DNA from: Kosakonia oryziphila
Lineage (GTDB): Bacteria > Pseudomonadota > Gammaproteobacteria > Enterobacterales > Enterobacteriaceae
Assembly: GCF_900094795.1 (NCBI RefSeq)
Contig: NZ_FMBC01000002.1
Coordinates: 1 to 64,000 of the forward strand
DNA: 64,000 nucleotides
Direction: 5' to 3'
The stretch's first letter is position 1, and every line of letters starts with the position of its first letter. The notes below the pieces were generated by a model. It had not been told where the DNA came from. It saw only the letters and a list, made by a program, of their open reading frames with translations, and ran no database searches. Shown piece after piece: positions 1 to 64,000 of this stretch. The translations under genes were made by a program, and so were the position numbers.

Positions 1-153
1 TCATAAATATGTACGTATAAGGGGCCGTGAAAGAGATTGATATCGTACCAGTGATATGAGACAACGTCAGCAGTGATTTTCTCTGAAGCGTAAATTAAAA
101 TTTTTACTGTCCGCAGAACGATCCTCTTACGGACATGATTAATCGGGGTCAGG

Positions 154-3100
154 ATGACTACTCGTGGCAAAGCGACAGGCAAAAGTGAACGACTGGCTGT
201 TTTAAATAATGCCGAGCAGGAAGCGCTGTATGGCCTCCCTGATTTCGATGATGCACAGCGACTGGAATATCTAGCTCTGGATGAATCTGAGCTGGCACTG
301 GCCTGTAGTCGTCAGGGGCTTCACGCTCAGATTTATTGCATCCTCCAGATCGCTTACTTTAAAGCCAAACACCTGTTTTTCCGCTTCGGGTGGAGCGATG
401 TTAAGGATGACTGCAACTTTATCCTGAGTCGTTATTTTCACGGTGAGCCACTTCCAGAGCAGTCTCCCACCAAGCATGAGCGCTATGCTCAGCGGGAAAA
501 AATTTGCGCCCTTTACGGTTACCGGCCCTGGTCATCTGCACTGTCTTCACAACTCGAACATCAGGCCATTCACATTGTTCGCCGTGATGTGACTCCTGGC
601 TTTGTCGCCATGGAGCTGATCATATGGCTCAACGAACATAAAATCATCCGACCCGGTTATACCACGCTCCAGGAACTAGTGAGCCGGGTTCTTTCTGATG
701 AAAGGCTGCGACTGGAGCGTATTCTGGCTGAGCGGCTTGATGACACGACAATTACCGGGCTGGATAAGCTGATTGAGCGAGATGATACGCTTTCCCGGCT
801 CGCGGTTCTCAGGCAGGATGCGCGTGACTTTGGCTGGCGCCAGATGGTCCACGAACGGGAAAAAAGGGCCATCCTGGAGCCACTACACCGCAAAGCCTGT
901 GACATCTTACCGGCACTGAATATTTCCCAGCAAAACCTGTTGTACTATGCCAGCCTGGCAAATTTCTATACCGTTTACGATCTCCGCAACCTGAAAGCCG
1001 GGCAGACCCGCCTTTACCTGTTGTGCTATGCCTGGATTCGTTATCGCCAGTTCAGCGACAACCTGGTGGATGCGATGTTTTTCCATATGAAACAGCTCGA
1101 GGATGAGAGCCGCAGCGTGGCTAAACAGCTTATGGCTGATGTACAGGAAAAACACCGACGCGAAACATCCAAAATCGGGCGTCTGCTATCGCTTTATGTT
1201 GACGACAGCGTTCCTGACCCTACGACCTTTGGTGAAGTCCGCCGCCGTGCCTGGAAAATCATGCCACGGGAGGCACTGAAAAGTACCGCGCATCGCATGA
1301 GTGTAAAACCCGTCAGCAGACTGGCGCTACAGTGGCAGGCCGTGGACGGTATGACAGCATTAATTCGGCGTCACCTGCGGCCATTATACCTGTCACTCGA
1401 CCTCACAAGCGTGGTCCGGCACAGTCAGTGGGCTGAGGCGTTGCACTGGCTCCGAATGGTGTTCGGCAAAAAGCAGACACTTTCGCAGCGGTCACTTGAG
1501 GAATGCCCGCCTGAAACGTTACCCGCACGGCTGCGTCCATATCTGCTGGAATACGGTGAGGATGGTGAATCCACAGGCCTGAATGCCGGACGCTATGAAT
1601 TCTGGCTCTATCGCCAGATAAGAAAGCGTTTTCAGGCAGGTGAATTCCACCTCAATGACAGTCTCCGGCACCGCCATCTTTCTGATGAGCTGGTACCGGA
1701 AGGGGAACAGGCCGCCGTGCTGGCTGAAATGAACATCCCATTTTTGCAAAAGCCGATTAAAACGCAGCTAAAGGTGCTGGAGTCCGAACTGCACCGGCAG
1801 TGGAAAGCCTTCAACCGTGAGCTGAAGCAGGGGAAGCTAAAACATCTGGAATACGACAAAGAAACGCAGAAGCTAACCTGGCATAAATCAGTGGTCAGTC
1901 GTAATAAGGAGCAGAACAAGCGTTTCTATGAGCAACTTCCATTCTGTGATGTGACCGATGTTTTCCGCTTTGTTAACGAACAGTGCCGATTTCTTCATTC
2001 TATGAAGCCGCTACAACCCCGTTATGCCAAAAAAGAAGCGGATGCAGACAGCCTGATGGCGGTCATCGTTGCGCAGGCGATGAACCATGGTAATCATGTC
2101 ATGGCGAGAACCAGCGATATACCGTTCCATGTTCTGGAAACTACGTACGAACAGTACCTTCGCCTGGCGTCGTTGCTGAAGGCCAATGACTGTATCACCG
2201 ATGCCATAGAAGCACTGCCGGTCTTCCCACTCTATTCGTTTGATCCGGAGACTCTTTATGGAGCCGTTGACGGGCAGAAATTTGGTGTTGAGCGTCCGAC
2301 AGTGAAAGCCCGATATTCACGTAAATATTTTGGTCGCGGTAAAGGCATGGTGGCTTACACACTGCTGTGTAACCACATCCCAATCAACGGATACCTGATT
2401 GGCACAAACGAGTACGAAGGCCACCATGTCTTTGATATCTGGTACCGCAACACTTCAGCAGTGAAGCCTACGGCCATTACCGGAGACATGCACAGCATCA
2501 ACAAGGCCAACTTTGCGATCCTGCACTGGTTTGGTCTTCGATTTGAACCTCATTTTACTGACCTGAACAGACAGTTGTCGGAGTTGTACTGTACCAGAGA
2601 GCCCTCGACATATAAGAAGTGCCTGATTCAGCCTGCCGGACAGATTGACCTGGAACTTATTACCCGTGAAAAAAGCAATCTCGGGCGCATCGTCGCCACG
2701 CTGGGGCTGAAGGAAATGACGCAGGGAACGCTGATCCGCAAATTATGCACATATACAACGGCTAATCCGACAAGAAAGGCAGTGTTTGAATATGACCGGC
2801 TGGTTCGCAGTATTTACACACTGAAGTATATGCGCGATCCCCAGCAGGAACGAAACATCCGCCGCTCACAGAACCGGATTGAATCTTATCACCAGCTCCG
2901 TGGCGCCGTCGCCAAAGTCGGTGGAAAGAAAGAGTTAACCGGGAAAAACGACATTGAAACAGACATCAGTAATCAGTGCGGGCGGTTGATCTGCAACGCG
3001 ATCGTTTATTACAACTCAGCGATCCTGTCGCGATTACTGGAACGGCTGGAAGCAGAAGGCAACAACAAGGACATTGATGCTTTGACCCGGATATCGCCGG

Positions 3101-3201
3101 TGGCCTGGCAACATATCTTGCTGAACGGGCATTATACCTTCCAGAGCAGCAATGAACTTATTGACCTGGATGCGCTGGTTGCCGGGCTGAAACTGGGGTA
3201 A
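154..3201 (+). CDS. tnpA: Tn3-family transposase TnpA
   Basis: Cointegrate-forming DDE transposase of 1015 residues, the usual Tn3-family size. The C-terminal catalytic domain shows the expected acidic triad in context: D706 in AVDGQKFG, D778 in TGDMHSINKANF and E910 in NRIESYHQLRG. The N-terminal half is the family's DNA-binding region, beginning near residue 15 with a DUF4158-like segment. The ATG at 154 follows a weak GTCAGG ribosome site. The resolvase gene follows 35 bp downstream on the same strand, so the two form a transposition module. The reading frame is intact, so the protein is probably active if the left terminal repeat exists outside the window. Confidence 0.96.
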   Translation: MTTRGKATGKSERLAVLNNAEQEALYGLPDFDDAQRLEYLALDESELALACSRQGLHAQIYCILQIAYFKAKHLFFRFGWSDVKDDCNFILSRYFHGEPLPEQSPTKHERYAQREKICALYGYRPWSSALSSQLEHQAIHIVRRDVTPGFVAMELIIWLNEHKIIRPGYTTLQELVSRVLSDERLRLERILAERLDDTTITGLDKLIERDDTLSRLAVLRQDARDFGWRQMVHEREKRAILEPLHRKACDILPALNISQQNLLYYASLANFYTVYDLRNLKAGQTRLYLLCYAWIRYRQFSDNLVDAMFFHMKQLEDESRSVAKQLMADVQEKHRRETSKIGRLLSLYVDDSVPDPTTFGEVRRRAWKIMPREALKSTAHRMSVKPVSRLALQWQAVDGMTALIRRHLRPLYLSLDLTSVVRHSQWAEALHWLRMVFGKKQTLSQRSLEECPPETLPARLRPYLLEYGEDGESTGLNAGRYEFWLYRQIRKRFQAGEFHLNDSLRHRHLSDELVPEGEQAAVLAEMNIPFLQKPIKTQLKVLESELHRQWKAFNRELKQGKLKHLEYDKETQKLTWHKSVVSRNKEQNKRFYEQLPFCDVTDVFRFVNEQCRFLHSMKPLQPRYAKKEADADSLMAVIVAQAMNHGNHVMARTSDIPFHVLETTYEQYLRLASLLKANDCITDAIEALPVFPLYSFDPETLYGAVDGQKFGVERPTVKARYSRKYFGRGKGMVAYTLLCNHIPINGYLIGTNEYEGHHVFDIWYRNTSAVKPTAITGDMHSINKANFAILHWFGLRFEPHFTDLNRQLSELYCTREPSTYKKCLIQPAGQIDLELITREKSNLGRIVATLGLKEMTQGTLIRKLCTYTTANPTRKAVFEYDRLVRSIYTLKYMRDPQQERNIRRSQNRIESYHQLRGAVAKVGGKKELTGKNDIETDISNQCGRLICNAIVYYNSAILSRLLERLEAEGNNKDIDALTRISPVAWQHILLNGHYTFQSSNELIDLDALVAGLKLG

Positions 3202-3227
3202 CGGAAATTTCGGCGGTTCCGGCGTAG

Positions 3228-3803
<576 letters not shown>

Positions 3804-3806
3804 CTG

Positions 3807-3986
3807 CTACCCCAGCCAGCAGGTCAAGCCGAAGACAACCGCCGCGAATAACGCGGTGGTGCCCCAGGCGTATTCCGGCCAGTACGTTCCGGCCAATGCC
3901 CCAAATCCGACAGTCAGCACCACAACCACCGCGACGCTGCCGAAGACTTTAAGCTGCCAGCGCAGCCATCGTTTAAAAAAGCTCAT
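3807..3986 (-). CDS. Small two-helix membrane protein in transposon cassette
   Basis: A 59-residue reading frame beginning MSFFKRWLRW. A basic N-terminus precedes two hydrophobic stretches (about residues 13–32, rich in Val/Leu/Gly, and 41–57), which suggests a small inner-membrane protein. Its ATG overlaps the stop of the upstream gene by four bases (ATGA), the arrangement of translational coupling. The pair therefore looks like a real two-gene operon. I do not recognise the family. The 4-bp overlap, the membrane-like composition and the lack of any alternative gene here support it. An immunity, antitoxin or partner role for the larger protein is only a possibility. Confidence 0.6.
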   Translation of the reverse strand: MSFFKRWLRWQLKVFGSVAVVVVLTVGFGALAGTYWPEYAWGTTALFAAVVFGLTCWLG

Positions 3987-4660
3987 CGTATCATCCGCAT
4001 TATTCCGTTAGCGATATCCACATCCGACGACAGCAGCCTGGTTAACGCCGGGTTTCGGCTGATGACCGGCTCTACCAGAAAATACAGCATTTCCAGCGTC
4101 TCGGCGTACAGCGCCCGGTAATACATCCAGTTAACCTGCTTGAGCCTGTCAGCCGCCTTTGCTGCGTCCTGCACGTAGCCGTACATGCCGACTATCATCA
4201 CGCCCTTTGTTCCGTGACGCAGCAATGCGCGCTCTACTGTCACGCTAAGGCTGAAAGAGTAGCAGATCGTCATGGTTATCGCGGCGCTCAACGACTGGTT
4301 AGTTACGGAACCGCTGGCGAAAGTGGCCCCCTGTTTGACGAGTTCCTGCTGAATGTGGCGGATACGGTCAGGGGTAAGGTTTTGCAGCAGCATGTCGATG
4401 TAGATCCGTATCATCCGCTGAATTACATCATGCTCGCGTACCAGCTTGACTATAGCCAGCATGAAGCGGATATCCTCCTTCTTCTGCTTCGCACAGACGT
4501 CTTGATAATTCTGCGTGAAGCAGCTCGTATAGTAGATGGCGCGCGTTGCGCCAGCCTGGAGGTTTTTACCCTGCTCTAGCATTTCGTCGCGAACGCCAGC
4601 CAGCGCCTCCTCAAGGCGCAGGGCCAGGTATTTGTCGGCCTGGATCTTGTCCAGAATCAT
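3983..4660 (-). CDS. Transposon passenger protein of unknown function
   Basis: Protein of about 225 residues from the Met of MILDKIQADKYLALRL. The frame stays open further upstream to 4789, but that part reads through a plausible promoter (TATATAC at about 4665–4680) and lacks typical protein composition. The sequence is helical, with a central small-residue, Thr/Ser/Val-rich stretch (around ASGSVTNQSLSAAITMTICYS, residues about 110–135) followed by a basic and aromatic helix. That pattern would suit a membrane-inserting hairpin. No catalytic motif is evident and I do not recognise the family. It is coupled to the 59-residue membrane protein by an ATGA overlap. No good Shine-Dalgarno precedes the chosen start, so the start is uncertain. 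Confidence 0.65.
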   Translation of the reverse strand: MILDKIQADKYLALRLEEALAGVRDEMLEQGKNLQAGATRAIYYTSCFTQNYQDVCAKQKKEDIRFMLAIVKLVREHDVIQRMIRIYIDMLLQNLTPDRIRHIQQELVKQGATFASGSVTNQSLSAAITMTICYSFSLSVTVERALLRHGTKGVMIVGMYGYVQDAAKAADRLKQVNWMYYRALYAETLEMLYFLVEPVISRNPALTRLLSSDVDIANGIMRMIR

Positions 4661-4759
4661 GTTGTTTGTGTATATACTAAAGCCTTCCGTTGCGCGGGGC
4701 GCTACGAGAAAAATAGGCGACCCCGGACAGTTTGTACAAAAGCAAAACCCGCCGGTGAT

Positions 4760-5012
4760 GGGGTTTGAAGTCCAACCGTACGAGATCATACGCTAAGTGC
4801 ATTTTTGAGCAGAACAGGTGAGTAAAAAAATGGGATTTTATTTACTCTTTTCGTTGACGCCAGTAAACATGCGACGTGCAGCATTCTCACTGTTCATAGA
4901 TCCGGTAATGAAATCAATGTAAATCCGTCCAACAACCTCATGAGGTTATAGACTTAAAACCATAGGGTTACGTTCTTAACGTACGTTTCCGTTGCATTGT
5001 GCTTCAAACCCC
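4760..5012. repeat. Inward-facing pair of 38-bp Tn3-type inverted repeats (TIME-like, 253 bp)
   Basis: Bases 4760–4797 begin GGGGTTTGAAG and end ACGCTAAG. Bases 4975–5012, read on the minus strand, begin GGGGTTTGAAG and end ACGTTAAG. Both are exactly 38 bp, and 27 of 38 positions agree, including the first 11. They enclose 177 bp without a convincing gene. Tn3-derived miniature elements of this form (TIMEs) are known. The neighbours at 4755–4759 (GTGAT) and 5013–5017 (TCGCC) do not match, so no target duplication supports independent insertion. The outer repeat probably also serves as the right end of the larger transposon. Confidence 0.7.
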
Positions 5013-5125
5013 TCGCCCTCCACGCGTGAGGCATCGCGTTCCAGATGCGGCCACAGCACCGCCTGGCGAATATCCAGACATTGCTCTAACGTAATAGTGG
5101 CGAAATTCACGGGTTCTCTCTCCAT
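4976..5125 (-). pseudogene. GNAT acetyltransferase, 5' fragment cut by transposon
   Basis: From the GTG at 5110 (preceded by GGAGAGAG) or the ATG at 5125, the frame reads NFATITLEQCLDIRQAVLWPHL and RDASRVEGE. That matches the N-terminus of a GNAT-type N-acetyltransferase family of enterobacteria as I remember it. After VEGE, exactly at base 5012, the frame enters the Tn3 terminal repeat and stops at 4976. The acetyl-CoA-binding part is missing and would be beyond the transposon's left end. The family assignment rests on a short segment, but the truncation at the repeat boundary is clear. Confidence 0.6.
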
Positions 5126-5405
5126 CGTAATGGTGCTTCCTGGCCAGGCAAGCGCGCAAGGCCGATGATTCATAAATCGTTGCAAATTGATTACTCTGAA
5201 AGCTGCCGCTGCGTTATCTGCTCCGTTTTGCGGATTTCATAATATTAATCAATAAGTTGTTTAATTTCTGCTTTCGCACAACGGGGAACAAAACGTGATC
5301 TAACGCACATTTAATTCCCCAGAGATCGAAGCGAATGTCTACGCTTTATAGATAGCCGGGACACACCCGTCATTTTTACGACGACATCCGGAGGCCAGAG
5401 CCACT

Positions 5406-7055
5406 ATGTTCAACCAGAAACTACAAAGCGCAGAAAACGTCGAGTTTATCATCGAAGAAGAGCTTCTCTATGAAACCGATCCGTGCGAGTTAAAACTGGA
5501 TGAAATGATCGACGCGGAGCCGGAACCCGAAATGATCGAAGGGCTACCGGCGTCCGATGCGCTGACGCCTGCCGATCGTTACCTGGAGTTGTTTGAACAC
5601 GTGCAGTCGTCACGACTGTTTGCCGACAGTAAAACCTTCCCCGACTGTGCGCCGAAAAGGGATCCGCTCGATATTCTGATTCGCTATCGCAAAATCAAAC
5701 GCAAACCCGAGTTCGACCTGAAACAGTTCGTGAAAGCGCATTTCTGGATGCCGGAAAACACGAGCAAAGAGTATGTTTCGAATCCGGAGCATTCGCTGAA
5801 AGAGCATATCGACAATCTGTGGCCGGTGCTGACCCGCGAGCCGCAGGATCATATTCCGTGGTCGTCGCTGCTGGCGCTGCCGCAGGCGTACATCGTGCCA
5901 GGCGGTCGATTCAGAGAAACCTATTACTGGGACTCTTACTTCACCATGCTGGGGCTGGCAGAAAGCGGCCGCGACGACCTGCTGCGCTGTATGGCCGATA
6001 ATTTCGCGTGGATGATCGAACGCTACGGCCATATTCCGAACGGCAACCGGACTTACTATCTGAGCCGTTCGCAGCCGCCCGTTTTTGCTCTGATGGTGGA
6101 GCTGTTTGAAGAGGATGGCGTGCGCGGTGCGCGGCGCTACCTTGAACACCTGCTGATGGAGTACGCCTTCTGGATGGATGGCGCAGAATCGCTGGTACTG
6201 AACCAGGCTTACCGCCATGTTGTGCGGATGCCAGATGGTTCGCTGCTTAACCGTTACTGGGACGATCGCGATACGCCGCGAGACGAATCCTGGCTGGAGG
6301 ATGTGGAAACCGCCCGCCACTCCGGTCGCCCGGCGAATGAAGTTTATCGCGACTTGCGCGCAGGAGCCGCGTCCGGCTGGGATTACTCCTCCCGCTGGCT
6401 GCGTGATGCACACCGGCTGGCGAGCATTCGTACCACGCAGTTTATTCCCATCGATTTGAACGCCTTTTTGTTCAAACTGGAAAGCGCGATTGCCAATATT
6501 TCCGGGCTGAAAGGTGATCGCGAGCGTGAAGCGGAATTCCGCCAGAAAGCGAGCGATCGCCGGGCGGCGGTTAACCGCTATCTATGGGATGAGGAGAATG
6601 GCTGCTACCGAGATTACGACTGGCGTCGTGAAGAGATGGCGCTGTTTTCCGCCGCCAGTATCGTGCCGCTGTATGTCGGTATGGCGACGCATGAACAGGC
6701 AGAGCGGCTGGCGGAATCGGTGAAAAATCGACTGCTCACGCCTGGTGGCATTCTGGCGACGGAATATGAAACCGGCGAACAATGGGATAAACCCAACGGC
6801 TGGGCACCGTTACAGTGGATGGCAGTACAGGGCTTTAAGCTTTACGGCAACGACGCACTGGGTGACGAGATCGCCCGCAGTTGGCTGCAAACGGTGAATC
6901 ACTATTACCGGAATCACCGCAAGCTGATCGAGAAGTACCACATTGCCAGCAGCACGCCGCGCGAAGGCGGCGGCGGGGAATACCCGTTGCAAGACGGTTT
7001 CGGCTGGACAAACGGCGTGGTACGCCGGTTAATCGGGTTGTACGGCGAGCCGTAA
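5406..7055 (+). CDS. treF: Cytoplasmic trehalase TreF
   Basis: Glycoside hydrolase family 37 enzyme of 549 residues that splits trehalose into two glucose molecules in the cytoplasm. Both trehalase signatures are present: [15 protein letters not shown] (about residues 166–180) and [10 protein letters not shown] (about 459–468). The catalytic Asp lies in [10 protein letters not shown] and the Glu in LIEKYH. There is no signal peptide; the acidic N-terminal extension is typical of TreF and absent from periplasmic TreA. The ATG at 5406 has GGAGG about 10 bases upstream. It is the first intact gene right of the transposon and converges with the HEPN-like gene. Confidence 0.97.
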
Positions 7056-7094
7056 CGCTCGCCACCCTTCGTCAACTACGCCATCGGGATAAAC

Positions 7095-7120
7095 GCCTGA
7101 TAACGCTTCGTTTATCAGGC
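7095..7120. repeat. REP-like hairpin between convergent genes
   Basis: GCCTGATAA (7095–7103) and TTATCAGGC (7112–7120) form a 9-bp perfect stem with an 8-base loop, resembling a Y-type REP unit of E. coli. It lies between the 3' ends of treF and the convergent gene. It may stabilise or terminate transcripts, but no T-run follows on the plus strand. Confidence 0.65.
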
Positions 7121-7124
7121 CACC

Positions 7125-8714
7125 CTAATCAATGGCGTTATAAATGGCGGTCTGAATATCCGCCCATTTACGGTTTTCGTCATCCGGCTCTGCCTGGTTA
7201 CGCAACTGCGCCTGTTCCATCTCATAACGCTGACGCTCAACCACCGGTTTTACAGTGCAAAACGCCTGCAAATAGCTTTTGCCGATCGATGATAACCCCT
7301 TGTTATTCACCGCCATTTCATGGCTCAACATGCTGATAAAGCGACGGCAGGGGCGATTCTCATCCATTTGTATCCGGTAACGCAGCAGCATATCCAGCAC
7401 CTCGGTATGATTGGCCGCCACCGCCTGCTCTGTCCACGACAGTTTCCAGTTCATTCCGGTACGCAAAAATAGCGACACCACGCGCGTATCGTTACGATCA
7501 ATTGCCGCGCGGAAGTTATTCTCGTCACGCGGCAACCCCATGCGGCTCAGCTCCTCTTTCGGCGAAATTTTTTCCTTGCCCTGCGAAATTGGCACTGTAA
7601 TGCTGTTTACGCGCGCCATCGGTGCCTGAGCATCACCGAAGAATAGCCACACCCCGCCAATCGCCACGATAAGCGCCACTACGCCTACCGAGCCCCATAA
7701 CGCTCTGACAAATAACTGCTCCCGCTCTTCCCGGCTACGAGCCTGGTGCTTAGCCGGTCTGTCAATATTGTCACGCATTGGCATCGTATCACCTCCTGCG
7801 GCACGGTCTTTTTTCCGCGCCTGCTCCCAGAAAGCGTCTAAGTTATTACCCGCCTCGCGCAATATTTCGGCGGGATTAGTTGTGGTGCGCCCCTCTTCCC
7901 ATGCGCGTTGTACCGGTCCCGAGATCTGCGAATAGTAACTATCCAGTAAACTGAGTTGATTGGAGGTCAGCGGCTCTCCCGCCACGACCACAGCGCGCAT
8001 CTGCCGCACATCCTCTAAGAACGTGTGCAGAGTTTTACGCGTTTCCAGATACAGGTTTAATACCGCACTATCGTTAAACAAGTGCGCGTAATGCTGGCTG
8101 AACTCTTTTTTATCCACCAACAGTAACGCCAGCTCGCTAAAGCGCATCCCGCTCAAAATATCATTGCGATCGCCCAACCGCAGCCAGCGCCGCACATGAT
8201 CGGCGCCAAACTGCGTTTTCAAATGGTTACGCAGGCGTTCCGTATCCGGCCACGCCTGCGTTACCAGCGAGGTGATCATCATCTCCAGCGCGCGCAGTTG
8301 CTGCTGACCGTGCTGCTGCTGGCTCTCCTCCACTTTTAGCGATGTGCTATAGCTGAGTAGCGGTTGCCGGGTTCGCAAATATTCCAGCGCGCTAACAAAG
8401 CGAAGCGCGGCAATCAGTTGATTTTCCGTCACGATTTGCCCGCTCTCATAACGTGGGACAAGCTGCTGCAAGTGACGGAGTTGCAAAGTGAACTGTGTTA
8501 ATTCCGCATCGTTGAGTTTTAGTCGTTTAGCCACCGCGCCCCAGCCACCCATGCTCAGACGCGCAATATCAAGTTGTTCTAAAAACCAGCGCGGATCTTT
8601 GCCCTCGTCGAAACGGACATTCAGTAATAACAGAATTTCGACGGACGCCTGGCGGATCACAGCAATGCATTTTTCAAACTGTTCACCCGTATTAACAGGA
8701 GCGTTGCTTGTCAT
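7125..8714 (-). CDS. HEPN-like, single-pass membrane protein (STY4199 family by memory)
   Basis: Protein of 529 residues. The N-terminal half is helical and begins GEQFEKCIAVIRQASVEILLLLNVR, which I recall from Salmonella STY4199-type HEPN-domain proteins. One clear transmembrane segment (ALWGSVGVVALIVAIGGVWLFF, about residues 341–363) follows a charged linker. The C-terminal part has two ankyrin-like helix pairs (NNFRAAIDRNDTRVVSLFLRTGMNW and TEQAVAANHTEVLDMLLRY). I do not see the RNase-type R-x4–6-H signature of toxic HEPN proteins. It is a lone gene convergent with treF and divergent from the acetyltransferase. The role is unknown; membrane-anchored sensing would be a guess. Confidence 0.75.
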   Translation of the reverse strand: MTSNAPVNTGEQFEKCIAVIRQASVEILLLLNVRFDEGKDPRWFLEQLDIARLSMGGWGAVAKRLKLNDAELTQFTLQLRHLQQLVPRYESGQIVTENQLIAALRFVSALEYLRTRQPLLSYSTSLKVEESQQQHGQQQLRALEMMITSLVTQAWPDTERLRNHLKTQFGADHVRRWLRLGDRNDILSGMRFSELALLLVDKKEFSQHYAHLFNDSAVLNLYLETRKTLHTFLEDVRQMRAVVVAGEPLTSNQLSLLDSYYSQISGPVQRAWEEGRTTTNPAEILREAGNNLDAFWEQARKKDRAAGGDTMPMRDNIDRPAKHQARSREEREQLFVRALWGSVGVVALIVAIGGVWLFFGDAQAPMARVNSITVPISQGKEKISPKEELSRMGLPRDENNFRAAIDRNDTRVVSLFLRTGMNWKLSWTEQAVAANHTEVLDMLLRYRIQMDENRPCRRFISMLSHEMAVNNKGLSSIGKSYLQAFCTVKPVVERQRYEMEQAQLRNQAEPDDENRKWADIQTAIYNAID

Positions 8715-8867
8715 TATTTTCCTTTAAGTACAACTTAAGAAATAATTATCTGGCCAATGTCAGCACGGAATTTTTTCTTTAATTACGGGTAGTTAAAGGA
8801 TAGACCAATTAAGGATTATTATCAGTTATACAGCTTTCAACGCCTAAAAAAATGGCCGGAGACATTC

Positions 8868-9407
8868 ATGATGCTTATATTTCATACGCCCAGACTGACC
8901 TGTTCGCCGCTGTCTGAACAGGACTGGCCCTTTTTTCTTGCGCTGCAACAGCACCCCGATGTGATGCGTTACGTTTCGGATACCCGCAGTGAACAGGAGA
9001 TCCGCGCGGCGTTTGACGCCCGTCTGCCTGAATGGCAGCCTGGCAGCCCGCACTGGCTTTGTTTGTTGGTACGCGATAACGCCACAAACGCGCCACTTGG
9101 GGTAACCGGCTATATCCACCGTGAGGACGATTGTGCCGAAGTGGGATTCCTGTTTGCGCCGCAGGCACAGGGCAGAGGTTACGGCCAGGAATCCCTTACC
9201 GCCCTGTGTAATTACGCGTTTAACCAGGGCGGTATTCGTCGGCTGGTCGCCACAGTAACCGCCGGGAATCTGGCCTCACGCCGTTTACTGGAAAAAACAG
9301 GATTTGTACTGGAAGGCGAACTGCGGGAGACCTGGTGGCTGGCGGGAGCGTGGCATAACGACTGGCTGTTTGGCTTACTGCGCCATGAATATACAGAAAA
9401 AGGCTAA
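8868..9407 (+). CDS. GNAT-family N-acetyltransferase (RimJ/RimL-like)
   Basis: Acetyltransferase of 179 residues. The N-terminus (TPRLTCSPLSEQDWPFFLAL) is typical of the Acetyltransf_3 (RimJ/RimL/SpeG-like) branch. The acetyl-CoA pyrophosphate loop is QGRGYG (about residues 104–109), and the C-terminal NLASRRLLEKTGFVLEGELRE is the conserved strand-helix of this branch. The substrate cannot be read from sequence; ribosomal protein N-termini, amino sugars or antibiotics are all possible for the family. It could start at the first or second of two adjacent Met codons. It is probably monocistronic, with the BOF gene 68 bp downstream. Confidence 0.9.
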   Translation: MMLIFHTPRLTCSPLSEQDWPFFLALQQHPDVMRYVSDTRSEQEIRAAFDARLPEWQPGSPHWLCLLVRDNATNAPLGVTGYIHREDDCAEVGFLFAPQAQGRGYGQESLTALCNYAFNQGGIRRLVATVTAGNLASRRLLEKTGFVLEGELRETWWLAGAWHNDWLFGLLRHEYTEKG

Positions 9408-9475
9408 TTTATCAGCACATCACACGCCCTTCTGCCAGGCTTAAAGACGTGTTCCGGCAACTGACAGGAGAAGTT

Positions 9476-9874
9476 ATGAAGAAAAATGTGCTCATCCTCT
9501 GTGTAGCAACACTGTTCTCCATGACGGCATTCGCCGAAGATTCACCCGGTCTGAAAACTGATAAAGCCCCGCCGCCGCCGCACAAAATGGAGGATGGCTA
9601 CCGAGGAATGGAGGATGCGCGAAGCTCCACCATCAAAGCCGCAAAATCCATGCATGACGGTGCATCCGTCTCGCTGCACGGCAACCTGGTGAAAAAGGAG
9701 AGCGACGATCGCTACCTGCTTCGCGATAAAACAGGCGAGATAAACGTGGTGATCCCGATGATGCTGTTCGATGGCAAATCCGTATCACCGGATGAACTCG
9801 TTGGTATAAGCGGCTCGCTGGATAAAAAACAGCAGCCTGCGTTTATCCGGGTAACACATTTTCAGAAACAGTAG
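9476..9874 (+). CDS. Periplasmic BOF-fold protein (YgiW/YdeI-like)
   Basis: Exported protein of 132 residues with a clean signal peptide (MKKNVLILCVATLFSMTAFA, cleavage before EDSPG). The mature part has a proline-rich linker followed by a bacterial OB fold (GASVSLHGNLVKKESDDRYLLRDKTGEINVVI and DELVGISGSL), as in the YgiW/YdeI stress-tolerance proteins. The ATG at 9476 is chosen because AGGAG lies six bases upstream and the signal peptide begins there; the frame extends upstream without such support. A strong terminator follows. The ligand is unknown. Confidence 0.85.
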   Translation: MKKNVLILCVATLFSMTAFAEDSPGLKTDKAPPPPHKMEDGYRGMEDARSSTIKAAKSMHDGASVSLHGNLVKKESDDRYLLRDKTGEINVVIPMMLFDGKSVSPDELVGISGSLDKKQQPAFIRVTHFQKQ

Positions 9875-9883
9875 CCAATGCGT

Positions 9884-9919
9884 GCCCGGCAGCCAGAAGC
9901 CCGCCGGGCGTCATTTTTT
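9884..9919 (+). terminator. Rho-independent terminator after the BOF gene
   Basis: GCCCGGC (9884–9890) pairs with GCCGGGC (9903–9909), followed by a run of six T. It overlaps the 3' end of the convergent SDR gene by two bases. Confidence 0.85.
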
Positions 9920-10676
9920 ACAGGAACATACCGCCAGAGACTTCCACACGTTGCGCGTTCATCCAGCCCAGTTCATCGCTCAACAACGCCGCCATCGCAT
10001 CGCCAATATCGTCCGGTAGCCCCACGCGCCCCAGTGCGGTTTGCGTAGCGAGATACTGATTAATCTGCTCGTTGTCGCGCACCTGGCCGCCGCCAAAATC
10101 AGTTTCGATAGCGCCCGGCGCAATGATATTCACCGCAATTCCACGCGCGCCCAGCTCTTTCGCCTGATAACGGGTCAACACCTCCATCGCCCCTTTCATT
10201 GACGCATAAGCGGCATATCCTGGCTGGCAAAAACGCGCCAGGCCGCTGGAAACATTAAGAATGCGACCGCCATTTTTCAGCAACGGCAGCAGATTCTGCG
10301 TCAGGAAGAACGGCCCTTTAACGTGGATATTCACCAGTTGGTCAAACTGCGCTTCCGTGGTTTCAGCAAACGCTGCGTGAATGCCGATGCCAGCATTGTT
10401 CAATAAATAATCGAACGTCTCACGCTGCCAGACCTGTTTTAGCTGTTCATGGACTTCACGGGTAAAGGCAGCAAAACCCGAAATATCGCCGACGTTCAAC
10501 TGCAATGCCACGGCCTTCACGCCTTTTTGTTCAATTTCGCCGACGACTTTCTGTGCTTCTTCGGCGTTGCTGTTGTAGGTCAGGATAATGCCCGTTCCCT
10601 TCGCTGCCAGCTTCAGGGCCGCGTTTTTACCCAGCCCGCGGCTGCCGCCTGTCACTAATGCAATAGGTTGTGTCAT
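9918..10676 (-). CDS. Short-chain dehydrogenase/reductase
   Basis: Classical SDR of 252 residues. The NAD(P)-binding motif is TGGSRGLG (about residues 9–16), the structural motif NNAG is present, and the catalytic set is S in LNVSSGL plus Y and K in YAAYASMKGA. NADPH use is suggested by the Arg in the glycine motif. The start at 10676 gives MTQPIALVTGG, the normal N-terminus. The substrate is unknown. It is transcribed divergently from the LysR regulator 118 bp away, so that regulator may control it. Confidence 0.92.
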   Translation of the reverse strand: MTQPIALVTGGSRGLGKNAALKLAAKGTGIILTYNSNAEEAQKVVGEIEQKGVKAVALQLNVGDISGFAAFTREVHEQLKQVWQRETFDYLLNNAGIGIHAAFAETTEAQFDQLVNIHVKGPFFLTQNLLPLLKNGGRILNVSSGLARFCQPGYAAYASMKGAMEVLTRYQAKELGARGIAVNIIAPGAIETDFGGGQVRDNEQINQYLATQTALGRVGLPDDIGDAMAALLSDELGWMNAQRVEVSGGMFL

Positions 10677-10794
10677 AAGAAACCTCGTTTTCGCTGATGT
10701 GGAGAGTGAGAAAAGCTTATTAACTGACACAAAAACAATAAAGGTGTTAAATTACGCTTCACTGTTTCACTCATGACAACAATAGAGTGTCGGT

Positions 10795-11694
10795 ATGGAT
10801 AAAATTCACGCAATGCAACTGTTCATCCGCGTCGCGGAGCTGGAGAGTTTTTCCCGGGCGGCGGATTCAATGGGATTACCTAAAGGTAGTGTATCTCGCC
10901 AGATTCAGGCGCTGGAAACCCATCTCGGCACGCAGTTGTTGCACCGCACCACCCGCCGGGTGCAGCTCACGCAGGATGGGATGGTCTATTACGAGCGAGC
11001 AAAAGATCTGCTGGCAAATATGGATGAGCTGGACGGCCTGTTTTTGCACGATCCTTCCAGCATCAGCGGACGATTGCGCGTGGATATGCCGGTCGGCGTG
11101 GCGAAGAATCTGGTGATCCCGCGCTTGCCCGCTTTCGTGCAACAGTATCCCGGCATTGAACTGGAGCTGAGCAGCAGCGATCGGCTGGTGGATATTATCC
11201 GCGAAGGTTTCGACTGCGTGGTACGCGTTGGCACGCTGAAAGATTCCGGCTTAATTGCCCGCCAGCTTGGGCGGTTATCGGTTATTAATTGTGCCAGCCC
11301 CGATTACCTAGCGCGATTCGGTTACCCGGAGAGTCTGGATGATTTGTCCTCTCATGCACTGGTGCATTATGCGGTGAACCTCGGTACGCGTCCGCAAGGT
11401 TTTGAAGTCTGGCAGGATAAACAGATGCGGTGGGTAAAAACTGGCGGCATTCTGACAGTCAACAGCACAGAAACCTATCAGGCCGCCTGCCTTGCCGGGC
11501 TGGGGATTATTCAGGTTCCGCGCATCGGCGTGCGTGAAGCGCTGCGCGCCGGAAAGCTGGTGGAGATCCTGCCACAATATCGCGCTGAGCCGATGCCGGT
11601 CTCGCTGATTTACCCGCACCGCCGCAATCTCTCCCGCCGCGTACATCTATTTATGGAGTGGCTGGTGACGGCGCTGAAAGATTATGTCGATTAG
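10795..11694 (+). CDS. yhjC: LysR-family regulator, YhjC-like
   Basis: LysR-type transcription factor of 299 residues. The N-terminal winged helix-turn-helix (MDKIHAMQLFIRVAELESFSRAADSMGLPKGSVSRQIQALE) is followed by the periplasmic-binding-like effector domain. The first 60 residues match E. coli YhjC closely as I remember it, and the position just upstream of yhjD agrees. It is divergent from the SDR gene and is followed by yhjD 54 bp on. The effector is unknown. Confidence 0.88.
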   Translation: MDKIHAMQLFIRVAELESFSRAADSMGLPKGSVSRQIQALETHLGTQLLHRTTRRVQLTQDGMVYYERAKDLLANMDELDGLFLHDPSSISGRLRVDMPVGVAKNLVIPRLPAFVQQYPGIELELSSSDRLVDIIREGFDCVVRVGTLKDSGLIARQLGRLSVINCASPDYLARFGYPESLDDLSSHALVHYAVNLGTRPQGFEVWQDKQMRWVKTGGILTVNSTETYQAACLAGLGIIQVPRIGVREALRAGKLVEILPQYRAEPMPVSLIYPHRRNLSRRVHLFMEWLVTALKDYVD

Positions 11695-11748
11695 CGCCAG
11701 GCTATAATTTTCGTTACAGACACATTCAGGAGAAGGAAAAAAGCGCTG

Positions 11749-12780
11749 ATGACGCCGGAAAATCATGAAAAACGCCCGACGCAAAACCTCGACTATAAAC
11801 CCGTAAGGAAGATGACGGGACAGACTGCACGGCAGAAGAACGCCAGGGAAGGAAAAGTCAGCAGTACGCTGGCGACCGTGGCCGGTACGGCGCAAAAACT
11901 ACAGCGCCTTCCCGTCATCGCGCACCTTATCCGCGCCGCAGAACGCTTTAATGATCGTATGGGAAACCAGTTTGGCGCGGCCATCACCTACTTCTCTTTT
12001 CTGTCGATGATCCCGATTCTGATGGTCTCGTTTGCCGCCGCCGGGTTTGTGCTGGCCTCGCATCCAACGCTGTTGCAGGACATCTTCGACAAAATTGTAT
12101 TGAGTGTCAGCGATCCGACCATGGCGACAATGCTGAAGAACACTATCAATATCGCCGTACAGCAGCGCACCACGGTAGGGATTGCCGGACTGGCCATCGC
12201 TCTCTACTCCGGTGTGAACTGGATGGGCAACCTGCGCGAGGCAATCCGCGCCCAGTCGCGCGATGTCTGGGAGCGCAATGCCCGGGACGCGGAGAAAATC
12301 TGGGTAAAATATTTCCGCGACTTTATTTCACTAATTGGTCTGCTGATAGCCCTGATTATCACGCTGTCGATCACCTCGATTTCCGGTTCGGCGCAGCAGA
12401 TAATTATCTCGGCGCTCTATCTCGATAATATTGAGTGGCTTAAACCGGCCTGGCGGCTGATTGGCCTTGGGATCTCAATATTCGCCAACTATCTGCTCTT
12501 TTTCTGGATTTTCTGGCGCTTGCCGCGTCACCGCCCGCACAAAAAAGCGCTGATCCGCGGCACCTTTATCGCCGCTATAGGCTTTGAGGTGATCAAAATC
12601 GTAATGACCTGGACGCTGCCATCGCTGGTAAAATCACCCTCCGGCGCGGCATTTGGTTCGGTACTCGGACTGATGGCGTTCTTCTACTTCTTCGCCCGTC
12701 TGACACTGTTTTGCGCCGCATGGATTGCCACCGCGCGATACAAAAATGACCCACGCATGCCGGATGTAACCCACCACTAA
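11749..12780 (+). CDS. yhjD: Inner-membrane protein YhjD (YihY/BrkB family)
   Basis: Membrane protein of 343 residues from the YihY/BrkB family. A charged N-terminal tail of about 65 residues precedes several hydrophobic helices (for example AITYFSFLSMIPILMVSFAAAGFVLA and FISLIGLLIALIITLSITSISG). E. coli YhjD has been linked to lipid A/Kdo export suppression, so a lipid or lipopolysaccharide transport role is possible. The ATG at 11749 is preceded by AGGAGAAGG, although spaced widely. Position between yhjC and yhjE matches E. coli. Confidence 0.93.
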   Translation: MTPENHEKRPTQNLDYKPVRKMTGQTARQKNAREGKVSSTLATVAGTAQKLQRLPVIAHLIRAAERFNDRMGNQFGAAITYFSFLSMIPILMVSFAAAGFVLASHPTLLQDIFDKIVLSVSDPTMATMLKNTINIAVQQRTTVGIAGLAIALYSGVNWMGNLREAIRAQSRDVWERNARDAEKIWVKYFRDFISLIGLLIALIITLSITSISGSAQQIIISALYLDNIEWLKPAWRLIGLGISIFANYLLFFWIFWRLPRHRPHKKALIRGTFIAAIGFEVIKIVMTWTLPSLVKSPSGAAFGSVLGLMAFFYFFARLTLFCAAWIATARYKNDPRMPDVTHH

Positions 12781-13053
12781 ATTCACGCCCGGGCTGAGTG
12801 AAAACGTAAAATATCAGCCCGATCTCGCTTTTCAGCATGAAAATCCAGGCCGTAACTTTTATTTAACCTTAATCCAGTCTTATCAACTAATTTATAAAAT
12901 ATGTGAAGCATTTCATGGAAGGGAAATCGCACGTGTGAAAATTATCCACTCTTTGCGCATTTTTCATGCAGATTGTCGTTTTGTTACAGATTGAAATGCC
13001 GCTTTTGCTGTGACTAATATGGTTGTTCGTTCGCCCAAAAATAAGAAAATACT

Positions 13054-14370
13054 ATGCAAGCTACAGCTACCACTTTCGACAACGAGCAGGAAAACCCACC
13101 GGTAAACTCACGCAATAAAGTCGTCGTTGCTTCATTGATCGGCACCGCCATCGAGTTCTTCGATTTCTACATTTATGCGACCGCTGCGGTGATTGTGTTC
13201 CCGCATATCTTCTTCCCGCAGGGCGACCCAACGGCAGCCACGCTGCAATCGCTGGCGACCTTCGCCATTGCCTTTATTGCACGCCCGATCGGCTCCGCAC
13301 TGTTCGGCCACTTTGGCGACCGTATTGGCCGCAAAGTGACGCTGGTGGCCTCGCTGCTGACCATGGGTATCTCTACCGTGGTGATCGGCCTGCTGCCAGG
13401 TTACGAAACGATCGGCGTAATGGCACCGTTGCTGCTGGCGCTGGCCCGTTTTGGCCAGGGTCTGGGGCTTGGCGGCGAGTGGGGTGGCGCAGCGCTGCTG
13501 GCCACGGAAAACGCCCCGCCGCGCAAACGCGCGCTGTACGGTTCTTTCCCGCAGTTGGGCGCACCAATCGGCTTCTTCTTCGCGAACGGTACATTCCTGC
13601 TGCTCTCCTGGTTGCTGACCGACGAACAGTTTATGCACTGGGGCTGGCGCGTACCGTTTATCTTCTCTGCGGTACTGGTGCTGATCGGCCTGTATGTGCG
13701 CGTTTCGCTGCATGAAACGCCGGTGTTCGCCAAAGTCGCTGCAGCGAAAAAACAGGTGAAAATCCCGCTGGGTACACTGCTGACCAAACACGTCCGCGTG
13801 ACGGTGCTGGGTACCTTTATCATGCTGGCAACCTACACGCTGTTCTACATCATGACGGTCTATTCAATGACTTTCAGCACCTCGCCGCAGGGGCTTGGCA
13901 TGCCGCGCAATGAAGTACTGTGGATGCTGATGATGGCAGTGATTGGCTTCGGCGTGATGGTGCCGGTGGCAGGCCTGCTGGCCGATGCGTTTGGCCGTCG
14001 TAAAAGCATGGTTATCATCACCACGCTTATCATTCTGTTCGCGCTGTTTGTCTTCCCGCCGCTGCTGGGCTCCGGTAATCCGGTGCTGGTGATGATTTAC
14101 CTGCTGATTGGCTTAAGCCTGATGGGCCTGACTTTCGGCCCGATGGGCGCACTGCTGCCGGAATTGTTCCCGACTGAAGTGCGTTATACCGGTGCTTCAT
14201 TCTCCTATAACGTGTCGTCTATTCTCGGCGCGTCTGTGGCACCGTATATCGCCGCCTGGTTGCAGGCGAATTATGGCCTGATGTATGTCGGGTTCTACCT
14301 GGCAGCAATGGCGGGGTTAACACTGATTGCGCTGCTGCTGACTCACGAAACTAAACACCAGACGCTGTAA
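13054..14370 (+). CDS. yhjE: MFS transporter YhjE
   Basis: Major facilitator of 438 residues in the metabolite:H+ symporter (MHS) family, with about 12 hydrophobic segments. The family signatures are visible: EFFDFYIYATAAVIVFP in the first helix, FGHFGDRIGRKVTL in the loop between helices 2 and 3, GLGLGGEWGGAALLA in helix 4 and DAFGRRKSM in the second half. The substrate is unknown; relatives carry small organic acids or betaines. A 273-bp AT-rich gap upstream is likely to hold its promoter. It ends in a convergent hairpin with yhjG. Confidence 0.93.
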   Translation: MQATATTFDNEQENPPVNSRNKVVVASLIGTAIEFFDFYIYATAAVIVFPHIFFPQGDPTAATLQSLATFAIAFIARPIGSALFGHFGDRIGRKVTLVASLLTMGISTVVIGLLPGYETIGVMAPLLLALARFGQGLGLGGEWGGAALLATENAPPRKRALYGSFPQLGAPIGFFFANGTFLLLSWLLTDEQFMHWGWRVPFIFSAVLVLIGLYVRVSLHETPVFAKVAAAKKQVKIPLGTLLTKHVRVTVLGTFIMLATYTLFYIMTVYSMTFSTSPQGLGMPRNEVLWMLMMAVIGFGVMVPVAGLLADAFGRRKSMVIITTLIILFALFVFPPLLGSGNPVLVMIYLLIGLSLMGLTFGPMGALLPELFPTEVRYTGASFSYNVSSILGASVAPYIAAWLQANYGLMYVGFYLAAMAGLTLIALLLTHETKHQTL

Positions 14371-14377
14371 TCCTTTC

Positions 14378-14400
14378 CCCTCTCGCCGCCAGCGAGAGGG
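14378..14400. terminator. Hairpin between yhjE and yhjG
   Basis: CCCTCTCG (14378–14385) and CGAGAGGG (14393–14400) form an 8-bp stem with a 7-base loop between convergent genes. There is no T-run, so termination is an inference. The CCCTCTC/GAGAGGG stem recurs at other intergenic sites in this window (18482, 38117, 54165). Confidence 0.5.
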
Positions 14401-14422
14401 CCACTTCTTAGTGTTTCCAGCG

Positions 14423-16476
14423 TTAGTGCTTCATCTGCGACAAAATCGTCTGACACTGATTCTGCTCCCCTTCTGAGGGCGAGATCAGCGCCAGTAACGC
14501 GGCCGCAGGCGTCGCTAACGTCGCCAGCGCCGCCGCCACGGCTCCGCGCACAATCAGCGGCCCGGCCTTAACCCCGGCCTGCGGGTTTTTGAAGCTGCCG
14601 CGCACATATAACGGTGAACGCAACGTCACGATACGAATGCCTTTACTCTCCGGGTCGATGGTTAAATCCAGTTGCTCAGAGGCAAAGCTGGCAGTACCGG
14701 TGACATTAATCAGCGCATTTTCGGTGTCGAAAGCGAAGATTTGCGGACGCGCCACGCCGTTCGTCAGATCCAGATTGGCCGCTGCGCAGTTGACCCGCAC
14801 TTCGTCATCGCCAAAAAGCTGGCCGATAACATAGTTGCCAACGTTCAGGCCGAGGATCTCCATTAAATTGCGGCTCACCAGCCCGTCGTTCATCAGCAGC
14901 TTGAGATTACCGTTACTGGTGCCAAGCAGCGCGGCGACCGAGTTCCCCACGCCACGAATGTCTGCATCGCCATTCATCTCGCCGAGTGTTTTTTGCATCA
15001 GCTCGACGTTCGGCATCAATTGTTTCAGCTTCAGCCGCCGCGCCTGGATCTGCGCATAGCCCTGCATCGGTTTTTTATCCCCTTCAAAATGGAGGTTCGA
15101 TGAGATAGCGCCGCCAGCAAGGCCAAATTTCAGCGGTTGCAGGCGCAGGTCAGCGTTGTTGAGGATGATGTGCGTGGAGAGGTCGCTGATGGGCAACGTT
15201 GAACCATGCTCGATACGGCGGCCTTTGAAGCGAACATCGGCATCCATCACATCCCATTTATTGGTTTCAAAGCGATCATACGGCAGCACTTTTCCTGCCG
15301 GTTGCACCGATTTCTCCCCTTTTTGCTGTTCAGTGCCTCCGGGTTGCTGCGCCCCTTTGCCGGAATCAACGCCGATGAGCGGCCCCAAATCCACCAGCCG
15401 CAACTGGCGTGACTCCACATCGCCTTCCAGTTTCGGGCGCGGTTTACCGGTGGTGTACTTGAGCGAGCCGTGAATATCGCTGTCGCCGATATGGCCGTTG
15501 AAATCGCGGTAATCAAATACTGAGCCTTTTTCACTGTCTATCTTCGCCATCAGATGACCGTCGGTCTCAAACGGCGGCGTATCCGGCAACAGCACGCCAG
15601 TTAAGTCATATAGATCGCCCAGCGAATCGCCGCCGAACTTCAGTTGTAGATCGACACCGTCGATATTCATCGGATCGTTGACCGTACCGACAAACGCGAC
15701 GCGGGTATTGCCGGAGCGAAAATCCGCCTGCACCGGGAAAGGCGTTCCTTCACTGCGCAGCGCCAGCATGCCGCCGATTTTCCCCGTTCCGGAGAGCGGC
15801 TGCCCGTTGTAGCGCCCTTTTGCCGTCAGGCCAAAAACATAATCGCCGACCTTCGCTTTGCCATCGTTTTTGCCGGTCACTTCGCTAAATGGCAACGGCT
15901 TACCGAGCGGATCGACGAGGATCTCGATATCGGCGCGTGTCACTGCATCATCAATGGCAATACGCCCGCGATCGAAGAGAATATTATCAAGCCGAAATGA
16001 CCACGAAGAGGGCGGCACATTCGCCTCTTTGTTGGTATCACTGGCGAGGGTGAACGTCCAGTTATTGAGTTTTTCTGTGCGGCGAATAAGGCGGGCATCC
16101 GGCTGTTGCAGTTTGATCCACGGCAGATAGACCGTTTTGCTGAGCAGTGCCAGCGGCGCAAGCGTGGCTTCTACGCGCGGCAAATGCACCATGGTGACCT
16201 CATCAATACCCGACGGATTGCCCAGAATAATATCGTCAGCGTGAACATGCGGCCACGGCACCCAACTGCGCCAGCCAGTCTCCTCTTTTTGCCGCTCCCA
16301 GACCACGCCCAGATCGCCACGAATGACAAACTGACGATTCAGTTCCGCAGAGACTTTTTCATTGATGGTGGGTTTCAGGCGGTTCCAGTCGAAGGTGGCG
16401 ATGATAACGACAGCAACCACAATCAATAACAGGACGGTGGCTATAACAGCGATGATCGCTTTATGCGTTTTGTCAT
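14423..16476 (-). pseudogene. yhjG: AsmA-family protein YhjG with a frameshift at codons 3–4
   Basis: AsmA-like envelope protein, about 680 residues, with an N-terminal membrane anchor (AVIATVLLLIVVAVVIIATFDWNR) and the long beta-rich body seen in E. coli YhjG. The well-placed ATG at 16476 (GGAAAGGG upstream) reads MTKRIKRSSLL and then stop. The body is in the next frame. One more A in the run complementary to 16468–16471 would give MTKTHKAIIAVIATV, the expected start, so a one-base deletion is likely. Without it, only a TTG at 16426 inside the membrane anchor is available. The rest of the frame (to 14423) is intact. It could be a sequencing error. Confidence 0.75.
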
Positions 16477-16541
16477 TGTTTCCCTTTCCTTTTAAGCCTT
16501 ACCTCTCATAAAGATAGTTTAGGCTCGCTGAAAGGGCGGAA

Positions 16542-17312
16542 TTACAAATCGAGTATCACGTGTTCAAGCCGGGCCAGAGGAACCGGACGCGACAAAAAAT
16601 AGCCCTGCGCCGCAAAGGCCGGGGACTTCTGCACGTCGCGCCACTCATCGAGAGTTTCAATCCCTTCAACGATAACGCCCTGGCAGTAGCGGTTCATCAA
16701 CTGCAACAACATGGTGAACAGGTTCTGCCCTTCCGGGGTTTGGCGCAGCATAATAAACAGGTCGCGCGCCACTTTGATGTAGTCGTAACGCACTTCGCTC
16801 AGCGCTGAAAAGTTCGCCATCCCGGTGCCAAAATCATCCAGCCACAGCGGGCCAATTTCGCTGATTGAAGCGAAGGTAGAATCCTGCGGTAAACGAATAT
16901 GCTCCACCAGTTCAAAGCGGATCCACGGCAGCGACTCGACAAGTGCCATCAGTCGCGTATTTTCGCGCATCGCCAGCAGCGTCGGGCCATCGACATTGAC
17001 CGAAGCCAGCACATCGTTATCAGCGAAGAAAATCCGCTGTTCTGCCAGCAATTCGATCTGCTCATGTACCACCTCCACGCGCAGGCGCACGGGGATCTGG
17101 CTGAAATAACGATCGGGGGCAATTCGCTGTTCCGGCTGTGACGGATGCGTCACAATGGTCAATACTTCAACAGCCATCAGACGACCATCAGTTTTATAGA
17201 TGGGTTGATAAGTATAAGCACGTTCGCATTGCAGCCAATAACGACGCTCCTCAAGGCTTTCAATGCTCGCTTCAGGAATGTTTAGCCACTGGGTGCTCTG
17301 CTTTAACTTCAT
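16542..17312 (-). CDS. pdeH: Cyclic-di-GMP phosphodiesterase PdeH (YhjH)
   Basis: Stand-alone EAL domain of 256 residues that hydrolyses c-di-GMP in the cytoplasm and, in E. coli, keeps it low so that flagella run. The key segments are present: EVL in place of EAL (about residue 49), RFELVEHIRLP, LDDFGTGMANFSALSEVRYDYIK and VIVEGIET. These carry the metal-binding and catalytic acids. It lies next to kdgK as in E. coli. A near-consensus FliA promoter at 17360–17386 points at this gene, consistent with flagellar control. Confidence 0.95.
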   Translation of the reverse strand: MKLKQSTQWLNIPEASIESLEERRYWLQCERAYTYQPIYKTDGRLMAVEVLTIVTHPSQPEQRIAPDRYFSQIPVRLRVEVVHEQIELLAEQRIFFADNDVLASVNVDGPTLLAMRENTRLMALVESLPWIRFELVEHIRLPQDSTFASISEIGPLWLDDFGTGMANFSALSEVRYDYIKVARDLFIMLRQTPEGQNLFTMLLQLMNRYCQGVIVEGIETLDEWRDVQKSPAFAAQGYFLSRPVPLARLEHVILDL

Positions 17313-17359
17313 GTCTGGTGTCCTGTCGATGGGATGAGCTGGAACAACTCGTCAAGGGG

Positions 17360-17386
17360 TTATCGGCGCTACGACTAAGAACTTTA
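17360..17386 (-). promoter_or_regulatory. FliA (sigma-28) promoter of pdeH
   Basis: On the minus strand, TAAAGTTC (17386–17379), an 11-base spacer, then GCCGATAA (17367–17360). The consensus is TAAAGTTT-N11-GCCGATAA, so 15 of 16 positions match. It lies 48 bp upstream of the pdeH start, which fits the known class-3 flagellar control of E. coli yhjH. Confidence 0.9.
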
Positions 17387-17459
17387 TGTCCTGGTTTTAG
17401 GCAAATTTAAAAACCAGACGCAAGAATCTGCGCATAACAGGGTTTAGCTCAAAAAAATA

Positions 17460-17476
17460 CTGGAACGTTGTTTTAA
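17460..17476. promoter_or_regulatory. Candidate KdgR operator upstream of kdgK
   Basis: The 17-base site starting CTGGAACGTTGTTTT agrees at 12 of 17 positions with the KdgR core ATGAAACATTGTTTCAT. It lies about 67 bp upstream of the kdgK start. KdgR control of kdgK is known in E. coli; the site itself is inferred by eye. Confidence 0.45.
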
Positions 17477-17542
17477 TATGATTGACCGCGCTTCACGCAA
17501 AACGCACACTACCGTTAATTTATCTGATCCAGGTTCACAACT

Positions 17543-18472
17543 ATGTCCAGGAAAATTGCCGTTATCGGCGAATGCATGATCGAATTGTCACAAAAAGGCG
17601 CAGAAGTTAATCGTGGCTTTGGTGGCGATACCCTTAACACCTCCGTTTATATCGCGCGCCAGGTCAATCCGTCAGCGCTTTCGGTCCACTACGTTACGGC
17701 ACTTGGCACCGACAATTTCAGCCAGCAGATGCTCGACACCTGGCAGAGCGAAAATGTCGATACCCGTCTGACGCAGCGCATGGAAAACCGCCTGCCGGGC
17801 CTGTATTACATCGAAACTGACAGCACCGGCGAGCGCACGTTCTATTACTGGCGCAACGAAGCGGCGGCAAAATTCTGGCTGGAGAGTGAGCAATCTGCGG
17901 CAATCTGCGAAGAACTGGCATCATTCGACTATCTCTACCTGAGCGGTATCAGCCTGGCGATTTTAAGCCCGGCCAGCCGCAACAAGCTGCTGTCGCTGCT
18001 ACAAACCTGCCGCGCCAACGGCGGCAAAGTCATTTTTGATAACAACTACCGTCCGCGCCTGTGGGCCAGCAAAGAAGAGACACGCATGGTGTATCAGCAA
18101 ATGCTGGCCTGCACCGATATCGCGTTCCTGACGCTGGACGATGAAGATCTGCTGTGGGGCGAAAAACCGGTCGAAGAGGTTATCGAACGCACGCAGCGTG
18201 CGGGCGTTAAAGAAGTAGTAATTAAGCGTGGCGCAGACTCTTGTCTGGTGGCGATTGCTGGTGAAGCGCTGGTTGAAGTGCCGGCCGTGAAACTGCCGAA
18301 AGAGAAAGTGATCGATACAACGGCAGCGGGCGACTCCTTCAGTGCGGGCTACCTGGCCGTGCGTCTGACCGGCGGCGATGCCACGGCAGCGGCAAAACGT
18401 GGCCACTTAACGGCAAGTACAGTCATTCAGTATCGCGGGGCGATTATTCCGCGCGATGCAATGCCAGCGTAA
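17543..18472 (+). CDS. kdgK: 2-keto-3-deoxygluconate kinase KdgK
   Basis: PfkB/ribokinase-family sugar kinase of 309 residues that phosphorylates 2-dehydro-3-deoxygluconate to KDPG for the Entner–Doudoroff pathway. The N-terminus has IGECMIEL and the GGDTLNTSVYIAR signature. The C-terminal catalytic signature is DTTAAGDSFSAGYL (about residues 257–270) with the catalytic Asp in AAGDSF. It is monocistronic, divergent from pdeH, and followed by a GC-rich hairpin. Confidence 0.96.
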   Translation: MSRKIAVIGECMIELSQKGAEVNRGFGGDTLNTSVYIARQVNPSALSVHYVTALGTDNFSQQMLDTWQSENVDTRLTQRMENRLPGLYYIETDSTGERTFYYWRNEAAAKFWLESEQSAAICEELASFDYLYLSGISLAILSPASRNKLLSLLQTCRANGGKVIFDNNYRPRLWASKEETRMVYQQMLACTDIAFLTLDDEDLLWGEKPVEEVIERTQRAGVKEVVIKRGADSCLVAIAGEALVEVPAVKLPKEKVIDTTAAGDSFSAGYLAVRLTGGDATAAAKRGHLTASTVIQYRGAIIPRDAMPA

Positions 18473-18481
18473 AGCTTCTTC

Positions 18482-18508
18482 CCCCTCTCAACCTGACGGT
18501 AGAGAGGG
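18482..18508. terminator. Hairpin between kdgK and yhjJ
   Basis: CCCCTCT near 18482 pairs with AGAGGGG ending near 18508, giving a 7-bp stem between the convergent genes kdgK and yhjJ. No strong T-run follows. Confidence 0.5.
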
Positions 18509-18520
18509 GCAAACATTTAA

Positions 18521-20041
18521 TTACTGCTGCGGCGGGATATCCGACACATCGGTATGCCCGTCGTCAGCCGCTGCGGGCGTTGCGAGCGAGGCGGAGCCCG
18601 CCGGACGCATTACTTCATCCCACGTTGCCTGCAACGCTTTCATGTTATATTCCGGCTCGCCTTTCGGCTGCATCAGAATCAATGCCATATCCTGCGACAA
18701 CTGCTGATGCAGATCCTGATTCAGCATCTCCGGCGTAAGGCCACTTAAGAATTTCTGGCGCAGCTTTTGGTACTGCTCCGGCGCAATATCCACCACCTGG
18801 TTCTGCCATGAGCGCAGCCGCTGGCCGATCAAAATATCGGTATTGGCACGGGCGTAGGTCGCGAAAAGCTTTTGCAGTTCAAGGTCTTTCTGCGCAATCA
18901 GCGCCTTAAATTCCTCTTCCGGCAGACCTTTTTCACGAACTTTCGCCAGTTCGCGCGCGATCACGCCGACATTGGCGTTGAGCTTGTCGTTTGGCGTATC
19001 AACGTTGATGGCGCACTGCGCGCGCTGGAACAGCACGCGGCAATCAAAGCCCAGACCGATATCTTTGACGTTATTTTTCGTCAGGTTCTGCTGAATATGC
19101 CAGAACAGCGCTTCACGCGCCAAATCCGCACGCCAGTAGCGTTCCAGCGCTGCGGATTCGCGGATCGGCTGCCATGCAGAATCCCACATAATCGACAACC
19201 TATCCTGGGTGACCGACTCGCTCATCAGGCTGACCGCCTGGTGCGGCAGCGGAGAAAGCATGGCCATCGGCGCGGGCGTCTGGCGTTTACCTTTCAGTTC
19301 GCCGAAGGTTTTGCTAATTTGCTCGGCTACTGCGCGGCTATCCACATTGCCGACCACCACCAACGTCATGGCGTCCGGCGTGTACCACTTTGCGTAGTAC
19401 GCTTTCAGCTGTGCCGCATCAATTGGCTCTTTCAGCATTTCCGCTGGATCGTGTCCCAACAGAGATGAACCCTTCAGGCGGTAGCGCCACCAGCTATCTT
19501 TGGTATCAGCAGGCCAGGTTGCCACCATATCGTTACTGGCGAGCGCGTGACTGATGGTGGCAGGCGTAATGGTGAGTTTGCCCGCCGCATCCGCCAGGTA
19601 GACCAGCGCTTCTTTCAGCAAGTCCATGCGGTTATTTGGCTGGTCCATTCGGTTATTCGGCAGGCTCAGGTTGTACTGCGTGTATTCATAGGAAACCAAC
19701 GCTGGCGGGAGCGGGCGTTTAGGGTCGATCCCTTGTTGCCACAGCGAACGAACCTGCGCCGGTTCAAGACGACCGCTGTGGGTCAGCACGACGCGGGGAA
19801 TAAAATGGGTATAGCCGCGCTGTTGCGTACTTTCAGCGAGCGAACCGGTATCAATAGACAGGCGAATTTCAATGCGATCGCCGGGACGCTGCGGCGTGGC
19901 TAATATCTGCCACTGGAAACCGTTCGTCAGTGTCCCTTGTTGCCAGGCCGGGTCGGGCTGGAGCGCATCTGCCTGCACATAACCGACGGCTGCCAGCATC
20001 AGCAAACCGCCCGTTAACAGTCGAATTTTTGTGCCCTGCAT
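18521..20041 (-). CDS. yhjJ: Periplasmic M16-like protein YhjJ, probably not catalytic
   Basis: Exported protein of 506 residues with a signal peptide (LLTGGLLMLAAVGYVQA) and two M16 insulinase-like lobes. The zinc-binding motif HxxEH, expected near GSLAESTQQRGYTHFIPR, reads HFIPR, so the second His and the Glu are missing. That argues against peptidase activity through the normal M16 site. The C-terminal lobe has the R/Y-containing segment typical of M16 inactive halves. Its position between kdgK and dctA matches E. coli. The function is unknown. Confidence 0.88.
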   Translation of the reverse strand: MQGTKIRLLTGGLLMLAAVGYVQADALQPDPAWQQGTLTNGFQWQILATPQRPGDRIEIRLSIDTGSLAESTQQRGYTHFIPRVVLTHSGRLEPAQVRSLWQQGIDPKRPLPPALVSYEYTQYNLSLPNNRMDQPNNRMDLLKEALVYLADAAGKLTITPATISHALASNDMVATWPADTKDSWWRYRLKGSSLLGHDPAEMLKEPIDAAQLKAYYAKWYTPDAMTLVVVGNVDSRAVAEQISKTFGELKGKRQTPAPMAMLSPLPHQAVSLMSESVTQDRLSIMWDSAWQPIRESAALERYWRADLAREALFWHIQQNLTKNNVKDIGLGFDCRVLFQRAQCAINVDTPNDKLNANVGVIARELAKVREKGLPEEEFKALIAQKDLELQKLFATYARANTDILIGQRLRSWQNQVVDIAPEQYQKLRQKFLSGLTPEMLNQDLHQQLSQDMALILMQPKGEPEYNMKALQATWDEVMRPAGSASLATPAAADDGHTDVSDIPPQQ

Positions 20042-20217
20042 GTGAACCCCTAATCAACATTCCTGGTTAAAAAGTATGCCCGCCAAAAGGAGGCAAAAGA
20101 GAGATAAAAACACTTCGCTTTTAGACCGCAGGAAACGCAAAACGTCACAACACGAAGCGAATTTTCCCGAAAACTCATCATGAATGGTAACGAAGACAGG
20201 GGTTAATTATGCGCAGG

Positions 20218-20273
20218 AGCCAGCAGTCCGACAAGGGCTGCTGGCTTAAAAGCCTATCCCATTAGGCTCTAAG
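20218..20273. repeat. Hairpin plus short remnant of the MITE ends
   Basis: AGCCAGCAG (20218–20226) and CTGCTGGCT (20238–20246) form a 9-bp stem downstream of dctA on the minus strand, a possible terminator. It is followed at 20248–20273 by AAAGCCTATCCC then ATTAGGCTCTAAG, which resembles the two ends of the repeat at 49943–50090 joined without its middle. Confidence 0.5.
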
Positions 20274-20281
20274 TACCGAAA

Positions 20282-21583
<1,302 letters not shown>

Positions 21584-21735
21584 TTAAAACCTCAGGCTTT
21601 ATAGGGCTTTCATTAAGCCTGCGGTTTAAAAATAACACCCGACAAACATGACAGAAATGAACTTGCATCAAATCAGAAACAACAATGTTAAAAGTTTGAG
21701 CTGGCTCGCACAACCTCGTAACAATTTAGAATTTT

Positions 21736-23733
21736 TCACCCCTTTTCCGAAGCGGCAAAGTAGCGATGTTCAAACTGATCCGCCGATGTTGCGCGATCAA
21801 ATAAAAGTCCCTGCGCCATTTCCACACCAGCCGCCGCCAGCCACTCCCGCTGAGCCTGCGTTTCTACGCCTTCGGCGATAATGGGCAGTTCCAGGCTACG
21901 CGCCAGATGAATGATGGACGACACCATGTTGTCGTCCTCCGGCAAACCTTCAACAAACATTTTTTCAATCTTCAGCATATCCACCGGCAGCGATTTCATA
22001 TGATGAAGCTGATGCAGACCGGCATAGCCCATGCCGAAATCATCCAGCGCAATGCGCACCCCGGCATTACGCAGCGGGAGCAGAACCTCCACAGCGGCTT
22101 GCGGATCATCAAGATAGCGGCTTTCCGTCACTTCCAGCATCATCGTCTGCGGGGCGATTCGGTAGCGGTTCAGCAGCGCCAACATGTCCGACACTTTATC
22201 GTGTTGCAGCAACTGCAATGCCGGGAAATTGACCGACAGCGGCAACATAATGCCGCGCGATTGCCAGGCGGCCAGCAGACGGCAGGACTCTTCCAGCATC
22301 CAGTAACCGACTGTCGCCATCAGGCCGCAAGATTCGATGCGTTCAATCATTCCCTGCGGTAAATCCCAGCTCCCATCGGGCTGGCGAACCCGCAACAACG
22401 CTTTCGCGCTGAGCAGTTCACCGCTGTTGATCGCCACCTGCGGCTGAAGCCAGAGCGCAAATTCCCCCTGTTCAAGGGCGGTGAGAATAGCGCTCTCCTG
22501 CGTTAACCGCTGCTGCGCCAGCTCCATCTGCTCCGGATCGAAGAAATGGATCTGGTTTTTCCCTTTACGCTGCGCGCTGGCCAACGCTGACATGCCGCGA
22601 TGATAAAGCTGCCCGGCGCTCAGATCGCCATAACACATTGCCACACCGATATTGGCGTTGGGGCGCAGTTGAATACCGTTCAGCGGAACACGTTCATGAA
22701 TGACAGTGAGTGCTTGCTTACATAACGTCATCGCATGCCACGGTTCCTGCACACCGTTAGCGATAATGGCAAAGTCATAGCCGCTGACCTGTGCCAGCAC
22801 CATGCGCGGAGAAAGCACCGATTTCAGCTTCTCAACCAGCGTGACCAGCAGCACTTCGCGTTGGGACTCCTGCAAAACACTGGCGGTGTCATGCAGCGTT
22901 TCGCAGGAGACAATCATCAGTGCCATTGGCTTTTGCCGGGCCACAGTTTGTTCCAGCATCGCCATCAGGAATGCCTTATTGGGCAAATCCGAAACCGGGA
23001 AGCGAGTAGACTGGGTATTCATCTCTTCAATCTGGCGCAGCAGCATTTGCTGGTTGCGGTTGTAGTTGCGCACCAGAACGCCAATTTCATCATCAGCATG
23101 GTGACCGGGCAGCGTCAACTGATGTCCAATGCTTTCCTGCGCGGACAGTGCGTCCAGTTCGGCAGAGAGCTTGCGCAGCGGATGGACGATCAACCGGTTA
23201 ATGCACCAGGTAATCGCCACGGTAATCATCAGCGACAACAGTAAGTAAGTCGTTACTAACAAAGAGAGCGTGCTGAGGATAAATTTGTAGGTGTGCCAGG
23301 AATCTGCCTGCAACACCAGATACGCCAACGGTTGCGGGTTCGCCGGACGCTCTAGCGAGTAAATCGGCAACGTAATCTGGATCGGTAATTCGAAAAAGCG
23401 GGTAACGGTGACTGGCACCGGATGCTCCGCGATAAAACGTACACGCAGCGCCTGGAATTGATTCGGCAATACCACATCCGCCCGGCTGACCACGCCCGCT
23501 GGTTTGATCTGTTTCAGGATGGTTTCCGCTTCGGGGATATCGGCTTTCAAAATAGCCGCCGAGAGCGGCTCGCGTACAGAGCGGGCAATACTTTCCAGTT
23601 GCGTAGCCGTGTTATAGCGATTCTGCTGTAAGAAGTGAAACAGCAAAATAACGCAGAAAATAAAAACAAACACCATGGAAACACAGGCAACCATGGCCAT
23701 CTGTTTAATAGTTAAAGAACGGCTGACACGCAA
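21736..23733 (-). CDS. pdeK: Membrane HAMP–GGDEF–EAL protein PdeK (YhjK) with a KAL motif
   Basis: Signalling protein of 665 residues: N-terminal membrane helix (about 12–32), periplasmic sensor region, second helix (about 150–175), HAMP, a degenerate GGDEF (SGYDF) and a C-terminal EAL domain. In the EAL domain [31 protein letters not shown] and IIAEGVET are kept, but the EAL motif itself reads SAKALLR, with Lys in place of the metal-binding Glu (codon at 22402–22404, AAA). Catalysis is therefore doubtful. The TTG start at 23733 has GGAGAAG upstream and gives [14 protein letters not shown], as in E. coli. It sits directly downstream of bcsC, a typical association. Confidence 0.92.
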
Positions 23734-23956
23734 AATTACTTCTCCAGAGACACAACGCCATGAGTTCAGAGCTAATACAGCAAACTCTGACGCCAGAGTA
23801 TACTCGATCGCAATGCTGTTAGATAAACGGGCTGATAGATCGTTTTCGCAGGCGGAACAACGGCAGAAAAGGAAGATAACTCTTTGAATATCTGGCGATT
23901 AACCGCAGTATCGACAGCCTGTCTTTACCGGGTCTCCCGCCAGGAATGTTCCTGTA

Positions 23957-26900
23957 TTACCAGTCAGCGTACGGCGTCAACGGCTGCGGAGGCATATCCA
24001 TGTCGCCCTGCCAGCCCGCCATTGAATACCGCACGAACAGAATGCCGTGGCTCGGAGTGTAATCCTTCGCCTGCTGAATATCGATACCAGCGCCAATCGA
24101 CCAGTGCGATGTGACACGCCGTTCCACCAGCAACCTTGCGGTATAACCGAACCCGTTCGAACTGCTGCCTGCGCCTAAATTATTTTTATCCGCATACATT
24201 GCCGTACCGTCCGGGAAAAACTGGTTATCCGGGATCAGGTTCTGCAACGGATAACGTAGAATCGAGTCCGTCTTCGAGTGCGACCACGAAACCGAACCAC
24301 CCAGCTCCCACGACCAGTTTTCCGTGCGTTTGCGCCAGTTGACCGGCAAAGCAAAAGAGATATATTGCTGCGGGCTGTAGTAACCACCCTGGCCGAGCGA
24401 ATAACCGCTCAGATCTTTATCGTAGTGCCACAACATATTGTTGACGCCAACGGTCAACCGCTCGTTGTTTTTGTTGATCAGCTTGTAGTAGTAGCCGGTC
24501 ATCCAGCGGACGCGCCAGTTATCTTCGACGTTTTTACCGGTGAGAGTGTCGGCGTTCAGGCTCGACCAGACGCCGTTAGCTTCACCTTTATCGTAACTGA
24601 TGCTGACCCCACCGCCGGTCGCACGCACGCCGCCCCAGGTAGTGCCGGTATTCGGGTCTTTCTGCCCGGCAAAGGCCAGAAGTGAGCTGGAGATCGGACG
24701 CCGATGCGCGTTAACCGTATAACCAATGGGGCCGAGATCGCTACTGTAACTCACGCCGCCAACCACATCGACAACATCAAATCCCATCGGCGTGGTGCCG
24801 ATATCCGCCGCCCAGCTACGGTTTTGCCAGCCGACGGCAACGCTTGCACCGTTCGCGGTCTGGCTGGTGCTGCCGCTACACGGCGTAGCGGAACATGTCC
24901 CCCACCTCGGATCATAAGTGCCGTTGGTGGTGGCAAAACTCCCGGCATCCATATTGACAACGTCGGTGCGAAAGAACATGCGCCCGTCCGATAGCGGCGC
25001 ATCAACCTGCAACATGGTGGTATGCGCTTTCAGGTCAGAATAACCACCCGTACCGCTGGAACCCCAGTAATCATGTTGCAGGGTGGCGTTAACATCTTGC
25101 TGACGGTAAAGATCCGCCGCATCGCTGCGTATGCCGCGCTTCAGCCAGTCATCTTTTTCATCGTTGCGCGTCAGTCGGGTAAAGCTGTCATTATCCGCCG
25201 GGCGCGTAGTAGTAATACTGGAAGCGACCATCGCATCTTTCCAGGTTTCCAGCGCTTGCTGCGGTTCGCCATTTTGCGCTTCGAAACGGGCAGCATCGCG
25301 TAGTACCAGCGCACTTGCCATTGATGGCGGTAGAGATTTAGCCTGCGGTACCAGCACACTGAAAGCCTGCTGCGCGCTGGCGCTATCACCGAGCGACGCC
25401 TGCACCAGCGCAATACGCCGTTGAGTATTGATGGAACGTGGCTGTGTCGCCGTCGGCCCGGCCAGTTTCGCCAGTTGCTGGCGCGCCGCCATCTTATTGC
25501 CTTCTGTGGTATACACTTCCGCAAGGCCGAGTAATGCATCCTCATTGGCCGGTTCACGGTCAAGTACGCGCTGGTAATATTGCCGGGCCGCGCTGAAGTC
25601 GCCGCGCTGCTGCGCCCAGTCAGCCAGCGTTGAATCAATACGCGTGGAAGCTGGTTGCTGGTTTAAGAAGGCAATCGCTTGTGCTTCGTCGCCGCTATCC
25701 CGTAGCCTGTTCGCTTTATCCAGTAACTGGTTGGCTTGCAACCGGTCGGCCAGCTCCTGAATATTGCTGTTCCATTTAGCTTTCGGCAGCCAGTTGAGAT
25801 GATTCAGTGCCGCCATTTCCTGATTATTGCCCGACAAATAAAGCCCAAAGGCAAAGACCTGTTCTGGATCATCCGGCTTTTGCACGGCCAACTGACTCAT
25901 CAGCGAATCGGCCTCGCCACGCCTTGCGGACTGACGTAAATCGCTGGCCAGTCGATAAGTTATCCAGACGTCGCCGGGCGAGAGCACCAGCCGTTTACGT
26001 TGCAACTCCGCGGCCTGCGCCCATTGCCCCTGGTTCTCCAGAGCCGCGGCCTGTTGCGATAAACGCTCGTTAGTCATGCTGCGTTCAATATCGTCAATGC
26101 TGCGCCGCTGACTGGCGGAGAGCGACTGAATAAAACGTTCTGCTTTTTCCGGCGACTGGGCGCGATAAATGTTCGCCAGACCGCGCACCGCATTGCTGTT
26201 GCCGCTGTCCATGCGCAGTGCCTGACGATAGAAACCCTCTGCCGCCGCATTATCCTTGCGCGCCATCGCCGCATCGCCGAGGCCCAGCACCGCATAGCTG
26301 TCGGTGTTATCAATGCTACGTGCTTGCTGGTAAAGACGCTCGGCCTGCGCTGGATTATTGGCTTTCAGCGCCGCATCACCCTGCTGGATCAACAGCCAGT
26401 AGCGGTTCACTTTCAGCAGACTGTCCCATTTGCTACGGCTGCCGCTCGTCGGATCCATAGCGATGGCTTTCTCAAACTGCGTTACCGCACGGGCGCGATC
26501 GCCTTGTTGGGAATACGCCTGCCCCAGCGCGCCCACAGCTTCGCTATCGTTATGGTTAGCATTGACCGTCTGCTGCAATTCCCCCACCGCCTGCGCACCT
26601 TTACCCGCGTCCACTGCCGCAAGGCCCGTGGCGCGAGCGCGAAACGCCGGATCGGCCATCTGTTTTTGCTGCGCAGCAAGCAGTGTACGGGCGCTGTCAA
26701 CAGCATCACCTGCACTGAATATCGTCAGAAAATGCTGTAACGCTTTCACGCTGGCATCACTGACCGGCATGTTCTGAAGTTGCTGATACCAGAGTGTGGC
26801 AGCCGCATCGCGTCCACTGCTCGATTTCGCCATCTGCTCCAGCACAGCATAACCTTCCGCGTCATGACCATCGGCAAACAGCAACTGCGCCAGTGAGTTT

Positions 26901-27454
26901 TGCAACTGATCGTTGCCGGGATAACGGGCGTTCAGCCTTTTTAGCTGATTCACGGCTTCCGCACGGCGCGCCGGGACTTTCGACACCAGCACCCAGTACT
27001 CGACCGCTAAATCGCCATCCGGCGCATTACCTTTAAACAGCGCATCGTAGGCGGCAATCGCTTCCTGTGTATGCCCGGTCGTGGCCTGTAAACGCGCCTG
27101 CTGCAACGCCTGGCGCCCCTCCGCCGTAGAGAGCGACATCGCCAGCAGTGAGGAGTGGTAGGCCCCGGATTCTGGCGCAAGTAGCTTCATCCGATCGAGT
27201 TGCTGTTGCGCGCCGGCATTGTCGCCCTGGCGCAGCAAATAGCGGAAACGGGCGGCAATCACGTCCGGGTTGTTCGGATCGATCAGTTCAAGGCGATAGA
27301 GCGACTGACGGACTAAATCTTCGCGCCTGGTTGCTTCCCCCAGACGCACCTGTTCCAGCAACTGTTGCTGTGCGGCTGTATCCGCCGAGCGCGCGGCGGG
27401 TGCCAGCGCGAGGCCAAGTGAGAAACAAAGAAGACTTACTGTGAACTTGCGCAT
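23957..27454 (-). CDS. bcsC: Cellulose export protein BcsC (operon I)
   Basis: Outer-membrane exporter of 1165 residues. A signal peptide ([17 protein letters not shown]) is followed by about 19 TPR repeats in the periplasm (to about residue 780) and a C-terminal beta-barrel (about 820–1165) ending [19 protein letters not shown]. The sequence is close to E. coli BcsC along its length. The start at 27454 overlaps the end of bcsZ by 19 bases. It is last in the minus-strand operon bcsRQABZC. With an amber codon upstream in bcsA, it may be exporting little unless operon II supplies glucan. Confidence 0.97.
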
Positions 27455-28548
27455 TCGTGGCCCCAGTCAGGTTGTAACTCACCACGAGGGGTGAAACGAA
27501 AACGGTGCTCATCCCACCCTTGTCCAAACAGGGTAAGAACATAGCTGTAGTAGGCATCGTCACCGGGAAAATGGTCTGCGACGTTCTGCCGCTGCCGGGC
27601 CTGAGCATCGCGATCCTGTAAAAATGGCAACAGCGCAGCAGCAAAACCAACCGGCCCGTTACCGTGGATCTTGCCGGTTGCTACATCCACTTTTTCCGGA
27701 GCCAGGTTATTTTCCTTTGTGACCGTCGCCATCGGTTTAAACTTCGCCAGCAACCGCGCTTTCTGCGTGTCGCTGTCATGCAGCATGCCAGCCCACAAAT
27801 AGACGCGAATCGCATCATAGCTTCCGATCAGCATCTTTTCGTTTTCGCTTTTGAGTTGCCAGCCCTGTCCCTGTTGATACCGCACCCAGTCCGGCGAAAA
27901 ACCTTTTGGCGCGGTCTCCAGCAGCAGCCGCAGATTGGTTTCGCGCAGTGTTGTCCAGGGCGCGCCGAAACGGGTGAAATAGCTCGCCAGTTGCGGCGGC
28001 AAATAGCTGGGGTTAAAGCGCCATGCGCTGTTATCGGCAAAGCCGATTTTTCCCGGTAGCAACATCGACCCAAGCCCAGTCACCTTCACTACCTCTTCTT
28101 TGGCGATGCGGTCTAACAGCGCTTTCCCCAGGCGGGTGTAAGCCTCGTTTTTCCACAAGCGCCCGGCTTCCAGCAGTGACCAGGCGATCCAGAGATCGGC
28201 ATCGGAAGCCGAATTGGTATCCAGCACCGTCCAGTTTTCTACATCTTTTTTCCCCCACAGCCAGGCGGGAAGATGGTCGCTGAGCGAGCCTTGCGCCAGG
28301 TTGTTTTGCGTCCATTGCAACAAGCTCTCGAATGCCTTGCGATCGTTAGCAGCCAGCGCAAAGAACAGCGCATAGCTTTGCCCTTCCGAGGTGGTGATTT
28401 TGCGCGCATCGCCAGGATCCACCACCCGTCCACCATCGCTGATATAGGCCTGTTTAAAATGCTCCCAGGCAGGCCAGGTGCAGGCGGCGCGCGTACTCAT
28501 CGCCGCCAGCATCAGCGCCATCATCACCACCCAACGTAGCGCCTTCAT
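27436..28548 (-). CDS. bcsZ: Periplasmic cellulase BcsZ (operon I)
   Basis: Glycoside hydrolase family 8 endo-beta-1,4-glucanase of 370 residues. The signal peptide runs to about residue 21 ([21 protein letters not shown]). The general-acid Glu is in [14 protein letters not shown], the GH8 signature is [16 protein letters not shown] and the base Asp lies in [11 protein letters not shown]. It trims cellulose during secretion and affects its crystallinity. It overlaps bcsC by 19 bases and lies six bases after bcsB, so it is in the operon. Confidence 0.97.
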
Positions 28549-28554
28549 TACTGA

Positions 28555-30927
28555 TTACTCATGATCCGAATCAAGACGGCGGCGGCTGATAATCCGCAGC
28601 AAGCGCCACAGTACCCATGCCAGCAATACAACGCTGACCGCCGCCAGAATGGCAAGCAGTACCGGATGGTTCGCCAGCGCATACCAGATACGCTCAAACC
28701 ACGGCAAATGGCCGACATAGTAAACATCACCTACGCGCAGACCGTTAACACCGGATTCACGGATCACCGTCACTGAGCCGAAAATCGCCGCACGCTTACC
28801 ACTGTCGTTCATGGCATTGTTCAGCAGTTCGTAGCCACGCGGGCTGTCCGCCAGTAACGCCACAACGCTGCGCTGATCGTTGAACGGCGACTGAAAGCTA
28901 ATCACTGCCGCCATTGGGCCATCGGAGCTGACTGCCGTTTGCGCATCGGCTTTGCGGTCGGCAGAATCCGGTTCACTTGTCATGAATGGCGACTGGCGCA
29001 GCGGCGTTTTCACCCAGCTTTGCGTCGCATTCACCAGCAGGTCGATCTTCTCGTCATTCTTTAACGGTTGCGGGATCGAGCCGATGATCATGATGTCGGC
29101 ATCTTTGCCCTGCAACTGGGTAGCATCATTGGTCAGTTGCATATTAATGGCCGGGAAGCCGGTTTGCGCGCCAATGGTGCCAAGCGTGTCCAGCAGCGTA
29201 CCAACCTGTGCAGGCGTCGCCTGCGCCGGGGTAACAATGATGGTTTGCGACAGATCCGCCATCCGGCTAAACGGAAAGCCTGCGTTAGCAAAGGCGCGTA
29301 GATCCGGCATGGCGATAAAGTGGTAATACTTTGAGAAATCGATGGTTGACTCGTCGCCAATCACCACACGGTTCGGTACTTGCTGGAACGTCATGCAGTT
29401 ATCGATACTGCCGCCCGGCATTGGATTCATATACTGGAAGTCGAAGCGTAACTGATTGACCGCCCCGAGTTTCAGCGCCGGAATCGACACATCCGTTTTG
29501 CTATCCAGAAGACCTTGCAGTACCGGCAGATGCAGCAACAGACGGTTAGTGTCCTGGTTGCTGGTCAGGTTGAAGTATTGCAGGAACTGGTTATTCAGGC
29601 TGATATCCATGCGCGAGCTATCTTTGGTCAACGGCGCGGTGTAACGATAGCTGAGATTCATATCGATACCGGTGCTGCGCAGCAGATAGAGATCCGGTGG
29701 CAAATTCAGCGACACGTTGATGGATGAAGGCTCCAGCCCGGTGGACTGCAACTGTTCCTCATAAGTTTTCAGCTCGCCGAAGCTCACCGGACGGTCAGTA
29801 CGCACCCAATTCGGCGCGTCATAGGGCTGGCGAGCCAGTAGCGGTTTCACTTCGTCCACCGTGACGCTATCGCCACGGAACAGCACGTTCCCCTGAGCGA
29901 TACCTTTTGCCGCCTGCAACAGATCTTTATCGTCACGCCCCATCACGATCAGCAGCTTCACATACGGGTTATTCGGATGGTTGATCATGCTGATGGTTGG
30001 CCCTTTTACTGCGGGCGCATCACGCAGGAAATCCGGGCGTTTATCGTTAGTGGCGAACACAATGGCATTACGATCCGGCAGGCTGTTGTAAGAGACCGGA
30101 AAAGTCTGGCCGCGCCAGCCAGCACGGGAACCGAACCACGAAGCGATGATCGCCGCAGCCTGCTGCTGCGCGATGTCCGGCACACCGGCAAAGACCATCG
30201 GCAGGGTTAAAGCCCTATTATCACGCGAGTCGAAGAACGGCACAGGGAAGTGGGAGAGATCGTTTTTCAGTGGCAGACTTTGGTAGGTCATATCAAGCGA
30301 ACTGCTACGACCGATATCCATCCACAGCGTGCTGCTGGCCGGGTTTTCACAAACATCGCGATAGTGGCCGACAAACTCCAGCCGCACACGGTTGAAATCG
30401 GTAATAAACAGCGGGTTGATCGGCACCTGCGCCAGCGTTTTCTTACCGAGCTGCTCTTTGGTGACCGGCAAAACACCCATCAACTCATCATTCAGATAAA
30501 CCTTTAACTGAGATTGTACCGGCAACAGTGACGGTGATGGCGTGTACTCAAGATTAAGTACCGCTTTTGACACCACTTCGTCGCTGCGAACGCCAAATTC
30601 AACACCACCGTCCGGGTTAATGCCGCGTAGCACCATGCTGCCCGGCGGTGGTGCGATCTGCGCGAAGGTGAGTTTGACATCACGGGATGGCGAATCTATC
30701 GCCACCACTGGCGCATTAACGCCTGACATCGCCTGGCCCACAGTATTCCCTGCGGTTGGCGTCAGCGATTCAGCTTGCTGCGGCGCAGGCGTTGCGACCG
30801 GCTCCATAGCCGGTGCGACAGCCGGAGCATTAGGCGCCGGAAGCGAGGGCGCGGCAGAAGTCATCATCGGGGTCAGGGTGCTCACCCCTACCACCACAGC
30901 ACAAATCCAGGAAAGTTTTCTTTTCAT
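28555..30927 (-). CDS. bcsB: Cellulose synthase regulatory subunit BcsB (operon I)
   Basis: Periplasmic, membrane-anchored subunit of 790 residues that guides the glucan from BcsA across the periplasm. A signal peptide (about 1–25) is followed by an Ala/Pro-rich linker, alternating carbohydrate-binding and flavodoxin-like domains, and a C-terminal membrane helix (HPVLLAILAAVSVVLLAWVLWRLL, about 755–778) needed for BcsA activity. It lies 25 bp after bcsA and 6 bp before bcsZ. The frame is intact. Confidence 0.97.
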   Translation of the reverse strand: MKRKLSWICAVVVGVSTLTPMMTSAAPSLPAPNAPAVAPAMEPVATPAPQQAESLTPTAGNTVGQAMSGVNAPVVAIDSPSRDVKLTFAQIAPPPGSMVLRGINPDGGVEFGVRSDEVVSKAVLNLEYTPSPSLLPVQSQLKVYLNDELMGVLPVTKEQLGKKTLAQVPINPLFITDFNRVRLEFVGHYRDVCENPASSTLWMDIGRSSSLDMTYQSLPLKNDLSHFPVPFFDSRDNRALTLPMVFAGVPDIAQQQAAAIIASWFGSRAGWRGQTFPVSYNSLPDRNAIVFATNDKRPDFLRDAPAVKGPTISMINHPNNPYVKLLIVMGRDDKDLLQAAKGIAQGNVLFRGDSVTVDEVKPLLARQPYDAPNWVRTDRPVSFGELKTYEEQLQSTGLEPSSINVSLNLPPDLYLLRSTGIDMNLSYRYTAPLTKDSSRMDISLNNQFLQYFNLTSNQDTNRLLLHLPVLQGLLDSKTDVSIPALKLGAVNQLRFDFQYMNPMPGGSIDNCMTFQQVPNRVVIGDESTIDFSKYYHFIAMPDLRAFANAGFPFSRMADLSQTIIVTPAQATPAQVGTLLDTLGTIGAQTGFPAINMQLTNDATQLQGKDADIMIIGSIPQPLKNDEKIDLLVNATQSWVKTPLRQSPFMTSEPDSADRKADAQTAVSSDGPMAAVISFQSPFNDQRSVVALLADSPRGYELLNNAMNDSGKRAAIFGSVTVIRESGVNGLRVGDVYYVGHLPWFERIWYALANHPVLLAILAAVSVVLLAWVLWRLLRIISRRRLDSDHE

Positions 30928-30952
30928 CGCGTTTTCATCATTGTTAAGCCAG

Positions 30953-33556
30953 TCACGTCGTTGGTTGCTGCACGGCCATATTCCGCGCCGGACGACGCGG
31001 AATAAATGACACCACCCAGGCCACCAGATCGGTGAATGAGCGGAAAATCACTTTGACGGACGGCGGAGCAAATTCCGCGAGATGGCGATAGCCACGGAAA
31101 CCCAGTTTCAAAATATCAAACAGACTTTCCAGAGGCTTATCTTCCGGGAAGCTGTCCTGCCACAGCGCCCACGTATCTGCACGGGCAAAGGTACACTGCA
31201 CAAAATCGATATGTTGTTTGGTGGTGAGCGGCATCAGTTGCAGGCCGACCTCATTGCCAATGACGCGCGCTACCATAGTCGGAAATGCATACTCATGCTG
31301 GCCGCGCTTCAATAGCAGGTTTACTTTCTGCCCTTCCAGCACCTGCGCCTGGCCATTAATCTTGATGCCCAGGCCGCCGTCGGAGAAGTCATGGACGGTA
31401 CAGGAGAAAAGATGCCCATCTTCACGAGCAATGGCCGCTGGCATGGAGATTTCGACACGGTGCGCGCGGCGCACCTGTTTGCTTTCGACCGATACCGCTA
31501 CCGCGCCACCAAGAACAACCATGTTGTAGAACACCCAGACCATGCTGACGAACACAGTGAGTACTTCGTTCTCCGGGCCGTAGAAATAGCGCCAGATCCC
31601 CACCAGCACGCCCGCCAGGTTAAGCAGTACCAGGAAGATGTAAGGGCGAGAGATCACCCAATCCACATACTCCTCTTTCACCAGCCCGCCTTTGGCGGTG
31701 ACGTTAAACTTACCTTTGTGCGGGTTGAACAGCGCCACCAGTGTAGGCGGCGCGATATACCATGCCAGCACCGTTTCGTAGATCTCGCTCCAGAAAGAGT
31801 GGCGATATTTCCCCTGAATCTTCGAGTTAGTCAGGCTGGCGTGAATCATGTGCGGCAGCACGAACAGGGCGATCATCAGCGCCGGAGCGTAAATGATGTA
31901 GGCATGCAACAGCAGAAACGCCAGTGGCGCAGTCAGAAAGATCAACCGCGGGATACCCGATAAGAAGTGGAGCATGGCGTTGGCGTAACACAAACGCTGC
32001 GGCAGTTTCAGCCCTTTACCAAGCAGCGGGTTGTCGAGGCGAAAAATCTGCACCATGCCACGCGCCCAGCGAATACGCTGACCAATGTGCGCCGAAAGGC
32101 TCTCGGTTGCCAGCCCTGCCGCCTGCGGAATACGCATATACGCAGAGGTATGCCCCAGGCGGTGTAAACGCAGCGAGGTATGAGCATCTTCGGTGACGGT
32201 TTCCACCGCAATCCCACCAATCTGGTCCAGTGGCCCACGACGAATAACCGCGCAGGAGCCGCAAAAGAAAGTGGCATCCCACATGTCGTTGCCATCTTGT
32301 ACCAGACCATAGAACAACGTGCCTTCGTTAGGCGTTTTACGAAAGCGTCCGAGGTTACGTTCAAACGGATCCGGCGAGAAAAAGTGGTGTGGCGTCTGCA
32401 TCATTGCCAGCTTTTTCTCTTTCAGGAACCAGCCCATTGTCATTTGCAGGAAAGAGCGCGTCGGAACGTGGTCGCAGTCGAAAATCGAGACAAACTCGCT
32501 CTTCGCATATTTCAGCGCGTTATTAATGTTCCCGGCTTTCGCATGCTCATGCGTCGTGCGGGCGATATACTCCACGCCCACCATACTGGCGAACTGGCGA
32601 AACTCTTCGCGGCCGCCATCATCAAGGATCCAGATTTTGAGTTTGTCTTTCGGCCAGTCGATACCGAGCGACGCGTAAATGGTGTTTTTCACCACGTTGA
32701 GATCTTCGTTATAGGTCGGTACGAAGATATCCACCGACGGCCACAACGACATATCTTTCGGTAATGGCACCGGCTGGCGGTTCAGCGGCCAGGCAACCTG
32801 GAAATAGCCCAGCACCAGCACTATCCAGGCGTAAGTTTCGGCGAACAGCAACACCAGGCCACACACCAGGCTGACCGGATCGTCCCAGTTGAGGGTGGAG
32901 GTATAGCGCCACCAGATATAGCGACAAGAGACAGTCAGCGACAGCACAATCAGCATCAGCGCTGAAAAGCGTCCCGGAATGCGCCGCACCAGCAGCGCAA
33001 CGCCCCACAGCAGCAGCAGGAAAACGAACTGCGACAGCGGGTTAAACGGCTGTGTAATACACAACAGGGCGAGGATCAGCGAAAACACCACAATGACGCC
33101 TAAAATCAAGCGCCGCAGATGCGGGCTGAGATGACCAAGCTCTTTTTTGTGATCGAGATAACCCGAGCGATGCGTCACGCGCTCCGGCAAGGTATCAAGC
33201 CAGTGATTCCAGCGCCCACGCAACGCGCGGATATGGGCCAAGCGTTGACGCCGCGCCGATTTCGGTGGCCCCCAGGGTAATGTCACCAGCAACCACAGGC
33301 TTTGCAGCAGATAGCGCGCAGGATCAAGCGGGCGTGGTCTGTCAGGATCGATATGCGGAAACCAGTACTGCTGCTGCGCCCGCAACTGCTGCCAGCGCGG
33401 ATGCTCAAGCGGGATAAACAGCCAGCCCAGGATAACCCAGAAGCAGCCAGAGGCCGCGCTGAACTACGACGCGCCATGCTGGCGATAGTGCTGATAGCGC
33501 GCGCGTAAGCGTGCGCTGACCGGCGGGATCAGCAGCCAGGTAGCCGGGCCGCTCAT
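30953..33556 (-). pseudogene. bcsA: Cellulose synthase catalytic subunit BcsA (operon I) with an in-frame amber codon
   Basis: Family-2 glycosyltransferase that polymerises UDP-glucose. The natural start at 33556 overlaps the bcsQ stop (ATGA) and reads MSGPATWLLIPPVSARLR, like E. coli BcsA. Codon 31 (33464–33466, complement CTA) is TAG, between GAS and FSAASGCFW, where E. coli has a sense codon. The frame then runs open to 30953, about 867 codons in all. It has DDGG, FDCDHV, TEDAH and QRIRW motifs and a PilZ domain (QVRRAHR, DFSDGG). The remainder could start only at a TTG at 33385 without a clear ribosome site, losing 57 residues. Either the gene is disrupted or there is a base-call error. 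Confidence 0.85.
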
Positions 33557-34311
33557 GTCAGGTTCCTCTCTCGCTTGTCACCTTCGCGTGGCTGCGCGCA
33601 ATGCAGCAGGCACCAGTTCGCCAGCGTTACCATCTCTTCTGCGGCCAGCGAATCGCTGCGGTATTCACCCAGGGGTTGTTTCGATGCCAGACACTCCGCC
33701 AGCGCTTCATCACGATGGATAGTAGTCGGTAGGATACGCGTCTGGCTTTGCAGCCAGACCTGCCAAAGATCGTCTTGTAACTGGCTGCCGATCCGCAGGT
33801 CGTTAATCAGAATATGCGACCCCGCAGGTAACCGCTGCTGATGCAGACGGATATGGCAATTAATATCGGGTTTGATAATGGTGAAAATATGATCGCACAC
33901 GGCGACGAATTGCCGCGTCAACGGTGAAAAACCGTACGGTAGATCGATGAGCACCCAGTGATACTGTTGCTGCGTTTTTAACGCCTGTAAAAGAGAAGCA
34001 GGCTGGTTTAACGCGTCAAGTTGATCAATAGAATCCCACTCGCTCGCTGTGAGTTGACCGAACGGCAATATATCCAGTTGCGAGGTGTAGCGCATACCGG
34101 CATCGCGCCAGTCCTGGCCATCAAGTACTGAGCGCGCCCAGCCGCCACGGCTGGCAAAATCGACATTAAATGACAGCCGCAGAAGATTGTCGGGACAGGC
34201 ATCAATAACCAGCACCGACTCGCCTAATAATTGCAATGACCAGGCCAGAGCCGCTGTAATCGATGTTGTTCCCACACCGCCACGGATCCCTTGTAACCCC
34301 AGAATGGTCAT
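33553..34311 (-). CDS. bcsQ: Cellulose biosynthesis ATPase BcsQ (operon I)
   Basis: MinD/ParA-like P-loop protein of 252 residues that, with BcsR, is needed for E. coli-type cellulose secretion and polar localisation. The deviant Walker A is GIRGGVGTTSITAAL, lacking the usual Lys at the end as in E. coli BcsQ, and the Walker A′ segment is VLVIDACPDNLL. It is intact here, unlike the K-12 gene. It starts 14 bp after bcsR and overlaps bcsA by four bases. Confidence 0.96.
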   Translation of the reverse strand: MTILGLQGIRGGVGTTSITAALAWSLQLLGESVLVIDACPDNLLRLSFNVDFASRGGWARSVLDGQDWRDAGMRYTSQLDILPFGQLTASEWDSIDQLDALNQPASLLQALKTQQQYHWVLIDLPYGFSPLTRQFVAVCDHIFTIIKPDINCHIRLHQQRLPAGSHILINDLRIGSQLQDDLWQVWLQSQTRILPTTIHRDEALAECLASKQPLGEYRSDSLAAEEMVTLANWCLLHCAQPREGDKRERNLT

Positions 34312-34325
34312 CTACAGTTGCCTTC

Positions 34326-34514
34326 TTATTGTTGACGGGATAATTCAGCCAGCAGTGGCCAGCGTTTAATAGCTGCTGCCAACTGTTCTCGCTGGGAAAT
34401 ATCGGCGTAATCTATTTCGGGTAGTGAAAAGGCCTTACTCAGCGCCAAAAAATCATTTTGGAATGTATAACCCAGGGTTGGGTCTGCTTGCGTTTTGGGT
34501 TCATCATTATGCAT
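34326..34514 (-). CDS. bcsR: Cellulose biosynthesis small protein BcsR
   Basis: Protein of 62 residues, MHNDEPKTQADPTLGY onwards, matching E. coli BcsR over its full length, including FQNDFLALSKAFSLPEIDYADISQREQL. It forms a complex with BcsQ (and BcsE) beneath the synthase. The start at 34514 gives the family's length; an upstream extension to 34580 in the same frame lacks similarity. It is the first gene of operon I. Confidence 0.93.
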   Translation of the reverse strand: MHNDEPKTQADPTLGYTFQNDFLALSKAFSLPEIDYADISQREQLAAAIKRWPLLAELSRQQ

Positions 34515-34682
34515 TGTATTGTGGCCCAATCTATTTGAATAGAAAGATTGTAGCAAGGCATCATGGCCGATAAAACGCATTTACATGCTAAAACTGATAT
34601 TCTTTAATTTCAATCTTATGTTTATTTTTTAGTTTTCGCTAGTAAACTGAGATACAAACAAATTTGTTTCAAGAGGGACATC
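34515..34682. promoter_or_regulatory. Divergent promoter region of bcsR and bcsE
   Basis: 168 bp of AT-rich sequence between the divergent starts of bcsR and bcsE, so it must carry both promoters. For bcsE, AGAGGG at about 34672 precedes the GTG at 34683. I could not assign convincing −35/−10 boxes. Confidence 0.6.
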
Positions 34683-36242
34683 GTGAACCCCATATTTTCT
34701 ATTGGCATTCGGTCTTTATGGGACGAACTGCGTCATATGCCTACGGGCGGTGTCTGGTGGCTAAATACCGATCGCGAAAATGACGCATTTAGCCTTCTGA
34801 ATCAAACTATTGCACAGCAAGATGCCGATGCAAACGTCGCGGTCATCGGTATGGATCACGATCTACAGAACATTCTTAAACTGAATAAACATCACGGCCC
34901 CAAAATAATCCATCTATTTTCCATGCCAAACCAGAGCAAAAGTCTATACTTTTTCTCCCGAGATTTACTTTGCACTATTGAACCTGAGAATTATTTACTT
35001 CTACTGCTCTGTGCTAATAATGCCTGGCAGAATGTTCCTGGTCACCGTATACATCAATGGTTAGAAAAAACTCATGCGTGGGCGAAATATCATAACTGCA
35101 CCTTGCTTGTTATTAATCCTGGCAGCAACAATGACAAACAAGCCTCGATTTTAATGAGTGAATATCGCTCACTATTTGGTCTGGCAAGTTTACGCTATCA
35201 AAATGGTATGCATCTTTACGATATCGCCTGGTGGTGTAATGAAAAAGGGATAAGCGCCAGGCAGCAACTGGTTCTCCATCACCATGACGACCAGTGGCAA
35301 TTAGCGAAGCAGGAAGAAACCGCCGTACAACCGCGCAGCGATGAAAAAAGAATATTAAGTAATGTGGCGGTTCTGGAAGGTGCACCACCGCTTTCCGAAT
35401 ACTGGTCTTTATTTAAAACAAACGAAGCCCTGTTTGAAGAAGCCCGCTCAAGCCAGGCGGCAACGCTGATTTTCTCCCTGGCGCAAAACAACCAGATAGA
35501 CAGCATAGCCCGCCAGGTACATACCCTGCGTCGTCAGCGCGGCAGCGGTTTAAAAATTATCGTCCGTGAAAGTCAGGCCAGCCTGCGCGCAACTGATGAG
35601 CGATTGTTGCTTGGCTGCGGCGCGAACATGGTTGTTCCCTGGAACGCACCGCTGTCGCGCTGCCTGACGCTGATTGAAAGCGTGCAGGGACAACAATTCA
35701 ACCGGCTGGTGCCGGAAGATATAACCTCCCTGCTTTCCATGACCCAGCCTCTGAAGCTGCGTGGTTACCAGCCGTGGGATATCTTCTGCGATGCGATAAG
35801 CAATATGGTCAATAACCAACTGCTGCCGCCGGATGGCAAAGGGGTGATGGTTGCGCTGCGCCCGGTACCGGGTATTCGCGTCGAGCAGGCACTTACCCTC
35901 TGTCGCCCTAACCGCATGGGGGATATCGTCAGCATGAGCGATAACCGACTGGTGCTCTTTTTGTCCTTTTGCCGGGTCAACGACCTTGATACTGCCCTGA
36001 ACCATATTTTCCCGTTGCCGACGACCGACATCTTCTCAAACCGAATGGTGTGGTTTGAAGATAATCAGATCGCCGCAGAGCTGATGCAAATGCGGACGCT
36101 GACGGCGGAAAAACTGCCTGAACCGCTGCCTGATACTGCCAAAACGAAGAGAGTCATTAATGTCGAACATGACGGTACTGGCTGGCGTCGTATTCCGGAG
36201 CCTTACCGCTTATTCAGTGACACCACGGAGCGCACATCATGA
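34683..36242 (+). CDS. bcsE: c-di-GMP-binding protein BcsE
   Basis: Cytoplasmic protein of 519 residues (former DUF2819/GIL domain) that binds c-di-GMP and boosts cellulose output. The RxGD binding motif is visible as RMGD in [12 protein letters not shown]. The sequence follows E. coli BcsE from [19 protein letters not shown] onwards. The start is GTG; where E. coli has an ATG three codons upstream this sequence has AAG, so GTG is the best choice. The stop overlaps the bcsF start (ATGATG). Confidence 0.95.
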
Positions 36243-36436
36243 TGTCAGTTAGCGATATCGTTCAGCTTATCGTCTTCTGTGCGCTAATCTTTTTCCCACT
36301 GGGCTACCTTGCGCGCCACTGGATACGCCCTATCCGGTCCGCGTTTCGGATCTTATTTACCAGACCTCGCTATGTAAAACCGGCAGGAATGTTGCGCCGG
36401 GAATCGTTCGTCAAGGCAGACCGCAAACATGACTAA
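36239..36436 (+). CDS. bcsF: Small membrane protein BcsF
   Basis: Protein of 65 residues with one transmembrane helix ([20 protein letters not shown], about residues 6–25) and a basic tail containing [14 protein letters not shown], as in E. coli BcsF. It recruits BcsE to the synthase and works with BcsG. It overlaps bcsE by four bases and bcsG by eight, so the three are translationally coupled. Confidence 0.95.
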
Positions 36437-38108
36437 TTCATCTACGACCACTGAAACGCCTTTGCCGCTGTGGCAATACTGGCGCGGGCTCTCCGGCTGG
36501 AATTTCTATTTTCTGCTGAAATTCGGTTTGTTATGGGCGGGCTACCTTAACTTTCATCCACTGCTGAACCTGGTATTTATGGCATTCCTGCTGATGCCGT
36601 TGCCGCGCGTGAAGTTACATCGTCTGCGTCACTGGGTCGCACTGCCAATTGGTTTTGCTCTCTTCTGGCATGACACCTGGCTGCCCGGCCCAGAAAGTAT
36701 TATGAGTCAGGGCTCGCAGGTTGCGGGTTTCAGCGCCGACTATCTGCTTGATCTGGTGACCCGTTTTATCAACTGGCAAATGATCGGCGGGGTGTTTGTC
36801 CTGCTGGTGGCGTGGCTGTTTTTGTCGCAGTGGATCCGCGTTACCGTGTTTGTCGTCGCCATTATGATCTGGCTGAATGTGCTGACCCTGACCGGGCCGG
36901 CATTTAACTTATGGCCTGGCGGCCAGCCAACCACCACAGTCGCAACGACCGGCGGCGCTGCGGCTGCAACCGTCGCGGCGGCAAGCGGTACCCCGGTAGT
37001 GGGCGATATGCCGGCGCAAACCGCGCCGCCGACCTCGGACAACCTGAATGCTTATCTTGCCAGTTTTTACGCCTCGGAAGAGAAGCGCCAGAGCACTTTC
37101 CCGGCTCAGCTTCCCGCTGACGCCCAGCCGTTTGACCTGCTGATCATCAATATCTGTTCTCTCTCCTGGGACGATGTCGAAGCGGCAGGGTTAATGTCGC
37201 ACCCACTGTGGTCGCATTTCGACATTGTATTTAAACACTTCAATTCTGCTACTGCTTACAGCGGCCCGGCGGCGATTCGTTTGCTGCGCGCCAGTTGCGG
37301 CCAGTCGTCGCACAAAAACCTCTATCAGCAGGCTAATAACCAATGCTATCTGTTTGATAATCTGTCGAAACTTGGTTTTTCCCAGCAGTTGATGATGGAT
37401 CATAACGGCGAGTTTGGCGGCTTCCTGAAAGAGATCCGCGATAACGGTGGCGTGCAGGTACCGTTGATGGCTCAGTCTGGCCTGACGCCTGTGCTGCTCT
37501 CTTTTGATGGTTCACCGGTCTATGACGATACCGCCGTGCTGAACCGCTGGATGGAGTCGGATAGTTTCAAACAGGGGCAGCGCACTGCAACCTTCTATAA
37601 TTTGCTGACGCTGCACGACGGGAACCACTATCCGGGGGATCGTAAAACGGCGGATTACAAGCTACGCGCGCAGAAACTGTTTGATGAGCTGGATACCTTC
37701 TTCACGCAGCTGGAAAAATCCGGGCGTAAAGTGATGGTGGTGCTGGTGCCGGAACACGGGGCGGCGCTGAGGGGCGACAAAATGCAGGTTTCCGGCCTGC
37801 GTGATATTCCAAGCCCGTCAATTACCAACGTACCGACAGCGATTAAATTCTTCGGCATGAAAGCGCCGCATCAGGGCGCGCCGATTGAGATTAACCAACC
37901 AAGCAGCTTCCTGGCGATATCAGAACTGGTGACGCGCGTGCTGGATGGCAAAATCTTCGCCGAGGACAGCGTCAACTGGCAGCAACTCACCAGTAATCTG
38001 CCGCAAACGGCGCCGGTTTCTGAAAACGCCAACGCCATTGTATTGCAGTACCAGAACAAGCCATATGTTCGCCTGAACGGTGGCGACTGGGTACCGTATC
38101 CGCAGTAG
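36429..38108 (+). CDS. bcsG: Cellulose phosphoethanolamine transferase BcsG
   Basis: Inner-membrane enzyme of 559 residues: about five N-terminal helices (to about residue 160), an Ala/Thr/Pro-rich linker, then a periplasmic alkaline-phosphatase-like domain that puts phosphoethanolamine on cellulose. The nucleophile Ser lies in [21 protein letters not shown], and the metal-binding segment [11 protein letters not shown] is present. If BcsA of operon I is lost, its substrate would have to come from operon II; that is an inference. Confidence 0.96.
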
Positions 38109-38116
38109 CGTCCTGC

Positions 38117-38140
38117 GCCCTCTCCCGCCAGGGAGAGGGC
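38117..38140. terminator. Strong hairpin between bcsG and the second operon
   Basis: GCCCTCTCCC (38117–38126) and GGGAGAGGGC (38131–38140) form a perfect 10-bp stem with a 4-base loop (GCCA). It lies between bcsG and the convergent end of the second bcs operon. No T-run follows on either strand, so termination is likely but not certain. Confidence 0.6.
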
Positions 38141-38147
38141 CAATTGG

Positions 38148-39143
38148 TTAGCGCTGTTGCGCCAGCCACACCAGCATCTTCAGGCTGGCAGAGTAGTAAT
38201 CATCCTGCGCGGTGATTTGCGGCTCGGCCAGTCGTTCTCCCAGCGTTAAATCACGTACCGCCAGCAGCCCGTCGTTCATCATATAAGGCGCTGTTTCGTT
38301 GGTCGTCACATTCACCCAGGCAGGCGTCTGATTGCGGTTAAAGCCTTGCCACCAGTTACGCCACGGCGTCAACAGCGCGCTTTGCGGATCCTGCCAACTG
38401 ACATACAGCGGAATACGGATAGCGTCATAACTCATGCGCGGCGGCCACTCTTTTGCCGGGGAAAGCCTGCCATCCGCCGCCAGCGAAACCCAGTCTGTCG
38501 GGAGCTGCGCTTTACCAAAGCGCATTTTTCCCAGCAGTTTTTGCCCGTCGGTGATCAAATCGCGCCACACCACCTGGTGGCTCCGTTTCGCGAAATCCTG
38601 CCACGCAGGGAAGATGAAATAGGCGGGGTTCAGGTTCACATAGGTGTTGAGATTGAAGCCGTTCGCGCCCGGCAGCATCACGCGGTAACCGGCATAACTC
38701 ACCACAGTATGTTTCAGCACGGCCTGTGTGATAGCGTCTGACGCGCTGGTATAAGCCGGAACATTCCAGCGCTGCCCCGCTTTCAGTAGCGCCCAGGCCA
38801 GCAGAACATCGCCATCTGTCGCATCGTTTTTATCGGCAACAGGGTCGGCTTCCACCGGGTTATAACGCCAGAAAAACAGGCCGTTATCTTTATTCCTCAG
38901 GGTCTTATTCGTCCAGTTCCATATGCTGTCAAAGGCCGCTCTGTCATCACTGGCCACCGCCATCAACATGGCGTAACCCTGGCCTTCAGTATGGGAAACG
39001 TTTTTATTGCCAGTATCGACGACGCGCCCATCCGGCATCAAAAAACGAGCTTTATAACTATCCCAGGCCGCAGAAGCCTGGGAAAATGACGTAAATAACA
39101 GACTCACCATCACCACCAGTGCGGCGAATACGCGCTTCAACAT
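38148..39143 (-). CDS. bcsZ: Periplasmic cellulase BcsZ (operon II)
   Basis: GH8 endoglucanase of 331 residues from MLKRVFAALVVMVSLLFTSF. That is a signal peptide; the frame is open further upstream, but this is only the bcsD gene read in another frame. The acid Glu is in SHTEGQGYAMLMAV and the GH8 signature is ATDGDVLLAWALLKAG. The base Asp lies in MSYDAIRIPLY. It is distinct from the operon I copy and closer in type to the Komagataeibacter/Dickeya BcsZ. It is last in operon II, after bcsD. Confidence 0.95.
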   Translation of the reverse strand: MLKRVFAALVVMVSLLFTSFSQASAAWDSYKARFLMPDGRVVDTGNKNVSHTEGQGYAMLMAVASDDRAAFDSIWNWTNKTLRNKDNGLFFWRYNPVEADPVADKNDATDGDVLLAWALLKAGQRWNVPAYTSASDAITQAVLKHTVVSYAGYRVMLPGANGFNLNTYVNLNPAYFIFPAWQDFAKRSHQVVWRDLITDGQKLLGKMRFGKAQLPTDWVSLAADGRLSPAKEWPPRMSYDAIRIPLYVSWQDPQSALLTPWRNWWQGFNRNQTPAWVNVTTNETAPYMMNDGLLAVRDLTLGERLAEPQITAQDDYYSASLKMLVWLAQQR

Positions 39144-39147
39144 GGAA

Positions 39148-39630
39148 TTACTCACTTGGGTTAGCGTAACGGAAGAGAACATCCGACACAGAATAGAGCC
39201 TTTCATGGGTAAAAACGAGACTTGTCGCGCCGCCCTGCTCCCGCATCCAGCGGGTATATAGTCCCTCAAGCACGGCGCAAAAAGCAAAGCACCAGCGGGT
39301 CCGGTGCGCTTCTTCCCGCGCGACCGGCAAACCCTGATGATGAAATGCCAGCCCATCATCACGGGTGTCGATATCGATAAAACCCCAGTTAAATAGCGCC
39401 AGTTGCGCATTGATATTGGCTTCCAGTTCGCCCACGGTTTCCGACGGCGGAAGCGGCGTGCGTTCCGCCATTGCATCGCCCATCTGTCGCAGGAACGGCA
39501 GACTTTCTGCTTCACCGACGTTGCTTACCATGCCGTCAATCATTACGCTCAGCAGATCGAACCAGCCCGGCGCCGTTTGCTGCTGCTGAAACCACGAGAG
39601 CAACGGCGTATCAGAAGTGTGTGTCATCAT
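39148..39630 (-). CDS. bcsD: Cellulose crystallisation subunit BcsD
   Basis: Protein of about 160 residues related to Komagataeibacter BcsD, the periplasmic ring that bundles glucan chains. The recognisable parts are IDGMVSNVGEAESLPFLRQMGDAMAER, EANINAQLALFNWGFIDID and VLEGLYTRWMREQGG. Two adjacent ATG codons (39630 and 39627) follow AGGAGACAA. The first overlaps the bcsC stop. BcsD is the marker of class I bcs operons and is absent from E. coli-type operons. Confidence 0.92.
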   Translation of the reverse strand: MMTHTSDTPLLSWFQQQQTAPGWFDLLSVMIDGMVSNVGEAESLPFLRQMGDAMAERTPLPPSETVGELEANINAQLALFNWGFIDIDTRDDGLAFHHQGLPVAREEAHRTRWCFAFCAVLEGLYTRWMREQGGATSLVFTHERLYSVSDVLFRYANPSE

Positions 39631-42600
39631 TTGTCTCCTAACATGTACCGGAGCCAAATCCCGGCGGTGCTTTCGTTATAATTGCCGAAGGTGTCGTAGC
39701 CGACTCTGCCACCCACCGTCATATTTTTATTCACGTTGTAATCCAGCCCCGCATGGAAATTGTAGCCGATACCGTTTTGCGAAGTACCCCGGTACTGCGC
39801 CTCTTTAATAAAACCCAGATTCGCCAGTTGCTGGAGCATCTTCTGTGCCTCAGGCTCGGTCGGGAAATAGTCGCTTTTATCCTGGGTATAAGACTGATAA
39901 CCCACAGCGCCGCCAATACTTAGCTTCCAGTTATCGATTTTCTGCGAAAGATCGACCGGTAAAGAGACGCTGACATAGTTCTGCGGGCTGAAGTAACCGC
40001 CCTGGCCGTAGGTGAAATAGCTGAGGTTTTTCGAGAAATCCATCCAGCTCACGCTCAAACCGGTCTGCAACTGGCGGAAATCGTCGTGCCAAGGGCGTAA
40101 ATAGACCCCGGCGTTGGCGTTCATGCTGGTGTTACTGGCAACGTCCGTTCCGAGATAGCTGTAACCCCCACCGCCGATGTAAAACCCGGCATCGCCATCA
40201 TCGTAACTTAACTGTACCGATCCGCCGTTTTTGGTGACCTGCCCCCAGCGCTGACCGGAGTATTTATCCTGTAGCCCGACATACGATAGCAGGCTGTCGG
40301 TGATCGCGCGGCGCTCGCCGGTAAAGATCAGCGTCAGGTAGTTGGTCAGTTTCGGCGACCACTTCACGCCGCCCACCAGCGAAGTAAGATCCTGCCCGAG
40401 CGGCGTACTGCCGATATCCAGCTTGTAGCTATCGCCGCTGAGCGCCATATTCAACTCCACACCGCTGGCATTTTGCGAATCGGTAGAGGCGTTAATCGCG
40501 TCGTTGTAATTCTTCTTGTAGTTCGATGCACTCAGGCTTTTCAGGCGGCTCGAACTCAATAAAGAGGTCAGGTTATTGTAACCCTCATCGGTAAACGGCG
40601 TTAGTTTGCTGGCATCGGCATAACGTGCCAGATCGGTAAATTTATCGCTGCCGTCCGTTGCCGTAGAGCTGTTGGCATTGCTGATAGAAGTGGCAATATT
40701 GCTCGCCGCATCCGCCAGCGGGTTTGAACCATAACGACGCCAGGCGTCTCCTGAAGCGCTACCGGAACTGAGGCTGACTGGCGTGGCAGTAAATTCAAAG
40801 CGTGCATCGCCGAACGGCGAGCTGGACCAGGTCAGCGGCGCTTTCGCTTCCGTTAACTTGCTGGTGCCGCTTTCCCCATCGCGACCGCGAATATCCACTT
40901 CACCTTGCAGCCACATTCCGGTTTTTTCGTTCATCTGCTGCATCATGTCATCCACCTGGCGCAGCGTACGGCTTTGCGCCGTTTCCACTGGCAGATCGGT
41001 ACGCATGGTGCCCGGCAGATTACTGCCCGGCTCTCGGGCGACCTGCGCCACTTGCCACGGTAACGTCTGCCCATACAGCGACTGTGGCGCAGCCGTGTCA
41101 GCCGTGGTTTTACTGGTGGTCATAAACGGATTATCAGCCAACAAAACACCACCAATTGTCGGCGTGGCCTCGCTGTTGGTTGACTCCAGCCCAACCAGCT
41201 TGCCGCGTGCGCTACGCAACAAAGTCATCGCCTGCTGATGGTTGCCCTTCGCCTCTTCCAGCCGCGCCAGCAACAGCAGGCGTTCCGGGGAACTGTTACT
41301 GTGCAGGCCATTCGCCAGCGTCTGTGCTTTATCAACGTTATTTTCCGCCAGCGCCACATCAATCGCGCCGACACGCGCGGCCTGATCGTCGCTGTCACGC
41401 GTCATCAGGTAGTCATACAGCACGCCCGCTTCTTTGTTCATTTTGCCGCTCTGGTAGAGACGGCCCATGGCGAACATCAAATCGGTATTCTGCGGATCGC
41501 TTTGCAACGCGCGAATCAGCTTGTCATAGGCGGCGGCATAGTTGCCCTGCTCGCGCAGACGATCGGCTTCATTAATCACATAACCGTTACGCACGCCCGC
41601 CAGCTGCGCCGGGGTGCTGCGCGCCTGCATCTCCGGGCTGGAAACAAACGTCTGCGCTTCCTGGTTCAGCCCGGCCTGATTCAGCACGGCAATTTGATCG
41701 GCGTAATCCCCGGCATTGCCCTGCACACCCTGCTGCATATTCGCCCGCACCAGCGAAACCGCTGTTGTCAGATCGCCGGTTTGCGCCAGCATTCGCGCCA
41801 GTTTTCCGGCATCAGCCGGGCTTTCCGGCGGCGTGCTGGCAAGCGCTTTCAGGGTATTCGACGCGGCAACAGTATTGCCCTGCGCCAGGTAACGATCGGC
41901 GGCCGCCATTTGCAGGTTGTAGTTCACCCGGCGGGCGAGATCGCGCGTCTGGCTGTTTTGCCCCGCAGGCGAGATCCGCGACAACAACGAGCTGGCCTGC
42001 TGCCAGCCGCCATTTTCACTGGCGAACAACGCAGCGGCATACAGGGAGCTGGCACCCGCGCCGCTGCTTTGCGCCGGAAGCATGACATTAGCCGCTTCAC
42101 TCTGCTGGCCGGATTGCTGTAATAACCGCGCCAGATCGAGACGCAACCACGGATCGTCCGGCAAGCGCTCAACGCCCTGACGCAACAGGACAATCGCCTG
42201 CGGTGTATTGCCGCTGGCGGCAAGTTGTTGCGCCTGGCGACGTAGCGGATCGCCCGGCGCACCAGTTACCACGCGCGGTTGTAGCTTCGCCTGCAAGCTG
42301 GCCGGTAAGGTTCGCAGTATGCTCTGGGCTTCTGCCGTCTTATTTTGATCGCGCAGAACGTAATAGAGGTTTTCGCGCGCCGGGGCATTCTGTGGCTGGT
42401 CGGTCAGAATAGCGCGCAGCGCCTGTTCCGCCTGTGCGTAATCTTTGTTCTGGCGTAACACATCAGCGCGAAACAGTTTTGCCGCCGTTCCCTGCTCGCC
42501 GCTCTGCTGCGCCAGCGGTGCAGATAAGGCCAACGCCTGGCTAACATTGCCCTCTTTCAGCGCCTGTTGCGCCTGCGCCAGTTGGCCGTAAAATGCCGCA

Positions 42601-43622
42601 TCTTCCGCCTGTGTTTTGCGCTCGGCGGAGGCATCGCCGCCCTGGCTCGCTGCCCGGTTCAGGTATTGCGCCGCCGCCTGATAGTCACCATTGCGCTGGG
42701 CGATATACCCCATGCCCGCCAGTGCATCAGCATCCTGCGGGTTGGTTTGCAATACCTGTTCAAACTGCCGCTTCGCTGTACTGCTGTCGCCGCTGTTCAG
42801 TGCGCTAAAGCCCGCGCCTTTAGCCGCACCGCCGATGTTTTTACGGTAATAATCCTGAACTTCGCTGTCCTGCGGATGGCGCTGTAGCCAGGTGTCGTAG
42901 AAGCGCTCATCGCCGGACTGCGGCCCAAGCCACAGCAGTGCCTGACGTAAACCGGCATCGGCATCTTTGCTGCCACTGGCCATCGGTTCGAGCAGTAAAA
43001 TTCCGTCGCGACGCGTCTCTTCACGCCAGGTGAGCATCTTGCCCAGCGCCACGCGCGCAGCATTGTCCTGCGGATTCTGCGCCACAATGTGCTGCATCTG
43101 CGCCAGCGCTTGCGGATAGAGCGCTTTGTCACTCGCCATCGTCAGGTAGTATTCCGGCGCCAGACCCGGCGGCGGCGTATTGCCGTTAAACAGGCTACGC
43201 CAGGTCTCCAGCGCAGCCGGAATATTGCCGCTCCGCGCCTGCTGACGCGCCAGCGTGAGCTGGCCTTGCGGCACCTGCGCCATCTGTCTGGCGTTATCCA
43301 GCGCCTGTAATTCGCTATCGCCGGGCGCGGTTTGTGCCAGCCGCGCACGCCACTGCGCGGCGGTCTGCAAATCACCATTTTGCTGTGCCCACAGTGCCAT
43401 CAGGTACATCGCCTGGGTGTTATTAGCATCAACCATTAACACCTTTTTCAGTGACTCTATCGCCAGGTCGTCATGGGATTTTTCATGCCAGTAGTTGGCC
43501 TGATCGAACAGGGCTTTTAAGGCCGCTTCATTCGGCGCAGCCTGTGCCTGCCCGGCAACGCTAAGCGCAAGTGCGCCGGAGAGGCAAACGGTCGTCCACC
43601 GTCGGGCGGTTTTGTTTCGCAT
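39627..43622 (-). CDS. bcsC: Cellulose export protein BcsC (operon II)
   Basis: Exporter of 1331 residues: signal peptide (MRNKTARRWTTVCLSGALALSVAGQAQA), a long periplasmic TPR region to about residue 960, and a C-terminal BcsC beta-barrel ending in ESTAGIWLRYMLGDK. It is longer than the operon I copy and has a different C-terminus. A GTG at 43640, overlapping the bcsB stop and preceded by GGAG, is an alternative start that adds six residues. The ATG at 43622 fits the signal peptide better. Confidence 0.94.
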   Translation of the reverse strand: MRNKTARRWTTVCLSGALALSVAGQAQAAPNEAALKALFDQANYWHEKSHDDLAIESLKKVLMVDANNTQAMYLMALWAQQNGDLQTAAQWRARLAQTAPGDSELQALDNARQMAQVPQGQLTLARQQARSGNIPAALETWRSLFNGNTPPPGLAPEYYLTMASDKALYPQALAQMQHIVAQNPQDNAARVALGKMLTWREETRRDGILLLEPMASGSKDADAGLRQALLWLGPQSGDERFYDTWLQRHPQDSEVQDYYRKNIGGAAKGAGFSALNSGDSSTAKRQFEQVLQTNPQDADALAGMGYIAQRNGDYQAAAQYLNRAASQGGDASAERKTQAEDAAFYGQLAQAQQALKEGNVSQALALSAPLAQQSGEQGTAAKLFRADVLRQNKDYAQAEQALRAILTDQPQNAPARENLYYVLRDQNKTAEAQSILRTLPASLQAKLQPRVVTGAPGDPLRRQAQQLAASGNTPQAIVLLRQGVERLPDDPWLRLDLARLLQQSGQQSEAANVMLPAQSSGAGASSLYAAALFASENGGWQQASSLLSRISPAGQNSQTRDLARRVNYNLQMAAADRYLAQGNTVAASNTLKALASTPPESPADAGKLARMLAQTGDLTTAVSLVRANMQQGVQGNAGDYADQIAVLNQAGLNQEAQTFVSSPEMQARSTPAQLAGVRNGYVINEADRLREQGNYAAAYDKLIRALQSDPQNTDLMFAMGRLYQSGKMNKEAGVLYDYLMTRDSDDQAARVGAIDVALAENNVDKAQTLANGLHSNSSPERLLLLARLEEAKGNHQQAMTLLRSARGKLVGLESTNSEATPTIGGVLLADNPFMTTSKTTADTAAPQSLYGQTLPWQVAQVAREPGSNLPGTMRTDLPVETAQSRTLRQVDDMMQQMNEKTGMWLQGEVDIRGRDGESGTSKLTEAKAPLTWSSSPFGDARFEFTATPVSLSSGSASGDAWRRYGSNPLADAASNIATSISNANSSTATDGSDKFTDLARYADASKLTPFTDEGYNNLTSLLSSSRLKSLSASNYKKNYNDAINASTDSQNASGVELNMALSGDSYKLDIGSTPLGQDLTSLVGGVKWSPKLTNYLTLIFTGERRAITDSLLSYVGLQDKYSGQRWGQVTKNGGSVQLSYDDGDAGFYIGGGGYSYLGTDVASNTSMNANAGVYLRPWHDDFRQLQTGLSVSWMDFSKNLSYFTYGQGGYFSPQNYVSVSLPVDLSQKIDNWKLSIGGAVGYQSYTQDKSDYFPTEPEAQKMLQQLANLGFIKEAQYRGTSQNGIGYNFHAGLDYNVNKNMTVGGRVGYDTFGNYNESTAGIWLRYMLGDK

Positions 43623-43636
43623 TGTGGTCACCCTTT

Positions 43637-45922
43637 TCACTTGCTGTTCTCCGGATCCAGACGTTTACGCTCGCGCTGTTTCAGCGCCAGATAGAGCAAC
43701 CAGCCCGCCAGTGAACCAACCAGCAGTCCCAAAATGGCCAGCAGAGCTGAGTGTTGGTTGGCATACCAGACCACCATCATCTGCGGTGGCATTTGACCGC
43801 TCGGGAACTGTTCGCCGACGCGGAAGCTGCGCACACCGTTTTCATTGGTGATGATGGCGACATCGCCGCGAATACCGGCGTTAATGCGCGACGAGGCCAG
43901 ATCGTTATGCAGATGCGAAAGCTGTTCATCGCTGCTGCCCAGCGCCAGTACCACCAGGCGCTCATCGTTCCACGGCGAGCGGAAACTGATAAAGCCGCGC
44001 CACGCTTCGTTAGAGGAGAAGTAGCGGTCGGCTTCCAGGCCTTCGGCCGCCCAGTCCCCCGCTATCCAGCGCTGCACTTTCTGCCACAGGGAAGGCGCAC
44101 GCACGCCCAACGTGTTGTCACGGGTGATAAACGGTGAGTCCGCCAGCAGCGCGTGGTTGAAGTCGTGTTGATCCATGCCCGTGACCGCAAGCACGTCGCG
44201 ATCGCGCACCAGTTCTTGCAGGCCGCCGCCAGTGGGAACGCCGAGCACCACGCGGTTATGTCCCAGCGCCGTTCCGGTGGCATTACCGGAGCGCGCAGCC
44301 ATATCCAGCAGCGTAGCGAGCTGCGTTTCTGACGGGTTCTGCGGCAGCATCAGCACTGTTTCCGCATAGTCCGCCATGCGAGTAAACGGGAACGACGCGC
44401 CAACGAAATAGGAGAGGTTCGGCAGCAACGCAAAGTGACGCGTGTGGCTTAAATCAATCCATGAATCATCGTCAATACGGCTCTTAATGTTGTTGTTGAG
44501 CAAGGTGCTGCACGGCGCATTCTCTTTCGGCACGATGTTGAAGTAGAGCGAGAGCTGGTTATCACCGTAGATCATGTACGGTTCTAGCGGCATATCGAAC
44601 GACTCCTGGCGTGCATCGCCGCCCAGTTTGTGCCACAGCGTTTCCAGCGCACCCTGTTTATTGACCGGCAGGTTGTGCAGGAAAGTGTCGTTCATGGTCA
44701 TGCTCAGCCAGGAGCGCTGCTCGTCGATCCAGTTTTCCGACGGGAAGCGGTAACCAATATGCAGTGGGATGGTTTCGCCATCCCACAAAAACAGATCCGG
44801 CGCAGCGCGAAATGCCACCTGCAACGGCGAGTGCCAGATCCCGGTGGAGGTCAGGTTTTGATCTTTGCGGATCAACTCATGAAGCTTGATGGGACGATCG
44901 GTTGGGATCCAGCGCGGCGCATCATAGGGTTTGCTCGATGGAATGGTCTGCGCCGTAACATCGATTGCAGGTGTTTGCGGCTTGAAATTGCCCCGCGTCA
45001 GCCGCCATGCCGCCGCACGCAGTTCATGTTCATCTTTGCCGACAACCAGCAGCAGTTTGTACACCGGGTTCGCCGGGTTATCGATAATTTTCAGCAACGG
45101 CTGCGTGGTTTGCGGCAACGTCAGGCCGCCGATCTGCTCGCCAGGATGGCCGATCAGGATACCGTTCTGTTCCGGCAGGCGATCGTGATACGCCGCAAAC
45201 GAGATGCCGCGATAATCGGCCTCAATCCCCATCCACGAGGAGATCAATGCACCCGCGCTAATGGCATCGGCGCTCAGCGTCGCGCCGAACGCCATCGCAA
45301 TGGTCGTTGGCGACATCTGCATGCTGTCAAAGAACGGGCGCGGGAAGTGGCTCAGATCGGCGCCGACATCCAGTTGCTGACCTTCCAGCTCAAAACGCGA
45401 ATCCGGCAGGACAGTGACACGATACTTATCGTTCAGATCGCGCTGGCACTGCATCGCATCGCCATCATTGATTTTGAAGCTCAGGTTGTTACTGGAAACC
45501 ATCAGCGCTGCCGGAATATCTAGCTGGTAGCGCGACAAATCGCTATCGGTCGCGGTCAGCGGTACGGTGCCCAGCGGCTGGCCGTTAAGCATCAATTGCA
45601 AGGTCGCATTACGCGCCGCCATTGCCGGGGAGACCTTCAGATTCAGCGCCAGCCGGGCGTTGGTAATCACCTGATCCATCGGCAGGGTAAAATCGACGCC
45701 GCCCTGGAACTGGCCGCCGCTCAGGGTTAACCCCTGCGGTTGCCCCATCTGCGCCAGACTAACGCTATTGATCACAGACGGCACAAAGGCCGATGCGCTT
45801 TGCGCCGTTGTCGGCGGGGGTAAATTGACCGGCAGCAGCGACGAAACCGTTGTTTCCTCACTGTGCAGCGGCGCCATAAACAGTGTACCGATCAGCATAG
45901 CCAGCGTTGTCAGATGTTTCAT
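43637..45922 (-). CDS. bcsB: Cellulose synthase regulatory subunit BcsB (operon II)
   Basis: Periplasmic subunit of 761 residues. A signal peptide (MKHLTTLAMLIGTLFMAPLHS) is followed by a short Pro/Ser linker, carbohydrate-binding and flavodoxin-like domains, and a C-terminal anchor (ALLAILGLLVGSLAGWLLYLAL). It overlaps bcsA by four bases and touches bcsC, so it is cotranscribed. It is clearly diverged from the operon I BcsB. Confidence 0.95.
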   Translation of the reverse strand: MKHLTTLAMLIGTLFMAPLHSEETTVSSLLPVNLPPPTTAQSASAFVPSVINSVSLAQMGQPQGLTLSGGQFQGGVDFTLPMDQVITNARLALNLKVSPAMAARNATLQLMLNGQPLGTVPLTATDSDLSRYQLDIPAALMVSSNNLSFKINDGDAMQCQRDLNDKYRVTVLPDSRFELEGQQLDVGADLSHFPRPFFDSMQMSPTTIAMAFGATLSADAISAGALISSWMGIEADYRGISFAAYHDRLPEQNGILIGHPGEQIGGLTLPQTTQPLLKIIDNPANPVYKLLLVVGKDEHELRAAAWRLTRGNFKPQTPAIDVTAQTIPSSKPYDAPRWIPTDRPIKLHELIRKDQNLTSTGIWHSPLQVAFRAAPDLFLWDGETIPLHIGYRFPSENWIDEQRSWLSMTMNDTFLHNLPVNKQGALETLWHKLGGDARQESFDMPLEPYMIYGDNQLSLYFNIVPKENAPCSTLLNNNIKSRIDDDSWIDLSHTRHFALLPNLSYFVGASFPFTRMADYAETVLMLPQNPSETQLATLLDMAARSGNATGTALGHNRVVLGVPTGGGLQELVRDRDVLAVTGMDQHDFNHALLADSPFITRDNTLGVRAPSLWQKVQRWIAGDWAAEGLEADRYFSSNEAWRGFISFRSPWNDERLVVLALGSSDEQLSHLHNDLASSRINAGIRGDVAIITNENGVRSFRVGEQFPSGQMPPQMMVVWYANQHSALLAILGLLVGSLAGWLLYLALKQRERKRLDPENSK

Positions 45923-48027
45923 ACGCTGCCCTCCTCCGCTTTCGCCGCCAGTTCTGCCCGCAGGCGGCGGTTTTCCCGACGCGATTTCCAGGTCAGCCAG
46001 AAGAGATCAAAAACGCTGCGCACAATGGTCACCATCGAGCGGAATGGGTTGTCCTGCGGTTTCGGCGGATGGATCCAGGCGTCCGCGCGGGAAAGCACCA
46101 CGCGCACCAGTTCACGGCGGCGCGATGGCGGAATATCGTCGAACATCAGGCGGATATACTCTGCATCGCTGGCGATGATGCGAACCGGAATGGCAATCGC
46201 ACCCGATTGCAGCAGCAGTTCAATCTCTTCGATTTCATCGCTCTGATGGCGATCGTCCGGCACCACGATACGGCAGCCGCCCATCGATAAATCGGCGGTC
46301 TTGCTGCGTGAGGTAATACCGCTGGCATAGTGGATCAACACCGGAATATCGACATCAATACGGATTGTTTTGCGGGTCTGGCGGGTTTCCCGCGCCACGG
46401 CAATCGCCGCCAGCAAGAAGATCAGGCTGTACAGACCCCAGCCAACATTGAGGGCGATAACGCGCGGATCGACGCCAAAGTAATCATGGGCGCAAGCGCG
46501 GACAATCCCGGCAACCACGCCGGCTGCCAGCAAAACCGCAATAATCAAATGCGGGCGCACCACACTGAAATCAAAATAGCCAACGTTCAGCAGGCCGCCT
46601 TTATCGGTGACGTTAAATTTCCCGCGTTTCGGGAACAACATAGTGACCATTGTCGGCAGGACAATATGGAACGCCAGCACGATGTCATAAATCTCGCCCC
46701 AGAAGCTGTAACGGAAGCGTCCGTTCAGACGCGAATTAACGTACACCGCAAGGAACAAATGCGGCAGCGCATAGGCAAAGACCAGACTGGCCGAGGAGTG
46801 AATAATGTTCAGGTTAAATAGCAAATAAGCCAGCGGCGCGGTCAAAAAGGCGATTCGCGGCAGCGCGAACTGGTAATAAAGCATCGCGCTCAGGTAGCAC
46901 AGACGCTGCGGAAGGGTCAGCCCGCGTCCCAGCAGCGGATTGTCGAGGCGGAAAATCTGGGTCATGCCACGCGCCCAGCGGGTACGCTGGATCACATGCA
47001 GTACCAGACGTTCGGTCGCCAGACCTGCCGCCAACGGGATATCGACAAACGCCGTGCCCCAGCCCAGACGCTGCAATTTCAGCGCGGTATGCGCATCTTC
47101 AGTCACCGTTTCCACGGCAAAACCACCAATCTCCTCCAGCGCGCTGCGACGGATCACTGCGCACGAGCCACAGAAAAAGGTGGCATTCCAGTTGTCGTTG
47201 CCTTGCTGGATCGGGCCGTAGAACAGCGAGCCTTCATTGGGAATGTTACGGCCTACCGACAGGTTGCGTTCAAATGGATCCGGTGAATAGAAGTAGTGTG
47301 GCGTCTGCACCAGCGCCAGTTTCGGATCTTTCAGGAAACCGCCGACCGTGGCTTGCAGGAAAATTCGCGTGGCGACATGGTCGCAGTCGAAGACACAGAT
47401 CAGCTCACCGTGGGTAAGCTTCATCGCGTGGTTCAGGTTGCCCGCTTTGGCGTGCGCGTTGTCATTACGGGTGATATACCCGACGCCGACATCGGCGGCG
47501 AACACCGCAAACTCCCGGCGTTTGCCGTCATCAAGCAGGTAGATGTTCATCTTATCGCGCGGGTAGTCAATACACTGCGCGGCGAGCACCGTATCACGCA
47601 CTACATCCAGCGGTTCGTTGTAGGTCGGAATGTAGACATCCACCGTCGGCCACAGGCTCATATCATCCGGCAGTTGTACGAGTTCACGCTTCAGCGGCCA
47701 CACAGTTTGCAGGTAGCTCAGCAGCAGCATCACCCATACATAGACTTCCGCCAGGAATAGCCCCATGCCAAGCAGAGTTTCAATCTCTGAGTTAAAATGC
47801 AGGGTTTGCGTCAGGCGGAAATAGATATAGCGTGTCGACAACAGCGCCGACATCACGACCATAATCACTGAAACGCTGCGCTTTTTGCAAAAGCCAAGCA
47901 GGAATAAAATGCCTATGCTGATCAGGCCAAAAATATACTGCTTTTGGCTGTCCATCGGCGTAATGACCACCAGCAGGGCGACAGGAACCATTGCCAGCAC
48001 CAGCAAAACAGAAATAAGCTTTTTCAT
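45919..48027 (-). CDS. bcsA: Cellulose synthase catalytic subunit BcsA (operon II)
   Basis: GT2 enzyme of 702 residues, intact. It has N-terminal membrane helices, the active-site motifs DDGKRREF, FDCDHVATR, TEDAHTALKL and QRTRWARG, further helices, and a C-terminal PilZ domain (TRQTRK then DLSMGG) for c-di-GMP activation. It lacks the N-terminal extension found in E. coli-type BcsA. The start at 48027 (MKKLISVLLVLAMVPVALL) is preferred over an upstream extension that overlaps bcsQ. With the other bcsA interrupted, this may be the working synthase. Confidence 0.96.
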   Translation of the reverse strand: MKKLISVLLVLAMVPVALLVVITPMDSQKQYIFGLISIGILFLLGFCKKRSVSVIMVVMSALLSTRYIYFRLTQTLHFNSEIETLLGMGLFLAEVYVWVMLLLSYLQTVWPLKRELVQLPDDMSLWPTVDVYIPTYNEPLDVVRDTVLAAQCIDYPRDKMNIYLLDDGKRREFAVFAADVGVGYITRNDNAHAKAGNLNHAMKLTHGELICVFDCDHVATRIFLQATVGGFLKDPKLALVQTPHYFYSPDPFERNLSVGRNIPNEGSLFYGPIQQGNDNWNATFFCGSCAVIRRSALEEIGGFAVETVTEDAHTALKLQRLGWGTAFVDIPLAAGLATERLVLHVIQRTRWARGMTQIFRLDNPLLGRGLTLPQRLCYLSAMLYYQFALPRIAFLTAPLAYLLFNLNIIHSSASLVFAYALPHLFLAVYVNSRLNGRFRYSFWGEIYDIVLAFHIVLPTMVTMLFPKRGKFNVTDKGGLLNVGYFDFSVVRPHLIIAVLLAAGVVAGIVRACAHDYFGVDPRVIALNVGWGLYSLIFLLAAIAVARETRQTRKTIRIDVDIPVLIHYASGITSRSKTADLSMGGCRIVVPDDRHQSDEIEEIELLLQSGAIAIPVRIIASDAEYIRLMFDDIPPSRRRELVRVVLSRADAWIHPPKPQDNPFRSMVTIVRSVFDLFWLTWKSRRENRRLRAELAAKAEEGSV

Positions 48028-48043
48028 AGGTTGCCCGTGAGCG

Positions 48044-48847
48044 TTAGAAACCAGACATGCGCGGCGAGTTGTGAACCGTCCCGTCACCGATTTGGACGCC
48101 TAAGATGCCGGCGACGCGTTTTGCAATAAGTTCAATATCGAAAGCGGCTGCGGAAGCCGGGCTAAAATCGAACACCGACTGCTGTGAGGCATTCGCTTCA
48201 GCAACACTTTCATCGCGGTGCAGCACACCCAGAAGCTGGTTACCCAGGCGCTGCTCAAGAAACGTGGTGACATCACGGCTGATCTGGCGGCGATTGTCGC
48301 TCTGGTTGACCACAAAATAGTGGCCAGCTTTACGGTTGAGCACCTCTCCCGTCAGGCGGTTGTTTTCGATTTGTGGCAGCAGGGAGAGCGATGCGGTATC
48401 CGCCAGCAACGTCACCAGATGCACATCAGCCAGCCGCGACATGGCCTTTAACGCAGCCGACGGCCCTGGAGGAAAATCCGCGACGATAATCAGCCCAGGA
48501 TAGTTCAACAGCGCATTCAGCCCACGCGTTAAAAAGTGCTCGTCATTCGCCAGCCGCTCTTCAAATGTGAGGCGCTGCTTTTCCGTGGCATCGCCATAAG
48601 GCAGAACGAAGATATTGCCGCCTGCGGTCAGGACAAACTGGCTCCAGTCCGATGATTCCGCCGCTTTGGTAACGTAGCCGCGCCCGTCGGTGAGCGGTAC
48701 ACCGAAATGCAGGCGCAGCGCATTCTGCACGTCAAAATCGAGCGCCAGCACTTTACTGCCTGAACGGGCCAGCGCATACGCCAGATTCGCCGTCAGGGTC
48801 GTTTTTCCGACACCGCCTTTCGGCGAACAAACACAAATCAACGGCAT
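48044..48847 (-). CDS. bcsQ: ParA/MinD-like ATPase BcsQ (operon II)
   Basis: P-loop ATPase of 267 residues with a standard deviant Walker A, SPKGGVGKTTLTANLAYAL (about residues 8–26), and DFDVQNAL as the A′ motif. It is of the YhjQ/BcsQ type found in class I bcs operons, and keeps the Lys residues missing in the operon I copy. It starts within the last ten bases of bcsO and ends 16 bp before bcsA. Confidence 0.93.
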   Translation of the reverse strand: MPLICVCSPKGGVGKTTLTANLAYALARSGSKVLALDFDVQNALRLHFGVPLTDGRGYVTKAAESSDWSQFVLTAGGNIFVLPYGDATEKQRLTFEERLANDEHFLTRGLNALLNYPGLIIVADFPPGPSAALKAMSRLADVHLVTLLADTASLSLLPQIENNRLTGEVLNRKAGHYFVVNQSDNRRQISRDVTTFLEQRLGNQLLGVLHRDESVAEANASQQSVFDFSPASAAAFDIELIAKRVAGILGVQIGDGTVHNSPRMSGF

Positions 48848-49359
48848 GACGCGATCCTTTCTAACAACGAGTGCAATGGCTGGTTTTTTTCCGTTTTCGG
48901 CTTTGCTTCCGGCGTTTTGGCGGCGAAGAGTTGCGCGTAATTGACGGCGGCAGATTTTACCCCTCCGGCAGTCAGCGCTCTCACCGGGGCGGACTCGGGA
49001 ACCGAAGCGGGCTCGGGCACCGAAGCGGGCTCAGGCACCGAGGGCGGGATGACCGTCGCAAGCTGGCTGGCAACCGCTTGAAAAATGGAAGGAGCCGGTG
49101 TTGACGCAGGCTCGTTGACGTCGGCAGCGGATGTGTTCTCTGTGCTGGCAAAAAGATCCGGTTCAACGGATTGCGGGACGGGGACAGAAACATGGCCGCC
49201 CATGGTCAGCATCGATTCATCCGTTGCCGGAGAGAGTTGCTGGATCAGCGTCCAGTTTCCCTGGTCGCTGCCAGGGTTTTGCGCGGAGAGATCCTTAAAA
49301 TTGTGTTTCTGGTTGCGGGTTTTATCCTTAAACCTCTGCAAATCATCATAATGATTCAT
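48838..49359 (-). CDS. bcsO: Proline-rich accessory protein BcsO
   Basis: Protein of 173 residues from MNHYDDLQRFKDKTRNQKHNF. The N-terminus is charged and conserved, and the rest is low-complexity, rich in Pro, Ala, Ser and Val. It includes three tandem EPASVP-type units (about residues 112–130). The C-terminus (SLLERIASCR) is helical. The first position in a bcsOQABCDZ operon and these features match BcsO of Dickeya and Enterobacter. Its role is not well defined. The first gene of operon II, so its promoter should lie upstream of 49359. Confidence 0.85.
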   Translation of the reverse strand: MNHYDDLQRFKDKTRNQKHNFKDLSAQNPGSDQGNWTLIQQLSPATDESMLTMGGHVSVPVPQSVEPDLFASTENTSAADVNEPASTPAPSIFQAVASQLATVIPPSVPEPASVPEPASVPESAPVRALTAGGVKSAAVNYAQLFAAKTPEAKPKTEKNQPLHSLLERIASCR

Positions 49360-49942
49360 TGTTAATCTCATGATTTACAAAATAATATTGTCCCCACCAC
49401 CGCTAAAGATCTCAGCGCCCGGATATTGGTCGAGTTGTGGCTTTTTATTTTGGCTGTGCTGTGTTGCGTGGGTACGAGATAATGTTTCGGCGATGACCTT
49501 CCGCCTGTTTTTACGTGTTGCATTTCAGGATTGCTAACACGATGTTTATTTCCGGTAAATATATAAACAATCCCCATACATGTGCCATCTTTTTTTGTCG
49601 CGGTATCCATTAAAGTATTAACGTCCAAAAATTCAGCGACATCATAGGTATAAAAACCAATTTAAACCAAATTATTATTAATTAATAACGCTTAATAATT
49701 TATTAAAAGAGTATTAATCCAGACAAAGAAATAATATTTTTAATTTTCAATTACATATTGAAATATTTAGAAATAATCAGCAGGAGTCACAAAACTGTTT
49801 TATTCCGCTAACCCATTATTCCTGCTGGAATTATCTCTGCGTCCGTTTTTTTAAGGGAAATTTATTGGAAGTTCCAAAATGAATCCGGAATGTTTATAAG
49901 AATTGTCAGCAACGGAAAATATCGGCTAAGCGGGTTCAGAGT
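49360..49942. promoter_or_regulatory. AT-rich region upstream of the second bcs operon
   Basis: About 580 bp with strongly AT-rich stretches (especially 49630–49800) and no convincing gene. It must contain the promoter of bcsOQABCDZ, reading leftwards. I see no operator that I can name. The size and composition would suit H-NS-type silencing or a long regulated leader, but that is inference. Confidence 0.45.
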
Positions 49943-50090
49943 AAGAGCCTATCCCAGTAGGCGTAATTGTTGCCGGTGGTTTGGACACGGACAGCGCGGA
50001 AAAACCGGAGCGTACACGTAGTACGTGAGGATTTTGAGCACTGCCCAGGGCCAAACCAGCAAATAAAATAGCCTAATGAGATAGGTTCTA
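49943..50090. mobile_element. MITE-like repeat of about 148 bp
   Basis: The ends are imperfect inverted repeats of 22 bp: AGAGCCTATCCCAGTAGGC from about 49945, and AGAACCTATCTCATTAGGC on the opposite strand from about 50089; about 17–18 positions agree. The interior has no gene and includes a CGTACACGTAGTACGTGAGG palindromic segment. I recall closely similar sequences scattered through Enterobacter and Klebsiella intergenic regions. A shorter relative lies at 20248–20273. No transposase is present. Confidence 0.7.
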
Positions 50091-50099
50091 AGATGGCAG

Positions 50100-50125
50100 G
50101 CCCGGCAACCTGAATGCTGCCGGGC
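50100..50125 (-). terminator. Hairpin downstream of dppF
   Basis: GCCCGGCA (50100–50107) and TGCCGGGC (50118–50125) form a perfect 8-bp stem just after the dppF stop on the minus strand. It is the likely 3' end of the dpp operon transcript, though no clear T-run follows. Confidence 0.6.
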
Positions 50126-50133
50126 ACAGTGGA

Positions 50134-51147
50134 TTACGCGTGTGGTTTCTCGCCGTTTTCTTCCTGGTCGACGGCAAAGCAGGCGACCAATTGACCACCG
50201 TAATCTTTCAGTTGCGGCTGCAACTGCGTGCAGGGGCCGAAACGACGGGAGCAGCGGGCGTTAAAGGCGCAGCCCGGCGGTGGATTCAGCGGGCTTGGCA
50301 GCTCGCCGATCAGTTTAATGCGCTCGCGGCGCTCATCCGGATTCAGGCGCGGCGTTGCAGAGAGCAGCGCCTGAGTGTACGGGTGACGCGGATTAGAGAA
50401 GATCTGGTCTTTCGTGCCTTTCTCCACACAGCGGCCGAGATACATCACCATCACTTCATCGGCAATATGCTCAACCACAGACAGATCGTGGGAGATAAAG
50501 ACGTACGAAAGCCCCAAGTCCTGCTGCAAATCCATCATCAGGTTGAGCACCTGCGCACGCACGGAGACGTCCAGCGCGGAAACCGGTTCGTCGGCAATCA
50601 CGACGTCCGGATCGAGCATCAGGCCGCGGGCGATAGCAATACGCTGACGCTGACCGCCGGAGAACATATGCGGATAGCGATCGTAATGCTCGGTTTTCAG
50701 ACCGACTTTCGCCATCATCGCCAGCGCTTTTTCCCGACGCGCCTCTTTGCTGAGGGAAGTGTTAATCAGCAGAGGTTCTTCGAGGATCTGCCCCACTTTT
50801 TTACGTGGGTTCAGCGAGCCATACGGGTTCTGGAAGACGATCTGAATCTTCTGCCGACGCAGCTTCTGCGCATGGGGATCGTGTTTCAGCAGATCCTGAC
50901 CCTGGTAATACAGCTCGCCGCCAGTCGGGGTTTCAATCATCGTCAGCAGACGACCGAGCGTGGATTTACCACAGCCAGATTCACCCACCACTGCCAGCGT
51001 TTTACCACGCTCCAGGGTGAACGACACGCCATCCAGCGCCTTCACCAGGCGTTCCGGGGCAAACATCCCCTTCTTCACCGGGTAGTATTTTTTCAGGTCG
51101 ATAGCCTGCAACAGCGGCTGTTGCGGGGTGGCCTCGTGCATACTCAT
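50134..51147 (-). CDS. dppF: Dipeptide ABC transporter ATPase DppF
   Basis: ATP-binding protein of 337 residues for dipeptide import. Walker [13 protein letters not shown] (about residues 54–65), ABC signature [14 protein letters not shown] and Walker B DVVIADEP are intact. The C-terminal oligopeptide-type domain has cysteines ([15 protein letters not shown]) typical of an iron-sulfur-binding tail in this family. The start overlaps the dppD stop (ATGA). Confidence 0.97.
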
Positions 51148-52127
51148 AGTGTTGGCCTCCCGGCGTCATCGAGTGGGTAGTGACATTTGGACTGACGGCC
51201 GCCATCAACGGTGTTCAGGGCCGGTTCCTGCTCGCGGCATTTATCCGTTGCATACGGGCAGCGCGGATTCAGCAGGCAGCCATTGGGGCGATCATATTTG
51301 CCCGGAACAACACCAGGCAGCGAAGCCAGACGCGCTTTGTCCTGCGCAAACTCCGGCAGTGCGCGCAGTAGCGCCTGGGTGTAAGGATGGCGCGGCGCGC
51401 GGAAGATATCTTTCGCTTCGCCGCTTTCTACCACCTGGCCGGCGTACATCACAATGATTTTGTGCGCCGCTTCCGCCACCAGCGCCAGATCGTGAGTGAT
51501 CAGGATCAGCGCCATATTCTCTTTTTGCTGCAACTCCAGCAAAAGCTCAATGATCTGCGCCTGGATGGTCACATCCAGCGCGGTGGTGGGTTCATCGGCA
51601 ATCAGCAGTTTTGGCTGGCAGGCAATCGCCATGGCAATCATCACGCGCTGGCTCATACCGCCGGAGAGCTGGTGCGGGTATACATCCAGACGCGAGGCCG
51701 GATCGGGAATACCGACCTGCGTCAGCAGGTCAATTGCGCGCTGACGACGGGTTTTTTTATTCCCGCCCTGATGCACCTTAATCGCTTCCATTATCTGGAA
51801 ACCGACCGTGTAGCACGGGTTCAGGCTGGTCATCGGATCCTGGAAAATCATCGCCACTTCGGAGCCCACCAGACTACGGCGCTCTTTTTCCGAAATACGT
51901 TTCAGATCCTGGCCGTTGAACTTCAGGTTGTCGGCCATTACGCGGCCGGGGAAATCAATCAATCCCATAATCGCCAGTGAACTGACGGATTTACCGGAGC
52001 CGGACTCACCAACGATACCAACCACTTCGCCCTGGTTCACGCTGTAACTTACGCGGTCTACGGCGCGGAACTCGGAGCCAACGTCGCCGAAGTGCACCGA
52101 TAATTTATCTACATTTAATAACGCCAT
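51144..52127 (-). CDS. dppD: Dipeptide ABC transporter ATPase DppD
   Basis: ATPase of 327 residues, partner of DppF. Walker [14 protein letters not shown], signature [16 protein letters not shown] and Walker [13 protein letters not shown] are present. The C-terminal domain carries a Cys set ([18 protein letters not shown]) like DppF. It overlaps dppF by four bases and starts 10 bp after dppC. The sequence is close to E. coli DppD. Confidence 0.97.
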
Positions 52128-52137
52128 CTCGAACCTC

Positions 52138-53040
52138 TTACTGCTTCAGTTTGGGATCGAGCGCGTCACGCAGACCGTCACCCATCAGGTTAAATGCCAG
52201 CACCGTCAGCAAGATCGCGAGGCCCGGGAAGGTCACGACCCACCAGGCACTCTGCGCGAACTGCAACACGTCGGAGAGCATAGTGCCCCACTCCGGTGTT
52301 GGCGGCTGCGCACCCATGCCAAGGAAGCCAAGGGCGGCCATGTCGAGAATGGCGTTCGAGAAGCCCAGCGACGCCTGAACGATCAGCGGCGCGAGGCAGT
52401 TGGGGAAAATATTGACAAACATCTGGCGCATCGCGCCCGCACCGGCAACACGGGAAGCGGTCACGTAGTCGCGATTCACCTCCACCAGCACGGCGGCGCG
52501 CGTGAGTCGCACATAGTGCGGCAGAGCGACGAACGTCAGCGCCAGCGAGGCGTTGATGATCGACGGGCCAAAGATAGCCACCAACACCAGCGCCAACAGC
52601 AAGCTCGGCAACGCCAGCATAATGTCGACGACACGCATAATGATGTTGTCAATAACGCCGCCAAAGTAACCGGCAACCAGGCCGAGCACGATACCCGCAA
52701 TTAGCGACAGTACGACCACCAGACAGCCCACCAGCAGCGACAGACGGGCGCCAAACATCAGGCGCGACAGTGTGTCGCGGCCCACATCATCGGTACCCAG
52801 AATGTGCGCCCAGGTGCCGCCGTCCTGCCAGACTGGCGGTGCCAACAGCGCATCGCGGAACTGATCGGCCGGGTTGTGCGGCGCAAGGAAGTTAGCAAAC
52901 ACGGCGATAATCAGCATGATCAACACGTAGGCCAGGCCAACAACCGCACCTTTGTTGCGTTTGAAATAGTGCCAAAACTCCTGCAACGGCGTCATCGGCA
53001 CCGGTGCAGTAATAACTTTATTTTCAGTAAATTGTGACAT
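52138..53040 (-). CDS. dppC: Dipeptide ABC transporter permease DppC
   Basis: Inner-membrane permease of 300 residues with about six helices. The first is [29 protein letters not shown]. The EAA loop for ATPase contact is seen around [27 protein letters not shown]. It pairs with DppB to form the channel. It lies nine bases after dppB. Confidence 0.97.
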
Positions 53041-53049
53041 GATGGCCCC

Positions 53050-54069
53050 TTACTTCTTATGCCGAATACGCGGGTTCACCACGCCGTAGAGCAGGTCGAC
53101 CAGCAGGTTGACGAGGATAATCATCGTCGCGACCAGCAATACCCCGCCCTGTACCACCGGATAGTCACGGCGTTGCAGCGCATCAATCAGCCAACGCCCC
53201 AGACCCGGCCAGGAGAAGATGGTTTCCGTCAGGATCGCGCCCGCCAACAGCGTGCCGACCTGCAAGCCGATAACCGTCACCACCGGCAGCATGGCGTTGC
53301 GCAGCGCATGCACGATGATCACGCGCATGCGGGTCAGCCCTTTTGCGCGCGCGGTACGGATGTAATCTTCACCCAGCACTTCCAGCATAGAGGAGCGGGT
53401 CATACGCACGATCACCGCCAGCGGAATGGTACCGAGCACGATGGCAGGCAGGATCATATGCGCAAGGGCATCAATAAAATTGCCCTGCTCGCCCCAGATG
53501 GCGGTATCTATCAGCATAAATCCGGTTAACGGATTGCTGTCGTCAAGGAACACCATATCGCTGACGCGTCCGGAAACCGGCGTCAAATTGAGTTGCACCG
53601 AAACCAGCATGATCAACATCATGCCCCACCAGAAGATAGGCATGGAGTAGCCAGTCAGTGCCAGGCTCACCGCAGTATGATCGAAAATAGAGCCACGTTT
53701 GACGGCGGCCAGCACACCCACTGGAATACCCACAGCGACTGCAAAAATCATTGCGCAGATACCGAGTTCCAGCGTCGCTTTAAAACGCGGCACAAACTCG
53801 TCCCACACCGGAAGTCGGCTCTTCAGAGAGATGCCTAAGTCACCGTGTAATACGCCCCAGACATAGTGGACATATTGTTCCCAAAGCGGCTTATCAAGAC
53901 CAAGCTCAGCCAGCAATTGAGCGTGACGCTCAGGAGAGATACCACGCTCACCCGCCATGATCATTACCGGGTCTCCGGGGATCATATGGACAAAGGCAAA
54001 GGTGAGAAGGGTGATACCGATAAACGTTGGGATAACCAGCCCCAGACGTCGGAGAATGAACTGCAACAT
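53050..54069 (-). CDS. dppB: Dipeptide ABC transporter permease DppB
   Basis: Permease of 339 residues from MLQFILRRLGLVIPTFIGI, the E. coli length and start; the frame stays open 57 bases further but without similarity. EAA loop: EDYIRTARAKGLTRMRVIIVHALRNAMLPVV. It ends NPRIRHKK. It is separated from dppA by a 135-bp gap with a hairpin, which fits the higher expression of the binding protein. Confidence 0.97.
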   Translation of the reverse strand: MLQFILRRLGLVIPTFIGITLLTFAFVHMIPGDPVMIMAGERGISPERHAQLLAELGLDKPLWEQYVHYVWGVLHGDLGISLKSRLPVWDEFVPRFKATLELGICAMIFAVAVGIPVGVLAAVKRGSIFDHTAVSLALTGYSMPIFWWGMMLIMLVSVQLNLTPVSGRVSDMVFLDDSNPLTGFMLIDTAIWGEQGNFIDALAHMILPAIVLGTIPLAVIVRMTRSSMLEVLGEDYIRTARAKGLTRMRVIIVHALRNAMLPVVTVIGLQVGTLLAGAILTETIFSWPGLGRWLIDALQRRDYPVVQGGVLLVATMIILVNLLVDLLYGVVNPRIRHKK

Positions 54070-54164
54070 AACCCGGATTCTCAGTAGTGACGCAGCGCCT
54101 GGCGGCGGCGCGTCTGTATTGCTCACAAACAGGAATTCCCTCCGCAGAGGGAAAACGCTTTACC

Positions 54165-54188
54165 CCCTCTCCCGGAGAGGAGAGAGGG
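54165..54188 (-). terminator. Intra-operon hairpin between dppA and dppB
   Basis: CCCTCTC (54165–54171) pairs with GAGAGGG (54182–54188), and a second small palindrome (TCCCTCCGCAGAGGGA) lies at 54137–54152. Such a structure could stabilise the dppA transcript and reduce read-through into dppBCDF. No T-run is visible. Confidence 0.5.
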
Positions 54189-54204
54189 TAGCTATCGTGC
54201 TTAA

Positions 54205-55812
54205 TTATTCGACAGACACGTTTTCGAAGTGGTGTTTGCCTAACGGATCAACAACATAGCCTTTGACTTCTTTACGCACCGGCTCATACACGGTGGAGTG
54301 AGCGACAATCAGCGCCGGAGCCTGGTCATGCATCACTACCTGAGCCTGCTTGTAGAGTTCAACACGCTTGTTGTGGTCGTCGGTTGCGCGAGCCGGTTGA
54401 ATCAGATCTTCAAACGGTTTGTAGCACCAGCGAGAATAGTTGGAACCGTCTTTCGCCGCTGCGCAACTGAACAGGGTGGCGAAGAAGTTATCCGGATCCC
54501 CGTTATCGCCGGTCCAGCCCATCATGACCGCCTGGTGTTCGCCCGCTTTCGCGCGCTTCAGGTATTCACCCCACTCGTAGGTCACGATTTTGGCTTGTAC
54601 ACCGACTTTCGCCCAGTCAGCCTGAATCATCTCAGCCATGCGGCGAGCATTCGGGTTGTACGGACGCTGTACCGGCATTGCCCACAACTCAACGGTAAAG
54701 CCTTTATCCTGACCGGCTTCTTTCAGCAGCTGTTTCGCCTTCTCCGGATCGTAGGTGTAGTCTTTAACGTCGTCGTTATAGCCCCACATGGTTGGCGGGA
54801 TCAGGTTTTTCGCCGCCACGCCAGCGCCCTGGTATACCGCTTTGATGATCGCTTCTTTGTTCACCGCGTAGGTTAACGCCTGACGCACTCTCACGTCATC
54901 AAACGGTTTCTTCTCGGTGTTGAAGGACATGTAGCCAACGTTCAGGCCAGCCTGTTCCATCAGCGTGATGTTTTTGTCCTGCTTCATACGAGCGATATCT
55001 GCCGGGTTCGGGTATGGCATAACCTGGCACTCGTTTTTCTGCAGTTTGGCATAACGTACGGAAGCATCCGGGGTGATGGAGAAGACCAGACGATCGATTT
55101 TCGGCTTAGTACCCCAGTAACCGTCAAACGCTTTGTACAGGATGCGGGAATCTTTCTGGTATTGCAGCAACTGGAACGGACCGGTACCGATCGGGTCGAG
55201 GTCCACTTTCTCCGGCGTACCGGCTTTCAGCATGTTGTCTGCGTACTCTTTGGAGAGAATAGAAGCGAAGTCCATTGCCAGGTCGGCCAGGAACGGCGAT
55301 TCCGGACGGGTCAGCACGAACTGAACCGTATTGTCGTCGACTTTCTTCACTTCGCTAATCAGGTCAGGCAGACCCATACCTTCGAAGTATTCGTAGCTGC
55401 CGCCAGAAACTTTATGGTACGGGTTTTGAGCGTTTTTCTGACGGTCGAAGGAGAACACCACGTCATCCGCGTTGAAATCGCGTGTCGGTTTGAAATCTTT
55501 GTTGTCCTGCCACTTCACGCCTTTACGCAGGTGGAAAGTGTAGGTTTTACCATCGGGGCTGATATCCCACTTCTCAGCCAGGCCTGGGATCACTTCCGTG
55601 GTACCGGTTTTGAATTCCACCAGACGGTTATAAATCGGTACGGAGCTGGCATCATAGGTGGTGCCAGAGGTGAAAAGCTGTGGGTTAAAGCCTTCAGGCG
55701 AGCCTTCAGAACAATAAACCAGGGTTTTAGCCTGCACGCTTGCCGCCACGGTCATGGCCACCAGGCTAAGACCGAGCTTCAGCATCCCTGACTTCTTCAA
55801 GGAAATACTCAT
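54205..55812 (-). CDS. dppA: Periplasmic dipeptide-binding protein DppA
   Basis: Family-5 solute-binding protein of 535 residues that captures dipeptides (and haem in E. coli) and feeds DppBCDF. The signal peptide is MSISLKKSGMLKLGLSLVAMTVAASVQA, with cleavage before KTLVYCSEGSPEGFNPQ. The start at 55812 has TGGAGCAGAATCA before it, the same leader as in E. coli; an upstream extension to 55848 is not needed. It is the first gene of the operon. Confidence 0.97.
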   Translation of the reverse strand: MSISLKKSGMLKLGLSLVAMTVAASVQAKTLVYCSEGSPEGFNPQLFTSGTTYDASSVPIYNRLVEFKTGTTEVIPGLAEKWDISPDGKTYTFHLRKGVKWQDNKDFKPTRDFNADDVVFSFDRQKNAQNPYHKVSGGSYEYFEGMGLPDLISEVKKVDDNTVQFVLTRPESPFLADLAMDFASILSKEYADNMLKAGTPEKVDLDPIGTGPFQLLQYQKDSRILYKAFDGYWGTKPKIDRLVFSITPDASVRYAKLQKNECQVMPYPNPADIARMKQDKNITLMEQAGLNVGYMSFNTEKKPFDDVRVRQALTYAVNKEAIIKAVYQGAGVAAKNLIPPTMWGYNDDVKDYTYDPEKAKQLLKEAGQDKGFTVELWAMPVQRPYNPNARRMAEMIQADWAKVGVQAKIVTYEWGEYLKRAKAGEHQAVMMGWTGDNGDPDNFFATLFSCAAAKDGSNYSRWCYKPFEDLIQPARATDDHNKRVELYKQAQVVMHDQAPALIVAHSTVYEPVRKEVKGYVVDPLGKHHFENVSVE

Positions 55813-56384
55813 TGATTCTGCTCCAATGTGATATGTGTTGTTACCCATGCAATGGGTATGTCCGACAGACCTTTATTAGTTTTTTACCCGGTCTGGTCGG
55901 TTGTGCCCGGAGGCGTTATGAGAGATGGGGATTCCTTTCACAAGGTTGACTGAGTTGCAGTGCAGATTCTCCTTGAAATGCCCCTCATGCCCTACAATCT
56001 GTCAACAGAATGTCAAAACGTCAATACAGGTAACCGGGATTTACAACGACGGTGAGAATCGGTAAACAAAGTTTAAAAAAAGTTCAAGTCTCTATTTTCA
56101 GCAGGGAAATTTGTGCTACCACTGCCATTGTAGAATAATTCGCTTATTAAGCATTCAAATCCAGTGATTAACTTTCATGCAGATTATAAAAAATTTCTTG
56201 CAGAATGATGATTATCTGAGCGATTAATGCCGTGAACGCTAAAGCGCACAGCGAAAAATGCTGGCATTATCCATAAGCAACGCGAAAAAAGATCCAACCA
56301 TATATAAAAAAATACAATGGAATATCGTACAAAATTGTGGACTGGCAGCGAGAAATGGGGATAACGAAGATTTTCGATAATTTC
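55813..56384 (-). promoter_or_regulatory. dppA promoter and leader region
   Basis: About 570 bp without a gene upstream of dppA. The transcript's leader contains an ACAACACA segment close to the ribosome site, as in the E. coli dppA leader bound by the GcvB small RNA. The GcvB link is from knowledge of E. coli and not shown here. I did not assign −35/−10 boxes. Confidence 0.5.
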
Positions 56385-56455
56385 GCCGGATGTCGCTACG
56401 CTTATCCGGTCTACAGGGTCGCGCCAGGCCGGTAAGGCGAAGCGACCGCCAGGCT
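56385..56455. repeat. BIME (paired REP elements)
   Basis: GCCGGATGTCGCTACG followed by CTTATCCGGTCTAC at 56385–56414 is a typical REP unit of enterobacteria. A second, inverted unit (GGCCGGTAAGGCGAAGCG) follows at about 56427–56455. Together they make a small BIME between the dppA upstream region and the IS4-type insertion. Confidence 0.8.
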
Positions 56456-56481
56456 TCTTCCTGGATGCAGAAAGAAAGCAT

Positions 56482-56500
56482 AAAGCCCGACCTTGCGGTT
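56482..56500 (-). terminator. Left half of a terminator split by transposon insertion
   Basis: AAAGCCCGACC TTGC GGTT ends at 56500, exactly where the IS4-type end begins. The matching right half (GGTTGGGC then six T) resumes at 62585. Joining them rebuilds a stem AAGCCCGACC/GGTTGGGCTT with loop TTGC, nearly identical to the proK terminator at 62738–62767. Confidence 0.75.
56490..56500. repeat. Direct repeat flanking the 6.1-kb insertion (left copy)
   Basis: ACCTTGCGGTT here and ACCTTACGGTT at 62578–62588 differ at one of 11 positions. IS4-family insertions make target duplications of about 10–13 bp, so this is the expected size. Confidence 0.75.
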
Positions 56501-57842
56501 TAATGCTTGTCAGTTAAGCTTTTGAAGGTAGCCGTAACGCATAGCGTTGCGGCTTTTTTTTACTGCTCTTGGGTAGTGCCGTGGTCGTCGTCCTGGCAGC
56601 ACGAAGCTTGATGCCATCGCCATTATCTCATCCATCACTTTCGGTATTTCCCCCGGCGCCACACCCGGCAGTGTCTGCAGATGGCTGCGCAGATAAAGCG
56701 CCGACTGTTTAAATCCTGTCTGATAAGGCTCCACTCCCTTCAGGCTGTACGCCATTTGCGCCATCATGAACCGCAGAAGATTGTAAGCCAGTACCACACC
56801 CCACAGTTCCTGCCGTACCAGCGTCGGTTTCTTACTGCGAAGCGTCAGTTCATTATTCAACAGGTGCTGCTTCATCTCCCGGAACCCATGCTCTGTCTCC
56901 CACCTGTGACTGTACAAATCGACGACATCCGCTTTTGGGTATCTCAGCGGGTCGCACATCGACGTCAGTATCTGCACTTTTTTACCGTCTATTTCTTTAC
57001 TTACCAGCCTTGCCGTCAGTGTATCCGGTGCCTCTGCCCATTTCTTTTTCGCCTGAGGGGGACAGATGTAGTTTCACCAGCTCATCCCCGCTTCCCTGGT
57101 GTCTGCTCACCTCATACCGGGCACCTTTACGCAGCGGTATCATCCAGTGCTTTTCTGTCCCCGTCGATTGCCAGCGATGCAGCAGGCCCAGTGCATAGAA
57201 GCCTTTATCCATGAGCGTCAGTGAGTGGTCCGGTGTCTGGTCGATAAGCTTTGCGGCAAGGTCTGTTTCACCGGTCTCTGAGACGCTGTCGAAGGCAACG
57301 GCTGACAACAAGTGGCTGGTCACTTCCATCTGGCAGACCATACGTAACTGCGGCCAGTCGGATGGCTTATTCGCATTCGCTGTGCGGCCGAAAGCAGCAT
57401 CATTTTCTGGTGTGTCAGGCGTTCGCCACCGGGTGCCATCCACAGCCATCAGCGTGAGGCCGTTCCAGCGAGACAGGGGCGTTTTTTCGAACCAGAGCTG
57501 GCGTGTTTTTTCAAACATCAGCCGGATAACATCCTCCCCGAGCCGCTGGCGGGCCTGAACAACGGCACCAGGTGCGACAAAAGGCCGGTTACCGGGCAAC
57601 AGGATATTCATATGGGAAACGAGCTGACTCATGGAGTGAGAACGGAACAGCGCCATTCCGGTGACCGCCCAGACCATCATTTCCATGGAAAGGCGGCGCT
57701 TACGGAGCGTGACGACACCGGTATCTGCCAGACATTCATCAATCAGTTCGGGAGAGAACAGATCTGCGGGTGCCGCGAATTCATGCGGGGTAAATTTGTG
57801 GCACACCACTGGTTAAATAATGCTCTTAACGTACACGGATTT
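56501..57842 (-). mobile_element. IS4-family insertion sequence core
   Basis: An IS4-type end TAATGCTTGTCAGTTAAG lies at 56501–56518. A weaker inverted copy lies at 57825–57842 (12 of 18 positions). E. coli IS4 ends begin TAATGC and contain CAGTTAAG. The element is about 1.34 kb, close to IS4 size. The transposase stop overlaps the left repeat. No target duplication flanks this shorter unit, whereas one flanks the longer unit to 62576. Confidence 0.75.
56510..57809 (-). pseudogene. IS4-family transposase, frameshifted
   Basis: DDE transposase that would be about 430 residues. The first part (57809 leftwards) starts [18 protein letters not shown] and contains the first Asp in [15 protein letters not shown] and the second in [13 protein letters not shown]. 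It goes out of frame at the C-run complementary to 57057–57061. The second part, ending at 56510, contains the YREK-like region YSHRWETEHGFREMKQ with the catalytic Glu. One C fewer in that run would join them (…[30 protein letters not shown]). The break may be real or a homopolymer error. I know of no programmed frameshift in IS4 elements. Confidence 0.9.
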
Positions 57843-58345
57843 CCAATATCCAAACTGCCCCCTGTATGCGCGCCTTCAACCTACTATCTCTGAGTGTAAA
57901 GCAATTTATTGGGAGAATTTACGCTTTAATTTTTTCCCAAAATAACAATATTCCAGAAATAGCGTTTTGTTATAAAAACTTTAGGGTATGTACATTATAA
58001 ATCCGGGTTACAACTTACAAATTTAATATTTATTAAATTGCCATAATAATAAAAGCATCAACCAACCTCTTTAAACACCAGTCATATCAATACATCACGA
58101 GCGTTAATTAAATACTAAAGTAACATATTCTAATGATTTCACCTTGTTGTTTCTGGCACAGAACACACATTTTTGATTGAGACATGATTATTTATCGATA
58201 AAGTAGTTGACCAGAATAACCAATACAGGTGCTGCATATAAAACAGTATCAATTATTAATTACACATCACCTGTGGAAACAGGAGGGACTACTTATATTA
58301 AATATCGATAAATTTTACTCAACGCTATAAAGGAGAATATAAACT
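57843..58345 (+). promoter_or_regulatory. AT-rich region upstream of the bacteriocin gene
   Basis: About 500 bp of very AT-rich sequence without a credible gene, unlike the GC-richer chromosome. It should hold the bacteriocin promoter. At 58232–58246, CTGCATATAAAACAG resembles a colicin LexA box (CTGTATATAAAAACAG) but is one base short and has CTGC, so SOS control is only suggested. A strong AAGGAG lies before the ATG at 58346. Confidence 0.4.
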
Positions 58346-60004
58346 ATGCCAGGATTTAGCTATGATGGTGATAGTGGTGGTTCGGAAGTAAGAATAGATA
58401 TTACGTGTGGAATGGACCGTGGATCTGACGGAAATTGGCATTCATCGTGTGTAGATGATGGCTCAGGTTATAATGGAGGTGGTGGGAATAATTCTGGTAG
58501 TGGCGCAAATCCAGTAGACCCATATAACCCCGACATTAATACTGTTGGTATGAGTGTCAGTCATGGTCGGCAGGGGTACTGGGGTTATCGTCTTATTTCC
58601 GGCGATGATAAAAATAATTATTATCTTAAAATATTTGTCCCTTACGGTGACTCGGAAGCGGCAAAATTTGCAAAAGCATCACAGGATTTACTGGATGCTG
58701 TACAAGCCGAAGAAGCCGCCAAAAAAGCTGCTGAAGCCGCCAGTAGCGAGGATAAAGCAGCCGCTGAAGAGGCTGCTGCTGCTGCGGAGCAAGCACGCGA
58801 AAATGCTGAACTGGAACAGCAAAAGCAACAACGACTTGCCGCGCAGGCCCGGCTTTTTTCTCAGGATATTCAGGCTGTCCGGGGGATTGCTGTTACTTCC
58901 GGTATCGAGGCATCCCCGGTCAGTTTTGCTCTGGCCGGGCTGGGGGGGATTTCATATACAGGTACACCTGCAGCGGTGATACATTCGCGGTTAATGGCAG
59001 CTTTCGCATGGCTCTACAGGATTGCTACAGCGTCCATTGTCGGGCCAGTCACGGCTGTAGTCACTGCGTTGTTCTATACCCCTTCAGTTGGCGTAGGGAG
59101 CGATTTGGTTCCAGGCCGAGACGTCAGCGCCATGATCCCCGGCGATACCATGGGATTGCCGGATGTATCAGAGCTGGAAAAAGCATATGAAACGGGAACA
59201 CCTGTTGCAATGCCGGTTCGTGGGTCACTTGATATGGATGAGGAAAATAAACTCAGCCTCAATCTTGTCAGATCTCCGGTTACAGGTAGTGTCAACGTCG
59301 CGAAAGCTGTAAAAGATGAGCAAACAGGGTATTACAGTTATGCTCTTCCCGATATCCCGGGCGTCCCCCGTCAAACCATTCTGATTAGTCCTGCTGATGC
59401 CCCTGGTGTAAATGGACCAACAGCGCTGACGGGACCCGTTGCTTTACCAGAGCTGGTGGTCAGTACGGGAGATTATGATGGTGATGGGACAGTACCGACA
59501 AATGATGTCCTGCCAACGCCCTGGCCTCTGGACAATGATTTTAATGATATTATCCTGATCTTTCCGCCAGATTCGGGACTCAGGCCAATTTATGTGATGT
59601 TCCGAAGTCCCAGAAATATGCCTGGGACAGTTGGCGGAAAAGGCAAATCTGTTGGAGACAACTGGCTCGGAGGCGCTAGCGAAGGTGAAGGTGCGCCGAT
59701 TCCCAAACAGGTAGCTGATAAGTTGCGTGGGAAAACGTACAGTAGTTTTGACTCATTCCGTAGGGCGTTATGGAAAGCTGTAGGTGCAGATCCTGATTTA
59801 AGTAAGCAGTTCAATTCATATGATATTGAAGTTCTGAAAAAAGGTCATGCTCCCTTGGCTCTATTCAAAGATGCGGCAGGTAAGCGTATTAAAATGGAAC
59901 TTCACCACAAAACCGAGATATCAAATGGCGGCGATGTTTATAATGTGGATAATCTCAATATAGTAACACCTAAACGACATATAGAAATTCATAAAGGAGA
60001 ATAA
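58346..60004 (+). CDS. S-type pyocin/colicin E-like DNase bacteriocin
   Basis: Toxin of 552 residues. Residues 1–60 are Gly/Ser/Asn-rich, like the flexible translocation arm of colicins. Residues about 108–165 are an Ala/Glu/Lys coiled coil. Residues about 290–420 are a pyocin-S translocation domain (VPRQTILISPADAPG and STGDYDGDGTVPTNDVLPTPWP). Residues about 425–552 are a colicin E2/E7/E9-type HNH DNase, with GKGKSVGDNWL, APIPKQVADKLRGK, ELHH (His520, His521) and PKRHIEIH (His545, His549). The His spacing is that of colicin E9. It cleaves DNA in target cells. The immunity gene follows one base later. AAGGAG precedes the start. The receptor is unknown and no lysis gene is visible. Confidence 0.93.
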   Translation: MPGFSYDGDSGGSEVRIDITCGMDRGSDGNWHSSCVDDGSGYNGGGGNNSGSGANPVDPYNPDINTVGMSVSHGRQGYWGYRLISGDDKNNYYLKIFVPYGDSEAAKFAKASQDLLDAVQAEEAAKKAAEAASSEDKAAAEEAAAAAEQARENAELEQQKQQRLAAQARLFSQDIQAVRGIAVTSGIEASPVSFALAGLGGISYTGTPAAVIHSRLMAAFAWLYRIATASIVGPVTAVVTALFYTPSVGVGSDLVPGRDVSAMIPGDTMGLPDVSELEKAYETGTPVAMPVRGSLDMDEENKLSLNLVRSPVTGSVNVAKAVKDEQTGYYSYALPDIPGVPRQTILISPADAPGVNGPTALTGPVALPELVVSTGDYDGDGTVPTNDVLPTPWPLDNDFNDIILIFPPDSGLRPIYVMFRSPRNMPGTVGGKGKSVGDNWLGGASEGEGAPIPKQVADKLRGKTYSSFDSFRRALWKAVGADPDLSKQFNSYDIEVLKKGHAPLALFKDAAGKRIKMELHHKTEISNGGDVYNVDNLNIVTPKRHIEIHKGE

Positions 60005-60005
60005 G

Positions 60006-60263
60006 ATGGCTGGTAAAAAATTTGAAAATTACACAGAAAGTGAGTTTTTTAATTTCATCACGAAAATTATAACTGTGGACTACCCATCAGAGTCTGCACA
60101 TAGCGAAGCTATTTATGAATTTGCACGAATCACTGAATATCCCGATGGATGGGATGTCATCTATCACCCAGCCCCTGGCGCAGATAATTCCACACAAGGA
60201 ATTATTAACACAATAAAAGAATGGCGGGCAGCCAATGGCAAACCCGGATTTAAACCTGAATAA
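60006..60263 (+). CDS. Colicin E-type DNase immunity protein (Im9-like)
   Basis: Protein of 85 residues that inhibits the cognate DNase in the producing cell. It follows the Im2/7/8/9 family along its length: NYTESEFFNFITKII, SEAIYEFARITEYPDGWDVIYHP, and GIINTIKEWRAANGKPGFK. The key Tyr pair of Im9 (YY in IYYP) reads YH here, which could alter specificity. Its ATG follows the toxin stop (TAAG|ATG) with GGAG in the toxin's last codons, so it is coupled. Confidence 0.94.
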   Translation: MAGKKFENYTESEFFNFITKIITVDYPSESAHSEAIYEFARITEYPDGWDVIYHPAPGADNSTQGIINTIKEWRAANGKPGFKPE

Positions 60264-60348
60264 TACCTGACTGATATTAATGTAATGCCTCAGGCGCAAT
60301 GTTTATACATTGCGCAGGGGTGAACTTATCCCTGAAAAGGAGCTTTAT

Positions 60349-62400
60349 ATGTCTGATGATGTTATGAAAAAAACCGATATGGTTGTAGCGAGTTATGATT
60401 CTTCTTATTTTACCTATGAATCTGTTGACGCTGGTCTGAAAGAAACGAATGAGAATGAATATTTCCGTGTCCCTCAGGGCAGCGAGGCCAGTAATGCATT
60501 TCTGTATTACCGTAAGATCTCCGGAAAAGCTGTCGAAGTTGCTGAAACCATTGGCGGGCAGTACGTAAAAAACGAAATCCATTCTCTGTATGAAATCTGT
60601 GGCCGGGGCCCTCAGGTATTTAACCTGTTTGATGCCAGCAGGATCACCGAAGGGAAATACGTCAATACGGTAGGAGCGTTGTCTGCCAATGCAGCTTACT
60701 TCGCCAGTGACATGCTGCCGGTGCAGGATAACGCGCAATATGTCTTTACAAAACAGGTTGCCCATCTGGCGTTTTATGGCTTTGACAAAAAGTTCATCAG
60801 CTATGCCGGTGCGGTGGACGCCAACACGCCATTCACCACACCAGAGGGAACGTTTTTTGTTCGCTTTTCCCAGACGCTATCAACGGGGGCTGATACGCAG
60901 GTACTGACCAAAGGCACCAGCGCACCATCGGTCTATATGGGCTATGGCTGGCGTGACTGGTACCGCCAGGATCTGAAGTCTCACCAGCAGACTGTGGAGT
61001 TATTCAACAAAAACTTTCCGGGCGCTAACCTGGTCAACCGAAACGAAGTGCTGATGGGTTATGCCCTGTCAACCAACGGCTCTGTGACTGCCAACACCAG
61101 TTATTATGTGACTGATTTTATTCCTGTGGTACCGCTGGCAACCTACATCTGCAACAGGGCCAGTAACGTGGTCTGCTGTTACGATGTAACCCTGAAAAAA
61201 GTGGATGTTCTCAGCATTCACACCAACACACCGTTCACCACGCCTGCGGATGCGGCATACATCCGGATGCATGCAACCCCGCTGAACAGTGCTGATACAC
61301 TGATGTTGTTGCACGGCAGCGATATGCCAGCGGATTATGTCCCTTTTGGTGCCCCTAACAAACAGGACATCACGCAGACATCGTTGCAGATTTCCCGCAG
61401 CACCCTCAATGCGGCATTGCCGGCAGGGCGCAATATCTTTGACAAGAGCCGCGCTCAGGTGGGTTATACCGTTTCATATCAGAATGGTGCTGTGGGCCAG
61501 AATGCCACGTATGCCATCACCGGTCTTATCCCGGTGACACCTGGCGGCCACTTTGTCTCTTCCTTCGGTACTAACTCCCTGTGCTTCTACAATGCCAGCG
61601 GTCAGTTTATTTCCGGTTCAAAAGACTACAGCAGTTCGGCACGTACGCCAGTTTCGGTGCCGGAAGGTGCATGGTTTGTGCAATTTCAGGTCACGCCAGT
61701 TAATCGCCTGGAAGCACTGATGGTAACGGAAGGGGATGCAGAACAGACAGGGTATATCCCGTTTGGTGGCAGCAGCAATGCGTTGCCTGGTCAGGGGAAA
61801 AAAGTCCTCTGGCTCGGGGACTCCATTACCTACAGCGGTTTCTATATTCCGTTTGTCCTGCAAGAAACCGGACTGACGACGCTGGCAAACTACGGCGTAC
61901 CGGGACAGGGGATCAGAACGATGTCGGGCCAGCTTACCGCTGAGACCATTGCCAGTGCAGACCTGATTTCGGTATTCGGGGGGACAAATGATTACGGCGG
62001 TAATCGTCCTCTGGGTACGCTTGCCGATTGCCGAGCGGACTATGATGAAGCATCAGGAAAATCATTCTACTACGATGTATTTTATGTGCTGAATGCGATT
62101 TTCACCCTCAAACCTGAAGTGCCAGTGGTTTTCAGCACTCCGCTGAAACGTGGAAATGTCGCAGGGCAAACGGTGGTGTATCCGGCGGCGAATGGTGCCG
62201 GAGTTAAACTGGAGCAGTACGTTCAGGCCATCAAAGAGGTGTGTTCCGTGTTTTCCGTACCGGTCTGTGATCTGTTCAACGAAAGCGGGGTTAATCTGTA
62301 TAACCTGTCACAGTTCACACTTGATAACTTACATCCGAATGACGCAGGCTCTGAGCGGATTGCACATAAGATGGTAGAGCGTTTTAATTCAATGCTGTAA
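60349..62400 (+). CDS. Tailspike-like SGNH/GDSL hydrolase with three repeated modules
   Basis: Protein of 683 residues from MSDDVMKKTDM, with AAGGAG seven bases upstream. Residues about 1–65 resemble a phage tail-fibre segment (YFRVPQGSEASNAFLYYRKISGKAVEVAETIGG). Three related modules of about 125 residues follow (about 75–205, 210–330, 345–475), each with a pattern of an N-x-F start, an extended Ala/Tyr stretch, then PFTTP/PVSVP…A-F/Y-I/V-R. They look like beta-sandwich sugar-binding repeats. The C-terminus (about 488–683) is an SGNH hydrolase: GDSIT with Ser about 492, GGTND and DNLHPNDAG (Asp/His about 656–660). It probably deacylates or cleaves a polysaccharide. A link with bacteriocin uptake or release is only a guess. 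Confidence 0.88.
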   Translation: MSDDVMKKTDMVVASYDSSYFTYESVDAGLKETNENEYFRVPQGSEASNAFLYYRKISGKAVEVAETIGGQYVKNEIHSLYEICGRGPQVFNLFDASRITEGKYVNTVGALSANAAYFASDMLPVQDNAQYVFTKQVAHLAFYGFDKKFISYAGAVDANTPFTTPEGTFFVRFSQTLSTGADTQVLTKGTSAPSVYMGYGWRDWYRQDLKSHQQTVELFNKNFPGANLVNRNEVLMGYALSTNGSVTANTSYYVTDFIPVVPLATYICNRASNVVCCYDVTLKKVDVLSIHTNTPFTTPADAAYIRMHATPLNSADTLMLLHGSDMPADYVPFGAPNKQDITQTSLQISRSTLNAALPAGRNIFDKSRAQVGYTVSYQNGAVGQNATYAITGLIPVTPGGHFVSSFGTNSLCFYNASGQFISGSKDYSSSARTPVSVPEGAWFVQFQVTPVNRLEALMVTEGDAEQTGYIPFGGSSNALPGQGKKVLWLGDSITYSGFYIPFVLQETGLTTLANYGVPGQGIRTMSGQLTAETIASADLISVFGGTNDYGGNRPLGTLADCRADYDEASGKSFYYDVFYVLNAIFTLKPEVPVVFSTPLKRGNVAGQTVVYPAANGAGVKLEQYVQAIKEVCSVFSVPVCDLFNESGVNLYNLSQFTLDNLHPNDAGSERIAHKMVERFNSML

Positions 62401-62558
62401 TCATTAACGAAATAAATATCCTCCGGCTATGCCGTAATGCTGCTCACTTAAGGAATCGAGACCTGAAATTCAGGTCTCAGATGAAAGGAAACGGGACGGT
62501 AAACCTGATTTCTTCGTTATCCCTCTGAGCATTAATATGAATTTTTATTCATAAAATG
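62401..62558. other. Spacer at right end of the insertion, with a perfect palindrome
   Basis: No gene. A perfect 10-bp inverted repeat with a 1-base centre lies at 62458–62478 (GAGACCTGAA, then A, then TTCAGGTCTC). It is a possible terminator for the SGNH gene or a remnant of another recombination site. No T-run follows directly. Confidence 0.5.
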
Positions 62559-62576
62559 CTTAAGTGACTGGCATTA
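62559..62576 (-). repeat. Right outer IS4-type terminal repeat
   Basis: CTTAAGTGACTGGCATTA is the inverted partner of the left end at 56501–56518 (15 of 18). The six bases before it (AAATGCT region, 62551–62558) also resemble the sequence before the inner repeat at 57825, so it is likely a copy of the transposase-proximal IS end. Confidence 0.75.
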
Positions 62577-62600
62577 AACCTTACGGTTGGGCTTTTTTGA
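62577..62600 (-). terminator. Right half of the split terminator, with the right direct repeat
   Basis: It begins with the right target repeat (ACCTTACGGTT, 62578–62588) and continues GGTTGGGC and six T. With 56482–56500 it forms a complete hairpin. It is followed by the 3' tRNA fragment. Confidence 0.7.
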
Positions 62601-62603
62601 ATT

Positions 62604-62622
62604 TGGTCGGTGCCAGAGGATT
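62604..62622 (-). repeat. 3' end fragment of tRNA-Pro in tandem
   Basis: TGGTCGGTGCCAGAGGATT matches the tRNA-Pro 3' end at 62774–62792 at 17 of 19 bases, and the sequence from the terminator arm through here (62584–62622) repeats at 62754–62792 with a 170-bp offset. Between them lie small hairpins (GCCCTGCGGGC, CGTTGCTGAAGCAACG). It is probably a tRNA-end/terminator duplication, as left by integration or tandem duplication. Confidence 0.7.
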
Positions 62623-62737
62623 ACTCGCCACTATGTGGCTCGCCCTGCGGGCCGTTGCTGAAGCAACGTTCTCTCGCGTTGCTCGAGTCGAACCTCTTCC
62701 CCCGGAGGTTCTCATCCTCTTTTTGAGGGCTGAAAGC

Positions 62738-62767
62738 AAAAAACCCAACCTTGCGGTTGGGCTTTTT
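62738..62767 (-). terminator. Rho-independent terminator of tRNA-Pro
   Basis: On the minus strand, CCCAACC (62755–62761), loop GCAA, GGTTGGG (62744–62750), then a run of seven T. It lies six bases past the tRNA 3' end. Confidence 0.9.
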
Positions 62768-62773
62768 TGAATT

Positions 62774-62850
<77 letters not shown>

Positions 62851-62941
62851 AATGCGGGGCGCATCTTACTGCCGTGAAGCTACCCCGTCAATCCCCTAAT
62901 GTAAAAAAGCATACTGACTGGCGATAAAGCCAGCAGAGCGC

Positions 62942-64000
62942 TTACTTCGCCGCCTGAGTCGGTAAATGGCACCAGTTATTGTTCTCGTTAATCCCGCCAT
63001 TTGGCGAGGTATAACCAAGGCAACCCATAATAGTGTCGTACAGTTCAACGTGACGACGCGGCGTTTTAAACGCTGCCTGCTGCTTAAGCCGGGCAAACAT
63101 CTGCGCCTTTTGCGGATCTTCAAGATACTTGTCGGACATCCACACCATCATCGGCACGCGGAACTGCTCCGGGGGTGCCATTTTGCGCGGCGTACCGTGC
63201 AAATGTTCCTTTTCATTGATCGACTCTCCGTGGTCAGCAGCATAGAAAATGATCGCTTTCCGGTCACGCATCTTATCAATCACGCTATCAATAAAGTGAT
63301 CCACATAGATGACGGAGTTATCGAAGGAGTTGATCATCTCTGCTTTGCTGCACTTGTCATCGACGCCGACGCACTCCGGCGTCCACTGCGCAAAGCTGCG
63401 CGGATAACGCTGGGTATAGTTAAAGTGTGAGCCTTTGGTATGCATAATAATCAAATGCTTACTTGCGGATTTATTGTCCAGCGAATTCTGCATTTCATTG
63501 ACAAGCAGCATATCGTCCACGCTTCTGCCACGGTTACGCGGCTCAGCGCCAATCTGCTCGCGATAAGCGATGTTGTCGGCCATGGTATTGCTGTAGAACC
63601 ACATCTCACTCTGCATGGCGTACAAATCACTGGCGAAACCCAGTTGTTTAAGCACGGCAAAGACATTTTGCTCTTTCAGTGTGCGCTGCGGGTTATCTTC
63701 CGCACCGCCTTCACGAACAAACATACAGCGCAGAGAGAGCCTGGTCGCGGTGTCGCATGAGTAACCACGAAACGCCACGAGGTTCTTCTCCTTCGCCAGC
63801 TTCGGCGTGGTATCGCGGGAGTAACCCAGCAGCCCCATATGATCCCAACGTGTGGTCTCACCAATAATGAATACCACCCAGGTATCATCAATATCTTTCG
63901 GCGCGACATAGGTAAACTTCGTCGCCGGGTTGATCAACGATTTATTGCCGGAGGATTCATCCACTTGTGCCCAGGCATACAGCCCCAGCGCAGAGAGCCA
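62942..64000 (-). CDS. eptB: Kdo2-lipid A phosphoethanolamine 7''-transferase EptB, C-terminal part
   Basis: The frame runs from the window edge (coded WLSALGLYAWAQVDESS) to the stop at 62942, giving about 352 residues of an enzyme normally about 563 long; the membrane domain is beyond the window. The periplasmic alkaline-phosphatase-like domain shows FIIGETTRWDHMGLLGY (with the Thr nucleophile in TATRLSLR), metal-binding DHGES and the His in EKEHLHGTP. It adds phosphoethanolamine to the outer Kdo of LPS and can reduce polymyxin binding. The position after proK matches E. coli. Confidence 0.96.
   Translation of the reverse strand, partial: WLSALGLYAWAQVDESSGNKSLINPATKFTYVAPKDIDDTWVVFIIGETTRWDHMGLLGYSRDTTPKLAKEKNLVAFRGYSCDTATRLSLRCMFVREGGAEDNPQRTLKEQNVFAVLKQLGFASDLYAMQSEMWFYSNTMADNIAYREQIGAEPRNRGRSVDDMLLVNEMQNSLDNKSASKHLIIMHTKGSHFNYTQRYPRSFAQWTPECVGVDDKCSKAEMINSFDNSVIYVDHFIDSVIDKMRDRKAIIFYAADHGESINEKEHLHGTPRKMAPPEQFRVPMMVWMSDKYLEDPQKAQMFARLKQQAAFKTPRRHVELYDTIMGCLGYTSPNGGINENNNWCHLPTQAAK

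Follow-up and report, generated by a model that had tools for sequence, protein, structure and literature searches.

An in-frame amber codon early in bcsA of the E. coli-type cellulose operon of Kosakonia oryziphila, in a genome lacking a cellulose operon of its nearest relatives

Does Kosakonia oryziphila still make its E. coli-type cellulose synthase when the gene for it carries a stop at codon 31? The window, the whole 64-kb stretch of DNA analysed here, comes from contig C41 of a draft assembly (4.81 Mb, 129 contigs) and carries two cellulose synthase operons, of which operon I, of the E. coli type, is the one affected. An earlier note, made from the sequence alone, placed the start of its bcsA at 33556, overlapping bcsQ by ATGA, and read codon 31 as TAG within a frame that stays coding on either side. 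The sequence and the ends of the open reading frames bear out the start, and the lesion is laid out as follows.

30953..33556, minus strand: bcsA of the E. coli-type operon I, its frame broken at codon 31; matches NF008558 with the stop read through
33554..33556, minus strand: ATG at which bcsA starts, sharing ATGA with the bcsQ stop; from the sequence and the ORF ends
33564..33572, minus strand: Shine-Dalgarno-like stretch for bcsA, pairing with the anti-Shine-Dalgarno at -7.9 kcal/mol
33464..33466, minus strand: in-frame amber TAG, codon 31 of bcsA; Trp in the four nearest relatives

The amber codon is real in the assembly. Read through the stop, the frame runs for 867 codons with no second stop and is 96.1-97.1% identical to four intact Kosakonia orthologues, as the claim of coding sequence on both sides requires; its product aligns gaplessly with E. 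coli BcsA (PDB 9fmv) from residue 5 to 863, upholding the claim of a premature amber in a conserved bcsA, and matches the E. coli-type BcsA family model (NF008558 / PRK11498) over its full length at 1697 bits against a cut-off of 992. It is these agreements, together with the in-frame TAG itself, that establish the point.

The stop falls in a domain with a specific role. In E. coli, the BcsA N-terminal domain, for which cryo-EM work has been published, is described as docking three copies of the phosphoethanolamine (pEtN) transferase BcsG (PMC11379886, PMC11470070) through loops at residues 8-10, 47-50 and 92-93 (PMC11379886), and the same two papers report it as absent from BcsA of Rhodobacter and Gluconacetobacter. 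Mapped by alignment, the domain and its loops lie here:

33116..33556, minus strand: region for the N-terminal domain of the E. coli-type BcsA, roughly residues 1-147; from the E. coli alignment, the CelA model (which begins at residue 145) and PMC11379886
33527..33535, minus strand: codons 8-10, opposite the first BcsG docking loop in the E. coli alignment (loop from PMC11379886)
33407..33418, minus strand: codons 47-50, aligned to the second loop (same source)
33278..33283, minus strand: codons 92-93, aligned to the third loop (same source)

This domain of the operon I bcsA is not one uninterrupted frame, owing to the TAG at codon 31. Around it, the bcsRQABZC and bcsEFG neighbourhood is present with its partner genes open; bcsQ and bcsG are named from family models and the others from gene order.

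33553..34311, minus strand: bcsQ, open; NF007460 above cut-off
34326..34580, minus strand: bcsR, open; named by gene order, start probably an inner ATG near 34517
28555..30927, minus strand: bcsB of operon I, open; named by gene order
27436..28548, minus strand: bcsZ of operon I, open; named by gene order
23957..27454, minus strand: bcsC of operon I, open; named by gene order
34683..36242, plus strand: bcsE, open; named by gene order
36239..36430, plus strand: bcsF, open over this stretch as read, its stop codon not located; named by gene order
36429..38108, plus strand: bcsG, open pEtN transferase; PF11658
45919..48087, minus strand: bcsA of operon II, open, without the N-terminal domain; profile match
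38148..45922, minus strand: bcsB, bcsC, bcsD and bcsZ of operon II, all open; named by gene order

The bcsR start listed is probably too early, because in the copy of the related genome G001 a stop directly precedes the conserved inner ATG (MHNDEPK). The second synthase operon announced in the earlier note is there and open; its bcsD protein has no NCBIfam match. In gene content the two operons match bcsII and bcsI of Kosakonia (Enterobacter sp.) FY-07, with bcsEFG between them, our operon I being the FY-07 bcsII (E. coli type) and our operon II its bcsI (with bcsD) (PMC4766428, PMC13141831).

Where did the stop come from? Codon 31 could be read in 95 of the 96 loci compared (all but locus L016). 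It is TAG in one row, that of K. oryziphila itself, and a sense codon in the other 94, at least six of which are the same contig from two collections; 80 of the rows are the best 80 of 222 loci found, more distant relatives lying outside the comparison. The four nearest Kosakonia relatives, K. sacchari (95% at the protein level across the first 352 residues), K. arachidis (94%) and the genomes G004 and G008, all have TGG (Trp), so a single substitution in the K. oryziphila lineage suffices to explain the stop. On a tree resting on one 3.45-kb locus around bcsA, this genome groups beside G001 with support of 100/99. A premature stop in a gene that is intact in relatives is the mark of a natural bcs loss-of-function allele, and bcsA bears it; the case that the earlier note set as speaking against such an allele, a TAG shared by all relatives, is ruled out across species by the sense codons in 94 of 94 other rows. 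Programmed readthrough or recoding of the stop was rejected as a candidate, the TAG not being conserved in relatives (1 of 95 rows).

How old is the stop? Codons at which this genome differs from four agreeing relatives number 8 nonsynonymous and 35 synonymous in bcsA, against 66 and 165 summed over seven sister genes (Fisher p 0.20; the bcsR row in that sum probably includes about 21 non-coding codons), and by this comparison with the four relatives no relaxed selection was detected in the remainder of bcsA. A simple bound limits the neutral share of this branch in bcsA to about 7-13% at most, and residues 148-867 are under strong purifying selection (w about 0.04-0.06). The codon changes, showing no relaxation, suggest that the stop is recent or that the remaining frame still works; the strong purifying selection past the stop fits a recent event, but equally continued function. 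A long-dead pseudogene was rejected, since the changes in bcsA are not tilted to nonsynonymous ones.

That constraint would also fit an error in the consensus, with a sense codon at position 31 in the genome and an intact bcsA, as would the draft state of the assembly with its 129 contigs and the occurrence of TAG at codon 31 in one genome only. We compared contigs C41 and C63 (430 kb) with the matching stretches of G004, keeping as gene-like those alignments with at least 8 base differences of which at least 60% fall at codon position 3; lesions touching less than 15% of a gene pass this filter, and those near gene ends are missed. It retained 319 alignments (215 and 104; 116,128 residues) and nine were flagged, three with lesions within gene bodies: bcsA W31*, a bisC-like gene and a yjjI-like gene. 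Among the other six flagged, r251530, r99379 and r8162 apparently have their stops ahead of the true start (by our own judgement of the starts), r23214 has a stop three codons before its end, r240109 is a doubtful short ORF and r81828 counts among the unclassified ORFs below. In r45950 the 77 first residues match at 79% in a different frame, and this part probably precedes the start of the gene. Survey rows with an excess at position 1 are antisense ORFs. The filter missed two broken genes, one yjiM-like (r264967) and one for a bcr-like transporter (r288388), and dropped a VOC-type gene (r257360) that matched in part only.

Five ORFs with a stop are unclassified in this survey, r81828 together with r239907, r172504, r137854 and r277058 (these four of 99-267 codons, with a position-3 share of 0.50-0.55), and they count for error, as does a tRNA-Leu copy on the other contig whose one-base deletion is found nowhere else in the 15-genome genus set and is possibly an error too. 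Against it, bcsA is the only clear full-length gene with a lone stop in its body among the 319 alignments, those five ORFs being unclassified; no single-base frameshift inside a gene body was identified on C41 and C63 against G004, where lesions near gene ends would be missed; and the bcsA locus is single copy in the genome and sits 33 kb inside the 152.7-kb contig C41, far from the contig end. The other identified broken genes on these contigs carry deletions or missing parts, and lesions of this kind, with no single-base frameshift seen, argue against a poor consensus. The lesion pattern thus appears to favour a real strain-level mutation. We infer that the stop is not a sequencing error, and regard such an error as improbable.

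The other lesions are given here under gene names of which bisC, yjiM and bcr were assigned by our own reading. Relative to G004, the bisC-like molybdopterin oxidoreductase gene, which sits just outside the window at about 69922 on C41, has a net out-of-frame deletion of 158 bases. On C63, the yjjI-like glycyl-radical enzyme gene (60520-61483) has a stop and missing parts, the yjiM-like remains (19446-19829) have a stop and have lost about two thirds of the gene, and the bcr-like transporter gene (8458-8610) keeps 51 of 388 codons.

If the stop is genuine, could it be decoded? Useful readthrough by a suppressor tRNA or by leaky termination draws support from the variety of residues at position 31 in the relatives' rows (W, A, G, S, P, R, C, V, M and I), which suggests that any inserted residue might work. 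A search of the genome with the Rfam tRNA family gave 66 matches (150 of 182 candidates scored), 65 of them called by ARAGORN, 64 with a full anticodon and one with an unreadable two-base anticodon; the remaining match scored 31.7 bits. None of the 65 called tRNAs (of 66 matches in this draft assembly) has the suppressor anticodon CTA, TTA or TCA. The survey is blind to tRNAs missing from the draft, and tRNAs for Ile-GAT, Ala-TGC and Glu-TTC are absent from those found. Nor does any other clear full-length gene on C41 or C63 carry a lone in-frame stop in need of suppression. With no such tRNA called and no second gene that would need one, readthrough seems to us very improbable indeed.

Two tRNA loci deserve mention. 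The middle one of three tandem tRNA-Leu(CAG) genes (C63, 52232-52314) lacks one base of the anticodon loop; the shortened sequence occurs in no other of the 15 genus genomes and is either a natural lesion or a consensus error. A degenerate tRNA-like sequence (C47, 84576-84653; 33.7 bits), called tRNA-Lys TTT by ARAGORN, lies beside a cold-shock-protein-like gene.

Could translation instead restart downstream of the stop? The earlier note had proposed restart at a weak TTG:

33383..33385, minus strand: TTG, codon 58, the first in-frame ATG, GTG or TTG past the stop; no Shine-Dalgarno support, and TTA in G008

An N-terminally shortened BcsA made from here or from a later start would make cellulose and recruit fewer BcsG copies or none, giving a poorly modified product. 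In its favour, the frame for the catalytic part is open and conserved, a product begun at TTG 33385 scoring 1628.7 against NF008558 (cut-off 992), and BcsA of other species is described as lacking the N-terminal domain altogether (PMC11379886). The proposed start itself fares poorly. Its best anti-Shine-Dalgarno pairing is -1.9 kcal/mol, within a background (500 random places) with a mean of -2.35 and a 5% tail at -5.8 kcal/mol, whereas the gene's own ATG reaches -7.9; none of the in-frame starts from codon 58 to 165 rises above this background (none reaches -5.8). The test is a weak one, because the start of bcsB is likewise unpaired. Ribosomes should only rarely reinitiate at a TTG that lies about 80 bases beyond a stop and has no Shine-Dalgarno sequence, and in G008, one of the four nearest relatives, codon 58 is TTA. 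A scan for promoters and terminators, to which we give no weight, gave one promoter-like site (2.7 expected) and six terminator-like sites (4.0 expected). The earlier note added that restart would trim a part that BcsA of operon II lacks anyway; operon II BcsA is indeed without the domain, but only residues 1-57 of about 147 would go, and with them two of the three BcsG docking loops, the third being kept. BcsG is, moreover, reported to affect BcsA integrity and to be essential for cellulose in some strains (PMC11470070). We consider restart quite improbable.

We therefore return to a null allele, and think it likely that a recent single-base substitution, W31*, has inactivated the bcsA of operon I, with predicted loss of the E. 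coli-type synthase and of the pEtN-cellulose machine. One base change would have converted the Trp codon 31 to amber; ribosomes starting at the normal ATG would release a 30-residue peptide and, as the in-frame start codons further down seem to be without a good ribosome-binding site, E. coli-type BcsA would be made in very small amounts or not at all. The operon I and BcsEFG machine for phosphoethanolamine cellulose is accordingly predicted to be inactive, and bcsE, bcsF and bcsG, all open, would be left without their synthase. Loss of the protein and of its polymer, like the phenotype, the protein level and any polarity on bcsBZC, is our prediction from the genome. It would probably be a mistake to annotate this strain as one that makes phosphoethanolamine cellulose.

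Stops early in a bcs gene are already known, and two of them come closest to this one. BcsA W55* and BcsQ Q178* are listed in E. coli ST95, and W55*, found in clade 3, is likewise a nonsense change of a Trp codon in the N-terminal domain that is counted as loss of function (PMC10881479); it lies 24 codons further downstream and belongs to a pathogenic E. coli clone, whereas the Kosakonia genome studied here has a second open synthase operon. The parallel that the earlier note drew with E. coli K-12 also holds: there a SNP from TTG to TAG in bcsQ, again one altered base that puts a TAG early into a gene of this operon, cost the strain its cellulose (PMC5944007), although the gene hit is bcsQ rather than bcsA and the phenotype, tested in K-12, is predicted here. 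In Kosakonia, no bcsA nonsense allele was found in the literature searched by title and abstract.

What could take the place of operon I? By its profile match, the BcsA of operon II is without the BcsG-docking N-terminal domain: it follows NF008558 from profile position 145 on and, at 827.5 bits, scores below the cut-off of 992. Lacking the docking domain, it might replace cellulose as such, not BcsG-modified cellulose; operon II, open and equipped with bcsD, might thus supply the plain polymer and should not make the modified one. The earlier note held that the loss could be tolerated by virtue of the second operon, which is sound in that operon II is open, and incomplete in two respects, the absent docking domain and the lack of a further operon, bcsIII, that the four nearest relatives possess.

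The Pfam cellulose synthase family has two copies in this genome and three in each of the four nearest relatives. In G004, the block with the third copy reads bcsA-bcsB-bcsC-bcsD and continues with three genes, one PAS-GGDEF, one galU-like and one cellulase-like, and on its opposite side stand PAS-GGDEF-EAL and PAS-GGDEF genes; the GGDEF and EAL domains come from a domain search, and the other names are presumptive, assigned by our own reading. In K. oryziphila the flanks of this block meet on contig C59 at 56305/56319; in G004 they are separated by 18.4 kb, and in 7 of the 15 genus genomes they stand about 18-22 kb apart around a bcsIII-type synthase. At this site (C59, 56305-56490), the bcsIII operon and its c-di-GMP genes are absent from the K. 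oryziphila genome, and what is kept is a decayed remnant of the end of a PAS-GGDEF gene (152 bases, 76.5% identity). That gene is full length at the same site in the bcsIII-site genomes G004, G008 and G010. Among the other seven genomes, those without bcsIII, five sites were inspected (G007 and G013 left out), and G003, G006, G009 and G012 have the gene at full length, whereas the stretch examined in G014 does not contain it.

The block in G004 agrees in gene order with the bcsIII reported for FY-07 (PMC4766428, PMC13141831), where, of the three operons, bcsIII alone is described as abolishing cellulose when removed, and the other two as transcribed at a very low level (PMC4766428). FY-07 has bcsIII (PMC4766428, PMC13141831), whereas K. 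oryziphila is without the corresponding block and its c-di-GMP genes; this absence is new here. Was the operon lost, or never gained? The distribution of bcsIII over the 15 genomes is patchy: the tree needs 5 changes, at least 4 of them forced, against a mean of 5.3 for shuffled labels. This count suggests frequent gains and losses, and the absence says less than one would gather from the four nearest relatives by themselves. The nesting of this genome among four carriers and the remnant of the PAS-GGDEF gene point to deletion in its own lineage, and bcsIII was probably lost in that way. The PAS-GGDEF gene beside bcsIII also looks interrupted in the sister genome G001, where two stretches match (residues 132-402 and 406-444), so K. 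oryziphila is not alone in showing decay of this gene.

The best-supported reading is, then, that bcsA carries a recent null allele of an ordinary kind, in a lineage without another cellulose operon of its relatives. The cellulose genes look complete at first sight, yet one synthase is probably dead, and the main operon of the related FY-07 is missing, probably through deletion. A more ambitious idea, for which we see some chance but which we would not favour, is that loss of bcsIII, and after it W31*, were successive selected steps by which one Kosakonia lineage has been shedding cellulose; the order of the two losses is one we would infer. If this were true, the convergent loss of cellulose seen in pathogenic E. 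coli, Shigella and Salmonella would extend to Kosakonia, and the sole synthase left would be one that BcsG cannot serve. With two lesions in one pathway, K. oryziphila offers a natural test case for whether loss of cellulose is selected in environmental enterobacteria, as it is in some pathogens.
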